From positions 1 through 46,501 of the forward strand of contig JASJEG010000003.1 in assembly GCA_030064765.1 (NCBI GenBank): a stretch of DNA of 46,501 nt, read 5' to 3'. The notes beneath the pieces are model-generated. The model searched no databases. It saw nothing but the letters and a program-made list of their open reading frames with translations, and was not told the DNA's origin. Shown piece after piece: positions 1 to 46,501 of the stretch. The position numbers and the translations under genes were made by a program. The stretch comes from Acidimicrobiia bacterium (lineage in GTDB: Bacteria > Actinomycetota > Acidimicrobiia > Spongiisociales > UBA5794). Within the stretch, counting starts at the first letter, position 1. Every line of letters starts with the position of its first letter.

Positions 1-114
1 TCCCAAAACGACCTCGACGAAATGGCACGATCACTCAACAACAGACCAAGAGAAACACTCAACTGGGAAAACCCAGCACAACGACTAAACCAACTCGTCG
101 CGACCAACCCTTGA
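1..114 (+). CDS. IS30-family transposase, C-terminal fragment
   Basis: The reading frame is open from the window edge to TGA at 112-114 and encodes 37 residues that include [14 protein letters not shown]. This is the signature end of IS30-type DDE transposases, where the last part of the RNase H-like fold carries LNxRPRKTLxxxxP. The 5' part lies outside the window. Codon use (aac, aga, gaa, aca) is much more A-rich than in the neighbouring genes, which fits a mobile element from another background. The assignment rests on this short C-terminal motif only. It is followed by a non-coding stretch (115-213) with a conserved element and hairpin described separately. Confidence 0.75.
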
Positions 115-121
115 AACCGCC

Positions 122-187
122 GGGCCTGGTGTACGCCAAAACGGTGAGGCGACAGAAGGGGGGCCGGTGACTGGCTGCCACCGGCCC
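122..187 (+). repeat. Dispersed hairpin element, copy 1 (terminator-like)
   Basis: GGGCCT (122-127), six bases, CGCCAAAACGG (134-144) and GACAGA (151-156) are followed by a stem GGGCCGGTG (161-169) and CACCGGCCC (179-187) with a 9-nt loop, then ctccttttcc. The same ordered blocks with the same 12-nt offset occur at 15991-16027 and 32114-32150, each followed by its own hairpin of different sequence. It sits between two converging genes (transposase, plus; metallopeptidase, minus), so a transcription-termination role is likely. Confidence 0.6.
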
Positions 188-213
188 GCTCCTTTTCCGT
201 ACCGTCACACCGG

Positions 214-978
214 TTAGATGGGCCCGGAGACCCGGCCCTGGGTGAGAGAGAACACACTCACCGATGTGCGGGTAGCCAACTCGACAGCGCTGCGGTACAG
301 CGCAGGCGGCTCCGATGTCGTTGTTGGCCCTGAGCTGGCGACAGTAGGCCCGCCGCTCATCACTACCCCATCCTCGCCCGGGAGGCCAGTCGCGGACGAG
401 TATGGGATGGGATCGTGAGAAGGTGCCGGAGGCGTGGCTGGTGCACCGGCAAGCCACCTGGAGATCAGTGCGGATGTCTCCGTACCCACAGAGATACCAC
501 CCTCGCCCGAGCCATAAATGGTGACGGCCATGGCTTCGGCGAAGTGCTCTGCAGGAGTGGCCGCCCAGCCGGCGGCGTAGTAGAACCAATCACGGTCCTC
601 CGGCAAGTCTTGTGCTGCGTAGAAGGCTGAGGTGAAGTCGTTGTCGGCAAATGCGCCGCAGGCGAGGAAGGTGTGGTGGGCGAGCTCATGGACGACGATT
701 GCGCCCATGCCAGCAGTCGAGTCGTTGGGGTCGATGACGACTTCGCCCGTTCTGGTGCGGTACTCACCGCGACGGCCATCAATGGACTCGAAGACGACGC
801 TGACGCCGGAGGAACACTGCTGCCGGACTCCGAGAGAGCTGTGCCATTCCTCGTAGGCGGAGTCGACGATCGCCGCAACATCGGCGGAAACGGAGGGGGA
901 ATCGGCCAACGCGGCCGTAGACCCGATGACGGGTCCCATGAGCATCCCTGCAATTAGCAGCGCCTTCCATGACTGCAT
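214..978 (-). CDS. Secreted HExxH zinc metallopeptidase-like protein
   Basis: 254 residues. An N-terminal signal peptide is visible (one Lys, hydrophobic stretch to about residue 25, then ALADSPS). The centre carries VVHELAHH (HExxH at residues 97-101), the zinc-binding and catalytic motif of gluzincin/metzincin-type peptidases. A later PAEHFAEAMAV segment (142-152) offers Glu144 or Glu148 as a third ligand. Cys55 and Cys107 could form a disulfide. The C-terminal 80 residues are Pro/Ser/Thr-rich, typical of a flexible exported tail. The start is supported by AAGGAAGG about 6 nt upstream. The family is not recognised beyond the motif, the substrate is unknown, and activity is inferred. An upstream 8-bp direct repeat (1037-1068) may serve its promoter. 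Confidence 0.65.
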   Translation of the reverse strand: MQSWKALLIAGMLMGPVIGSTAALADSPSVSADVAAIVDSAYEEWHSSLGVRQQCSSGVSVVFESIDGRRGEYRTRTGEVVIDPNDSTAGMGAIVVHELAHHTFLACGAFADNDFTSAFYAAQDLPEDRDWFYYAAGWAATPAEHFAEAMAVTIYGSGEGGISVGTETSALISRWLAGAPATPPAPSHDPIPYSSATGLPGEDGVVMSGGPTVASSGPTTTSEPPALYRSAVELATRTSVSVFSLTQGRVSGPI

Positions 979-1036
979 ATCAGTGCCTTCCTTGGCGAAC
1001 TTGATGTGCTGTCGGCCGGAAGGGACTACGGATAAG

Positions 1037-1068
1037 TAGTTACTTCGGGTTTCTTTCGATTAGTTACT
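1037..1068 (-). promoter_or_regulatory. Direct repeat upstream of the metallopeptidase gene
   Basis: On the minus strand AGTAACTA occurs twice (1061-1068 and 1037-1044), 24 nt start to start, within the 138-bp gap before the metallopeptidase gene. Two identical half-sites on roughly the same DNA face resemble an activator site. The tract is AT-rich compared with its surroundings. No protein can be assigned. Confidence 0.3.
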
Positions 1069-1116
1069 CAGGAACGTTTATGTGGCGACAGAACTGCCGG
1101 GCAGGGACGCTCCGGG

Positions 1117-1320
1117 CTACGCAGCCAATTCGATAGACAGGATGTCGTTGCGGTAGATCGAGGCTGTGCCCCGCTCGTTGCGCAACAGGACGGAACGCTC
1201 GCCGTAGGCGGCTTCCATGCCCAGGTATTCACCGATGGTGGTCCCGGCGGCAGTGGTGGCGAGGTAGGTGCCTCCCCTGCGGAGGTGGTTGAGGTCTGTC
1301 TGATTCTTCTGTGCCGACAT
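1117..1320 (-). CDS. Small conserved-looking protein downstream of DEAD-box helicase
   Basis: 67 residues with no signal peptide and no membrane segment. The N-terminus is polar (MSAQKNQTDLNHLRRGG). The rest alternates short hydrophobic strands (TYLATTAAGTTIGEYLG, SVLLRNERGTASIYRNDIL), like a small beta-barrel or SH3-like fold. The start is well supported by AAAGGAG 6-7 nt upstream. It begins 57 bp after the helicase stop on the same strand and is probably co-transcribed with it, so a role near RNA is possible but unproven. No family recognised. Confidence 0.6.
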   Translation of the reverse strand: MSAQKNQTDLNHLRRGGTYLATTAAGTTIGEYLGMEAAYGERSVLLRNERGTASIYRNDILSIELAA

Positions 1321-1377
1321 TCGGCACTCCTTTCTTCGTGCGGTTGTCTCGCCGATGGCGAGCCGGGGTTGAGACCC

Positions 1378-2862
1378 CTACGCCCCGTACTTGCGGGGCT
1401 GGGCGAAACGAACGGTGAGGTCGCGTCCGTTCACCTGTTGGCCGTGGAGGGCGGCAATGGCCCGACGTGCCGCTCGTTGCGGCATGTCGACAAAGCCAAA
1501 GCCCTTGGAACGGCCGGTGCGCCTATCCACGATGACGGTGGCGGCATGCACCCTGCCGTGTCCGGCAAAGAGATCCTCGAGGTCGGCATCGGTGTGGCTC
1601 CACGGCAGGTTGGCTACGTAGATACTGTTCTCCTTGCCTCGATCCGGCGCCGACTTCCTATCGGCATGTGGCCTTGGCGCTGCAGGCCTGTGATTGTGTC
1701 GATCGCCGGGTCGGGTCGGCTCCCCGATGCGATATCCGCCGTGCTCGAGATCTGCGATCTTGGGCGATGCAGTGGGTGCCGCCAGATCGAGTTCCTTCTT
1801 CATGCGCCCGACGGTGCGCTTCTGATTCCCGGTGACGAGACTCACGACAAGCCCGGTAGCACCAGCCCGAGCGGTGCGACCGGACCGATGCAGGTAGTCC
1901 TTGTGATCTGCGGGCGGGTCGTAGTGAATGACCGACTCGACGGCGTCGATGTGGATCCCACGCGCGGCAACATCTGTAGCAACCAGTGCCTGGGTCTTGT
2001 GCGCAGAGAATGAGCGCAGCGCCCGGTTGCGCTGGTTCTGCGACAGCCCGCCATGCATGGCAACTGCTTTGACCCCCGCCTTGCCGAGCTGTCGAGCTAG
2101 CCGGTCGGCACCCCGCCGGGTGCGAGTGAACACGATCGACCGCCCGGCTTCGCCGACAACATCTGCGGTGTGCTGGACCCGATCGTGATGATCCACCAGC
2201 CAGAAGTGGTGGCGGGCATCGAGCGTCTCGGGTTCGACCCCGGCGGCGTCGTGGCGCACCGGATTCCGCTGATAGTTGCGGGTCAGGGTGGCGATGTCGC
2301 CGTCGAGCGTGGCGGAGAACAGGAGGGTCTGCCGCCCTTCTGGCGTCTTGTCGAGTATGCGTCGCACCGAGGGCAGGAAACCCATGTCGGCCATACGATC
2401 GGCCTCGTCGACAACGACGATCTTGACCTGGCTGAGATTCACGTCGCCTTGCTCCATGAGATCCTCGAGACGGCCGGGGGTGGCGACGAGAACATCCACG
2501 CCGCGGCGGAGCGCCTGGCGCTGCGGGCCGTAGCCGACACCGCCGTACACGGCAAAGACGTACCGCTTGACCGCCTTGGCCGGGGCGGTCAGTTCTTTCT
2601 TGATCTGCTCGGCCAGTTCGCGAGTCGGCGCAAGGATGAGGGCCTGAGGTTTGTTGCGGTTGGCCTTGCCGATACGAGTGAGCAGCGGCAGCCCGAAGGC
2701 GAGGGTCTTGCCGGAGCCGGTGGGCGCCTTGCCGGAGACGTCCCTTCCTGCGAGCGCGTCGGGGATGGTGGCTTCCTGTACTGGAAACGGTTCGGTGATG
2801 TCTTTGTTGCGAAGGGCGCGAACCAGCGGTTCGGGCAGCCCGAGTTGGGCGAACGTGGTCAT
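1378..2862 (-). CDS. DEAD-box ATP-dependent RNA helicase with C-terminal RRM domain
   Basis: 494 residues. All superfamily 2 DEAD-box motifs are present: Q motif (FAQLGLP...PFPVQ, 4-29), Walker A APTGSGKT (46-53), PTRELAEQ (79-86), TPGRLEDL (128-135), DEAD (152-155), SAT (183-185), VATDVAARG (294-302) and HRSGRTARAG (325-334). It should unwind RNA duplexes or remodel RNPs using ATP. After a basic linker (380-412) comes a canonical RRM with RNP2 IYVANL (414-419) and RNP1 RSKGFGFVDM (451-460). Bacterial relatives usually end in a DbpA-type domain or a basic tail, so this accessory domain is uncommon. The ATG start has GGAGAG upstream. A cold-shock or ribosome-assembly role is inferred from the family. 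Confidence 0.93.
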   Translation of the reverse strand: MTTFAQLGLPEPLVRALRNKDITEPFPVQEATIPDALAGRDVSGKAPTGSGKTLAFGLPLLTRIGKANRNKPQALILAPTRELAEQIKKELTAPAKAVKRYVFAVYGGVGYGPQRQALRRGVDVLVATPGRLEDLMEQGDVNLSQVKIVVVDEADRMADMGFLPSVRRILDKTPEGRQTLLFSATLDGDIATLTRNYQRNPVRHDAAGVEPETLDARHHFWLVDHHDRVQHTADVVGEAGRSIVFTRTRRGADRLARQLGKAGVKAVAMHGGLSQNQRNRALRSFSAHKTQALVATDVAARGIHIDAVESVIHYDPPADHKDYLHRSGRTARAGATGLVVSLVTGNQKRTVGRMKKELDLAAPTASPKIADLEHGGYRIGEPTRPGDRHNHRPAAPRPHADRKSAPDRGKENSIYVANLPWSHTDADLEDLFAGHGRVHAATVIVDRRTGRSKGFGFVDMPQRAARRAIAALHGQQVNGRDLTVRFAQPRKYGA

Positions 2863-3073
2863 GGGTTCTCTCCGTGGGGAAGTAGTTGGATTGTTCGGTC
2901 TCGCTGAACGTGCGGCGCCGATCGCCTAGAGGTTCGAGCTTCGGCCGAAGAGGCGGTCCAACCGGATGAGAAGTAAACGGGCCGTGTGATCGCCGGGGAA
3001 GCGTGATGTTCGCTGGCCTCCACCCGGTGCGGCCGGCGGCACAGTAACAGGTCTCAACAAGATGGCAACACCC

Positions 3074-4501
3074 TCAGCCGTGGATGACAGCCATCCCGAT
3101 GATCCGGATCGCCGTTGGATCATCGACTAGGGCCGCGATCGCCTGCGCCGTCGCCCGATCGACCACGGGCAGATACAGATCCAAACGACCGCCGGATCCT
3201 GGGCTCGATGAGTACGTGCCGAGAAGCTCGGGTAGGTCGGCAAGCTGCGGCTGGATTGCCTCCTGAATGGCAAGCAGCTCCGACTGCGGGCGGGCAACCT
3301 CGATAACACAAGCTCCACCAAGCTCGGCAAGGGCCTCCCGATGTGGCTCCGGGTCACCGACAACCTGCAGGACGAGCGTGCCGTCGCCGGTCACGTAGAG
3401 GCCACCGTTGCCGCTACCCAGCGAGCGGGCGTAGTCATTGACGGGTCCGGCCCCTGCTTCGAGCTCGATACCCTCACACTCTCTTGGAAGAGCCTCGGGC
3501 GGATACCCGAGATCCGGCGGCGCGTACTCGTATTGGTCGAGCACCGCGACGAAACCGTCAAGCGGCGGCCACGTCACCAGGACAGATCGTTGACCCCAGC
3601 GCACGCCGCTCGTTTCTTCCGACCACCCATCCATGTCGAGGCCTTCCGCCACCGGGCCGGAGCACTGTGGTGGTAGCGAATCCATCACGATTCCGGCACA
3701 AAGCACAGGCCCGTCACCCTCGTCGATCACCATCGTGTGAAACTCCACCCGGGATGCCTGTTCGGGCAGTTCACTTGTGAAGCCTGGGGCAACGACCTCC
3801 ACGCCGTCGACATCCCACACCCGCATCGCCAGGCCTTCCTCAGGCGCCAGAGTTGTCGTCGGCAGTGGCTCCTCGGTAGTTGGCGGAGGAGGAGGTGACC
3901 CATCGCGGCGGAAGGTGAGCGGGTAGGACTTGCCCTCGAGGTTGCTGCCGAACCACTCCATCCGGTTAGTACCCAGAATGACTTCGATGCCATCAGGCGT
4001 GTTCCTGAGAGTGGACAGCAATGCCTGCTCGGCGGCATTGAGGTCGCACTGCCGCGCCTGGATCACGACCTGCCCGTGATTCAGGAACCCGGCCGAATAC
4101 TCATAGCTGATCGGCCGGATCTTGTTGCACCCGGTGGATCCTTCGAACCTGCCTGCGGTCCCTGTGCCGTCGGCGCTGATGAATGTGTCCCGCTCGCCCT
4201 CAAAGTCGGCAGTGAACTCGAGCCACACCTCATCGTCCGTGTTCAGACCGATCTCAACGGCGATCCGGTCGTCACCGTCTTCCCAGGATTCGAGCACCCA
4301 GCGGCCTTCGATGGACCCTGTCTCAATCGGAACGTCAACGTCGCCCAGTTCGGAGTTGTCGCTGCTGCCGAGTTGCCCGATGAGCAGGAATGAACCCGCG
4401 CCGACGATCAGCACGACAACCGCAGTTACCGCAGCCACCCACCAGCGATTTGCGCCATTCGACGGTGACATCTCAGGATCGGCGTCGATTCCTCCGAACA
4501 T
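3074..4501 (-). CDS. Membrane-anchored META-domain protein
   Basis: About 475 residues from the ATG at 4501; the frame is open to 4618, inside the phosphofructokinase gene, and an ATG at 4471 is also possible. A single transmembrane helix (WWVAAVTAVVVLIVGAGSF) follows a short cytoplasmic N-terminus. The outer part begins with a META/HslJ-like domain: GRWVLESW, then FEGSTGCNKIRP and QARQCDLNAAEQALLSTL, the typical GCN and late Cys positions. A Pro/Thr linker (PPPPPTTEEPLPTTT) leads to about 230 residues of unassigned extracytoplasmic sequence. It starts 57 bp after the phosphofructokinase stop. None of the candidate starts has a convincing Shine-Dalgarno, so the start is uncertain. The function is unknown; META proteins are often envelope or stress related. 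Confidence 0.75.
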   Translation of the reverse strand: MFGGIDADPEMSPSNGANRWWVAAVTAVVVLIVGAGSFLLIGQLGSSDNSELGDVDVPIETGSIEGRWVLESWEDGDDRIAVEIGLNTDDEVWLEFTADFEGERDTFISADGTGTAGRFEGSTGCNKIRPISYEYSAGFLNHGQVVIQARQCDLNAAEQALLSTLRNTPDGIEVILGTNRMEWFGSNLEGKSYPLTFRRDGSPPPPPTTEEPLPTTTLAPEEGLAMRVWDVDGVEVVAPGFTSELPEQASRVEFHTMVIDEGDGPVLCAGIVMDSLPPQCSGPVAEGLDMDGWSEETSGVRWGQRSVLVTWPPLDGFVAVLDQYEYAPPDLGYPPEALPRECEGIELEAGAGPVNDYARSLGSGNGGLYVTGDGTLVLQVVGDPEPHREALAELGGACVIEVARPQSELLAIQEAIQPQLADLPELLGTYSSSPGSGGRLDLYLPVVDRATAQAIAALVDDPTAIRIIGMAVIHG

Positions 4502-4557
4502 GCGTAGAAACGTAGTCGCATGGGCGACGAATCTACGCAAGAACGAGGGATCGCCGC

Positions 4558-6795
4558 CTACAGCGCCTGGGATCCGGGGCGCCCCATCACCTTGGCGAGC
4601 GGCATCAGCGACAGCCACGACTGGTCCTTGGGGCGGTGCACGTCGGTTTCGATGAGATTGGGGAACTCGACCAGTGGCGTGAACACGATCCTCCCGTGCT
4701 GAAGGCCCATAAAGGCACTCTGCGGCGCATCGCTCAGTGCCTGATCTATCAGGTACTCGAGTGACTTGGATGCAAAGCGGGTGGCCTGGATGCGGTCGAA
4801 CGGCGATGGGTCACCACCCTGCTGGATGTGCCCGAGGATCGATTGCCGCACACTGAACAGGCCTTCGCTTTCGCGTTCGAACAGCTGCTTGATGAAGCCG
4901 CTCTCGTAGACCGGATCGGAGTTCTCGCTGGTGATGACCAGACCGAGCCTCTTGCCCAGGCGGAAACCGATCTTGAGGCTGTTGACATCGGCCTCGAGAT
5001 CGGCGAGCGAGATCCCCTCCTCGGGCAGATACACCCGCTCGGCGCCGGTGGCAAGACCGCTCATGAGCGCCAGATAGCCACAGTCCCGGCCCATCACCTC
5101 GACAACAAAGCAACGGCCAGAGGCGACCGCCGACTGCTTGATCTTGTCGACATCGGACACGATGTTGTTCAGTGCAGTGTCCGCTCCGATAGCCACCTCG
5201 GAGCCGGGTAGGTCGTTGTTGATTGCCGCCGGGAAGCACACGACGGGGATGTTGAGGGCCGGATACTGCTCGGCCTCTTCTTTGAACTGACTGGCGATCT
5301 GATAGCCGACCCATCCTCCGATCATCAGCAGCCCGTCCAGCTGGAACTTCTCGATGCTCTCGGCGATCTGAGCGAAGTGCCTGCCGCGTGGCTGGTGACG
5401 GCTGGTCCCGAGCTCGGCGCCGCCACGCGATGCCCAGCCGTTGGCGCTCATCCAGTCCATCTCATGGATGTCGCCGGCCTCGAATCCGCGGAAGCCATTG
5501 CGGATGGCGAACATCTGGTGGCCTTTGTCGATTCCGACCCGCACCGCAACCCGCACCGCCGGGTTCATCCCGGGGGCGGGTGCCCCAGCATGGATGATGC
5601 CGAGCCGCAACCTTCGCTGGCCGGGCTCCGGATCATGCGGCTGGGCGCGCACCATGGTCTTGAGCATGTTGAAGGAGTCACGGAAGCTGCCGCCCCGCAT
5701 CTCCATTGCTGTTTCGTAATCCCGCTCCGCGATGCGATCGGCAACAGCACGAGTCTGCTCTACGCACTCCATCAGGGGCGAGCTGATGATCTGGTGCTCC
5801 TTGAGGCCGATCAGCTGCGCCTCGCCCCCTGGAGATGTAACCACCTGCTCCACCGCGGCGTAGCCGAGGACGGTGCTCAGGTAGCGGTCGAAGGCGCTCG
5901 GCGCCCCGCCCCGCTGCACGTGCCCCAGGCTGGTGAGCCGGGTGTCCTCGCCGAGCCGGTCCGCCAGCACGCTCCGCACATACTCGGCGGTGATTGGATT
6001 GCCGTGCTTGTCCTGGGCACCCTCGGCCACGACAACCGTGTTGAGCCGCCGACCGATTGCGCGGCCGGCCCGGAGGGCGTTCATCATCGACTCTTCCCAG
6101 TCGTCCTCCTCGGGAGGATTCTCCGGAATCAATACCCAGTTGGCACCGGCGGCGATTCCGCTCATCAAGGCCAGGTAGCCACAGTTGCGGCCCATCACCT
6201 CGACGACAAAAGCTCGCTGATGGCTGGAAGCGGTGCTGTGAATGGCATCCAGCGCCTCGATGATCCGATGCAGAGCCGTGTCGGCCCCAATCGTCATGTC
6301 GGTCCCGAACATGTCGTTGTCGATCGAACCGACCATGCCAACGAGAGTCAGGCGACGAGAAGCCTGCGCCATCTCCTTGTCTATCTCTCCTGCCGCGACG
6401 AGCCCATCAAGGTGATCCTTCCACTCCTCCTTGAAGAGGTTCGCTCCGGTGAGGCTTCCGTCACCACCGATTACCACCAGTGCTTCAACACCTAGTTCCA
6501 CGAGGTTCTTTGCCGCTCTGCGCCGCCCCTCAGGAGTGCGGAAGTCATCGCTCCGAGCCGTACCCAATACGGTGCCGCCCTGGTGAAGAATGCCGCCGAC
6601 AGATTCGGACGTGGCCCTCCGGATCCTGTCGCCACCGTCAACGAGCCCCTGGAGACCTTCGTAGACCGTGTAGACGGTGAGATTGGCGTCGAGTCCGGCG
6701 CGGACTACGGCACGCACCGCCGCATTCATCCCGGCTGCGTCGCCGCCGCTAGTGAGTACGGCCAGGCTGGTAGGTCGCTGCGGAGTTCTAAGCAT
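4558..6795 (-). CDS. 6-phosphofructokinase, tandem two-domain (eukaryote-like) form
   Basis: 745 residues, twice the usual bacterial length, formed by two fused PFK domains. The N-half has the complete active site: SGGDAAGMNAAVRA (16-29), GGDGS (110-114, the ATP-type signature rather than the PPi-type GGDD), GSIDND (156-161, catalytic Asp159) and MGRNCGYLAL (201-210). The C-half (from about 396) keeps the fold (HAGAPAPGMNPAVR, MGRDCGYLAL) but has GGW in place of GGDG (493-495) and INND in place of the IDND catalytic motif (525-528). It is therefore probably non-catalytic and regulatory, as in animal and fungal PFK. It phosphorylates fructose 6-phosphate in glycolysis. The ATG start is preceded by GAGGAG. 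Confidence 0.93.
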   Translation of the reverse strand: MLRTPQRPTSLAVLTSGGDAAGMNAAVRAVVRAGLDANLTVYTVYEGLQGLVDGGDRIRRATSESVGGILHQGGTVLGTARSDDFRTPEGRRRAAKNLVELGVEALVVIGGDGSLTGANLFKEEWKDHLDGLVAAGEIDKEMAQASRRLTLVGMVGSIDNDMFGTDMTIGADTALHRIIEALDAIHSTASSHQRAFVVEVMGRNCGYLALMSGIAAGANWVLIPENPPEEDDWEESMMNALRAGRAIGRRLNTVVVAEGAQDKHGNPITAEYVRSVLADRLGEDTRLTSLGHVQRGGAPSAFDRYLSTVLGYAAVEQVVTSPGGEAQLIGLKEHQIISSPLMECVEQTRAVADRIAERDYETAMEMRGGSFRDSFNMLKTMVRAQPHDPEPGQRRLRLGIIHAGAPAPGMNPAVRVAVRVGIDKGHQMFAIRNGFRGFEAGDIHEMDWMSANGWASRGGAELGTSRHQPRGRHFAQIAESIEKFQLDGLLMIGGWVGYQIASQFKEEAEQYPALNIPVVCFPAAINNDLPGSEVAIGADTALNNIVSDVDKIKQSAVASGRCFVVEVMGRDCGYLALMSGLATGAERVYLPEEGISLADLEADVNSLKIGFRLGKRLGLVITSENSDPVYESGFIKQLFERESEGLFSVRQSILGHIQQGGDPSPFDRIQATRFASKSLEYLIDQALSDAPQSAFMGLQHGRIVFTPLVEFPNLIETDVHRPKDQSWLSLMPLAKVMGRPGSQAL

Positions 6796-7020
6796 GGTCG
6801 ATCTCCTCGAATCCGGTGAGGTGGTCGCAGCTCCGTCCCCCTATCGGCACGGGACCGCTGGATTGACAGGCCTAATCGTGGGCGGTTCTGACTCTCAATG
6901 CAATTCCACGGAACGCTTCCGGGCCACATGCTATCGGGTGCGTCGAAGCGGGCTCGGATTCGGAGCTCTGCACATCCGATTCTGAGGACTTCATGCTGTC
7001 AACATGATCGCCCATCCGAT

Positions 7021-7041
7021 ATGCATGTATTATGCATGCAT
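7021..7041 (+). promoter_or_regulatory. VapBC operator palindrome overlapping a -10 box
   Basis: ATGCATG (7021-7027) and CATGCAT (7035-7041) form a perfect 7-bp inverted repeat around a 7-nt spacer containing TATTAT (7028-7033). TATTAT lies 6 nt before the antitoxin ATG at 7040, so transcription would start at or near the start codon, giving a leaderless mRNA. The palindrome spans the -10 box and the start codon, the expected place for autorepression by the VapB-VapC complex. Confidence 0.55.
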
Positions 7042-7270
7042 GCCCCACATACAGATTCGCAATGTCCCGCCCGAGGTCCACGACGCTCTTGTCACCAAAG
7101 CTGCGGGAGCAGGCCAGTCGCTGCAGCAGTTCCTCGCCGAGAAGCTGACTGAGATCGCCGAAACGCCAACACTTGACGAAGTCCTCGATCGCATCGAGAG
7201 CCGCCAGCTCAGCGACCTCAGCGCTGAGGAAACGCTCCGCTATCTAGAGGCTGAACGTGATCGTCATTGA
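7040..7270 (+). CDS. vapB: VapB/FitA-type ribbon-helix-helix antitoxin
   Basis: 76 residues from the ATG at 7040; an upstream in-frame ATG at 7004 is less likely because it lies before the -10 box. The N-terminus IQIRNVPPEVHDALVTKAA followed by GQSLQQFL is the DNA-binding ribbon-helix-helix of FitA/VapB antitoxins (strand, then two helices). The acidic C-terminus (DEVLDRIESR, EETLRYLEAERD) would wrap the toxin. The gene overlaps the following PIN-domain toxin by 14 nt, so the two are translationally coupled. It is expected to neutralise the toxin and, with it, to repress the palindrome at 7021-7041. Confidence 0.85.
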   Translation: MPHIQIRNVPPEVHDALVTKAAGAGQSLQQFLAEKLTEIAETPTLDEVLDRIESRQLSDLSAEETLRYLEAERDRH

Positions 7271-7646
7271 TGCTTCTGCCGCCGTGGCGGCCGTTGCCGA
7301 TGGCGGCGACACCGGTGATAACAGCCGTCACAGATTGCGCGGGGCGCATCTGGCCTCACCAGATCTGGTGCGCGTCGAAGGCCTCTCGGCTCTCAGACGA
7401 CACGAAGCGGCTGGGACGCTCGATGCCGCGCAAACACAAAGGGCCGTGGATGCGTTAATGGGTTTGCCCATTCTGGTTTTCCCCACCGCCCCGCTTCTGG
7501 CCCGCGCCTGGCAGTTGCGGGGCAATCTCACCCCGTATGACGCTTGCTACGTCTCCTTAGCTGAGGCCCTCCATTGTCCGCTGGTTACGGCCGACTCCCG
7601 GCTGAGCCGGGCGCCGGGTATCGGCTGCGAGATAGAGGTGATCTGA
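7257..7646 (+). CDS. vapC: VapC-type PIN-domain toxin ribonuclease
   Basis: 129 residues from a GTG that overlaps the end of the antitoxin gene. The N-terminus MIVIDASAAVAAVAD contains the first PIN acidic residue (Asp5). VRVEGLSALRRHEA gives the conserved Glu, and LTPYDACYVSLAEALHCPLVTADSRLSRA carries the later Asp pair (the YDACYVALAE...LVTAD signature). PIN toxins are Mg-dependent RNases that cut tRNA or rRNA. Gene length and organisation are normal for VapBC and all acidic positions are intact, so the toxin is probably functional. Confidence 0.88.
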   Translation: MIVIDASAAVAAVADGGDTGDNSRHRLRGAHLASPDLVRVEGLSALRRHEAAGTLDAAQTQRAVDALMGLPILVFPTAPLLARAWQLRGNLTPYDACYVSLAEALHCPLVTADSRLSRAPGIGCEIEVI

Positions 7647-7664
7647 CGCTCAGCGCTCGCAATC

Positions 7665-7785
7665 CGACAGCACCGCACGGATGGGATTGCACCCGCCGCA
7701 GGGGAAGATCGGCCCACTGCGGGAACTGCTCAGCGAGCAGCCGCCGCACGAGCGCTTCGTTGATGTTGAACTCGTCAGGATGCAA
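7665..7785 (-). pseudogene. Aminoglycoside phosphotransferase-like remnant (N-terminus only)
   Basis: Reading from ATG at 7785, about 35 residues match the start of actinobacterial APH-family kinases: MHPDEFNINEALVRRLL, then AEQFPQWADLPLRRVQS. In intact members this is followed by the GTxNAxYRLG nucleotide-binding strand, which is absent here; the frame runs on without similarity into the 3' end of vapC. The gene was therefore truncated, probably when the VapBC segment or a deletion arrived next to it. Identification is from the remembered family N-terminus only. Confidence 0.5.
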
Positions 7786-7850
7786 GGGTTCCTCCGGGCT
7801 GCGAGGGTACCTGCGGGCGAGCCATCGGGGCCATAGCCCAGGGCGTTCCT

Positions 7851-8486
7851 ATGCTGGCGCCCATGGCCACGCGTACACGAGTCTCCACACTGCTGGCTGG
7901 GGCGATCATTCTGGCCACACTCGCTGGAAGTGCTCCGGCCTCGGCCTGCTCCTGGGCTGCACCACCCGACATCGCCGACCTCGAGCCGGGGACGGCCCTG
8001 TGGGAGGGAGCCGCTCCCGTGGTCGGCGTCTACGAGATCGAGCATCTGGCCCGCTCGCCCCGTCTGTTGATCTCTGGCCCACGCGCTGTCACCGGGGTCA
8101 CTCGCTACTGGGGCGAGGCACCGGCCCTCCTCGGCCTGGAGATGACCGGAATGGATGCTGGGTTGTGGGCCTACTCGAACTGCGGCGACATGACGCAACC
8201 AGCGGGAACAGTCTCGTACTGGTATGCGGATGAGAAATCGATCGAACGACCCGACTGGGGACGGAGCGTGCAGACGCTCGCCGGCACCGACGGCTCACTC
8301 ACGGTCGAGCAGGAGGCGATGCTCGTGGAACGCTTCGGTCCGCCCGTGGTACTCGGCACCTCGGCCTTCGATCACGTCCAGGCTCGCTTCATGCTGTGGA
8401 AGTGGCATCTGCTGGCGCTGGTGATCGGAACCGGGCTATTGCTGTTCGTGCGTCGGCGCCACCGGGTTGCGGCACCAGAGGCCTAG
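7851..8486 (+). CDS. Exported protein with C-terminal membrane helix
   Basis: 211 residues; ATG at 7863 is an alternative start. The signal peptide is clear (RTRVSTLLAGAIILATLAGSAPASA, cleavage near ASA|CSWA; a lipobox-like ASAC is possible, but Cys may instead be structural). The outer domain of about 150 residues carries two further motifs, CSWAAPPDIADLEPG at the start and SNCGDMTQPAG, so a Cys-Cys pair is possible. Near the end a hydrophobic helix (LLALVIGTGLLLFV) is followed by RRRHRVAAPEA, which anchors the protein with the bulk outside. There is no LPXTG. Function and family are not recognised. Confidence 0.65.
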   Translation: MLAPMATRTRVSTLLAGAIILATLAGSAPASACSWAAPPDIADLEPGTALWEGAAPVVGVYEIEHLARSPRLLISGPRAVTGVTRYWGEAPALLGLEMTGMDAGLWAYSNCGDMTQPAGTVSYWYADEKSIERPDWGRSVQTLAGTDGSLTVEQEAMLVERFGPPVVLGTSAFDHVQARFMLWKWHLLALVIGTGLLLFVRRRHRVAAPEA

Positions 8487-9805
8487 CCGAAGCCGAGCAG
8501 GCTGTCGATGCCGTCTGGATCAACCCACACTTCGCCGATCCATGACTGCGCCTTCACCCCCGCAACAGTGTTGCCATCCATCGTCACTACCGACCGATCC
8601 AGCTCCGGTCCTTCGTAGACCAACCAACCGGCGAGCCAATTGCCTTCCCGGATTGCGGTGACAACCTGGCTGGGTCCGTCGAGCTCAGCAGCAAAGACCA
8701 TGCCCGCCAATTCGAAGGTCTCTCGAACGACGCGAACCACGCTGGAATCCGGCAGGCCGCCGTCCCCGATCCGTCCGGTATAGACGGCGTCATGGCCAAC
8801 AACAAGCCAACTCGGTACCAGGCCCGGCATCGGGAATGCCCGTAGGATCTCAGCACCGGTCGGGTCCATGAGCAACAACTCGGCATACTCGGGCACGAAG
8901 GCATAGTCACGGCCGTACACGCATCCAGGATCCTCCGGCTCGCACGCACCAGCGAGGACCATTTCCTCGGAGCGGTCTGTACGCGAGAGCACCCATAGCC
9001 CTTCCTCAGAATCCGCCCACACGAGAGCCCTAACCCGATCGGCAATCGATAGCTCCGCAACCGATCCCACCACACCATCGCGCTTGGCGTCGGCAGCACT
9101 CTGGCTTGGACCGTCATCGGTCGAGTACCCGGGCACGATCTCCACACTGTCGTAACCGAGGATGTTGCCGAAGCTCTCCAAGCGGATCTCATAGGTCCCG
9201 GCCTCGATGGGCCGGAAGTTCGGCGTCGGAGACAGATCGTTGATCTGGAGTAGGTCGGGGAAGATTCCTTGCCAGCACCAGCGACCGGAGGCATCGGTTT
9301 CGACAAACTCGTCGATCTCGTCTGGCCAGGAGTCCCCCGAGAGTGGATCGCTCAACACGACCCGAACTGTGGTCGACTCGCGGGCATCACCGCAGATCAC
9401 AAGCGGAGCGCCCGGTAGCCCAGCGGGGGTGCGTATCTCCAGGATGGGCCCGCGCGGTGCATCGGTCGAGGTCGTGGTCGACGTCGTCGTCACTGGGGAG
9501 GTGGTGGTCGACGCCAGGGACGTAGTCGGAGCCGCGGTGATCGGCACCTCTGTTGCCGGTGGTGAGGTTGCGGCGGGATTGTCGGTGGCGCTCCGGAGTA
9601 TCGCCAGGGCCCCACCAACTAGAACTAGCCCCGTCACGAAAGCGACAGCTCCGACAAGCAGTGGCCTTGCCGCAAGCGGTTGCCGGCGCCGTATCGGTGG
9701 AATCGATACCGAGGCAAACTCCGCGAGCCGATCTCGGACAGGGACTTCCGCTGCAGCCTGGGTCAAAGCCCGCTTGATCTGGTTGTCCAACACATGGTCG
9801 TTCAT
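8483..9805 (-). CDS. Membrane-anchored partner of the ECF sigma factor
   Basis: 440 residues. About 50 cytoplasmic N-terminal residues (IKRALTQAAAEVPVRDRLAEF) precede one membrane helix (LLVGAVAFVTGLVLVGGALAIL). A Thr/Ser-rich linker (TTSLASTTTSPVTTTSTTTS) then leads to about 330 outside residues, the first part of which looks Ig-like (GPILEIRTPAGLPGAPLVICGDA to about YEIRLESFG). The start codon overlaps the stop of the upstream sigma factor gene by 4 nt (ATGA), so they are translated together. This position and topology are those of an anti-sigma factor or sensor, but the classical zinc anti-sigma motif (HxxxCxxC) is absent, so the role is inferred. The 3' end overlaps the convergent gene at 8486 by 4 nt. 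Confidence 0.7.
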   Translation of the reverse strand: MNDHVLDNQIKRALTQAAAEVPVRDRLAEFASVSIPPIRRRQPLAARPLLVGAVAFVTGLVLVGGALAILRSATDNPAATSPPATEVPITAAPTTSLASTTTSPVTTTSTTTSTDAPRGPILEIRTPAGLPGAPLVICGDARESTTVRVVLSDPLSGDSWPDEIDEFVETDASGRWCWQGIFPDLLQINDLSPTPNFRPIEAGTYEIRLESFGNILGYDSVEIVPGYSTDDGPSQSAADAKRDGVVGSVAELSIADRVRALVWADSEEGLWVLSRTDRSEEMVLAGACEPEDPGCVYGRDYAFVPEYAELLLMDPTGAEILRAFPMPGLVPSWLVVGHDAVYTGRIGDGGLPDSSVVRVVRETFELAGMVFAAELDGPSQVVTAIREGNWLAGWLVYEGPELDRSVVTMDGNTVAGVKAQSWIGEVWVDPDGIDSLLGFG

Positions 9806-10281
9806 GACAACTGCTTCCTCAGTGTCTCGCGGCCGCGATGCAAAAGCGACTTGACTGTGCCGGGTCGGATGTCCATTGCCTCAGCAATGTCGTCTATCGA
9901 TAGGTCGAGGTAGTAGCGCAGTACAAGGGCGGTGCGGCGCTTCGCAGGAAGCCGCTGGATGAGCTGCAAGGTTTCATCCAAATCTCCGGGAATCACCACC
10001 GGTTGTGGATCAACCGGTGCTTCTCGCTCGGCGCGCAACCGGCGGAGGTGCGAGCGGCTTCGGTTGACCACCGTCCTGCGCAGGTATGCCGGAGGAATCC
10101 GAATCGAATCCCATCGGGCCCGAATGGCAAGGAAGGCGTCATGGACCACTTCCTCTGCGATATGAGTCGATCCGGTGATCAGGTACGACAGCCGAACCAT
10201 GTCTGCGTGGTGAGTTCGGTAGAGGGTCTCGAAAGTGTCGATCGCCTCGACTACGCCGGGCATATCCGCGTGCTCTTTCAC
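9802..10281 (-). CDS. ECF-type RNA polymerase sigma factor
   Basis: 159 residues from a GTG at 10281; ATG at 10263 is an alternative. Region 2 is visible (FETLYRTHHADMVRLSYLITGS, then AEEVVHDAFLAIRARWDSI) and region 4 as well (LQRLPAKRRTALVLRYYLDLSIDDIAEAMDI followed by PGTVKSLLHRGRETLRKQL, the -35 recognition helix-turn-helix). The length is normal for a small SigE-family ECF factor without extra domains. It directs RNA polymerase to a specific promoter set. A sequence matching an ECF promoter (10315-10343) lies directly upstream, so autoregulation is likely. It is coupled to the membrane protein downstream. Confidence 0.92.
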   Translation of the reverse strand: MKEHADMPGVVEAIDTFETLYRTHHADMVRLSYLITGSTHIAEEVVHDAFLAIRARWDSIRIPPAYLRRTVVNRSRSHLRRLRAEREAPVDPQPVVIPGDLDETLQLIQRLPAKRRTALVLRYYLDLSIDDIAEAMDIRPGTVKSLLHRGRETLRKQLS

Positions 10282-10314
10282 AATTGCGACCTACGGTAGA
10301 TCGCTCTCACTGTG

Positions 10315-10343
10315 TAGACGCTTGAGCCTGGCTCAGGGTTGCA
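10315..10343 (-). promoter_or_regulatory. ECF-type promoter of the sigma factor operon
   Basis: Read on the minus strand: TGCAACC (10343-10337), a 16-nt spacer and CGTCTA (10320-10315). An AAC-containing -35 with a CGTC -10 at 16-17 nt is the known pattern of ECF-dependent promoters. The start codon is about 34 nt after the -10 box. The spacer contains TGAGCC-A-GGCTCA, a perfect 13-bp palindrome that could bind a repressor. Confidence 0.6.
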
Positions 10344-10383
10344 TCCGAGCTGGAATCGGCGGCCCCGGCAGGGGCTCACTCTC

Positions 10384-10836
10384 CTACTGAGGCTCTTGCT
10401 TCCGCTTACGCCACCCGATCCAGCCAAAGCCGCGAACGGCCCAGTAGGCGGGGTTGCGCCGCCAGCCGGGCACGCCCTCGATCTCCATGATGGTGCGGAA
10501 CAGCTGGTCGGCTTCCTTCCGGGTGTATACCCGGGGTGGCTCGATCGAGCCCGCCGGAGGATCGCCGTCATGGGCATAGAGGAAATCGTGCACGAGTGGT
10601 GCTGCGATCGATAGCTCGAAAGGTGAGATCAGAAACCAGAAGATCCGCGGGATCGAAGCAAGGTCGAACCGGAACCCCTCAGGAACCGTGATCAGGTTCT
10701 CCCCGTCCTGGAAGTGGTAGGCCTCCTCGAGTCGCCAGACGTTGCCGGGGCCGATGTATGTGACCACCGGTGGTGCTAGCGACGATGCCTCAACCTGGAC
10801 TGCTTCCTCTTGATACTGCCTGACTTCCGCCTTCAT
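10384..10836 (-). CDS. DUF1353 family protein
   Basis: 150 residues. The core matches DUF1353: VPEGFRFDLASIPRIFWFLISP, then APLVHDFLYAH (HD pair), followed by ADQLFRTIMEIEGVPGWRR and AYWAVRGFGWIGW. Family members are best known from bacteriophage and prophage genomes, but their biochemical role is unknown. No other phage genes are visible nearby, so this is a lone copy. ATG is preceded by GAGGATGGG. It sits on the same strand upstream of the sigma operon but is separated from it by the ECF promoter, so it is probably transcribed independently. Confidence 0.75.
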   Translation of the reverse strand: MKAEVRQYQEEAVQVEASSLAPPVVTYIGPGNVWRLEEAYHFQDGENLITVPEGFRFDLASIPRIFWFLISPFELSIAAPLVHDFLYAHDGDPPAGSIEPPRVYTRKEADQLFRTIMEIEGVPGWRRNPAYWAVRGFGWIGWRKRKQEPQ

Positions 10837-10973
10837 CAGCCCATCCTCAGTCGTGTTCTACTGACACTATCCGGTGGGTCGGACAGGTGGCCGCTCGAGC
10901 CGAATACTGTCCTCTTGAACAGAGATCCCGATATCCGGACAATCAAAGGCGAGACCAGCCCGACTCCGATCGA

Positions 10974-11003
10974 AGGTGATAGCGCAATATGCTAGCATCA
11001 CCT
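10974..11003 (+). promoter_or_regulatory. Operator palindrome of MazEF-type module 1
   Basis: AGGTGAT (10974-10980) and ATCACCT (10997-11003) are perfect inverted repeats flanking a 16-nt spacer that contains a -10-like TATGCT (10988-10993). The antitoxin ATG is at 11007, so the mRNA leader would be only a few bases. This is consistent with repression by the antitoxin or the complex. Confidence 0.55.
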
Positions 11004-11006
11004 GAT

Positions 11007-11216
11007 ATGCCTACGACCAGAACCACCTTCACGCTCGATGAGGATCTGGCCGCCCAGGCCAGGAAGCTCGGCGTGAACATATCGGCGGCAGCGCGAGCCG
11101 GGGTTGTTGCAGCGGTTCGGGACGCCCTAGCGACAGCCGACCGAGCCGCCTACGAGCGCCATCCCGAGGAACCCGATCCATTCTGGAGCAATGCAGAAGC
11201 TTGGGGGCAGGAGTGA
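11007..11216 (+). CDS. CcdA/MazE-like ribbon-helix-helix antitoxin
   Basis: 69 residues from the ATG at 11007, chosen because it fits the operator and -10 position; ATG at 10989 would lie inside the operator. TTFTLDEDLAAQARKLGVNISAAARAGVVAAVR is the ribbon-helix-helix of CcdA-type antitoxins (strand, helix, NISAAARAG turn, helix). The C-terminus is acidic with aromatic residues (RHPEEPDPFWSNAEAWGQE), typical of a toxin-blocking tail. Its stop overlaps the toxin GTG at 11213-11216. It should repress the palindrome at 10974-11003. Confidence 0.85.
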   Translation: MPTTRTTFTLDEDLAAQARKLGVNISAAARAGVVAAVRDALATADRAAYERHPEEPDPFWSNAEAWGQE

Positions 11217-11521
11217 AGCGAGGCGAGATCTGGCTGGCTCAGGTAGGCCGGAAGCGACGCCCGGTTCTCGTCCTGACCCGGACCGAGGTCATCGATGTCC
11301 GAGCCCTCGTGACCGTTGCTGAGATCACGACAAGACAACGCGGGCTGGCCGCAGAGGTATCTATTGACCCTACCGAGGCCGGCGTCGATCGAGAGTCAGC
11401 TGTCAACTGTGACGGCATTCACACGGTGCCACAGACGGTACTGACAGAGCAGATCGGCGGGGTCAGTCCGGCTACTCTGCGTCGAGTCTGCCGTTCACTT
11501 GCGTACGCCCTCGGTTGCTGA
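11213..11521 (+). CDS. mazF: MazF-family endoribonuclease toxin (module 1)
   Basis: 102 residues from the GTG at 11213, which overlaps the antitoxin stop by 4 nt; GTG at 11201 would lengthen the overlap. VKRGEIWLAQVGRKRRPVLVLTR is the MazF N-terminus (RGEIWxxxxG...RPVLVL). The remainder, with EITTRQRGLAAEVSID, NCDGIHTVPQTVL and IGGVSPATLRRV, follows the family pattern of a PemK/MazF barrel that cuts RNA in a sequence-specific way. No truncation is apparent. It resembles, but is clearly different from, the second MazF at 16712-17020, so the two are not a recent duplication. Confidence 0.88.
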   Translation: MKRGEIWLAQVGRKRRPVLVLTRTEVIDVRALVTVAEITTRQRGLAAEVSIDPTEAGVDRESAVNCDGIHTVPQTVLTEQIGGVSPATLRRVCRSLAYALGC

Positions 11522-11531
11522 CCTCGACTAC

Positions 11532-12425
11532 CTAGCCCAGGCCGACCCGACCCGCCAGACGGTCGACCGCCTTCTCGATCTCAGCGGGCGAGTAGGTGGG
11601 CACCATGAGGACACACCGGTGGATACCCTCCGCCTTGAGTCGGTCTATCGCCTCCTGGGGAGGTACCCGACCGGTGAGTAGCGTCACCTCGAGGGCGTCC
11701 GGATCGCGGCCGCAATCGGCAGCGGTTTGCCTCATCAGTGCGATCAACTCGACGAATCGCTCCAACGCCCCGGGCAGTGTGAGCTTCTTGATCGAATCGG
11801 CGTCGATTGCGGCAAACCAACCGTCCCCAAGCCGGCCGGCTCGTTTTGCGGCAGCCGGGGAATGTCCGCCGATGGTGATGTGGATATCCCCTCTCGCGGG
11901 CCGGGGTGCAGCCGTCGCTTGCTCGAAGGACCAGCGACCAGGATTGTGAGAAGCGTCATCCGAAGCCCAGAGAGTTCGCATCACCTCGATACTCTCGTCC
12001 GCTCTCGAGCCACGCTCCGAGAACGGGACACCGACCGCGTCGAACTCCTCCTCCAGCCAGCCGACCCCTACCCCGAGCCGCACCCGACCCCCGGAGAGAA
12101 CATCGAGCGAGGCGACTTGCTTGGCTAGGACCAGCGGGTTGCGCAGCGGCAGGATGAGGACGCCGGTTCCAAGAAGGATCCGGGATGTATGCGCCGCGAC
12201 GTACGAAAGCCAGACAAGCGAATCTGGCATCGGCGCCCTGCCCAGACCAGGCGCCCTACCGCTTGGCGAGTAGGGGTAGTGGGACGCATAGCCCTGCGGA
12301 ATGACGACATGGTCGTAGGTCCAGAGGGAATCGAAACCCGCCGCCTCAGCCGACTGCGCCAGAGCGACTGCGTGCTCGGGTTCGGCATAGATACCGACGT
12401 TTGTTCCGATCAATCCCCACTGCAT
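11532..12425 (-). CDS. LLM-class F420-dependent oxidoreductase
   Basis: 297 residues with the luciferase-like TIM barrel pattern. The start is MQWGLIGTNVGIY, then SAEAAGFDSLWTYDHVV, LGTGVLILPLRNPLVLAKQVASLDVLSGGRVRLGVGVGW and the phosphate-binding HNPGRW region. The AGFDSLWxxDH and LSxGRxxLGVGxGW signatures are those of actinobacterial F420-using members. It probably transfers hydride between F420 and an unknown substrate. ATG is preceded by AAGGAAG. It is divergent from the GH63 gene across a 139-bp gap holding two palindromes. Confidence 0.85.
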   Translation of the reverse strand: MQWGLIGTNVGIYAEPEHAVALAQSAEAAGFDSLWTYDHVVIPQGYASHYPYSPSGRAPGLGRAPMPDSLVWLSYVAAHTSRILLGTGVLILPLRNPLVLAKQVASLDVLSGGRVRLGVGVGWLEEEFDAVGVPFSERGSRADESIEVMRTLWASDDASHNPGRWSFEQATAAPRPARGDIHITIGGHSPAAAKRAGRLGDGWFAAIDADSIKKLTLPGALERFVELIALMRQTAADCGRDPDALEVTLLTGRVPPQEAIDRLKAEGIHRCVLMVPTYSPAEIEKAVDRLAGRVGLG

Positions 12426-12473
12426 CCGGTCTTCCTTCTACTTCATCCGCAGGCTGCCACCACCATTGTGCAG

Positions 12474-12490
12474 TCTCAACCCGGTTGAGA
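12474..12490. promoter_or_regulatory. 17-bp palindrome in divergent promoter region
   Basis: TCTCAACC-C-GGTTGAGA is a perfect inverted repeat of 8-bp arms about a central C. It lies between the divergent LLM oxidoreductase and GH63 genes, 49 bp from the former start and 75 bp from the latter. Size and symmetry are those of a dimeric regulator operator; the regulator is unknown. Confidence 0.4.
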
Positions 12491-12518
12491 GTCAAGCGTC
12501 TCGGTCCCCGCCGGGAAC

Positions 12519-12548
12519 GTGGTGTCATGCGAATTAGCATCACGCCAC
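12519..12548 (+). promoter_or_regulatory. Operator-like inverted repeat upstream of GH63 gene
   Basis: GTGGTGTCATGC (12519-12530) and GCATCACGCCAC (12537-12548) are 12-bp arms with two mismatches and a 6-nt spacer, ending 16 nt before the GH63 ATG and just ahead of its AAGGG ribosome site. The position is ideal for repression; the sequence does not fit one known regulator well enough to name it. Confidence 0.45.
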
Positions 12549-12564
12549 TCCGCAGAAGGGTGAC

Positions 12565-15201
12565 ATGCAACAGGACACTGCCGAGCACCGGCGCCTCGCC
12601 GCACGCAACCAGGGCACCGCAGACTGGGATCTGTGGGGTCCCTACCTTGCCTACCGGTCCTGGGGCACCGTTCGCGAGGACTACTCGGCCGACGGAACGG
12701 CCTGGAGTCACTTCCCGCACGACCACGCCCGCAGCCGTGTGTACCGGTGGAGCGAAGACGGCTTAGCCGGGATCAGCGATATCAATCAGTACCTCTGCTT
12801 CTCAGTGTCGCTTTGGAACGGCCGGGATCCGATCCTGAAGGAGCGCCTCTTCGGGCTGACCGGAAAGGAAGGCAATCACGGCGAGGATGTGAAAGAGGTG
12901 TACACCCACCTCGACGCAACCCCATCGCACAGCCGTTTGCAGTTCCTCTACCGGTATCCGCTGCGGGAGTTCCCCTATGCCGACCTCGTCGAAGGAAACC
13001 GGAGGCGGACGGTCGACGAGCGAGAGTATGAGCTAGAGGACACACCCGCCTTCGATGACGGCTTCTTCGATGTCCACATCACCTATTCGAAGGCTGCTCC
13101 AGACGACATCGCCATCACTATCGACGTCACCAATCGCAGCCCGGAGGAGGCTGCTTGCCACGTGCTGCCGACGCTCTGGTTTCGCAACACCTGGTCGTGG
13201 GGCTATCCGGCGGGTCCGATGGACGACGTCGCAGCTCGCCCCGCAATGAGCCTCGGCGCAGACGGCACCTCGGTCGTTGCCGAGCATCCCGCGCTGGGCC
13301 GCTATCACCTGTACGTGGACGAACCGGACCGCATCGTCTTCACAGACAACGAATCCAACAACGAGAGGCTGTGGGGAACACCAAACGAGGCACCTCACGT
13401 CAAGGATGCGTTCCATCGTATGTTGATCGACGGCGAGGAGCAGGCGGCAAACCCGCAACACGCCGGCACCAAATCTGCCAGCCTTCATGAGCTCGCAATC
13501 GGGGCAGGCGAGACCCGGTCGATACGGCTGCGACTATCAGCCCGCTCGCACCCCGAGCCGTTCGCCGACCACGACGTCATTCGGACCCAATGCGCCGCCG
13601 ATGCCGACGACTTCTATGCCGCGATCCAGCCCGCAGCTCTGAGCACTGAGGAGCGCCGCATTCAGCGCCAGGCCTACGCCGGCATGATCTGGACCAAGCA
13701 GCTCTACTACTTCGATATCGAGCAGTGGCTCGATGGTGATCCCGCCGGAATCAAGCCACCCGACTCTCGGAGATCGGGCCGGAACCGTGACTGGCGCCAC
13801 CTGAACAACTTCGACATCATCTCGATGCCCGATGCTTGGGAGTACCCCTGGTACGCCGCCTGGGATCTCGCCTTCCACTGCATTCCGCTAGCGCACCTCG
13901 ACCCATCCTTTGCCAAGGAGCAGATCGAGATGTTCACCCGCGAGTGGTATATGCATCCCAACGGGCAGCTCCCGGCATATGAGTGGGAGCTTGGCGATGT
14001 GAATCCTCCAGTTCATGCCTGGGGTGCCCGTCGGGTCTACGAGATCGATGCGGCGGCCAGCGGCACCCCCGATGTTGCCTATCTCAAACGGGTATTCCAC
14101 AAGCTTCTACTCAACTTCACCTGGTGGGTGAACCGCAAGGACGAGGACGACAACAACGTCTTCCAAGGCGGTTTCCTCGGGCTGGACAACGTCAGCGTCT
14201 TCAACCGGTCCGAAGACCTCCCCGGGGGAGGCCACCTCGACCAGTCCGACGGAACCGCATGGATGGCCTTCTACACCCTCGAGATGCTCGCCATCTCGCT
14301 CGAACTCGCCCGCTACGACGAGGTGTATGAGGATTTGGCTACCAAGTTCTTTGAGCACTTCTTGTCGATTGCGACGGCGATGAGTGCAACCGATCACTGC
14401 CTCTGGGATCCCGATGACGCGTTCTTCTACGACGTCCTGCGGCTGCCCGACGGCAGATCGATCCCGGTGAGCCTGCGCTCGATGGTGGGGTTGATCCCCG
14501 TACTGGCGGTTACGGTCATCGACCAAGAAACCATCGACCGCATGCCCGGATTCGCCAGGCGGATGGACTGGTTCCTCGAGCGACGGCCGCACTTGAGCGG
14601 CAACATCGCCAGCATCGAGGACACCGGAGAGGGAAGCCGCCATCTAGCTTCCATCCTCACTCCCGAACGTCTGCGCCAGGTGCTTCACTACATGCTGGAC
14701 GAGGATGAGTTCCTCTCTCCCTACGGGATCCGCTCGCTCTCGAAGTACCACAGCGACGATCCGTTCTCGCTGAGCGTCGACGGCTACACAGCTCGAGTCG
14801 GCTACGAGCCCGGCGAGTCTCTATCCGGGCTGTTCGGCGGCAACTCCAATTGGCGCGGGCCGGTTTGGTTCCCACTGAACTACATCCTGATCGAGTCGCT
14901 AGAAGCGTTCTACACGTACCTCGGTGATGACTTCAAAGTCGAATACCCGGTCGGCTCGGGCAACGACCTGAATCTGCACGAAGTGGCCATCGAGCTGCGC
15001 AAGCGCTTGGTTGGGCTGTTCCGGGCCGATGAGCAAGGCCGTCATCCATTCGATGGGGAGGACATCCCGGAGGTGAGACAGGAGCTCGTCTACTTCCATG
15101 AGTACTTCGACGGTGATACCGGTCGTGGGCTCGGCGCTGTACACCAGACCGGCTGGACCGGGTTGGTGACGGAGCTCATCAACGACCTTGCGGCTGACTG
15201 A
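12565..15201 (+). CDS. GH63-type (MGH1-like) glycoside hydrolase
   Basis: 878 residues, no signal peptide, so cytoplasmic. The N-terminal domain opens with AEHRRLAARNQGTADWDLWGPYLAYRSWGTVREDYS, followed by a beta-rich region. The (alpha/alpha)6 barrel contains PWYAAWDLAFHCIPLAHLDP (Trp433-Asp434; an Asp in a WD motif is the general acid in GH63) and late in the chain NWRGPVWFPLNYILIESL (from residue 762), a hallmark of the clan. Family members cleave alpha-glucosyl or mannosyl bonds, for example in mannosyl-oligosaccharide glucosidase and glucosyl/mannosylglycerate hydrolases; which one applies here cannot be seen. ATG follows AAGGGTG. Two palindromes upstream suggest sugar-responsive control. 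Confidence 0.82.
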   Translation: MQQDTAEHRRLAARNQGTADWDLWGPYLAYRSWGTVREDYSADGTAWSHFPHDHARSRVYRWSEDGLAGISDINQYLCFSVSLWNGRDPILKERLFGLTGKEGNHGEDVKEVYTHLDATPSHSRLQFLYRYPLREFPYADLVEGNRRRTVDEREYELEDTPAFDDGFFDVHITYSKAAPDDIAITIDVTNRSPEEAACHVLPTLWFRNTWSWGYPAGPMDDVAARPAMSLGADGTSVVAEHPALGRYHLYVDEPDRIVFTDNESNNERLWGTPNEAPHVKDAFHRMLIDGEEQAANPQHAGTKSASLHELAIGAGETRSIRLRLSARSHPEPFADHDVIRTQCAADADDFYAAIQPAALSTEERRIQRQAYAGMIWTKQLYYFDIEQWLDGDPAGIKPPDSRRSGRNRDWRHLNNFDIISMPDAWEYPWYAAWDLAFHCIPLAHLDPSFAKEQIEMFTREWYMHPNGQLPAYEWELGDVNPPVHAWGARRVYEIDAAASGTPDVAYLKRVFHKLLLNFTWWVNRKDEDDNNVFQGGFLGLDNVSVFNRSEDLPGGGHLDQSDGTAWMAFYTLEMLAISLELARYDEVYEDLATKFFEHFLSIATAMSATDHCLWDPDDAFFYDVLRLPDGRSIPVSLRSMVGLIPVLAVTVIDQETIDRMPGFARRMDWFLERRPHLSGNIASIEDTGEGSRHLASILTPERLRQVLHYMLDEDEFLSPYGIRSLSKYHSDDPFSLSVDGYTARVGYEPGESLSGLFGGNSNWRGPVWFPLNYILIESLEAFYTYLGDDFKVEYPVGSGNDLNLHEVAIELRKRLVGLFRADEQGRHPFDGEDIPEVRQELVYFHEYFDGDTGRGLGAVHQTGWTGLVTELINDLAAD

Positions 15202-15216
15202 CCGATTGGAGCTGCT

Positions 15217-15912
15217 CTACAGGCCCGCTAGTGGGAGTACCTCCGCCAGCGACTTGATCTCGTGGGTGATGATGTCGTCGGGCCCGGGCGTGTTTCCATT
15301 GGGGTTGTACCAGCAAGTGGAGATGCCGTAGTCGGCGCCACCTCTGATGTCGGAGGCGAGCCGGTCCCCCACTATCACCGCAGCGTCCTTGGGGGGGTTG
15401 CCGAGCAGGTCGAAGGTGATGTCGAAGATCCTCCTCCCAGGCTTCGTCGTGCCCACCTCTGCCGAGATGACGATGGCGTCGAAGTACTGCTCGATTCCGA
15501 GCCGGGCGATACGGGGGCGTTGCACTTCGCTCAGGCCGTTGCTGATCAGCGCAAGTGACACCCTTCCTGTCAACGCTTCGAGTAGCTCAATGGCGCCCGG
15601 GTATAGATCGCCGTAGGAGGCAAACCCAACTACGAAGTCCTCCGCCATCTGATCGGTGTCCCACCCACAACCCAGCTCATCAGCCATCAGCTCGAAACGC
15701 GTGGTCTTCACGTCCTTAGGCAGAATCTCGCCGCGCTCTGCGGCCGCCCACAGCCCCATGTTGATGCGGTTGTACGTGTCGAAGTATCGCATCGGGTCGG
15801 CGACGCCCTGGTTGCGCAGCGTCAGCTTGTAGGCCTCGATCTCCGACGTGTCGGAGTCGAGCAAGGTGTGATCGAAGTCAAGGAGGACTGTGGAGTAATT
15901 GCCTTTTGACAT
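15217..15912 (-). CDS. HAD-superfamily hydrolase, YjjG-like nucleotidase
   Basis: 231 residues from the ATG at 15912. HAD motif I is VLLDFDHTLLDSD (D-F-D-x-T, nucleophile Asp), motif II ALISNGLSEVQ, motif III KPGRRIFD and motif IV VIVGDRLASDIRGG. The YxxINxxLW-like stretch (TYNRINMGLWAAAERGEI) and overall length fit YjjG-type pyrimidine 5'-nucleotidases. The activity is dephosphorylation of nucleoside monophosphates, possibly including non-canonical ones. The ATG at 15912 has no clear Shine-Dalgarno, and the frame stays open upstream to a much better start at 16275 (see next entry), so the HAD domain could be made as part of a longer protein. Confidence 0.85.
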   Translation of the reverse strand: MSKGNYSTVLLDFDHTLLDSDTSEIEAYKLTLRNQGVADPMRYFDTYNRINMGLWAAAERGEILPKDVKTTRFELMADELGCGWDTDQMAEDFVVGFASYGDLYPGAIELLEALTGRVSLALISNGLSEVQRPRIARLGIEQYFDAIVISAEVGTTKPGRRIFDITFDLLGNPPKDAAVIVGDRLASDIRGGADYGISTCWYNPNGNTPGPDDIITHEIKSLAEVLPLAGL

Positions 15913-16275
15913 GGGGCGCCAGTGTGGCAGATCACGAGGGTGGGCGATCCAACTCCGTTCTTGCGGACACCTGACACCGCCCCCACCTATGGGCCTCAGA
16001 TCCGCCAAAACGGGGCGTCGAGACAGACCGGAGACCCCCTCGCGAGGGCCCCTGTGATCCGGCCTGGTGGTGCCGAGGACGGCTCCACCGCGATTCCGCT
16101 CCGATGACACTGCGACCTTCTCCGATCGAGCGGCGACAACGAGCGACCCGATGGCTGCGGCCAGGATCAGCCACGCCCAGGATGCGGCACCGTCGGTCGC
16201 CATCATGATCACCGAGTACACAATCACCAAGACGATGCTGATTGCTCCTGCTGTCAGTCGCTTGCTTGTTGCCAT
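15913..16275 (-). CDS. Small two-helix membrane ORF open in frame into the HAD hydrolase
   Basis: ATG at 16275 is preceded by AGGGAGG at ideal spacing. It opens MATSKRLTAGAISIVLVIVY followed by a second hydrophobic stretch (ASWAWLILAAAIGSLVVAA) and RSEKVAVSSERNRGG, which looks like a complete two-helix membrane protein. No stop follows: the frame continues through the dispersed hairpin element (15955-16060) and joins the HAD frame, giving a potential 352-residue product over 15217-16275. The linker (about 60 residues) looks non-coding. Either this is a real fusion created by loss of the stop, or two genes merely share a frame. Confidence 0.45.
15955..16060. repeat. Dispersed hairpin element, copy 2
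   Basis: CCGTTCTTGCGG (15955-15966) and CCGCCAAAACGG (16002-16013) are imperfect inverted arms. Between them lies GGGCCT (15991-15996); GACAGA follows at 16022-16027, and then a hairpin around the perfect 12-bp palindrome CCCTCGCGAGGG (16037-16048). Spacing of GGGCCT to CGCC is 12 nt, exactly as in copies 1 and 3. It lies inside the open frame joining the small membrane ORF and the HAD hydrolase. Confidence 0.65.
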
Positions 16276-16461
16276 GATGAACCTCCCTATGTTCAACTGG
16301 CCTGAACATACCGATGGCAATCGTGTCAACATGATCGATTGCCGGATTGGGCGCCCTGTGTCGGCCGAAACGGGCTGCCGCCGCGCACCCCTTGCTTGGC
16401 CACCGTGGATCTGGCACGGTCGGTAGCAGGAATTGCCGGCTGATACTCGTGTAATACGATC

Positions 16462-16467
16462 TAGAAT
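16462..16467 (+). promoter_or_regulatory. -10 box of MazEF-type module 2
   Basis: TAGAAT lies 6 nt before the antitoxin ATG at 16474, so transcription would start at the start codon (leaderless mRNA), as at the vapBC operon. No clear -35 at the usual distance. Confidence 0.4.
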
Positions 16468-16473
16468 CAGTGT

Positions 16474-16725
16474 ATGACAATGCTGAGTTTCAGGGCTGAC
16501 GACGACGAGGCCGCCGGTGCACAGCACTGGGCGGAACGACTTGGCATCCATCGTTCAGAGCTGCTCCGCGAGGCGCTTCATCGCCATCTCGTTCGCCTCC
16601 AGGCCGAGCACGAGATTGCAGCATGGACCGACCTCCCCCTTACCTCAGACGAAGCATCATTCGCAGAGGTAGCCGATTGGGGTCCGGCCGAAGACTGGTC
16701 GGATTGGGCCGATGCAGAGAGGTGA
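16474..16725 (+). CDS. Ribbon-helix-helix antitoxin (MazEF module 2)
   Basis: 83 residues. LSFRADDDEAAGAQHWAERLGIHRSELLREALHRHLVRL is a ribbon-helix-helix DNA-binding domain, with the strand LSFRA and helices after the DDDEAA and HRSELL turns. The C-terminus is strongly acidic and Trp-rich (EVADWGPAEDWSDWADAER), suited to blocking the MazF active site. The gene overlaps the toxin by 14 nt. ATG at 16480 would also be possible. A leaderless mRNA is suggested by the -10 box at 16462-16467. It is expected to repress its own promoter, but no strong palindrome is seen. Confidence 0.82.
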   Translation: MTMLSFRADDDEAAGAQHWAERLGIHRSELLREALHRHLVRLQAEHEIAAWTDLPLTSDEASFAEVADWGPAEDWSDWADAER

Positions 16726-17020
16726 AATCTGGTTCGCCGCGACGCCTGGTGGCGATCGGCCCGTGCTCATCCTGACCAGGGATCCGGTTGCGGACCGAAT
16801 CGGATCGGTGGTCGTGGCCGCATTGACGCGGGTCACCAGAGGACTTGTGTCGGAGCTCGAGTTGACACCCGAAAGCGATGGGGTTCCCACCGAGTGCGTG
16901 GCCAACTTCGACAACCTCCACACTTTGCCCCGGGAATCGCTGCGGCGACGAGTTGCTCAGTTGGGACCGGTCCGCATGGCTCAGGCCTGCAGTGCCCTTC
17001 GAGACGCGACGGGCTGCTGA
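16712..17020 (+). CDS. mazF: MazF-family endoribonuclease toxin (module 2)
   Basis: 102 residues. MQRGEIWFAATPGGDRPVLILTRDPVADRIGSVVVAALT is the canonical MazF start (RGEIWxxxxPGG-RPVLIL). ECVANFDNLHTLPRESL and ACSALRDATGC follow the family pattern, with the NxDNxxTxPK/R substrate-binding loop. It is an RNA-cleaving toxin, paired with the antitoxin it overlaps. The sequence differs from the first module, so the two probably arrived independently. Confidence 0.9.
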   Translation: MQRGEIWFAATPGGDRPVLILTRDPVADRIGSVVVAALTRVTRGLVSELELTPESDGVPTECVANFDNLHTLPRESLRRRVAQLGPVRMAQACSALRDATGC

Positions 17021-17034
17021 CGACAGCGCGATCC

Positions 17035-18057
17035 TCAGCTGTGGGCTGTGGCGGCGTGCTTGATGCCGTGTTTGGTGCTGGTGTCGTGCAACCGCTCGTA
17101 GCCGAGCTTGTTGAACGGACAGACTGCTACGCAGATAGAGCATCCGTCGTGAGTGCCGAAGTAGGGCAGACATTTGGCGTCGTCCGCACACGTGAAGCGC
17201 CCATCTTCGTGCAGGATGGGCTCCGCGTAGATGGCGTCGACCGGGCACTTGCGGACACAGAGGCGGCAGTGGTCGCAGAACTCCTCGATCCACTCGTGGG
17301 GGTTGTTCCCCTCGGGAATCGGAAGATTCTCGATACTCGTGAAGACAGCTGCGAGCCGCACTGTCGGCCCCATCTCCGGAGTAATGATTAGACCATGAAT
17401 GCCCCTGAAGCCAAGATGGGCGGCCTGTGCCAGCGGTGGGTAGAGGGCCATGCCGTTGAGGGGATGACCGGCGTGTGCGGAGTAGCCCTTATCCCTCAGG
17501 TAGCGCGCAACAGCGTTTGATACCTTGCCGAGTTGGTTGTATGTCTCGTGGACTGCAAGGCCACACGCTTTGCTGGGTGCGGTGTCGATTCTCTTCTTGT
17601 CCATCTCCATGGTGAGGACCACTGCATGCGGGTGCAGCACCGCCTTGCCTTTGAAGACGAACTTCGGATCGACCTCCGCATACCCAACGGACAGGGCTCC
17701 CTGCGATTTGGCAAACGACTCGAGGGCGGCCAGCCCTACAGAGTCGATTTCGGTGAGGGGGTTGAGTGGGTTGTCGGCCAACTCGACTACGGATGCCTTG
17801 ATTCCTCGCACCGAACCGATCATCTGTGGAATCGACTTAGGAATCCCAGGCGGGCGGTACGCCTCGGGAACCTCAGCAACACCACGCAGAATCTCGACCC
17901 TTACCGGGGCCGTGGGGCCTGCGAGCACCGCACCAGGCATCTCGACGACAGCGTCCTCATACCGCTGATGCATGCCCTCCATCTTCGGCATCATCCGGTG
18001 CATGATCCGTTTCATGAAGCGTTGTCGCCGAGTGAGGACCGGGGCTTGGCTTGTCAT
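17035..18057 (-). CDS. 4Fe-4S double-cluster protein (QueG/reductive dehalogenase-like C-terminus)
   Basis: 340 residues from the ATG at 18057, which overlaps the TetR stop by 4 nt. The C-terminus carries two cluster sites: CDHCRLCVRKCP (Cys261, 264, 267, 271) and Cys296 with CSICVAVCPFNK (Cys306, 309, 313). Arrangement and the CPxxAI / VCPFNK endings resemble epoxyqueuosine reductase and reductive dehalogenases. The N-terminal half does not show a cobalamin signature I can recognise. An uncleaved basic N-terminus (RRQRFMKRIMHRMMPK) is present, but there is no Tat signal. Probable role is electron transfer or reduction of an unknown substrate. The close link to a TetR regulator and an exporter suggests a detoxification unit. 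Confidence 0.75.
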   Translation of the reverse strand: MTSQAPVLTRRQRFMKRIMHRMMPKMEGMHQRYEDAVVEMPGAVLAGPTAPVRVEILRGVAEVPEAYRPPGIPKSIPQMIGSVRGIKASVVELADNPLNPLTEIDSVGLAALESFAKSQGALSVGYAEVDPKFVFKGKAVLHPHAVVLTMEMDKKRIDTAPSKACGLAVHETYNQLGKVSNAVARYLRDKGYSAHAGHPLNGMALYPPLAQAAHLGFRGIHGLIITPEMGPTVRLAAVFTSIENLPIPEGNNPHEWIEEFCDHCRLCVRKCPVDAIYAEPILHEDGRFTCADDAKCLPYFGTHDGCSICVAVCPFNKLGYERLHDTSTKHGIKHAATAHS

Positions 18058-18632
18058 GACTTGGCTCCGTATCTGTCGAGCCATCGATCGACATGGGCCT
18101 CCGCCCACTTTCGGTCGATGGGTGAATGCATAATCAGGGCGTTGAAGAAGACGGGAGCTCCGAGATCGTCGGCGAGGGTCTCCGGCTGCACTCCCTTCTT
18201 CACTCGTCCGTTGACAACCCCCTCCTCGATGACCCGGGCGGCCGCTTGACGACGTTCTGTCACAAAACGTGTCCGGACCGCGTCGAGAGCAGGGTCCCGG
18301 CGGGACTCGAGGATGAGCGCAGCTGCTACCGACCCGATCGGTTCCGAGCCGAGCAGGTCTCCTAGGTGGAGAACCAGCGAGACGAGATCCTCCCGCAGAT
18401 CGCCGGTTACCAGGGTATCAACCGGACCGACCCGGGCAGTCACGGCCTCGAGTAGAAGCTCCATTCGCTCAGGCCAATGCCGGTAGATCGTCGAACGGGC
18501 GACGCCACATCGTTGAGCAATCGCATCAATCGTGGCTCCGTTGAAGCCCCGATCGGCAATCACCTCAACAGCTGCCTCGAGGACCACTCGCCGCGTGTGT
18601 TCGATCCTGGGATCAACTCTCGTGGTTGCCAT
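18054..18632 (-). CDS. TetR-family transcriptional regulator
   Basis: 192 residues from the ATG at 18632. The frame extends to 18683, but the extra 17 codons lie in an operator-like palindrome (18641-18664), so the shorter start is preferred. The N-terminal helix-turn-helix is typical: IEHTRRVVLEAAVEVIADRGFNGATIDAIAQRCGVARSTIYRHWPER. The rest forms the ligand-binding helical domain. It should repress its own operon and perhaps the upstream exporter. It overlaps the 4Fe-4S gene by 4 nt and lies 64 bp after the MFS stop, same strand. Confidence 0.9.
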   Translation of the reverse strand: MATTRVDPRIEHTRRVVLEAAVEVIADRGFNGATIDAIAQRCGVARSTIYRHWPERMELLLEAVTARVGPVDTLVTGDLREDLVSLVLHLGDLLGSEPIGSVAAALILESRRDPALDAVRTRFVTERRQAAARVIEEGVVNGRVKKGVQPETLADDLGAPVFFNALIMHSPIDRKWAEAHVDRWLDRYGAKS

Positions 18633-18640
18633 GGGTTCAA

Positions 18641-18664
18641 CTATACAACAAAACTGTTGCATAG
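18641..18664 (-). promoter_or_regulatory. TetR operator-like palindrome
   Basis: CTATACAACA (18641-18650) and TGTTGCATAG (18655-18664) are inverted arms with one internal mismatch around AAAC, ending about 9 bp before the TetR start codon. A second TGTTGCAT half-site lies at about 18675-18682. This is a likely autoregulatory operator. Confidence 0.55.
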
Positions 18665-18696
18665 TGCTACAGAGGTGTTGCATTGACCGAGCACGA

Positions 18697-20106
18697 TCAG
18701 ATCGCCCGTCTGGAAGTGCGCGCCGCCGTGGCGCCCACCGTCAGGTTGCGCAGGGCGGTTTGAGCAGCCATGACTCGTTCCTGTGAAGCCTCCCACGCCG
18801 GATCGCGGGCTGCCCCAGTTCGTTTCGGCAGGCGTAGGAGAATGAGCACCACCAGCGCAGTCATCAGAATCAATGCTGCGGAAATGAAGAATGCGCCTTG
18901 CGGCGAGAGACGCGACGTGACGATGGTGACCAGCGCAGGTGCCAATAGGCTGCCCAAGCTTCCGACCGCCGTCTTGATGCCCATGGCTCGCGAACGATGC
19001 TCTTCCGGTGTGATGTCCAGGTAGGCGGCACTCAGTGCCGGGTTGACCAGAGCCTCGCCGAGCCCGGCGATGATGAAGGCGGCGATTATCACCCAGAAGG
19101 CATCCGCAACCATGAGTCCGGCGTACTGAGCCGAATGCAGCGCGAGGCCGACGATGAGAATTGGCTTTCGCCCAAAGCGGTCACTCGATCGACTGAGCGT
19201 CAAGCTCCCGATCAGCGTCGCCCAGCCATAACAACTGATCACCGCGCCAAACTGGGAAGTCGACCACTCCAGTTCGTCGAATACGTAGAACGGCAGTTGC
19301 GGATCGATGAAGAACCAGGCGAAGACCATGCTCAGATTGACGAAGAGCAACGTGCCAAAGGCCAGCAACGGATGCGGCAGGGAAGCCATGAAGGAGACGG
19401 ATGTTCCCTTCTCCTCCGGCACCAGTCGTGCGGCTCGCTTCTGGTGGAGGACGGCCCTCCGCCTCTTCTCACTCGTATGGGTTTCGGGAATGGCGAGGAA
19501 CGCAACCAGGAGGGTGACCAGAGCAATCCCAATCGATGCAAGGAAGGGCGGGCCGTAGCCCCATCTGTCGTAGAGCAGACCGCCCACGACCGGTCCAACG
19601 ATGAAGCCCGCCGACGTCCCGCCGCCGATGATGCCGATCCAACGGGCGCGCTCATCTCGGGGTGCGATGTCGGCGACGAGCCCCATCGTCGCCGGCCCGA
19701 GCCCCGCCGTCAGCGCCCCGGCTACGCCGCGAACGATGATGAATACCAGGGAGGTCGCCGCCAGGTAGTAGCCGGCGAAAGCGGCCGCAAACACTGCAAA
19801 TGAGCCGAGGATCAAGGGCCTCCTGCCGAACCTATCCGCCAGCAAGCCCATGAACGGAGCAGCGATCACGGCGGCCAGCGAATAGGCCATCACACTGAGC
19901 GCCAAGACCTCCACGCTGTCACCGAAGTCACCGATCTTCCGGGCGAAGAGCGGGAAGATCATGCCGTAGCTGGTCATCTGGAGAGCAGTGCAAACTGCCA
20001 GCAGGATGATGATCTTGCGGGCACGACGCGGGTCCATACCGGGCTTCACTACCCGCGTTGCCTGCACAACCATCCCCATGTGGTCGTGACGCCTTGGCCG
20101 ATTCAC
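18697..20106 (-). CDS. MFS transporter (DHA1-like exporter)
   Basis: 469 residues from a GTG at 20106, overlapping the SnoaL-like stop (GTGA). Twelve hydrophobic segments are visible. The loop 2-3 motif GLLADRFGRRPLI (motif A of drug:H+ antiporters) and a second copy SRSSDRFGRKPIL between helices 8 and 9 confirm the major facilitator fold. GPVVGGLLYDRWGYGPPF resembles motif C of exporters. A charged central loop (about 230-260) separates the halves. Substrate unknown. Translation is coupled to the upstream gene, and a TetR gene follows, typical for an efflux unit. Confidence 0.88.
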   Translation of the reverse strand: MNRPRRHDHMGMVVQATRVVKPGMDPRRARKIIILLAVCTALQMTSYGMIFPLFARKIGDFGDSVEVLALSVMAYSLAAVIAAPFMGLLADRFGRRPLILGSFAVFAAAFAGYYLAATSLVFIIVRGVAGALTAGLGPATMGLVADIAPRDERARWIGIIGGGTSAGFIVGPVVGGLLYDRWGYGPPFLASIGIALVTLLVAFLAIPETHTSEKRRRAVLHQKRAARLVPEEKGTSVSFMASLPHPLLAFGTLLFVNLSMVFAWFFIDPQLPFYVFDELEWSTSQFGAVISCYGWATLIGSLTLSRSSDRFGRKPILIVGLALHSAQYAGLMVADAFWVIIAAFIIAGLGEALVNPALSAAYLDITPEEHRSRAMGIKTAVGSLGSLLAPALVTIVTSRLSPQGAFFISAALILMTALVVLILLRLPKRTGAARDPAWEASQERVMAAQTALRNLTVGATAARTSRRAI

Positions 20107-20570
20107 ACCCTGGCTCCGAGTTCCACAAGCAGTGTGGCCAGATCCATGTAGATCGTCTCGCGCTGGATGAGTCCCCCGCTCACGTCATAGACAGTCATGC
20201 CCCGGAACTGAATGGTTCTCCCTGTGGGATCGAGCTGCTCCGGAAATACTGGTGGACCCAGCGGGCCGGTGTGAGTACCGGTGAAAACCCACTCCGTCAC
20301 GACGACGTCCTCAGCGGCGATCGTGCGCTTCACCTCGTAGTCCGCCTCGTCGAAGGCGCCTAGCCAGATCGGGAAGAACCCGGCGCTTTCCTCTGCGGGC
20401 ACGGGCGGGTTCTCGAACGCATCGCCGTAGACCCAATCCACGACGTAGTCCGCAGCATGCAGCGATCTTATCGTTTCGAAGTCCTGCACAGCCATGGCCG
20501 CGATGAGCTGCGAGACAACCTCGAAAGCAGAGGGATCGCCTGATTCGTCGCTCTTCCTCCGGCTCCCCAC
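20103..20570 (-). CDS. SnoaL-like / NTF2-fold polyketide-cyclase-type protein
   Basis: 155 residues from GTG at 20570, 4 bp after the stop of the upstream reductase. The pattern VVSQLIAAMAVQDFETIRSLHAADYVVDW, then FDEADYEVKRTIAAEDVVVTEWVFTGTHTGPLG and FRGMTVYDVSGGLIQRETIYMD, is the cone-shaped NTF2-like fold of SnoaL ester cyclases and related lyases. Such proteins bind small hydrophobic molecules; many are catalytic, many not. The tight coupling to a reductase and an exporter suggests action on the same compound. The exact function cannot be read from sequence. Confidence 0.78.
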   Translation of the reverse strand: MGSRRKSDESGDPSAFEVVSQLIAAMAVQDFETIRSLHAADYVVDWVYGDAFENPPVPAEESAGFFPIWLGAFDEADYEVKRTIAAEDVVVTEWVFTGTHTGPLGPPVFPEQLDPTGRTIQFRGMTVYDVSGGLIQRETIYMDLATLLVELGARV

Positions 20571-20574
20571 TAGC

Positions 20575-21843
20575 TCATCTCGAAGCTTCGACGGAATGCA
20601 ACGGTTCGAGTTCGAAGCTCAACCCGGCATGTGCCTTGACGCGGTCCAGAAGCAGATCGCCGAATGCCGACGCCGGGGTCCAAGATCCGCCACCTACCGG
20701 GATCTGCTCTGAGTCCTCCGCCAGACACAGGGCCGACTCAGCAATCATCCGGCTGGTGGATTCGGTGCCGGGGTCACCTTCCCCGTGAAGCCGGGCCTTG
20801 ATGATCCTGCCATCGGCGGTCTTCCCTACCAGGACAGCACCCCACTCCCCATTCTCACGGGTCTCAGCATCGGGGCCTTCACCCGGCTTGGGCAGTACAT
20901 GCTTCGTCATCAGGGGCCGCGTCAGCGGAATCGCCGTTGCCACGATCAGGCCGGCAAACTTCAGAGCCCCTCCCTTGGCCTTCAGCCAACCCACCGGCCC
21001 GCTCCCGACCATGTGGGATTCAGGGCCGTACATGAAATCCTCGCCATACGGGTAGCCCAACAGGGCGTGGCTGCGGCGGACGATCTTGGTGTTCATCGGC
21101 CCCATGAAGAACGGCTTGGTCCAAACACCGAGGTCCTCGTCGTACACGACCTCGGTCGACATCATCTTGTTTGGTTGGTCCGGTCCGTGGCGCATTCCAT
21201 CCGGGTTCAGGCTGTACGGCTGCGTCATGCACTCGCTGATGAATTTGTCGCCGCTGTGCTCCATTCCGTAGATGAGACAGCCCGCAGTCCCGCCGCTGAA
21301 GCCACCGCTGAACTCGTCGATTGCCATCTTGATATGCCGGCATGGCTCACCGAACCGCTCTATCGCCGCCCTCTGTAGGAAGAGGACACCCAGGTCTGAT
21401 GGAACGGAGTCCATGCCGCATGCATGCACGATGCGGGCACCGGTCTGTTCGGCTTCGGCCTGATGGGTGTCGATCATCATCCGGATCCAGTGCGCCTCGG
21501 CGGCCAGATCGCAGTAATCGGTACCAGTGCGGACACATGCTCCGAGGAGCTCAGAACCGAACATCGCATACGGCCCGACCACTGAACACACCACGCGCGT
21601 CCGGGCGGCCAGGGCCTCCAAAGAGGCCGCATCATGGCTATCCGCAATGACTATCGGAATCTCTGCGGCTTCAGGCCCGAGTCCCGACCGGACCTTCTCC
21701 ACCTTGGCTTGGTTTCGCCCGCCCAGGGCCCAGCGCAGCTCACTGCCGCCTCGGGTGCGGGCTGCCATATGGTGGGCTACCCGCCGTCCCGTCGAACCCG
21801 TGGCTCCCCACACAACAATGTCGAACTCGCGGTCACGTTTCAT
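20575..21843 (-). CDS. Saccharopine dehydrogenase-like NAD(P) oxidoreductase
   Basis: 422 residues. The N-terminal Rossmann motif VVWGATGSTGRRVAHHMA (about 10-27) and TRVVCSVVGPYAMFGSELLGACVRTGTDYCDLAAE are those of the saccharopine-dehydrogenase NADP-binding family, which includes mycobacterial trans-acting enoyl reductases. HACGMDSVPSDLGVLFLQ and FSGGFSGGTAGCLIYGM are characteristic of that sub-group. It is probably an NAD(P)H-dependent reductase of a lipid or polyketide-like substrate rather than a lysine-pathway enzyme. The ATG follows AAGGAC. It is the first gene of the coupled minus-strand set running to the exporter. Confidence 0.82.
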   Translation of the reverse strand: MKRDREFDIVVWGATGSTGRRVAHHMAARTRGGSELRWALGGRNQAKVEKVRSGLGPEAAEIPIVIADSHDAASLEALAARTRVVCSVVGPYAMFGSELLGACVRTGTDYCDLAAEAHWIRMMIDTHQAEAEQTGARIVHACGMDSVPSDLGVLFLQRAAIERFGEPCRHIKMAIDEFSGGFSGGTAGCLIYGMEHSGDKFISECMTQPYSLNPDGMRHGPDQPNKMMSTEVVYDEDLGVWTKPFFMGPMNTKIVRRSHALLGYPYGEDFMYGPESHMVGSGPVGWLKAKGGALKFAGLIVATAIPLTRPLMTKHVLPKPGEGPDAETRENGEWGAVLVGKTADGRIIKARLHGEGDPGTESTSRMIAESALCLAEDSEQIPVGGGSWTPASAFGDLLLDRVKAHAGLSFELEPLHSVEASR

Positions 21844-21904
21844 GGTCAGTCCTTCTGCTTCCTGCTCTCACTGTCTTCCGCTCTCGTGCCGACGCTGATC
21901 ATGA

Positions 21905-21982
21905 TCACCTCGTCCGCTTGCGTAGGAGCAGCGCGGACAGCAGTGCCGCCAGCCCAACGAGAACGACCGTCGGCGCTACCTA
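21905..21982 (-). other. In-frame membrane-tail extension behind a TAG stop
   Basis: Directly after the TAG of the nitroreductase gene the same frame reads VAPTVVLVGLAALLSALLL followed by RKRTR and TGA: one hydrophobic helix with a positive stop-transfer end. The chance of a neat helix with an Arg/Lys end in frame is low, which suggests an amber mutation or readthrough. Confidence 0.5.
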
Positions 21983-22516
21983 CTCGAGGTCGCCGGGGCC
22001 TCCGGGTCCCGTCACGGCTTCGCCAAGCTCGATCTCGACCACCTCATAGCGGCGGTCCGCCTGCACCCCGAGGGAGGCGATCTGCTCATCGCTCGCTGCG
22101 GTTAGATCCAGGCCGGGATGAGCGAGCTTGGCTGCAAAGCCAGAGCGAATCAGGACCTGTCGGACGAGTGCGATTCGTCGTTGTTCGTCGGTCACCATTT
22201 CGCCATGACCGGCCACTCTGCGGCCGTCGGGTAGCCACACTTCGCACCGAGGGTCCGCCTGCAGATTGAGCAGCCAGTGAGTGGTGGCGCCGAATCCCGC
22301 AAGACACTGGACGGTGTTGCCTTCGAGGGCGAAGTTGAGCGGAGCCCGGCGAAGTTGGCCCGACTTCCTGCCGGTTGTGGTCAGGACCATGATGTAGCCC
22401 AGTGTTGGATCTGCGACGTGCGATCCCAAACCCAGTCGCCACATCAGAAGCATTCGTCGGTTGACCCATCGAAAGAAGCCACGCAGCTGACCCTCACGTG
22501 CTCCAGTGAGATCCAT
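21980..22516 (-). CDS. Deazaflavin (F420)-dependent nitroreductase family protein
   Basis: 178 residues. LGYIMVLTTTGRKSGQLRRAPLNF, AGFGATTHWLLNLQADPRCEVWL and RRVAGHGEMVTD are the split-barrel signatures of Ddn-type F420-dependent nitroreductases (the G-R-K-S-G loop binds the deazaflavin). The length is normal for the family. It ends GGPGDLE, then TAG (21980-21982). The same frame then continues for 24 codons coding a hydrophobic helix and RKRTR before TGA at 21905-21907, so a C-terminal membrane anchor may have been cut off or may be reached by readthrough. Confidence 0.88.
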   Translation of the reverse strand: MDLTGAREGQLRGFFRWVNRRMLLMWRLGLGSHVADPTLGYIMVLTTTGRKSGQLRRAPLNFALEGNTVQCLAGFGATTHWLLNLQADPRCEVWLPDGRRVAGHGEMVTDEQRRIALVRQVLIRSGFAAKLAHPGLDLTAASDEQIASLGVQADRRYEVVEIELGEAVTGPGGPGDLE

Positions 22517-22582
22517 TAGTCCTCCATTGCTGTCAAGTTCGTTGATGCGAGGTTCTCCCCAGCACCCAAAGCGGCCCTGCTA

Positions 22583-22843
22583 CTACCCGAGCCGGCCGAG
22601 CTCGCGATCGATCTGTGCCTCGCTGATCTCCGCAGGCCGGATGTAGACGCTAGCTCCGTGGGCGATGACCCCGATGCCCCACCCCAGCGTTGGCCATAGT
22701 GGCCAGGGATACGTAGAGGACGAAGTGGTCGCCCAAATGAGGAACAGGAATGCAATCACGGCGAGATAGATGGAAGCATGGACCCAGAAGCCACGCTTGG
22801 CTCGGATACGCCGAATAGCCCGTTCCCTTTGATCATCAGTCAC
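22583..22843 (-). CDS. 2TM-domain small membrane protein
   Basis: 86 residues from the GTG at 22843, which has AGGAGAG at good spacing; the frame is open to 22912. The sequence VTDDQRERAIRRIRAKRGFWVHASIYLAVIAFLFLIWA, then PWPLWPTLGWGIGVIAHGASVY, is the 2TM family: a basic helix, two membrane helices with a short loop and a conserved His/Gly in helix 2. The C-terminal EAQIDRELGRLG is the usual tail. The domain is often found alone or fused to histidine kinases; function unknown. It is divergent from the SulP transporter, with a shared 239-308 bp promoter region. Confidence 0.75.
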   Translation of the reverse strand: MTDDQRERAIRRIRAKRGFWVHASIYLAVIAFLFLIWATTSSSTYPWPLWPTLGWGIGVIAHGASVYIRPAEISEAQIDRELGRLG

Positions 22844-22923
22844 TGGTCTCTCCTTCTCTCCGGCTTGTGCCATGAGTGAATCGTCCGGCACGGGAGGGGG
22901 GTTAGGCATCACCCTCCCTCACT

Positions 22924-22936
22924 ACCCCCCGGGGTG
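22924..22936. promoter_or_regulatory. Near-palindromic 13-mer in the 2TM/SulP intergenic region
   Basis: ACCCCCCGGGGTG, a near-perfect palindrome, lies in the divergent gap between the 2TM gene and the SulP gene. The identical 13-mer occurs at 29244-29256, beside the end of the MalT-type regulator gene and upstream of the small-protein/flavodoxin pair. A common regulator site is possible. The rest of this 300-bp gap is G/C-tract rich with no further gene. Confidence 0.4.
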
Positions 22937-23151
22937 TTCCCCGTCTCAGCGACTGGACCCCGCATCGCCACGTGGGCGAGTCGATTGCCGACGAGAGCTT
23001 CACCCGGAGGCCGCCCCTGGGTGCACTCGGCTGCGGACGAGATGACTGTACGATCCTCAGCTGGGCCAATCTCGCAAGCCTCGAGAGATGGGGGGATCGT
23101 GTGGACAGGGGCTCATCGGAGCCAAGTGTGAACCAACGTGGAGGCATAGAT

Positions 23152-24816
23152 GTGACGCGGTTCGCTCCCGGGCTGGACCAGCTCCGCCGCTACGAGCGCT
23201 CCTGGCTCAGGCCTGACCTCCTTGGCGGGTTGACCGTGGGTGCGATGCTGATCCCGCAGTCGATGGCGTATGCCGAGCTTGCCGGCATGCCTCCGGAGGC
23301 CGGCTTCTACGCCGTGCTACTCGCTCTCTTCGCTTATGCCATCTTCGGAAGTTCGCGACACCTCGGTGTCGGCCCTGAGCCGGGGACAGCGATCCTCGCC
23401 GCCACCGCGGTTGGGGGCATGGCCGCCGGGGATCCGATCCGCTACGCAGCGCTCATGGCGGCCCTCGCCCTGGTCGTGGCCGCCGTGTGTTTGGTGGCCG
23501 GACTATTCCGTCTGGGCTTTCTCGCCGACCTGCTCTCGAGACCCGTCCTTGTCGGCTACATCACCGGAATCGGCCTTACCTTGATCAGCAGCCAGATCGC
23601 CAAGGTGACCGGTATCCCAATCCAAGAGGACGGCTTCTTCAGCCGTTTCGCCGAGATGCTCTCAATGCTGGACACCATCGATCCTGCAACCATCGCGATG
23701 GGTACGGCCTCTCTGGCGCTGATCCTGGCGCTGCGGCGATGGCCTGCGGTGCCCGGGGCGTTGATCGCTGTTGCACTGGCAACAGGCGTGACCGCGTTGT
23801 TCTCCCTGGCCGAACACGGAATTGCGGTAGTCGGTGACATTCCCGCCGGTCTACCGGCACTCGGCCTACCCGGTATTGCGGGCAGCGATATGGTGGCGTT
23901 GATCCCAGCCGCACTCGGCATCGCGGTAGTCGGCTACTCCGACAACGTGCTGACCGCAAGATCGATAAGCGCCGAGCGCGGCTACCGCATCGACTCAAAC
24001 CAGGAGCTTCTTGCTCTCGGAGCGAGCAATCTGATGAGCGGCATATCCCAAGGATTCCCGATCTCTTCCAGCGCCAGCCGATCATTCGTGCCGGCATCAA
24101 TCGGAACCCATACCCAATTGACCAGCATCGTGGCCGCCGTCTTCGTGACCGCCACACTCCTGTTCCTACGACCGGTCCTCGCCAACTTCCCGCAGGCCGC
24201 CCTCGGGGCAGTCATCCTGGCGGCCGCCATCGCCATCATCGACGTCTCCGGATTCCGGGAGCTGTGGCGATTGAGCCGGGCCGAGTTCCTCTTGGCGATC
24301 GCTGCGGCGCTCGGGGTCATGATCTTCGATGTGCTCACCGGGGTTCTCATCGCCGTTGCGTTGTCCGCCGCGGTTGCGCTGTGGCGCATTGCCCGTCCCA
24401 GCGATGCCGTGCTCGGTGGCGCCTCGGAACTCGATGGTTGGGTAGCGGTTGACGACTTTCCCACTGCCCGTCCACTGCCGGGACTAATGGTGTACCGCTT
24501 TGATGCGCCTCTGTTCTTCGCCAACGCCGAGTGGTTCCGCGAACGGGTCGAGCAAGCTTTGGACATCAATCCGGGAGAGGAGGAATGGATCATCTTCGAT
24601 TTCGACGGGATCGGCTCCGTCGACACCACCGCAGTGGCGATGTTGGAGGAACTCCTGGCCGAGCTTCCGAGCCTCGGGATCCACGTCGTCGGCATCGCCC
24701 GGGCTAACCATGACACAATCGACCGACTCCAACGCGCCGGCCTCGTGGCGCCCGACGGAGCAATCAGGACCTTCGCCACCATCAACCAAGCCGTCGCCGA
24801 ATTCCGAAGTCGCTGA
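23152..24816 (+). CDS. SulP-family anion transporter with STAS domain
   Basis: 554 residues from GTG at 23152 with GGAGG 8-9 nt upstream; the frame is open from 22972, but that part looks non-coding. The SulP signature is present: LRPDLLGGLTVGAMLIPQSMAYAELAGMPPEAGFY, then GPEPGTAILAATAV and NQELLALGASNLMSGISQGFPISSSASRS. About 12 or more membrane segments follow. The C-terminal STAS domain (VYRFDAPLFFANAEWFRERV to DFDGIGSVDTTAVAMLEELL) is complete. These proteins move sulfate, bicarbonate or other anions, often with H+ or Na+. The substrate cannot be told from sequence; the family name reflects sulfate permease homology. Confidence 0.9.
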   Translation: MTRFAPGLDQLRRYERSWLRPDLLGGLTVGAMLIPQSMAYAELAGMPPEAGFYAVLLALFAYAIFGSSRHLGVGPEPGTAILAATAVGGMAAGDPIRYAALMAALALVVAAVCLVAGLFRLGFLADLLSRPVLVGYITGIGLTLISSQIAKVTGIPIQEDGFFSRFAEMLSMLDTIDPATIAMGTASLALILALRRWPAVPGALIAVALATGVTALFSLAEHGIAVVGDIPAGLPALGLPGIAGSDMVALIPAALGIAVVGYSDNVLTARSISAERGYRIDSNQELLALGASNLMSGISQGFPISSSASRSFVPASIGTHTQLTSIVAAVFVTATLLFLRPVLANFPQAALGAVILAAAIAIIDVSGFRELWRLSRAEFLLAIAAALGVMIFDVLTGVLIAVALSAAVALWRIARPSDAVLGGASELDGWVAVDDFPTARPLPGLMVYRFDAPLFFANAEWFRERVEQALDINPGEEEWIIFDFDGIGSVDTTAVAMLEELLAELPSLGIHVVGIARANHDTIDRLQRAGLVAPDGAIRTFATINQAVAEFRSR

Positions 24817-24885
24817 CTGCCGTCATTCCCCCCCAGGCGAGGTGGGCAAGAGAAAGCTGCGGGTTAGTTGTGTCGGGGGGTTCAC

Positions 24886-25674
24886 CTAGGCAGCGGCGTT
24901 GTGAACGCCGGCGATCCGCGCGGCGACGACGTACGCCAACCAGCCCCAGACAAGGCCTGCGATCGCTCCGGCGATGACGTCCCAAGCTGTATGGACCTCA
25001 AGCAGCGTGCGGCTTGCTGCGATGGCGAGCGCCCAAACCGGTATCACGTAGAGGGTTGCAACGCGTCGCCAGCCGGAGAGCCAGGACGAGCCGATGGCAG
25101 CAAGCAGGGCGGCGAAGGTGACTGCCGCAGTCGTGTGTCCCGAGGGGAAGGAGTAGCCGGTCTCGTGGACCCAGTGGGCCCGGACCAGCGAAGACAGTTG
25201 TGGGGTCGATTCCTCGGTCAGACGTTCTCGCAGAACGCCTCGCCGGGCCTCCTTGTCGCCGACGGCATACAACGTCTCAGCGTCGGGGAAGTCCGAGCCC
25301 AGCACTCCCGTCTCGGCCAGCGTCACAATGTTGGGTCGCTCGATGGCAATGGCCGGCTTGACCACCTGCTCGTTGAGTTGGCCGTTGCCGGCTAGCGCGA
25401 CGACCATCACCAATGCCATCGCTGCCGCTTCCCGCACCCGCCTTTGCGCCGGGAGCCCGCGGCGCGCGACCAATGTGACGATCACAACGATCGATATTGG
25501 CGTCATCAGAGTCCAGCTCGCAGTGTCGGTGAGCCGTACCACTGCATCCGCAAACCACGTGTCGAGCGAGATGCGTGGCAGCAGCGGGATCAGCAAGAAG
25601 CCAAGCACCAGACCGAGCACGAGCAGGCGCTTGGGGTCGACTCGGGGTCTTGCGGCCGGGGTGCCTATTGACAT
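24886..25674 (-). CDS. PAP2-family membrane phosphatase
   Basis: 262 residues with about six membrane helices. The three PAP2 catalytic motifs are present: K-x5-R-P at 107-114 (KPAIAIERP), PSGH at 177-180 and SR-x5-H-x3-D at 221-232 (SRTLLEVHTAWD). Substrates are usually lipid phosphates such as undecaprenyl pyrophosphate or phosphatidic acid; which one is unclear. The loop between motifs 1 and 2 is longer than usual and polar (about 120-165). It converges on the SulP gene with a 69-bp gap. Confidence 0.9.
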   Translation of the reverse strand: MSIGTPAARPRVDPKRLLVLGLVLGFLLIPLLPRISLDTWFADAVVRLTDTASWTLMTPISIVVIVTLVARRGLPAQRRVREAAAMALVMVVALAGNGQLNEQVVKPAIAIERPNIVTLAETGVLGSDFPDAETLYAVGDKEARRGVLRERLTEESTPQLSSLVRAHWVHETGYSFPSGHTTAAVTFAALLAAIGSSWLSGWRRVATLYVIPVWALAIAASRTLLEVHTAWDVIAGAIAGLVWGWLAYVVAARIAGVHNAAA

Positions 25675-25719
25675 CCTGAGATGGTATCCCGATTGGTGGC
25701 GGCACGCGACTATCGATCG

Positions 25720-25741
25720 CCGGCTGCGGCATTGCAGCCGG
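25720..25741 (-). terminator. GC-rich hairpin
   Basis: CCGGCTGC (25720-25727), a 6-nt loop and GCAGCCGG (25734-25741) form a perfect 8-bp stem between the membrane protein gene and the PAP2 gene on the minus strand. No T-tract follows, so intrinsic termination is uncertain. The rest of 25675-25846 shows no gene. Confidence 0.35.
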
Positions 25742-25846
25742 AAAGCCGAGCAGTGTCACTGAGACGCTGGGAGCCATAGCGACCACGATTGTCATTCCCG
25801 AATAGAGGCTCTCGCGGGCACGTCGTCGCCAACCAGGTTGTGATGT

Positions 25847-26434
25847 TCAGCTTCTGGTCAGGACCTTGCTCCCGGGTCTTCCTCGGATGAACCAGAACAC
25901 GACCATGACGCTCAGAAGAACGACGCCGATGGGCATCAAGCCGAACTTGATCCTGGTCAGCCAGGATGCAACCTGTGTCAGCCCGTCGATCCGGCTGGGA
26001 TACGCCGAGTTGGCAACCACCAGGCTCAGGTTCTCGAACATGTCGGCGAGGCCCGAGATCAGTGGGGTCAGGCTGAGCCACTGCAGGGGGTGGTCTGAGG
26101 GCAGCAGACGGATCAAGAACCAGGCGCTGGTGAGGGCAAATGCGAGCGCGTATGTGATCGGAAACAGTATGTCGGGCACCAGATGGAGCGTGATGTAGGC
26201 CCGTCGGCCTTCGGTCCCGAGCGCCTCGAATAGGTGGCTGGCTTCCTCCGGTCCGTAGGAGAAGCGCATATCCAGGATGCGCAAGCCTCCCGAGTAGTCC
26301 TCGATTGTTGGGGTGCTGAAGGGCAAGTCGGTGCCGTTCATGATGAACGTGAGCACCCCGGCGGCAGACAACAGTGTCAGGATTACCGGCCATCTCGCTG
26401 CGTTCTGTGTCCAGGCTAAGACTCTCCTGAGCAT
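25847..26434 (-). CDS. Conserved-looking integral membrane protein, unknown function
   Basis: 195 residues from the ATG at 26434 (GAGG upstream); the frame is open to a GTG at 26476. Four hydrophobic segments: WPVILTLLSAAGVLTFIM, ILFPITYALAFALTSAWFLI, LTPLISGLADMFENLSLVV and PIGVVLLSVMVVFWFI. The region between helices 1 and 2 (FSTPTIEDYSGGLRILDMRFSYGPEEASHLFEALGTEGRRAY) is probably outside. The polar pair ADMFEN inside helix 3 is notable and could be functional. No family is recognised. The stretch 26435-26609 upstream holds no gene I can see. Confidence 0.6.
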   Translation of the reverse strand: MLRRVLAWTQNAARWPVILTLLSAAGVLTFIMNGTDLPFSTPTIEDYSGGLRILDMRFSYGPEEASHLFEALGTEGRRAYITLHLVPDILFPITYALAFALTSAWFLIRLLPSDHPLQWLSLTPLISGLADMFENLSLVVANSAYPSRIDGLTQVASWLTRIKFGLMPIGVVLLSVMVVFWFIRGRPGSKVLTRS

Positions 26435-26609
26435 CAGACCTCGTGCCCCCTGGTTCCGGCGCCGACGTTCCAGCACGTCTTAGAGGCCTTGGCGCGGCCG
26501 CCCGGGGCCCGGACAGATCGGCCTGAGAACCCAACTTCCTGATCTGGTACTTCCAGGTGAGAAAGCGGTCCTATCGGGCCCATGGAGACCACCACACAGG
26601 CGCGTCGGC

Positions 26610-27575
26610 TCACACGGTCCCTCGCCCGCCGACGGACGGCTGCAGACCTGCCACTAGTTTCCGCGCTTCGGCCTCAGCCGCGCTGTCGTACTCGAAGCCC
26701 AACCGGTTCGCCGTCCGTGGGCCCAACTCTCCGAACAGGTCCATCGTGGTTGCGAGTGCAGTCCAGACTTCTGAGTCGTCGTAGCGCGCAAATGCCTTGC
26801 GCAGACCGGCAAGGACGCCCGGATCGGCCCACTCCTCGAGGAACCGCCCGCGGAACCACGGATCACGACCCGCGGCCGCTGCGTCCCATTCCAACAACTG
26901 ACGCAGGTGCTCCTTGAGCATGCCATCGCAGCAGCCCTTGGCCCACCACAGCTCACCTCTCCGCAGATGCTTCCCAGTCCAAACGGTGTGGTACCAGAAC
27001 TCGGAGCACAACTCTGCGAAGGCTCCAGCATCGGGTTTCGGCAACTGTGCAGGTTCACCCGTCGACAGGTCGAGGTCGGCAATGCCTTGCGCCCATCCAT
27101 CCTTGTCGACGAGGATGCGGAACCCGCGTCCGAAGGCTATTGCGGCCACACCCGGGGCGTGCTCCATCAGACCATCAGCATGCTCAGGAGTCATGAAGGC
27201 GAAGTCGACATCAAGACCACCGGCGAATAGGACCCTCAGCTCCGGCCCGCCTCCACCTGGGTTTCCTGCCACGAATGCGATCTTCGGTTCACCGACTCGT
27301 GCCAGCCACGTGCGTTCGTCGATGAAGCGACCGATGTCGGAGGTGATCACGACAACATCGAGGTCGGCCCACTCATCAGCAGGGTGATCGGTGCGGGCGC
27401 GGGAGCCGATGACCACGGCAGAACGAACAGCTGGATCGTCCTCAGCCCACGCTGTGACTCTCTCCTCTAGGCGTGCGTACCCGTCGACGATCAAGTCCGC
27501 GTCAGTTCGGTGTGGCGCACCATCCGCGCCGTGGCCTGTTTGGCCTCGACCGTCGGCCTTCGAGTCATGTCCCAT
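26610..27575 (-). CDS. ANT(6)/AadE-like nucleotidyltransferase
   Basis: 321 residues. VRSAVVIGSRARTDHPADEWADLDVVV contains the polymerase-beta-type GS-x9-DxD nucleotidyltransferase motif, and ELRVLFAGGLDVDFAFM the third acidic position. LCSEFWYHTVWTGKHLRRGELWWAKGCCDGMLKEHLRQLLEW matches the helical half of streptomycin 6-adenylyltransferases. It may modify an aminoglycoside or a natural small molecule. Chromosomal location and lack of mobile context suggest an intrinsic enzyme rather than acquired resistance. ATG is preceded by AGAAGGGA. Confidence 0.8.
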   Translation of the reverse strand: MGHDSKADGRGQTGHGADGAPHRTDADLIVDGYARLEERVTAWAEDDPAVRSAVVIGSRARTDHPADEWADLDVVVITSDIGRFIDERTWLARVGEPKIAFVAGNPGGGGPELRVLFAGGLDVDFAFMTPEHADGLMEHAPGVAAIAFGRGFRILVDKDGWAQGIADLDLSTGEPAQLPKPDAGAFAELCSEFWYHTVWTGKHLRRGELWWAKGCCDGMLKEHLRQLLEWDAAAAGRDPWFRGRFLEEWADPGVLAGLRKAFARYDDSEVWTALATTMDLFGELGPRTANRLGFEYDSAAEAEARKLVAGLQPSVGGRGTV

Positions 27576-27613
27576 GCGAGTCCCTTCTCTGCGTGTGTTC
27601 CACGTTGCGGTGG

Positions 27614-28477
27614 CTAGTGGGCAAAGCCGCCCTGTTCATCCCGCGGCATACCGAACCAGTCGTCGAGCGTGATGGCGGGCGCGCCGTAGAGCTCGTTGGC
27701 TATCTCAGGCTCACCAAATTCGCCGGCCGTGTCGAGATATCCGATCAGCTCAGCGACCTCGGCGAGCTCGGTGTTGCGGATCAGCTTCGCCAGCAGCCGC
27801 GCCTGCCAGACCTTCAGGTGAACCACCCGAGCCTCCGGGTAGCAGGTGGCTGCGAAGCGATCCATGGCATCACCGATCGTGACCCCTTCGGGGCCGTACA
27901 CGAAGAGCCTCTGCCCGAGCGCCCGGCCGTCCTCGTAGGACGCGGCGACCATCCGCCCGAAGTCGGCTGCTGCAAACCAGTGCAACTGTGGCGGGTTCTT
28001 GCCGTCCACCGAGAGAGCCCATTTGCCCCCGCGAACGAAGTTCTGCAGCGTCTCCATGACCCAGGTCGGGCAGAAGATCGCATACGGGAGACCGCTATCC
28101 CGCACCAGCTGCTCGGTGCGCATCTTCACGTCGACCCTGTGAAACCACCGCAGCTCTTCGCTGAGCGTTGTGGCCGAGACGTAGCCGAGGCGACCGAGGT
28201 TGCCGTCTGCCACCTCGATCACATTCTTCGTTGCGATGTACTCAGTTGCCGGCGTCAGGTTGATGTGAACGGCGTCGCACCCCTGCATCGCCGACCTAAC
28301 GTCATCGATGTCCGTCGCCGATCCCTGGGTGACTTCGACAGCGCCGCCGAACATCGTGTGTGCTTTATCGACGCTGCGGGTGAGGATCCGCACCGCTTGG
28401 CCGCCCTCTGTCAGCCGATTGACAACCGGCCGCCCCAGCAGGCCCGTCGCGCCAATGACCAGGATTCGATCGAACAT
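27614..28477 (-). CDS. NAD(P)-binding NmrA/SDR-like protein
   Basis: 287 residues. The Rossmann motif ILVIGATGLLGRPVVNRL (5-22) and early RILTRSVDKA (30-39) are those of atypical short-chain dehydrogenases of the NmrA type. The middle has GRLGYVSATTL and a region equivalent to the catalytic zone, but the YxxxK motif of classical SDRs is not evident. It may be a sensor or an isoflavone-reductase-like enzyme. The C-terminus (KVWQARLLAKLIRNTELAEVAELIGYLD) is helical. ATG follows AAGGGG. It is on the same strand as the flavodoxin gene (38-bp gap) and the ANT-like gene. Confidence 0.8.
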   Translation of the reverse strand: MFDRILVIGATGLLGRPVVNRLTEGGQAVRILTRSVDKAHTMFGGAVEVTQGSATDIDDVRSAMQGCDAVHINLTPATEYIATKNVIEVADGNLGRLGYVSATTLSEELRWFHRVDVKMRTEQLVRDSGLPYAIFCPTWVMETLQNFVRGGKWALSVDGKNPPQLHWFAAADFGRMVAASYEDGRALGQRLFVYGPEGVTIGDAMDRFAATCYPEARVVHLKVWQARLLAKLIRNTELAEVAELIGYLDTAGEFGEPEIANELYGAPAITLDDWFGMPRDEQGGFAH

Positions 28478-28515
28478 CGCTCAGCCCCTTCGGTTTCAGA
28501 ATATGAGGTGGTCGT

Positions 28516-28929
28516 CTACCCCAGGCGCTGGACCCAGTCGCCGAACCCATCCGCTGCTACCGGCCCGCGAGACTTGAACGACCCGGTGACGTTGGCTCCG
28601 CGGCCTTCCAGGCTCGTGGCCATCTTGGGGAGCATTCCACCCGTCGCCAGCTTGTACGTGCAGAACACTGCGGCCGGTTTGCCGTCGAGGTTGCCGAGAC
28701 GACCGATGAAGTCCATCGTCTCCTTCGTGGCATGCTGGAGAATGACGTACACGCCCTTGCACCAGCTCCCGACACAGATCGCATCGGCCTCACTCACGAT
28801 CGCCGGATCTGCGTCTTGAACGGAGCCGACGGTGCATTGATGCCCGGCCGCCCGGACCACTTCTGCCATTGCCTCAGCCACCGCCTTGGTTGTACCGGTC
28901 TTGCTATCGAATACGATCGCTACGTTCAT
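28516..28929 (-). CDS. Flavodoxin-family protein
   Basis: 137 residues. IVFDSKTGTTKAVAEAM (5-21) is the FMN phosphate-binding loop (S-x-T-G-T-T) of flavodoxins. SEADAICVGSWCKGVYVILQHATKETMDFI and KPAAVFCTYKLATGGMLPKMAT correspond to the isoalloxazine-binding loops. It should carry electrons through FMN, possibly for one of the neighbouring reductases. The start codon overlaps the stop of the preceding small gene (ATGA). Confidence 0.85.
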   Translation of the reverse strand: MNVAIVFDSKTGTTKAVAEAMAEVVRAAGHQCTVGSVQDADPAIVSEADAICVGSWCKGVYVILQHATKETMDFIGRLGNLDGKPAAVFCTYKLATGGMLPKMATSLEGRGANVTGSFKSRGPVAADGFGDWVQRLG

Positions 28930-29192
28930 TGGCCGTTCTCCTTGTCATGGTCGCGGGACGCCGGTGGATCAACCTCGAATCGGAGCACCTCGATACCCAG
29001 ACTGCGGAGCAGATCGAGAGTGCTGTGCAACTGCGACTGATCGAGCAGGCCACCACTCAGCACCGTTCCGGCCGGGATAGCCTCTTGTTCGATATCGGTG
29101 AGGCCGAGATGGAAGTCATCATCCAGTCGTCCGTTGACCCAGATACGGAATTGCCGATCGGCCTGCCGGTGATCACTGTGTTGCGGGTCCAT
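28926..29192 (-). CDS. Small actinobacterial-type protein (GLLDQSQLH motif)
   Basis: 88 residues. The middle reads FRIWVNGRLDDDFHLGLTDIEQEAIPAGTVLSGGLLDQSQLHSTLDLLRSLGIEVLRFEV. The DQxxLHxxLxxLRxLGIxxL ending is a pattern I recall from many small actinobacterial proteins of unknown function. No membrane segment. It is translationally coupled to the flavodoxin gene and follows the MalT-type regulator by 69 bp, so it may be part of the regulator's target operon. Confidence 0.65.
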   Translation of the reverse strand: MDPQHSDHRQADRQFRIWVNGRLDDDFHLGLTDIEQEAIPAGTVLSGGLLDQSQLHSTLDLLRSLGIEVLRFEVDPPASRDHDKENGQ

Positions 29193-29243
29193 GGTCCCGA
29201 GTATCCAGGCAGCGAGGGTGGTGCGACATCCCCCGGCCGGCAG

Positions 29244-29267
29244 ACCCCCCGGGGTGATCCATCACCC
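29244..29267. promoter_or_regulatory. Second 13-mer copy and adjoining palindrome
   Basis: ACCCCCCGGGGTG at 29244-29256 is identical to 22924-22936. It runs into GGGTGAT-CC-ATCACCC (29252-29267), another palindrome that includes the stop of the LuxR-type gene. It could be an operator for the downstream small-protein/flavodoxin operon or a terminator of the regulator gene. Confidence 0.4.
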
Positions 29268-31517
29268 GAGGTCCAGGTCGTCGGCTGCCTCCAAGGCCGC
29301 AGCTCGCGACGTAACGCCGAGCTTGCGGTAGATCGACTTGGTGTAGCTCTTGATCGTGTTGTGTGAGATATACAGCTCGTTGGCTATCTCTCGAAGGGAC
29401 AATTCACCCCGGAGCATTCGCAGGACTTCTAGCTCGCGATCGGTGAGCGGGTCAACGTGCACGGTCCCGGCCGTTTCCTGTTGTGGCCTCCGCAACGCAA
29501 GCTTGCGTTCGGCGGCGGCGACGAGATCGACGATGCGTCCCCGTCCTCCGGGCCCGTCGACCAACGAGCGCGCTTCGCGAACGAGGGCGCGCTTTTCGGC
29601 ATAGTCCGTGCGGCACTCGGCCAGAGCCAGACACCCGTACGCAACGAAGATCGGTTCCACCCACTGCCGGGCCATGCCCAGGCCGGTGCTGATACAGGAG
29701 ATCGCTTCGTCCCGTTCGCCGCGGGCAAGGTGAACCTTGCCGAGGGCGAAGTGAGCAGCCATGCGATCGGGGTATCCGTTCCACTCGGCCGGTTCTGGAA
29801 GAGCGAGCGCCTTGTTGGCCGTTTCCTCCGCCGCCGCCCAGTCCCCAACTTCGGCGTAAGCCAGAGCAAGCAGGGCGGTGGCGCCGCCGTCCCGCACCGA
29901 CTGGCGGCTGCGGGCCAATACGCCTTCATGAAGCGGCGGTACGGCGTCGAGCGGCCCGGTGGTCCAGAAAGCGGCCATGCCAGCGGCCGCGATCGCCTGA
30001 GCAAAGAGGATCGAGTCTCTTGATCGCTCCTGATCAGCGATCGCCAGTAGAGCGGTCCGGGCGTAATCCGCATCACCGCCAGCGACCAGCTCACCAAACG
30101 CACGGTGCAACGCCACTGCGCCCTCGATGGTCGGCAACAGCTCGACGGGGACGCCGCCGAGAGCGGTCTCAGCCGCCTCCAACCACTTGGAGCTCGACGC
30201 AAAATCACCACGCGAGAGCGCGACGTTGAACCTGGCAACTGAAGTCATCGGGTTGGCAATGATCGCGTCGTCGGGTAACACCTGGAACCACCGCCACACG
30301 AGCGACCAGTTCGCACCCGTCCAGTCCCTTATGAGATAGCGGTCGATGAGCCGAGCGGCAAGCAGATTGTCCCCTGCGTCGATGGCGTGATCGACGGCTG
30401 GTTCTAGAGCATCGGTCTGGGCGTACCACTCTGCCGCAGCGAGATGCAGCGTGGGAATCAGGGTTGGGTCAGTCTTGCGCAGCTCGTGGCGCAACCAGTC
30501 GGCGAACAAGTGGTGATAGCGATACCAGCGGCGTTGGTTGTCAAGAGGAATCAGGAACAGGCCGCTTCTGTCCATGCGGTCGAGTATCTCCGCACCATCG
30601 CTGACGCCGGCGATTACCTCGCACAGCGGGCCGGTCATCTGGCCGAGCACCGAGGTGCGCAGCAAGAACTCCCGATCCCGATCGGACACAGTCCCGAGCG
30701 CCTCAGCGATGAGGAAGTCGGCGATGTTCCTGTCGTCACCTGCAAACCGACCAACAAACTCGGTGGCTTCCTCCGCCTCCCGGAGCGACAGACCGGCGAG
30801 ATGAACGGCGGCCGGCCAGCCTTCGGTCCGGCGCCGAAGCAGATCGACATCATCATCATCGAGATCCACGGCAAACCGGCTGCGGAGCAGCTCACTCGTT
30901 TCCCTCGACGAGAAGGCGAGGTCGTGGGCGCGGACCTCCATGAGATCGCCCGACGCCCGGAGGCGACCCAACGGTAGGTGGGGATCCGTCCGCGTGGAGA
31001 TGGCCAGCTGGACCCCAGGGGGGAGATGATCGATGAGATAGCCGACCGAGCTCTGAATGGCTGGCTCGGAGATGACGTGATAGTCGTCGAGTACCAGCAG
31101 GAGAGGCTGACCGGACTCGGCCAACTCGTTGAGCAACGATGGCACAACCTCCTGCATCGGATCGACGTCCGGACTGCGGAGCGCGTCGTCGGCGCCATCG
31201 ACGAGCCCGGGAAGGACCTTGCGGAGCGCAGCGATCACATACAACCAGAACAGCGGTGCGGCGTCGTCGCTTCCCTCCAGGCGGAGGAATGCGGTGTGCT
31301 GGCCGTCACGCTCGGACAACCAGGCGGATAGAAGAGAGGTCTTGCCCCACCCCGCAGGTGCACTGATCAGGTAGACCCGGGGAGCGCCGTCGGCCAACCG
31401 TTCGACCAGCTCCGGCCGGAGGAGCAGATGTGGTGATGGCCTTGGCTGTACCAGCTTGACGGTGAGCAGCGGAGTTGAGACCTGGCCGCCTGCGTCCCCT
31501 GCCTCCGTCACGAGCAT
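29262..31517 (-). CDS. MalT-type LuxR-family ATP-dependent regulator
   Basis: About 751 residues from ATG at 31517 (GGAGG just upstream; GTG at 31511 also fits, and the frame is open to 31598). The N-terminal STAND NTPase has Walker A SAPAGWGKTSLL (about 53-63) and Walker B LLLVLDDYHVI. A long alpha-helical, TPR-like sensor region follows (repeats such as ALAYAEVGDWAAAEETANKAL and HFALGKVHLARGERDEAI). The C-terminal LuxR HTH is complete: LTDRELEVLRMLRGELSLREIANELYISHNTIKSYTKSIYRKLGV. Such proteins oligomerise on ligand and ATP binding and activate target promoters. Ligand unknown. Likely targets are the adjacent genes sharing the G/C-tract motif. Confidence 0.92.
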   Translation of the reverse strand: MLVTEAGDAGGQVSTPLLTVKLVQPRPSPHLLLRPELVERLADGAPRVYLISAPAGWGKTSLLSAWLSERDGQHTAFLRLEGSDDAAPLFWLYVIAALRKVLPGLVDGADDALRSPDVDPMQEVVPSLLNELAESGQPLLLVLDDYHVISEPAIQSSVGYLIDHLPPGVQLAISTRTDPHLPLGRLRASGDLMEVRAHDLAFSSRETSELLRSRFAVDLDDDDVDLLRRRTEGWPAAVHLAGLSLREAEEATEFVGRFAGDDRNIADFLIAEALGTVSDRDREFLLRTSVLGQMTGPLCEVIAGVSDGAEILDRMDRSGLFLIPLDNQRRWYRYHHLFADWLRHELRKTDPTLIPTLHLAAAEWYAQTDALEPAVDHAIDAGDNLLAARLIDRYLIRDWTGANWSLVWRWFQVLPDDAIIANPMTSVARFNVALSRGDFASSSKWLEAAETALGGVPVELLPTIEGAVALHRAFGELVAGGDADYARTALLAIADQERSRDSILFAQAIAAAGMAAFWTTGPLDAVPPLHEGVLARSRQSVRDGGATALLALAYAEVGDWAAAEETANKALALPEPAEWNGYPDRMAAHFALGKVHLARGERDEAISCISTGLGMARQWVEPIFVAYGCLALAECRTDYAEKRALVREARSLVDGPGGRGRIVDLVAAAERKLALRRPQQETAGTVHVDPLTDRELEVLRMLRGELSLREIANELYISHNTIKSYTKSIYRKLGVTSRAAALEAADDLDLG

Positions 31518-31684
31518 CGCCTCCAATCCACCACTTACGTCCAAACCGTCCACAACCCAGTCGAGGTGCTTCCGCCGGCTTATCACGTACCAGCCCAAGC
31601 ACCCAGGGTGATCCTACTGGAGGGTGTGGTTGGACCCCCCTTCGGAGGCGGAGCATGGGGTCACGTCCTAGGAGAGAGGTTCCA

Positions 31685-32056
31685 ATGAAACGGACCGTTG
31701 TGTTTGCAGCTCTGGTCACAACCCTGTTCGCTGCTTGCGGCGACGATGCTTCGGATGAAGCGGCGGAGCCCGTCAGTATCGCCGACGCCATCGACACCGA
31801 AGGCGAAGTCGTCGTGACCGGTTACCTGTTCGTCCTCGATGGTGACTCCGTAGTGCTGGCTGAGCTGATCGCCGAATCGTTCCCGCCCCAACCGGGCGGC
31901 GCCACGATCACCGTCGAAGGTCTCGATCTCGCTGCCCTCGATCTGGAGGAAGCGCCCGAGGGATCTGAGCTGGCCACAACCAGGTGGTCATCCGAACCAG
32001 TCTCCCTCACCGGCTCGATTTCGTCCGGGGTTCTCACCGGCGCCGAGCTGGGATAG
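31685..32056 (+). CDS. Small lipoprotein
   Basis: 123 residues. The signal sequence MKRTVVFAALVTTLFAAC ends in a lipobox (LFAAC), so the mature protein is lipid-anchored outside the membrane, starting CGDDASDEAAE. The body is acidic: VVVTGYLFVLDGDSVVLAELIAESFPPQPGGATITVEGLDL could be a small beta-barrel (OB-like). ATG follows a GAGAGAGG tract. It is divergent from the LuxR-type gene and convergent with the giant gene, with the third hairpin element (32085-32190) behind it. Function unknown. Confidence 0.75.
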   Translation: MKRTVVFAALVTTLFAACGDDASDEAAEPVSIADAIDTEGEVVVTGYLFVLDGDSVVLAELIAESFPPQPGGATITVEGLDLAALDLEEAPEGSELATTRWSSEPVSLTGSISSGVLTGAELG

Positions 32057-32084
32057 GACCGCCGCGCCGCTGGTCTGCGTAGCT

Positions 32085-32190
32085 CCGTTCTGGCGCACAC
32101 CAGGCCCATATACGGGCCTCAGATCCGCCAAAACCGGGGTTTGGAACAGACCAGAGGCCCCCGGGCTGGGATCCCGGAGGCCTCTGTGGC
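32085..32190. repeat. Dispersed hairpin element, copy 3 (bidirectional terminator-like)
   Basis: CCGTTCTGGCG (32085-32095) pairs with CGCCAAAACCGG (32126-32137), with inner GGCCC (32103-32107) and GGGCC (32114-32118). AACAGA (32145-32150) follows, then a very strong hairpin CAGAGGCC (32152-32159), CCGGG, loop, CCCGG, GGCCTCTG (32179-32186). It lies between the lipoprotein gene (plus) and the end of the giant gene (minus), where a bidirectional terminator is expected. Confidence 0.65.
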
Positions 32191-32224
32191 CGGAACTTGG
32201 GTTGTTACCCCTTACCTTCCCCAA

Positions 32225-32243
32225 CCTATCGCTCAGCGATAGG
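32225..32243 (-). terminator. Hairpin after the giant surface protein gene
   Basis: CCTATCGCTCAGCGATAGG is a 19-bp inverted repeat (9-bp arms about one base) just 16 bp after the giant gene stop on the minus strand. No clear T-tract follows (ttgggg), so factor-assisted or combined termination with copy 3 of the hairpin element is likely. Confidence 0.45.
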
Positions 32244-32258
32244 CGGGGACCTGACCTG

Positions 32259-35200
32259 CTACAGCACCCTCCTTCGGTTGCTCCGCGGGGGGACTGACAA
32301 TGTGCGTCGCCGCGAGTACAGCACCATGGCTGCGCCTGCCGTCAGCATCACCAGCGCGGCCAGCAACAGGTCACCGAAGTTGGCGCCGGTGAACGGCAGA
32401 GTGTCGGGCGGATCATCCGGGTCCGGGTCGTCGCCCGGGCCGGGCAGCGTCAGCGGGGTGACCGCAATCGTGTGGGTGTGGATGATGCAGATCTGCGGAT
32501 CGTCGTCATCGCAGACCTCGACGATCACCTGATAGGTCCCAATCTCCTCGGTCACACCGTCGAAGGTGCCGTCCGGATTCAACGTGATCCCCGGTGGCAG
32601 CTCGCCGCTGATGTAGGTGACCGTCACCGGGCCACCATCGGGATCGAACACCGGCATCGGGCTCAACGGATCGCCGACGACGACCGACTGGAACGAAGCC
32701 TCGGGCCCCGGCGGCTCATTGACCTCGACGATGGTCACCGTGACCGTCGCGGTGTCACACAGCCCCGTTGCCGGGATGCCGCCGACCACACCATCCAGCT
32801 CGCAGATCGTGTACGTGAAGGTGTCCACACCAACGAAACCGGGATCCGGCGTGTAGGTGATGGTCCCGTCCGGGTTCACCACGATCGAGCCGTTGGCCGG
32901 ATCGGTAGTCGTGCTGATCGCAAAGCTGTGGCCGTCCGGGTCGCTGTCGTCGTCGAGCACGGTGATGACAACCGGGGTGTCCTCATCGGTGACATCCTCA
33001 TCGTCGACCGCAACCGGCGGGCGGTTGCCGACGAGCGGGAAGTCCGCAGTCAGATCGCTGCCACCACCCGGCAGTGACACGGTCACCGGCGGGGCAGTAC
33101 CGAGATCGGCCGGGATGGTCGTCTCGTCGATCTCGACCAGATACTCACCTGCGGGCAGACCGTCGACCAGGTACTGGCCGTTGTCGTCGGTGACGGTGGT
33201 GAAGACCACATCGTCACTCGTGCCGATGACACCGTCCGGGCCGGCCCAGGTGACATCAACCGTCACGTTGGATACGCCGGGCTCGCCACCGTCGAAGACA
33301 CCGTCACGGTTCAGGTCCTCGAAGACCTGATCACCGATCGAGCCGGTGCCCACCAGCGGGAAGTCGACATCGGTGCGGGCTTCCGCTGCACCGAGGGTTA
33401 CGGTCCGGTCGAGGTCGCCGCTGAGACCAGCAGGGATGCCGTCGATGATGACGGTGAACTCACCGGCCGGCAGTCCGTCGACCAGGTACGAACCGTCGGG
33501 TGCGGTTGTGGTGGCAAAGACGAGGTCGTCGCCGCCACCGGGCACGCCATCGGGGCCGAGCCAAGTCACCGTCACGCCGATGCCGCCAAGACCAGGCTCG
33601 CCCGGATCCTGGACGCCGTCGTCGTTGAGATCAAGCCAGACCAGGTCGCCGATCGAGCCGGTGGCCGTGTAGGCGAAGTCCACGTCCGGGTAGGTGGTGC
33701 CCTCCGGCAGTGTCAGCGTCGTCGCGCTGTCGAGCGTCGCATCCGGGTCGAGCGTCTGGAAGTCGACGCCTGCCGGCAGGTCGGCCGTGTCCACATCGAT
33801 CTGGTACTCGCCGGGCGGCACAAGGTCGAAGCTGTAGTCGCCGTTGCCGTCGGTGGTCGTTGTGAACACCTCATCGTCGGTGGTGCCGAAGACACCGTCG
33901 AGACCGGCCCAGGTGGCAGTCACATCGACGCCGCTGAGGCCAAGGTCGCCACCATCGATGGCGCCGTCACCGGCAATGTCGTGAGCGATGGTGCCGTTGA
34001 TGTTGCTGCGGACCAGCGCCACCACGTCGGCGGTATCGCTGTCGCTGACCGGGTTGTCGAGCGGATCAAACGAATCGACCGTCGCCGTATTGGTGAAGGA
34101 GGCTGCTGCGGCCGCCGTGCACGTATAGGTGACGGGGGCCGAACCGACCGGCAGATCGCCGATCACGTTGTCACATGCCGGGGCGAGCGGATCGCTCACG
34201 GTCACGTTGAACAGGTCGGTCTGGCCGGTGTTGGTGACGATGATCGTGAAGGTCGCATCGTCGCCCTCGACCACAGTCTGAGTGTCCGGGGTCTTCTGGA
34301 TGTCGATGCCGGGCACCAGCACGGTCACGTCGGCGGTGTCGCTGTCGCTCACGGTGGACCCGATCGGGTCGGTGCCGACCACGTCGGCCGTGTTGGTGAA
34401 GTCGGCGGTCACATCGCTCACCGAGCAGGTGTACGAGGTGGACTCGCCAACCGCCAGGTCGCCGATGGAGGCGTCGCAAGCCGGAACCGCAGTATCGGTG
34501 ACAGCCACATCGGTCAGGTCGACGTCACCGGCATTGGTGACCTCGATTGTGAAGGTGGCGCTGCCGCCGGTCACGACAGTCTGCCCGTCCGGCGACTTCT
34601 CGATGCTGATGGCCGGCCCGATTACATCGACGTCGGCTGTGTCGCTGTCGGAGACCGGTGCGTCGAGCGGGTCGCTGCCCGTCACCGATGCGGTGTTCGT
34701 GAAGTCGTCGGCAAGAGCAACCATGGAACAGGTGAAGCTGGCCGACTCGCCGACGGCCAGATCGCCGATCAGCGTGTCACAGGCCGGCGCCAGAGCGTCG
34801 GTCACGGTGACGTTGGTCAGCGGGGTAGCCCCAGCGTTGGTGACGGTGATGGTGAAGTCCACCGTGTCACCGGCCCGGGCCTGCTGCAGATCCGGTGTCT
34901 TCTGGACGTCGATCGCCGGCACCAGCACGGTCACGTCGGCGGTGTCGCTATCGCTCACGGTCTCACCGATCGGGTCGTTGCCCGTCACCGAGGCGGTGTT
35001 GGTGAAGTCACCGGCCACACCGCTCAGCGAGCAGCTGTAGGTGCTCGACTCGCCGACCGCCAGATCGCCGATGACGTTGTCACACACCGGGGCGGCCGGG
35101 TCGGAGACAGTGACGCCGGTCAGATCCACGTCGCCGGTGTTGGTGACGGTGATGTCGAAGGTGGCGGTGCCATTGATGACGACTGCCTGGTTATCCGGGG

Positions 35201-38200
35201 TCTTCTGGATGTCGATCGCCGGGTTGATGACATCCACCGCAGCATCGTCGGAGTCGGACACCGGGTTGCCCAAGGCGTCGGTGCCGTCGACAGCGGCGAT
35301 GTTGGTGAAGTCAGCAATGACACCGGTCGTCGTGCAGTCGTACGAGGTCGACTCACCGACCGCCAGAGCGGCGATGGTGGTGTCACACGCCGGAGTCAGC
35401 GCATCGGTGACCGTGAGGTCAACGAGATCCTGATCGCCGTTGTTGGTGACGGTGATGGTGAACGTGACGTCGTCACCGCTGTGGATCTGCTGGCTGTCCG
35501 GGGTCTTCTCGATCTGGACGCCCGGTGCAACAACATCGACCAGCGCATCGTCGCTGTCGGAGACCTGGGTCCCGAGCGGCGTGTCGGCGTTCACCGACGC
35601 CACGTTGGTGAAGTCGGCGGCGACTGCCGTGACGTCGCAGGTCACGGTTTCGCTGGCGCCGATGAGCAGACTGGCGAACGTGGCTTCACAGCCGGGGGCC
35701 AGCGGGTCGGTGATGACCACGTTGGTGAGATCGGTGTCACCCGTGTTGGTGACGGTGATCGTGAACGAGGCATCCTCAACGGCCAGCAGCGTCTGCAGAT
35801 CCGGGGTCTTCTCGATGCTGATCGCGGGGTCGACGAAGTCCACGTCGGCCGTATCGCTGTCGGTCACCGGGTTGCCGAGCGGGTCGTCGCCGGTCACCGA
35901 GGCGGTGTTGGTGAAGTCGCCGCTGATGCCGGTGACGTCGCAGGTGTAGGTCTCGACACCACCAACCGGGAGCGTGGCAGACGTCGCATCGCAGGTTGGG
36001 GCGAGCGGGTCGCTCACGATGACGTTGGTCAGCGCCGTAGCACCGGCGTTGGTGACGGTGATCGTGAACGTCGCCGTACCGTCCGGGCCGACCAGCTGGT
36101 TGTCCGGAGTCTTCTGGATGTCGATGGCCGGCACGAGCACGGTCACGTCGGCTGTGTCGCTGTCGCTCACCGGGCCGACCACGCTGTCTGCTACAACATC
36201 GGCGGTGTTGGTGAAGTCGGCAGCGGTCGCCGTGCCGTCGCACGTGTAGGTCTCATTGGCACCGACCGCCAGGCCGGCGAACGTGCTGTCGCAGGCCGGG
36301 GCGAGGGCATCGGTGATGACCACGTTGCTCAGATCGACGTCGCCGGTATTGGTGACGGTGATTGTGAACGTCGGGGTGCCGTTGAGCACGACACTCTGGT
36401 TGTCTGGTGTCTTCTCGATGCTGATGGCAGGCGCCACCACATCAACGTCGGCGGCGTCGCTGTCGCTTGCCGGGTTGCCTGCGGCATCGGTGGCGTCGAC
36501 TACTGCCGTGTTGGTGAGGTCGGCGGTCACAGTCAACGTGCAGCTGTATGTGGTGCTGGCGCCGACGGCGAGGTCACCGATGGACGCGTCACAGTTCGGG
36601 GCGAGAGCGTCGGTCACGGTGACGTTGCTGAGCGGCACGACACCTGCGTTGGTGACGGTGATGTCGAACGTGACTGTGTCGCCGATGCCGGCAACCTGCA
36701 GGTCCGGTGTCTTCTGGATGTCGACCTCAGGCACCAGCACCTCGACATCAGCTGTATCGGAGTCGCTCACGGTGCCGCCGGCGGCGTGGGTAGCCACGAC
36801 CGAGGCGGTGTTGGTGAAGCTGCTTGTCACTGCCGATGCGGCGCACGTGACGGTGGTCGATGCACCGGCACCGAGAGCCGGGATGACCGCGTCACAGGCC
36901 GGCGCCTGGACGTCGGTGATGATGACATTGGTCAGCGGGCTGTCCCCGTTGTTGGTGACGGTGATGGTGAAGTTGGCGTCCTGACCGGACAGGATTTGCT
37001 GGGTAGCCGGATCCTTGGTCAGGCTGATCGCCGGATCGATCACGTCGACATCGGCTGTGTCGCTGTCGTTCACAGCGTTGCCCAGCGGGTCGAGACCACT
37101 CACCGCTGCAGTGTTGGTGAAGTCGGCGGTGACACCGGTCACCGTGCAGTCGTAGCTGGTCGAGACGCCGGCGGCGAGATCGCCGATGGTGGCGTCACAA
37201 GCCGGGGCCAGAGCGTCGGTGACGGCCACGCCGGTCAGATCAACATCGCCGGTGTTGGTGACGGTGATCGTGAAGGTCACATCGTCACCGGTGACCACAT
37301 ACTGCAAGTCAGGAGTCTTCTCGATCTGGATGTCGGGGGCGATCACATCGACGATGGCGTCGTCGGAGTCGCTCACCGGGTTGCCCAGCGGGTCGAGACC
37401 AGACACCGAGGCGGTGTTGATGAAGTCGGACACCGCAGTCACGTCGCACGTGTAGCTGACGATCTCAGTAACGGCGAGGGCGCCGATGGTGTTGTCACAA
37501 ACCGGGGCAAGTGCGTCAGTGACGATTACGCCCACGAGATCCACATCACCGGTGTTCTCCACGGTAATGGTGAAGGTGGCGTCCTGGCCTGCCAGCACCT
37601 GCTGGGTAACGGGATCCTTAGTGATGCTGATCGCCGGGGCGATGACATCAACGTCGGCGCTGTCATCGTCGCTGACAATGCCGTTGAGCGGATGAGTACC
37701 GACCACCGATGCCGTGTTCGTGAAGTCGGCGATGACTCCGGTCACCGTGCAGCTGTAGGTGGTGCTGGCGCCGACGCCCAGATCGCCGATGGTGGCGGCG
37801 CAGCTGGGCGCAAGCGGATCGCTCACTGCAACATCGGTCAGCGGAGTAGTGCCGATGTTGGTCACGGTGATGGTGAAGGTGGCATCGCCGCCGCTGACTA
37901 CGACGGGTGTGTCGGCCGTCTTGGTGATCTGGATTGCAGGAGCCTCGATGACGACGTCGGCGGTGTCACTGTCCTCCACCGGGTTGCCCAGCGGGTCCTC
38001 GGCGGTGACGGTGGCGACGTTGGTGAAGCCGGCCGGGACTCCGGTCAGGGTGCAGGTGTAGGTCTCGCTGGCGCCGGTGGCGAGCGAGGCGAAGCTAGCG
38101 TCGCAGTTCGGGGCCTGCGGATCGGTGACCGTCACGTTCGTTAGTTCGGCATCGCCGGTGTTGGTCACCGTGATCGTGAACGTCGCGTCCCCGTTGGGGA

Positions 38201-41200
38201 GGATGGTCTGGCTGTCCGGACTCTTGTCGATGCTGATCGACGGATCAATGACAGTGACGTCGGCAGTGTCGGCGTCGGTCACGGTGCCGCCGGACGGTTC
38301 ACTGGCGGCAACGTCGGCAACGTTGGTGAAACCAGAGGTGACGCCGGTCACAGTGCAGTCGTAGGTCTGGATCTCGCCCATCAAGAGGGTGGCGAAGGTG
38401 ACGTCACAGGCCGGGGCCTGCGCATCTGTCACGACCACATTGGTCAAGTCGACATCACCTGTGTTCTCCACGGTGATGGTGAACGTGACGTCGGAGCCTG
38501 AGACCACCGTCTGCGTGTCCGGGGTCTTCTGGATATCGATCTCAGGGGCGATCACCTCGACGTCGGCGACGTCGGAGTCGGTGATCGGGTCCGGCGATGC
38601 CGGGTGCTCAGCAGCAACCACTGCGACGTTGGTGAAGTCCCCGGTGACGTTGGTGAGCGTGCAGCCATAGGTCTCGCTGGCACCGACGGCGAGGGTCGGG
38701 TAGGTGGCGTCGCAATTTGGAGCTTGCGGGTCGGTCACCACGACGTTGCTCAACGGCACGTCACCGATGTTGGTGACGGTGATGGTGAAGGTTGCCGTCT
38801 CGCCGCCGAGCAGCGTCTGGCTGTTCGGGTTCTTAGCGATGTCGATAGCCGGGTTGACCACATCGACGTCGGCGCTGTCGCTGTCGCTGACCGGAGTGCC
38901 GAGCGGGTCGTCGCCGGTCACCGAAGCAGTGTTAGTGAAATCGCCGCCACCAACGGTCGTGGTGCACGAGTAGGTGGTTGAAGCGCCGGCGGCCAGGCTG
39001 CCGATCACGTTGTCGCACGCCGGAGCGGCGGCGTCGGTGACGGTGACGCCCGAGAGGACCACATCACCGTTGTTGGTGACCGTGATGTCGAAGGTCACGG
39101 TGCCGCCGGCGATCGCCTGCTGGCTGTCCGGGCCTTTCTCAATGAGGATGCTCGGGTTGATGATGTCGACGTCGGCGCTGTCGCTGTCGCTTACCGGACC
39201 GCCCAGCGGGTCGTTGCCGGTTACCTCGGCCGTGTTGGTGAAGTCGACCGCACCGGCCGCCATCGTGCAGTCGTAGCCAACCGAGGCACCTACAGCGAGA
39301 TCGCCGATGCTGGTGTCGCAGGCCGGGGCAACGGCGTCGGTGACCGCTACACCGGTGAGGTCAACATCACCGGTATTGGTGACGGTGATCGTGAAGGTGA
39401 TGGTGTCGCCATCGTGGGCCTGCTGGGTGGCGGGATCCTTGGTGATGCTGATCGCCGGGACGATCACATCAACGTCGGCACTGTCGGTGTCGGTCACCGG
39501 GTTGCTCAACGGATCGTCAGCCGTGACGTTTGCCGTGTTGGTGAAGTCGTCCGCAAGAGCAGTCATGGTGCAGGTGTAGGTCTCTACAGCACCGGGAGCC
39601 ATCGAGGCGAAGGCCGCATCGCAGCTCGGGGCAACGGCGTCGGTCACGGTCACATCGGTGAGCGTCACGTCGCCCGTGTTCTCCACCCTGATGGTGAAGG
39701 TGACGATGTCGCCTTCACGGGCCTGCTGGCTATCCGGTGTCTTCTCGATGTCGATGGCCGGGCCGATCACGTCAACGTCGGCCGTGTCACTGTCGGAGAC
39801 AGTGCCGCCGGCAGCGTGGGTGCCGACAACCGAGGCGATGTTGGTGAAGTCGTTGGCGACATTGGCCAGCGAGCAGGTGTAGTCGGTTGAGGCGCCTGCG
39901 GCCAGGCTGCCGATCACGTTGTCACAAGCCGGGGCTGCCGGGTCGGTGACCGCCACATTGGTCAGGTCGACATCACCGGTGTTGGTGACGGTGATCGTGA
40001 AGGTGGCCGTTCCGTTGGCGAGCACCTGCTGGTTATCCGGGGTCTTCTGGATGTCAATGGCCGGGTTGATCACATCAACATCGGCGTCATCGCTATCGGT
40101 CACGGCTACGCCGTTGGGGTCATCACCGGTCACGTCGGCGGTGTTGGTGAAGTCAACGGCACCGGCAGTCATCGTGCACTGGTAGCTCGAGGACTCACCG
40201 ACGGCGAGATCGCCGATTGTGCTGTCGCAGTTCGGCGCCATCACATCGGTGACGGCCACACCGGTCAGGTCAACGTCACCGTTGTTGGTGACGGTGATGT
40301 CGAAGGTGACGGTGCCACCGGGTAGAGCGGACTGGGTGTCCGGGGTCTTGTCGATGGTGATTGCGGGATTGATCACATCGACAGCGGCATCATCGGAGTC
40401 GGCAACCGGGTCACCATTCGGATCGTCACCCGTCACCGAAGCGACGTTGATGTAGTCGTCGGCGAGGGCGGTCATCGTGCAGTCGTAGCTGGAAGATGCA
40501 CCAACCGTGAGGGCGCCGACTGTGTTGTCACAGGCCGGGGCAACCACGTCGGAGACGACAACGTTGGCCAGGTCCACGTCGCCGGTGTTGGTGACGGTGA
40601 TCGTGAAGGTCACTGTGTCCCCGGGACGGGCCTGCTGGCTATCCGGGGTCTTGTCTACGGTGATAGCGGGGTTGATCACATCAACATCGGCAGTGTCGCT
40701 GTCGGTCACCGGGTTGTTGAGCGGATCGTCGCCAGTCACCGAAGCGACGTTGATGTAGTCGTCGGCGAGGGCGGTCATCGTGCAGCTGTAGGTCTCGACG
40801 GCACCGGGCGCCATCGAGGCGAAGGTGGCATCACAATTCGGAGCGACTGCATCGGTGACCGAGACACTGGTCAGCGTGACGTCACCGGTGTTCTCGACAC
40901 GAATGTCGAATGTGACGGTGTCGCCCGGCCGGGCTTGCTGGCTATCCGGGGTCTTCTGGAGGTCAATGGCCGGGTTGATCACATCAACATCCGCACCATC
41001 GCTATCGGTCACCGGGTCACCGTTCGGATCATCACCAGTCACATCAGCAGTGTTGGTGAAGTCGAACGCACCGGCCGTCATCGAGCAGTCGTAGCTGGTG
41101 GAAGCACCGGCCGCGAGGGCGCCGATCACGTTGTCGCAAGCCGGGGCGGCGGCATCGGTGACGATGACGCCGGTCAGGTCAACGTCGCCGGTGTTCTCGA

Positions 41201-44200
41201 CCGTGATCGTGAAGGTGACAGTGTCGCCGTCCCGTGCCTGCTGGGTGTCCGGGGTCTTGTCGATGGTGATGGCGGGGTTGATGACATCGACGTTGGCGTC
41301 GTCGGCATCCGTCACCGGGTTGTTGAGCGGATCGTCAGCGGTCACGTCGGCTGTGTTGGTGAAGTCATCCGCAGCGGCGGTCATGGTGCAGGTGTAGGAC
41401 TCGACGGCGCCGGGAGCCATCGAGGCGAAGGTGGCGTCGCAGCTGGGAGCCACCGCATCGGTGACGGTCACATCGGTCAGGGTCACATCACCGGTGTTCT
41501 CCACGGTGATGGTGAAGGTGACGGTGTCACCCTCACGTGCCTGCTGGGTATCCGGAGTCTTCTCGATGTCGATCGCCGGGCCAATCACATCGACTTCGGC
41601 TGTGTCGCTGTCGGTAACGGTGCCACCGGCGGCATGGGTGCCGACAACCGATGCGATGTTGGTGAAGTCGGCGGTCACGTTGGCCAGCGAGCACGTATAG
41701 GTGGTCGAGTCGCCCGCAGCCAGGTTGCCGATCACGTTGTCACACGCCGGGGCGGCCGGATCGGTTGCCTCGACATCGGTCAGATCCACGTCGCCGGTGT
41801 TGGTGACGGTGATGTCGAAAGTGGCCGTGCCGTTGGCCAGCACCTGCTGGAAGTCCGGGGTCTTGTCGATCGTGATTGCGGGGTTGATCACATCAACGGT
41901 TGCGGTGTCGTCGTCGGTGACCGGATCGCCGTTCGGATCATCACCAGTCACATCAGCAGTGTTGGTGAAGTCGAGAGCGCCGGCGGTCATCGTGCAGTCG
42001 TAGCTCGAGATCTCGCCAGTAGCCAGGTCGCCGATCACGCTGTCACACGCCGGAGCGACGGCGTCGGTGACCGTCACACCGGTCAGATCGACGTCGCCTG
42101 TGTTCTCCACGGTGATCGTGAACGTCACGGTCGAACCCGGCAGAGCAAACTGCGAGTCCGGGGTCTTCTGGATGGTGATGGCGGGGTTGATCACATCAAC
42201 ATCCGCATCATCACTGTCGGACACCGGATCGCCGTTCGGGTCGTCACCCGCCACGGCAGCGGTGTTCGTGAAGTCATCGGCAAGGGCCGTCATCGTGCAG
42301 TCGTAGGTCTCGATCGAACCCGGAGCCATCGAAGCGAAGCTGGCGTCACAGCTGGGTGCGACTGCATCCGAGACGGCGACGTCGGTGAGGGTCACATCAC
42401 CGGTGTTCTCAACGGTGATGGTGAAGGTGACCGTGTCGCCGGGTCGAGCCTGCTGGGTGTCCGGGGTCTTCTGGATGTCGATGGCGGGGTTGATGACGTC
42501 GACAGCAGCGTCGTCGCTGTCCGCGACCGGATCGCCGTTCGGGTCGTTGCCGGTCACCGAAGCGACGTTGATGAAGTCGTCGGCGCCGGCAGTCATCGTG
42601 CAGGAGTATGTCTGCACTGCACCGGGGGCCATCGAGGCGAAGGTGGCGTCACAGCTGGGAGCGACTGCATCGGTGACCGAGACACTGGTCAACGTGACGT
42701 CACCGGTGTTCTCCACCCGGATATCGAAGCTGACGGTGTCACCAGAACGGGCCTGCTGGCTATCCGGAGTCTTCTCGATGTCGATCGCCGGGTTGATCAC
42801 ATCAACATCCGCATCGTCACTGTCGGACACCGGATCGCCATTGGGGTCATCACCGGTGACATCAGCGGTGTTGGTGAAGTCATCGGCGCCGGCGATCATC
42901 GTGCAGTCGTAGCTGGACGATGCACCGACGGCGAGAGGCCCGATCACGCTGTCACAGCTCGGAGCGACGACATCGCTGACCGTCACGTCGGTCAGGTCAA
43001 CATCACCGGTGTTCTCAACGGTGATGGTGAAGGTGACCGTGTCACCGGGCCGGGCCTGCTGGCTGTCCGGGGTCTTGTCGATGGTGATGGCCGGGTTGAT
43101 CACGTCGACATCGGCATCGTCGGAGTCGGTCACCGGGTTGCTCAGCGGATCGTCACCTGTCACGTCGGCCGTGTTGGTGAAGTCATCAGCTCCGGCAGTC
43201 ATCGTGCAGTCGTAGGTCTCGATCGCACCCGGTGCCATCGTGACGAAGCTGGCGTCGCAGTTGGGTGCGACTGCATCCGAGACGGCGACGTCGGTCAGGG
43301 TCACATCACCGGTGTTCTCGACGGTGATCGTGAACGTAACCGTGTCACCGGCACGTGCCTGCTGGGTGTTCGGGGTCTTGGCGATCGTGATCGCAGGGTT
43401 GATGACATCAACATCGGCAGTATCGCTGTCGGAGACCGGATCGTCATTGGGGTCATCACCGGTGACCGAGGCTGTGTTTGTGAAGTCGTCAGCGCCGGCA
43501 AGCATCGTGCACGAGTAGGTCTGCACCGCACCGGGAGCCATCGAAGCAAACGTCGCATCGCAGTTCGGTGCGACAACGTCGGAAACGGCCACATCGGTAA
43601 GGGCCACATCACCGGTGTTCTCAACACGAATATCGAAGGTGACGGTGTCGCCTTCCCGGGCCTGCTGAGTGTCCGGGGTCTTCTCGATGTCGATCGCCGG
43701 GTTGATCACATCAACATCGGCACTGTCACTGTCCCCTACCGGGTCACCATTCGGGTCGTCGCCGGTCACCGATGCGGTGTTGGTGAAGTCATCCGCACCT
43801 GCGGTCATCGAGCAGGAGTAGGTCTCGACCGCTCCCGGCGCCATCGAGGCAAACGTGGCATCGCAGGCCGGGGCGACAGCATCGGATACGGCGACGTCGG
43901 TGAGAGTCACATCGCCGGTGTTGGTCACCGTGATGGTGAAGGTGGCCGTGTCCCCAGGACGCACCTGCTGAGTGTCCGGGGTCTTGTCGATGTCGATTGC
44001 CGGGTTGATCACATCAACAGCAGCATCATCACTGTCCCCTACCGGATCGCCATTCGGGTCATCGCCGGTCACCGAAGCGGTATTGATGAAGTCGTCGGCG
44101 AGGGCCGGCATCGAGCAGGTGTAGGTCTCCACTGCGCCGGGAGCCATCGAGGCGAAGGTGGCGTCGCAGTTGCGAGCAACCGCATCGGTGACGGCCACAT

Positions 44201-46501
44201 CGGTGAGCGTCACATCACCGGTGTTCTCCACGGTGATGGTGAAGGTGACCGTGTCACCAGGTCGGGCCTGCTGGGTGTTCGGGGTCTTGTCGATCGTGAT
44301 AGCCGGGTTGATGACATCAACATCGGCAGCGTCGCTATCGCTCACCGGGTCGCCGTTCGGGTCATCACCCGTCACGTCAGCCGTGTTGGTGAAGTCATCC
44401 GCAAGGGCGGTCATCGAGCAGTCGTAGCTCGTGGAGGCGCCAACTGCGAGAGCACCGACCGTGTTGTCACACGCCGGGGCGACGACGTCGGTAACGGTGA
44501 CATCGGTCAGGTCCACATCACCGGTGTTCTCCACGGTGATGGTGAAGGTGACGGTGTCCCCAGGACGCACCTGCTGGCTATCGGGGGTCTTGTCGATCGT
44601 GATCGCCGGGTTGATCACATCAACATTCGCACCATCACTGTCCCCTACCGGGTCGCCGTTCGGGTCATCGGCAGTGACCGAGGCGGTGTTGGTGAAGTCA
44701 TCGACACCGGCAGTCATCGAGCAGTCGTAGCTCGAGGACTCACCGGCTACGAGGTCACCGATCACGGCATCACAGCTCGGAGCAACAGCGTCAGTGACCG
44801 TGACATCGGTCAGGTCCACATCACCAGTGTTCTCCACGGTGATGGTGAAGGTGACCGTATCGGCAGGACGCGCCTGCTGAGTGTCCGGGGTCTTGTCGAT
44901 CGTGATGGCCGGGTTGATCACATCAACAGCAGCATCGTCGCTGTCGACAACGGGGTTACCCAACGGGTCGTCGCCGGTCACATCCGCAGTGTTGGTGAAG
45001 TCATCCGCACCGGCAGTCATCGAGCATGAGTACGTCTCGACCGCACCCGCAGCCAAGGAGGCAAACGTCGCATCACAGGCCGGAGCGACAGCATCGGAGA
45101 CCTCTACATCGGTAAGGACCACATCACCCGTGTTCTCCACCCGGATGTCAAAGGTCACCGTGTCACCGGGACGCACCTGCTGGCTATCAGGCGTCTTCTC
45201 GATATCGATAGCCGGGCCGATCACATCAACGTTGGCAGTGTCCGAATCAGTGACGGTGCCGCCGGCAGCATGGGTACCAACCACCGAAGCGACGTTGGTG
45301 AAGTCGGAAGTCACGTTGGCCAGCGAGCAGACGTAGGAGACCGAGGCGCCGGCAGCCAGATCACCGATCGCGCTGCCACAGGCCGGGACCAGTGCGTCCG
45401 TGACCTCGACATCGGTGAGATCAGCATCGCCGGTGTTCGTGACGGTGATCGTGAAAGTGGCAGTTCCTCCGGAGAGGACTTGCTGGTTGTCCGGGCTCTT
45501 GGTGATCTCGATGTCGGGATCGATGACGACAACGTCGGCGTCGTCGCTGTCGGTGACCGTTCCCCCGGCAGCGTGGGTGCCAACTACAGAAGCAGTGTTG
45601 GTGAAGTCAGCGGTCACGTTGCTCTGCGAGCAGGTGTACGAGGCGGAATCGCCCGGAGCCAGATCAACAATCGGACCGCCGCAGGCTGGAACCAGCGTGT
45701 CGGTGACGAGAACGTTGGTCAGCATCGAGTCGCCGGTGTTGACCACGGTGATGGTGAAGGAGGCATCGCTACCCGTGAGGATCGTTTGCGAGTTCGGGCT
45801 CTTGGTGATGCTGATGGCGGGATCGATGACGGTGACATCGGCACCGTCAGCATCCGAGACCGTGCCGCCGGCGGCATGCGAACCGACTGCCGAAGCAACG
45901 TTGGTGAAGCCGGCAGTCACACTGCTCAGCGAGCAGGTGTAGGAAGTTGAGGCACCAGCAGCCAGATCACCGATCACGCGGTCACAGTCCGGCGCCAGCA
46001 CGTCGGTCACCTCAACATCGGTGAGGCCGGCATCGCCGGTGTTGGTGACGGTGATCGTGAAGGTCGCCGCTGTGCCGGTCAGGATCGTCTGGCTGTCCGG
46101 TGTCTTCTCGATCTGGATAGCGGGGTCGATGACGGTGACATCGGCATCGTCGGAATCGGTGACGGTACCCCCGGCGGCATGCGATCCGACCACCGAGGCA
46201 ACGTTGGTGAAGCCGGCAGTCACGTTGGCAACTGAGCACGTATACGAGGTGGAGGCACCGGCAGCCAGATCACCGATCACGCTGTCACAGGCTGGGGCGA
46301 GTGCGTCGGTCACCTCAACATCGGTGAGGTCGGCATCGCCGGTGTTGGTGACGGTGATCGTGTAGGTCGCCGCTGTGCCGGTCAGGATCGTCTGGCTGTC
46401 CGGTGTCTTCTCGATCTCGATTGCCGGGGCGATTAGGTCGGTCGTGTGCGTGTCGTCGTCGGTGACGGGATCACCGTCCTCGTCGTCGCCGGTGGCGGTG
46501 C
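32259..46501 (-). CDS. Giant LPXTG surface protein with 41 or more ~101-residue repeats (5' truncated)
   Basis: At least 4,746 residues; the frame is open past the window edge, so the start and signal peptide are not seen. In order: 41 repeats of about 101 residues (46427-34011) of DUF11/DUF7507 type (PAIxIxKTPDxQxxxxGxTxTFxI ... NTGDxxLTxVxVTD ... APxCD ... GxxxxYxC ... FTNxAxVxG ... DSDxAxVDVI); three SdrD B-like domains (34010-33030, GSIGDxVxxDLNxDGVxDxGEPG); a cadherin-like domain (PPVAVDDEDVTDEDTPV, about 33026-32730); an Ig-like domain (PPGITLNPDGTFDGV, about 32720-32480); and the sortase signal LPFTG (32385-32399), a membrane helix and SRRR. It is probably covalently cell-wall linked as a long adhesin or fibre. 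No sortase gene is in the window. Its antisense ORFs are shadows. Confidence 0.93.
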   Translation of the reverse strand, partial: TATGDDEDGDPVTDDDTHTTDLIAPAIEIEKTPDSQTILTGTAATYTITVTNTGDADLTDVEVTDALAPACDSVIGDLAAGASTSYTCSVANVTAGFTNVASVVGSHAAGGTVTDSDDADVTVIDPAIQIEKTPDSQTILTGTAATFTITVTNTGDAGLTDVEVTDVLAPDCDRVIGDLAAGASTSYTCSLSSVTAGFTNVASAVGSHAAGGTVSDADGADVTVIDPAISITKSPNSQTILTGSDASFTITVVNTGDSMLTNVLVTDTLVPACGGPIVDLAPGDSASYTCSQSNVTADFTNTASVVGTHAAGGTVTDSDDADVVVIDPDIEITKSPDNQQVLSGGTATFTITVTNTGDADLTDVEVTDALVPACGSAIGDLAAGASVSYVCSLANVTSDFTNVASVVGTHAAGGTVTDSDTANVDVIGPAIDIEKTPDSQQVRPGDTVTFDIRVENTGDVVLTDVEVSDAVAPACDATFASLAAGAVETYSCSMTAGADDFTNTADVTGDDPLGNPVVDSDDAAVDVINPAITIDKTPDTQQARPADTVTFTITVENTGDVDLTDVTVTDAVAPSCDAVIGDLVAGESSSYDCSMTAGVDDFTNTASVTADDPNGDPVGDSDGANVDVINPAITIDKTPDSQQVRPGDTVTFTITVENTGDVDLTDVTVTDVVAPACDNTVGALAVGASTSYDCSMTALADDFTNTADVTGDDPNGDPVSDSDAADVDVINPAITIDKTPNTQQARPGDTVTFTITVENTGDVTLTDVAVTDAVARNCDATFASMAPGAVETYTCSMPALADDFINTASVTGDDPNGDPVGDSDDAAVDVINPAIDIDKTPDTQQVRPGDTATFTITVTNTGDVTLTDVAVSDAVAPACDATFASMAPGAVETYSCSMTAGADDFTNTASVTGDDPNGDPVGDSDSADVDVINPAIDIEKTPDTQQAREGDTVTFDIRVENTGDVALTDVAVSDVVAPNCDATFASMAPGAVQTYSCTMLAGADDFTNTASVTGDDPNDDPVSDSDTADVDVINPAITIAKTPNTQQARAGDTVTFTITVENTGDVTLTDVAVSDAVAPNCDASFVTMAPGAIETYDCTMTAGADDFTNTADVTGDDPLSNPVTDSDDADVDVINPAITIDKTPDSQQARPGDTVTFTITVENTGDVDLTDVTVSDVVAPSCDSVIGPLAVGASSSYDCTMIAGADDFTNTADVTGDDPNGDPVSDSDDADVDVINPAIDIEKTPDSQQARSGDTVSFDIRVENTGDVTLTSVSVTDAVAPSCDATFASMAPGAVQTYSCTMTAGADDFINVASVTGNDPNGDPVADSDDAAVDVINPAIDIQKTPDTQQARPGDTVTFTITVENTGDVTLTDVAVSDAVAPSCDASFASMAPGSIETYDCTMTALADDFTNTAAVAGDDPNGDPVSDSDDADVDVINPAITIQKTPDSQFALPGSTVTFTITVENTGDVDLTGVTVTDAVAPACDSVIGDLATGEISSYDCTMTAGALDFTNTADVTGDDPNGDPVTDDDTATVDVINPAITIDKTPDFQQVLANGTATFDITVTNTGDVDLTDVEATDPAAPACDNVIGNLAAGDSTTYTCSLANVTADFTNIASVVGTHAAGGTVTDSDTAEVDVIGPAIDIEKTPDTQQAREGDTVTFTITVENTGDVTLTDVTVTDAVAPSCDATFASMAPGAVESYTCTMTAAADDFTNTADVTADDPLNNPVTDADDANVDVINPAITIDKTPDTQQARDGDTVTFTITVENTGDVDLTGVIVTDAAAPACDNVIGALAAGASTSYDCSMTAGAFDFTNTADVTGDDPNGDPVTDSDGADVDVINPAIDLQKTPDSQQARPGDTVTFDIRVENTGDVTLTSVSVTDAVAPNCDATFASMAPGAVETYSCTMTALADDYINVASVTGDDPLNNPVTDSDTADVDVINPAITVDKTPDSQQARPGDTVTFTITVTNTGDVDLANVVVSDVVAPACDNTVGALTVGASSSYDCTMTALADDYINVASVTGDDPNGDPVADSDDAAVDVINPAITIDKTPDTQSALPGGTVTFDITVTNNGDVDLTGVAVTDVMAPNCDSTIGDLAVGESSSYQCTMTAGAVDFTNTADVTGDDPNGVAVTDSDDADVDVINPAIDIQKTPDNQQVLANGTATFTITVTNTGDVDLTNVAVTDPAAPACDNVIGSLAAGASTDYTCSLANVANDFTNIASVVGTHAAGGTVSDSDTADVDVIGPAIDIEKTPDSQQAREGDIVTFTIRVENTGDVTLTDVTVTDAVAPSCDAAFASMAPGAVETYTCTMTALADDFTNTANVTADDPLSNPVTDTDSADVDVIVPAISITKDPATQQAHDGDTITFTITVTNTGDVDLTGVAVTDAVAPACDTSIGDLAVGASVGYDCTMAAGAVDFTNTAEVTGNDPLGGPVSDSDSADVDIINPSILIEKGPDSQQAIAGGTVTFDITVTNNGDVVLSGVTVTDAAAPACDNVIGSLAAGASTTYSCTTTVGGGDFTNTASVTGDDPLGTPVSDSDSADVDVVNPAIDIAKNPNSQTLLGGETATFTITVTNIGDVPLSNVVVTDPQAPNCDATYPTLAVGASETYGCTLTNVTGDFTNVAVVAAEHPASPDPITDSDVADVEVIAPEIDIQKTPDTQTVVSGSDVTFTITVENTGDVDLTNVVVTDAQAPACDVTFATLLMGEIQTYDCTVTGVTSGFTNVADVAASEPSGGTVTDADTADVTVIDPSISIDKSPDSQTILPNGDATFTITVTNTGDAELTNVTVTDPQAPNCDASFASLATGASETYTCTLTGVPAGFTNVATVTAEDPLGNPVEDSDTADVVIEAPAIQITKTADTPVVVSGGDATFTITVTNIGTTPLTDVAVSDPLAPSCAATIGDLGVGASTTYSCTVTGVIADFTNTASVVGTHPLNGIVSDDDSADVDVIAPAISITKDPVTQQVLAGQDATFTITVENTGDVDLVGVIVTDALAPVCDNTIGALAVTEIVSYTCDVTAVSDFINTASVSGLDPLGNPVSDSDDAIVDVIAPDIQIEKTPDLQYVVTGDDVTFTITVTNTGDVDLTGVAVTDALAPACDATIGDLAAGVSTSYDCTVTGVTADFTNTAAVSGLDPLGNAVNDSDTADVDVIDPAISLTKDPATQQILSGQDANFTITVTNNGDSPLTNVIITDVQAPACDAVIPALGAGASTTVTCAASAVTSSFTNTASVVATHAAGGTVSDSDTADVEVLVPEVDIQKTPDLQVAGIGDTVTFDITVTNAGVVPLSNVTVTDALAPNCDASIGDLAVGASTTYSCTLTVTADLTNTAVVDATDAAGNPASDSDAADVDVVAPAISIEKTPDNQSVVLNGTPTFTITVTNTGDVDLSNVVITDALAPACDSTFAGLAVGANETYTCDGTATAADFTNTADVVADSVVGPVSDSDTADVTVLVPAIDIQKTPDNQLVGPDGTATFTITVTNAGATALTNVIVSDPLAPTCDATSATLPVGGVETYTCDVTGISGDFTNTASVTGDDPLGNPVTDSDTADVDFVDPAISIEKTPDLQTLLAVEDASFTITVTNTGDTDLTNVVITDPLAPGCEATFASLLIGASETVTCDVTAVAADFTNVASVNADTPLGTQVSDSDDALVDVVAPGVQIEKTPDSQQIHSGDDVTFTITVTNNGDQDLVDLTVTDALTPACDTTIAALAVGESTSYDCTTTGVIADFTNIAAVDGTDALGNPVSDSDDAAVDVINPAIDIQKTPDNQAVVINGTATFDITVTNTGDVDLTGVTVSDPAAPVCDNVIGDLAVGESSTYSCSLSGVAGDFTNTASVTGNDPIGETVSDSDTADVTVLVPAIDVQKTPDLQQARAGDTVDFTITVTNAGATPLTNVTVTDALAPACDTLIGDLAVGESASFTCSMVALADDFTNTASVTGSDPLDAPVSDSDTADVDVIGPAISIEKSPDGQTVVTGGSATFTIEVTNAGDVDLTDVAVTDTAVPACDASIGDLAVGESTSYTCSVSDVTADFTNTADVVGTDPIGSTVSDSDTADVTVLVPGIDIQKTPDTQTVVEGDDATFTIIVTNTGQTDLFNVTVSDPLAPACDNVIGDLPVGSAPVTYTCTAAAAASFTNTATVDSFDPLDNPVSDSDTADVVALVRSNINGTIAHDIAGDGAIDGGDLGLSGVDVTATWAGLDGVFGTTDDEVFTTTTDGNGDYSFDLVPPGEYQIDVDTADLPAGVDFQTLDPDATLDSATTLTLPEGTTYPDVDFAYTATGSIGDLVWLDLNDDGVQDPGEPGLGGIGVTVTWLGPDGVPGGGDDLVFATTTAPDGSYLVDGLPAGEFTVIIDGIPAGLSGDLDRTVTLGAAEARTDVDFPLVGTGSIGDQVFEDLNRDGVFDGGEPGVSNVTVDVTWAGPDGVIGTSDDVVFTTVTDDNGQYLVDGLPAGEYLVEIDETTIPADLGTAPPVTVSLPGGGSDLTADFPLVGNRPPVAVDDEDVTDEDTPVVITVLDDDSDPDGHSFAISTTTDPANGSIVVNPDGTITYTPDPGFVGVDTFTYTICELDGVVGGIPATGLCDTATVTVTIVEVNEPPGPEASFQSVVVGDPLSPMPVFDPDGGPVTVTYISGELPPGITLNPDGTFDGVTEEIGTYQVIVEVCDDDDPQICIIHTHTIAVTPLTLPGPGDDPDPDDPPDTLPFTGANFGDLLLAALVMLTAGAAMVLYSRRRTLSVPPRSNRRRVL
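32385..32399 (-). other. Sortase sorting motif LPFTG
   Basis: LPFTG, followed by ANFGDLLLAALVMLTAGAAMV (helix) and LYSRRR, is the full tripartite cell-wall sorting signal: cleavage between T and G, membrane helix, basic tail. Confidence 0.9.
34011..46427 (-). repeat. Tandem coding repeat array, 41 x about 303 bp
   Basis: Each unit encodes about 101 residues with two conserved Cys. By the start motif xAIxIxKTP/KDP/KSP, 41 units fit into 12,417 bp (mean 303 bp). Central units (about 45.2-39.4 kb) are most alike, with QQARPGDTVTFTITVENTGDV near-constant; units toward the C-terminus are more varied. Two main sub-types alternate: one with CDATFASMAPGAVETY and one with CDxxIGDLAxGxSxSY. The array continues beyond the window edge. 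Confidence 0.92.

Follow-up and report, generated by a model that had tools for sequence, protein, structure and literature searches.

Ddn and Fqr are mycobacterial F420H2-dependent (mena)quinone reductases of the FDOR-A group (PF04075, TIGR00026). PMC3567243 and PMC8498797 report that Ddn is membrane-associated and reduces quinones with F420H2, and that Ddn-type enzymes reduce menaquinone using F420H2. According to PMC3567243, Ddn probably reaches the membrane via an amphipathic N-terminus. The gene described here shares its domain and its fold with these enzymes. It lies in a 46,501-nucleotide stretch of an Acidimicrobiia bacterium contig (JASJEG010000003.1, hereafter the window), and an in-frame TAG separates its body from a predicted C-terminal membrane anchor. 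As far as the available text of the open-licence literature goes, no description of the C-terminal tail of this subfamily was found. The TAG itself most probably reflects a commonplace mutation of recent date, or else a fault of the assembly, rather than a novel regulatory device.

Translation of the reverse strand over 21905–22516 gives 178 codons, the TAG, 24 further codons (VAPTVVLVGLAALLSALLLRKRTR) and a TGA (Table 1). The tail consists of 19 hydrophobic residues followed by RKRTR, and its best hydrophobic 15-mer has a mean Kyte-Doolittle value of 2.89. The original prediction, made from the letters of the sequence, had placed an in-frame TAG, a hydrophobic 19-residue helix, RKRTR and a TGA at these positions, and translation bears out each of them. 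It had further held that the frame and the charge pattern are hard to obtain by chance, a view in agreement with a six-frame scan of the window, which covered 2157 stop triplets. When an open downstream stretch of 15–45 codons, a 15-mer with a mean Kyte-Doolittle value of at least 2.4 and a net charge of at least +3 in the last six residues were demanded, a single triplet qualified, namely this TAG. We regard family homology as a stronger test of the reality of the tail than the scan of stop triplets; the family profile spans the TAG and also aligns the tail.

Table 1. Features of the locus, in window coordinates.
Feature	Position	Strand	Basis
178-codon ORF, F420H2-dependent quinone reductase-like (PF04075, FDOR-A / Ddn type)	21983..22516	-	Pfam and fold match of the modelled intact orthologue
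In-frame TAG, codon 179; TGG (Trp) in homologues	21980..21982	-	Homologue codon comparison
24-codon remnant of a predicted C-terminal membrane-anchor tail, hydrophobic helix and RKRTR	21908..21979	-	24/24 residues as in G003:C69
TGA, presumed ancestral stop of the full-length gene	21905..21907	-	Same TGA in G003:C69 and G000:C199
Saccharopine dehydrogenase-like oxidoreductase (PF03435), downstream neighbour, intact	20575..21843	-	100% identity to G003:C69 over 422 aa
2TM-domain membrane protein (PF13239), upstream neighbour, intact	22583..22912	-	76% to G003:C69, 86% to G000:C199
Tract divergent from G003:C69, flanked on each side by an exactly identical block (11534-21863, 24088-25448)	21864..24087		Comparison with G003:C69

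The body of the ORF belongs to Pfam family PF04075 (47.7 bits, E 2.1e-12, cut-off 22) and marginally misses the cut-off of TIGR00026 (46.2 against 46.35 bits), a model that all 17 rows of our homologue alignment (A1) match at E ≤0.01. The nearest solved structures by sequence are those of Ddn and its relatives, with 10 distinct PDB sequences at E ≤0.001. An AlphaFold2 model of an intact orthologue (L035), built from 41 sequences, has a mean pLDDT of 88.1 and a pTM of 0.79. It consists of a mostly β core that closes with a final strand (residues 158–167), a linker, and a separate helix (residues 180–202). A Foldseek comparison with the PDB revealed Ddn (3r5l) as the best match (E 2.2e-08, TM 0.76 by target), and the L035 model displays the split β-barrel, Ddn-like fold. 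The window ORF is thus a predicted F420H2-dependent quinone-reductase-like enzyme, for which binding of F420H2 and reduction of quinones are anticipated. "Nitroreductase", the term used in the original prediction, holds as the drug-activation name of the family, but the nearest characterised enzymes, of the Ddn type, are F420H2-dependent (mena)quinone reductases, and the wording is corrected here. Because the last strand and the helix are separate in the model, truncation at residue 178 is predicted to cost only the helix and to spare the whole fold. The single C-terminal helix is found in the intact relatives, as modelled for L035, and is missing from the TAG-terminated product of the window.

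The motif P-G-D-L-x-W immediately precedes the tail in the 17 homologues of alignment A1. The profile of A1 was scanned against 71 sources (the window, L034–L042 and L052–L112), and the 71 hits, many of which are one gene fetched twice, were collapsed by identical last 60 residues into 49 distinct sequences, the window included. Codon 179 is TGG in 46 of them, two of which (L103 and L107) were found by a wider motif pattern and inspection; it is TAG in the window alone, and the remaining two sequences have neither the motif nor the tail. Tails are therefore present in 47 of the 49 if the untranslated remnant of the window is counted. The original prediction had proposed such an orthologue alignment as a check for a sense codon at the TAG position, and had named as contrary evidence any orthologues that end at the same point with no helix downstream. 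No such orthologues were found among the close relatives; the two tailless homologues are distant, come from Anaerolineae bins and end several residues earlier (L080, 1986–2465, and L081, 1986–2462, neither with a tail nor with P-G-D-L-x-W).

The named relatives belong to Acidimicrobiia and other actinobacterial bins, Chloroflexota, one Armatimonadetes bin, and bins named only "bacterium". An 86% identical homologue with TGG (L057 / L110, 1–408) sits at a contig end, in a bin assigned to a different family (Ww501, G118), and is possibly misbinned or transferred. A search of 138 genomes of the order, in which the best 23 or fewer candidates per genome were scored and absences are soft, gave 33 matches in 29 genomes at E 1e-25 among the matches listed. 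Stops are counted in two of these 33: the TAG of the window, and in G005:C145 a TGA with which the gene there normally ends. Across 396 genomes of the phylum, members at E ≤1e-40 were found in 2, among the best 8 or fewer candidates scored per genome; the tailed form appears to be rare in the phylum, with absences in these genomes again soft.

The closest relative of the gene is located on a 31,533-base contig (G003:C69), shows 96% protein identity, and carries TGG at codon 179. All 24 residues of its tail match those of the window, and the underlying codons differ once, synonymously. A further copy, on contig G000:C199 of the bin to which the window belongs, has a body of 94% identity and also TGG, but its tail has diverged, with differences at 29 of 78 bases in codons 179–204. 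The context of codon 179 reads GAG TAG GTA in the window, GAG TGG GTC in C69 and AAG TGG GTA in C199. A sense codon is one base away in both relatives and the rest of the gene is intact, as is characteristic of a recent nonsense mutation. When the changes are polarised by C199, those of the body on the window branch number 17 that are synonymous and 3 that alter an amino acid, and the replacement of W179 by a stop is the only change noted in the tail. Because the changes in the body are mostly synonymous, the gene was constrained until recently, with no older decay.

In our estimate, a recent single-base nonsense mutation has a probability of roughly two in three; the F420H2-dependent quinone-reductase-like gene is intact in other respects, and the TAG is known from the assembled sequence. 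One G-to-A transition would have converted TGG, the codon of Trp179 in P-G-D-L-x-W, into TAG. This reading is supported by a complete and conserved body, by a stop that falls beyond the final strand of the fold, by a tail and an original stop that are still in frame, and by relatives that keep both the Trp and the tail. TAG terminates 12 of the 26 long ORFs of the window, a count of mechanical calls rather than curated genes that includes the codon-179 ORF, and it therefore acts as a normal stop. Because TGG is retained, and the tail is the same, in the strain-like relative nearest to the window, the TAG allele would be young and is probably segregating among strains; nonsense alleles segregate ordinarily in bacterial populations. 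By analogy with Ddn, the intact tail would be a C-terminal membrane anchor that keeps the enzyme near the membrane quinone pool, and the TAG allele would give rise to a soluble enzyme that lacks this anchor. The original prediction had offered a recent amber mutation, programmed readthrough and a sequencing error as options; the distribution of TGG, TAG and tailless sequences (46, the window only, and two) favours the first, the second is left without support, and the third is retained as a rival.

Against a nonsense mutation, the gene is embedded in a mosaic tract that borders 10,330 identical bases, a setting in which assembly faults are likelier, and an intact tail with low divergence of the body would also be expected from readthrough. 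The basic C-terminus is, in addition, unusual for a tail that crosses the membrane with a cytosolic body, and the anchoring is a prediction. With a cytosolic body, several basic residues at the end of the tail disfavour crossing; the helix may sit within the bilayer or span it only partly. The short motif, the helix and the basic end together recall the layout of C-terminal sorting signals.

A comparison of the window with G003:C69 reveals the mosaic character of the surroundings. The two are exactly identical over 11534–21863, differ densely over 21864–24087, are identical again over 24088–25448, and diverge anew from 25449. Over positions 1–19000 the identity is 99.8%, with differences bunched at 1019–1251 and 9109–9209 and single ones at 5258 and 5389, so that the window from 1 to 25730 alternates between kilobase identical blocks and SNP tracts. 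Positions 26884–39659 are 98% identical to another contig of the same genome (G003:C5). Taken in 60-base blocks, the gene-bearing tract of the window resembles C69 more closely at some places and C199 more closely at others. The pattern is what strain recombination, or haplotype switching during assembly, would be expected to leave, and because the diverged tract adjoins 10,330 identical bases, one or the other touched the gene.

The same pattern bears on an error of assembly or consensus, in which haplotypes present together were joined or averaged into one contig and no living cell carries the TAG. We rank this second, as possible but rather improbable. The source is a fragmented bin of 242 contigs (77.87% complete, 3.94% contaminated), and the exact blocks that flank dense differences, with C69-like and C199-like patches between them, would fit such an origin. 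However, the TAG is found in neither sampled haplotype: C69 and C199 both have TGG, switching between those two alone therefore cannot create it, and an extra base error is required. The neighbouring ORFs in the tract are, moreover, intact. The contig is a strain mosaic, on which single-base oddities need reads.

Part of contig C199 (L034, 1127–5322 and 6240–12000) is a 77–93% similar, rearranged version of the 18.7–32 kb region of the window, in the same bin, and is perhaps the bin's own homologue of that region. A REP-like palindromic repeat of 46 bases is located at 32088–32133 (+) of the window, and consists of TTCTGGCG, a variable inner stem-loop, and CGCCAAAA. Copies number 23 in the window's bin, 12 in G003 and 0–2 per genome in the 19 others that were searched; reversed, the pattern gave 1 hit across all 21 genomes. 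The inner core varies by lineage; the copy of the window is identical to G003:C5:5205-5250, while among the 23 copies of the bin the core differs in 21. We infer that the window contig derives from the lineage of G003 via misbinning or recent transfer, C199 being the bin's own homologue. The second copy on C199 (94%, with an intact tail) was considered as compensating for the truncated one and was rejected: the window contig resembles the lineage of G003 and the C199 region is mostly 77–83% homologous, so the two copies may belong to different cells. The window also contains a giant ORF at 32259–46499 (-), with 4746 codons and open at the window end, that comprises about 41 DUF7507/DUF11 repeats together with SdrD_B and Big_9 domains.

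Programmed or suppressed amber readthrough would allow a single gene to make a soluble as well as a membrane form: leaky decoding of the TAG in the window's strain, at the invariant Trp codon that starts the anchor, would yield both a soluble and a tail-anchored enzyme. We regard this as very unlikely. The tail is intact and in frame past the TAG, and its sequence is identical to that of the TGG-bearing relative, but a recent mutation would give the same picture. The stop at codon 179 is not conserved, as it occurs in no other homologue (46 TGG of 49), and TAG is commonly used as a stop within the window. No tRNA with a CUA anticodon was found among the 24 tRNA loci of the 77.87% complete genome, and no special RNA structure is apparent in the 101 nt that begin just before the TAG (an unremarkable z-score of 0.12). 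A tRNA locus with the anticodon tag was examined as a candidate amber suppressor and discarded, as it is a tRNA-Leu(UAG) that reads CUA codons. Reassignment of TAG to an amino acid in the lineage, for which the in-frame position of the TAG alone speaks, is largely refuted and has a negligible probability, given that TAG ends 12 of the 26 long ORFs of the window, that the homologues use TGG at codon 179, and that a normal tRNA-Trp(CCA) is present while a CUA tRNA was not found among the 24 loci.

As a nonsense allele, the stop is ordinary and of low interest; the conserved anchor that it exposes is of moderate interest. The locus points to a predicted and conserved C-terminal anchor, with a near-invariant P-G-D-L-x-W, in an F420H2-dependent quinone-reductase-like subfamily of Acidimicrobiia and Chloroflexota. 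In contrast to Ddn, this subfamily bears a C-terminal helix after P-G-D-L-x-W, and the copy in the window has lost it. C-tail-anchored proteins (E. coli ElaB; the synthetic series of PMC6794478; PMC6389858), likewise possess a single C-terminal hydrophobic helix with no domain downstream. What sets the present case apart is its anchored domain, a predicted F420 enzyme, together with a short helix whose hydrophobicity is often modest and a membrane location that is predicted. Ordinary segregating nonsense alleles show the same single TGG-to-TAG transition, intact relatives and no further decay, whereas the TAG of the window removes the tail alone and leaves the enzyme domain complete.

Follow-up and report, generated by a model that had tools for sequence, protein, structure and literature searches.

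Fibrillar-adhesin stalks of CLIPPER (DUF11, PF01345) and CLIPPER_2 (DUF7507, PF24346) domains combine a tandem repeat array, placed between a head and a sorting signal, with a Lys/Asp/Asn triad in the repeats (PMC12617251). The name CLIPPER_2 was given to DUF7507 in a recent survey of intramolecular isopeptide bonds, in which a Lys-Asn isopeptide is predicted for this family, with Lys, Asp and Asn as bond and catalytic residues; roughly one in three CLIPPER and CLIPPER_2 stalks also contains disulfides, and no model in the survey was longer than 1,280 aa (PMC12617251). Huge DUF11-containing bacterial proteins of >5,000 aa have been listed as an extracellular group (PMC11573180), and the extracellular surface proteins Giant1-5 of Apilactobacillus kunkeei reach 3,000-8,000 aa (PMC12863079). 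In the Gram-negative Marinomonas primoryensis, the 1.5-MDa adhesin MpAFP carries a head on very many Ig-like repeats of ~100 aa, with ~120 identical repeats stiffened by Ca2+ (PMC4083281).

The window analysed here spans all 46,501 bp of contig C193, which belongs to the MAG (3.16 Mb, 77.9% complete) of an uncultured member of the Acidimicrobiia, and the window carries a giant ORF whose product is probably (about 75%) a fibrillar adhesin, in which a beta-propeller head would be held off the wall on a covalently stiffened, sortase-attached stalk. The protein would be an attachment candidate for a poorly cultured group. It is a very large, regular representative of known bacterial adhesion proteins, ordinary in principle and not a new kind, since giant DUF11 proteins (PMC11573180) and giant Ig-repeat adhesins such as MpAFP (PMC4083281) have been described before. 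It shares the repeat family, the triad and the general layout with CLIPPER stalks, but differs from them in its 41 consecutive units, each with the triad and a Cys pair. Because of the limit on model length, arrays of this size lie outside the published survey, and CLIPPER_2 is here extended far beyond 1,280 residues. What this locus adds to the listed DUF11 proteins is the resolution, for one Acidimicrobiia lineage, of repeat family, triad, head and anchor and of their evolution within the genus. MpAFP differs by its identical repeats; the repeats at this locus have diverged, their stiffening is presumed to be covalent, the anchor is of the sortase type and no RTX signal was detected. Giant1-5 belong to another lineage and are alike in size and location. 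Giant size is not unique to this protein, as ORFs with related tails measure 5,074 aa (G053) and 6,571 aa (G023); the latter, from another genus of the family (tail match at G023:C109:12350-12928), is larger than the protein of the window. The DUF7507 family itself is common in the class, being present in 66 of the 198 genomes sampled across Acidimicrobiia.

The giant ORF comprises 4,746 residues and a stop, and its reading frame leaves the contig at the contig end, so that the 5' end is open (Table 1). At 63.8% GC, about 38 codons between stops would be expected in a random frame (by arithmetic), and comparison with the sister genome gave dN/dS values of 0.14 for the C-part (dN 0.013, dS 0.097) and 0.25 for the N-part (dN 0.030, dS 0.121). 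Thus, the frame is not a product of chance, and the ratios indicate purifying selection. The earlier note on this DNA had described a frame of at least 4,746 residues running to the window edge with 41 visible repeats; all 4,746 codons proved open, and a profile built from the repeats delimited exactly 41 units, back to back and without gaps. The HMM search that it had proposed against DUF11, DUF7507 and SdrD_B matched all three families, the Pfam scan giving 41 DUF7507 stretches and as many of DUF11 overlapping them, together with three SdrD_B domains and a single Big_9. From its domain list, the SdrD_B and Ig-like domains and the LPFTG motif were retained, whereas the domain called cadherin-like corresponds to Pfam Big_9 (PF17963) and was relabelled. 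On the plus strand opposite the array, two further long ORFs (window 33981-38144, 1,387 aa; 40935-45029, 1,364 aa) are explained as by-products of the GC-rich in-phase repeat, not as genes.

Table 1. Parts of the giant ORF and their positions in the window.
Feature	Position	Strand	Residues or basis
Giant ORF, 4,746 aa visible, 5' cut by contig end	32259..46499	-	
Last 24 residues of head/neck region, end of DUF11/DUF7507-like domain, common to L069 and C225	46428..46499	-	
Array of 41 DUF7507 (CLIPPER_2) repeats, 98-102 aa each	34020..46427	-	aa 25-4160
Units 1-25, lineage-specific expansion	38853..46427	-	
Units 31-41, old and position-specific	34020..37337	-	
Three SdrD_B domains	33027..34019	-	aa 4161-4491; Pfam
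Big_9 bacterial Ig (cadherin-like) domain	32733..33026	-	aa 4492-4589; Pfam
C-terminal Ig-like region	32454..32720	-	aa 4594-4682; sequence
Pro/Asp/Gly wall-spanning linker, LTLPGPGDDPDPDDPPDT	32400..32453	-	sequence
LPFTG sorting motif	32385..32399	-	
Hydrophobic segment and positively charged tail, SRRRTLSVPPRSNRRRVL	32262..32384	-	sequence and PF00746 match

The repeats match DUF7507/CLIPPER_2 with 1415.8 bits against a gathering score of 27. Lys7, Asp41, Asn75, Cys47 and Cys64 of the unit are invariant in 41 of 41 units of C193, each with exactly one Lys and two Cys, and the same five residues are kept in every full-length unit of C193 and of its homologues C169 and C225 in the same bin. 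The Lys-to-Asp spacing of 34 residues is close to the 33 of the crystallised CLIPPER domain, whose triad is Lys715/Asp748/Asn806 (PMC12617251). The structure prediction suggested in the earlier note was run on units 6-7 with AlphaFold2 and returned a very confident Ig-like all-beta fold (mean pLDDT 97.7): two tandem domains of eight strands each, in line with the roughly seven-stranded, compact Ig-like beta-sandwich that characterises CLIPPER_2, with Lys7, Asp41 and Asn75 all located in strands. A Lys7-Asn75 isopeptide assisted by Asp41 is predicted in each unit from this pattern. Solved structures were searched with the repeat profile, without a match at E 0.01, and with a single unit, which gave weak matches only; the crystallised CLIPPER domain 9IFR was absent from the matches of both.

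Variation among units points in the same direction. The triad was found in 249 of 252 distinct units across the loci compared, and both units lacking the Lys also lack the Asn (Fisher 9.5e-5, with small loss counts and units that are not phylogenetically independent), whereas seven other conserved positions showed no such link to the Lys. One of these two units, in L049, has Asn/Asp/Ala at the triad positions, and one of the two is a distant unit. The two Cys positions also co-occur, with both present in 190 units, neither in 39 and one in 23, again among units that are not phylogenetically independent. The joint loss of Lys and Asn, which concerns two units, and the joint gain or loss of the Cys pair would be natural evidence for the predicted cross-links.

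Most of the array could be compared with two contigs, L046 and L069, of G003, another MAG of the same genus. L046 aligns collinearly and without gaps to window 26884-39659 (98.1% identity), a stretch that takes in the last part of unit 23, everything from there to the stop, and downstream genes, and confirms units 23-41; L069 covers units 1-10 and 15-17 and joins the head to the region of repeats 1-14. Units ~18-22 and 12-14 are represented in one assembly only. An assembly or binning artefact, that is, a chimeric array or a wrong unit number, might be suspected because the source is a MAG, C193 ends exactly at the edge of the array, contigs of the compared congeners are broken at homologous arrays, and the bin includes a second, more diverged contig set (C169, C225) that points to a co-binned relative. 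Nevertheless, this reading is already largely refuted and hardly credible: exact repeats in the array reach 50-59 nt at the longest, with none of 60 nt or more, so that short reads can resolve it, the 4,746 codons contain neither stop nor frameshift, and the collinearity with L046, and with L069 over units 1-10, is gap-free. Stops or frameshifts inside the array, which would have spoken against the reading of the earlier note, were absent from both sister-genome contigs spanning most of the array, and an artefact can be set aside over most of its length.

The start of the protein, which C193 lacks, was reconstructed from L069, so that the head sequence described here is that of the sister genome. 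This contig is 95.2% identical in DNA to the first 3,748 coding bases of the window and encodes a putative signal peptide, a beta-propeller head and a DUF11 neck joined to the repeat array. Its probable start Met (MKTYKSQ...) is followed by a basic n-region, a hydrophobic stretch and TPAAAA/PGDG, as judged by eye, and lies 1,168 residues before the residue matching C193 residue 1. Added to the 4,746 residues of C193, this would give a full-length protein of ~5,914 aa. A third congener provides a near-complete homologue, L045, cut by a contig end just before the anchor, with a signal-peptide-like start (by eye) followed by DUF11, P_proprotein, seven SdrD_B, 25 strong repeats, Big_9 and the linker. 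The signal peptide that the earlier note expected at the true N-terminus therefore has a likely counterpart in both orthologue and homologue.

The first ~250 residues of the head were modelled as an all-beta domain (AlphaFold2 mean pLDDT 86.9) with Foldseek matches largely to beta-propellers, including the archaeal S-layer YVTN propeller 1l0q, and with a weak Pfam match to DUF4394; six DUF11 stretches follow the propeller domain in L069. The head is 76-80% identical across four congeneric proteins. Beta-propellers also serve structural roles. The match to an S-layer protein would suit a structural fibre of a coat or matrix, such as S-layer-like fuzz or a biofilm scaffold, acting in spacing, shielding or cell cohesion with no specific tip ligand, as would the strongly acidic, Thr/Asp/Val-rich chain and the fact that the Pfam scan of the protein, head included, recognised no adhesive domain. 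The two-unit model also gave fold matches to the biofilm scaffold RbmA, to integrins (stalk domains) and to transglutaminases; these matches were not taken as kinship, and those to RbmA and integrins may only reflect the common Ig layout. A C-terminally anchored single chain with a conserved, distinct N-terminal head has the layout of a fibrillar adhesin, which makes a coat or matrix role unlikely.

Beyond these proteins, two ORFs of 2,107 and 2,353 aa (L051-L055, on G000:C67 and C76) contain several head-like propeller domains in tandem, ~36-41% identical to the head of the giant protein. The head-bearing genes of five congeneric genomes (L021, L069, L070, L071 and L045) have a common upstream synteny, including a PLP-enzyme-like gene near C225:7763-8676, which places the head at one conserved locus; the head types differ among the five, with either the propeller first or DUF11 followed by another propeller-like region.

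At the opposite end, the last 69 residues match Gram_pos_anchor (PF00746) with 22.4 bits against a cut-off of 20, and the LPFTG motif is followed by a hydrophobic stretch and a charged tail. The sole sortase gene in the MAG, a PF04203 gene on C214 encoding 240 aa, is class F-like, its 138.9 bits lying below the NCBIfam class F cut-off of 166. Only two ORFs in the MAG, the giant ORF of C193 and that of C169, exceed the LPXTG-anchor cut-off, so that one sortase and two anchored proteins would form a simple enzyme-substrate pairing within this incomplete genome; the class F-like sortase would attach the LPFTG motif to the wall. The Pfam scan found no RTX family and the C-terminus is an LPXTG signal, so the protein does not belong with RTX/type I-secreted giant adhesins.

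The published features of fibrillar adhesin-like proteins include an extracellular location, an adhesive region that is usually terminal, a rigid-rod stalk and a surface anchor (PMC8286594). Several of them support a fibrillar adhesin. The PF00746 match above cut-off supplies the anchor, and the 41 tandem Ig-like units are a stalk-like region that may be a rigid rod. The N-terminal beta-propeller is a candidate adhesive region, outside the known adhesive Pfam domains, and the signal-peptide-like starts of L069 and L045 would suit an extracellular location. The earlier reading of a sortase-anchored multi-repeat surface fibre stands; the adhesive role and the length above 100 nm that it proposed are inferences. 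We propose that a protein of ~5,900 residues would be exported through its N-terminal signal peptide, with the propeller head and then the DUF11 neck, both as seen in the sister orthologue, at the free end, carried by 41 CLIPPER_2 domains in series. Within each domain, Lys7 in the first strand would join Asn75 with the assistance of Asp41, and a disulfide would link Cys47 to Cys64, making each module resistant to unfolding and proteolysis. With 4 nm per unit, a family-based value, the array would measure ~160 nm, the SdrD_B and Ig domains would span the near-wall zone, and sortase would join the LPFTG motif to the wall.

The two ends of the array have different histories. Units 31-41 are in register with units 5-15 of C169, most being mutual best matches, and units 32-41 with the final ten of L045 and of L072, the homologues from congeners; this part of the array is an old base near the wall in which units keep their positions. 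The greatest mutual similarity is found among units 1-25 (mean 66% amino acid identity between units), which are a lineage-specific expansion. A six-unit higher-order period was detected in units 5-24, the value at lag 6 being reached in 0 of 5,000 shuffles; the period is weaker if any lag may win (74 of 5,000). Where C193 has four units (11-14), L069 has one, followed by units 15, 16 and 17, and this three-unit difference between sisters fits unequal exchange in the part of the array nearer the head. Such arrays would then grow in a changing zone nearer the head, gaining and losing units there over a fixed wall-proximal base.

The three-unit difference and the concentration of exchange in one zone would also accommodate a length-regulating "periscope" role, as proposed for SasG (PMC9210967), in which shorter surface proteins are hidden or uncovered by the stalk to a degree set by the number of units. 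We regard this as very unlikely here, since any tandem array is expected to change in length and the conservation of the head among congeners indicates that the tip itself seems to matter. The chances appear about even that all ~41 consecutive domains are locked twice, by Lys-Asn isopeptide and disulfide, which would place the protein among the longest covalently locked single-chain stalks, and that its length evolves by block gain and loss near the head with the wall-proximal units fixed, forming a natural, tunable, inextensible tether.

The homologous contigs C169 and C225 are ~72-78% identical to the C193/G003 set. C225 alone among the contigs of the MAG matches the head in full; it holds a different gene copy and was rejected as the missing N-terminus of the C193 gene, as its six repeats are unlike units 1-6 and it has no 31-mer in common with C193. 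C225 and C169 show no end overlap, and their joining is plausible. Calling C169 a paralogue is not safe: beside its homologue of the giant gene, C169 carries a second phosphofructokinase gene (L006 15359-17434), ~75% identical to the 745-aa enzyme with two PFK stretches encoded at window 4558-6795 on the minus strand. Given this second gene and the level of identity, C169 and C225 may belong to a congener binned together with C193; tetranucleotide profiles gave no separation.

The genes near the giant ORF encode a LuxR/MalT-like regulator, a sulfate permease and a nucleotidyltransferase, which suggests no dedicated operon. In L048 (G003:C69), a 93%-identical anchor end is followed by genes syntenic with window 11534-25730, and most of the 25.7-32.2 kb segment (window 25730-32258) is absent, reflecting either a strain variant or an insertion/deletion beside the giant gene. 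A streptomycin adenylyltransferase-family gene (PF04439, E 1e-40) is located at window 26610-27575 on the minus strand of this environmental contig.
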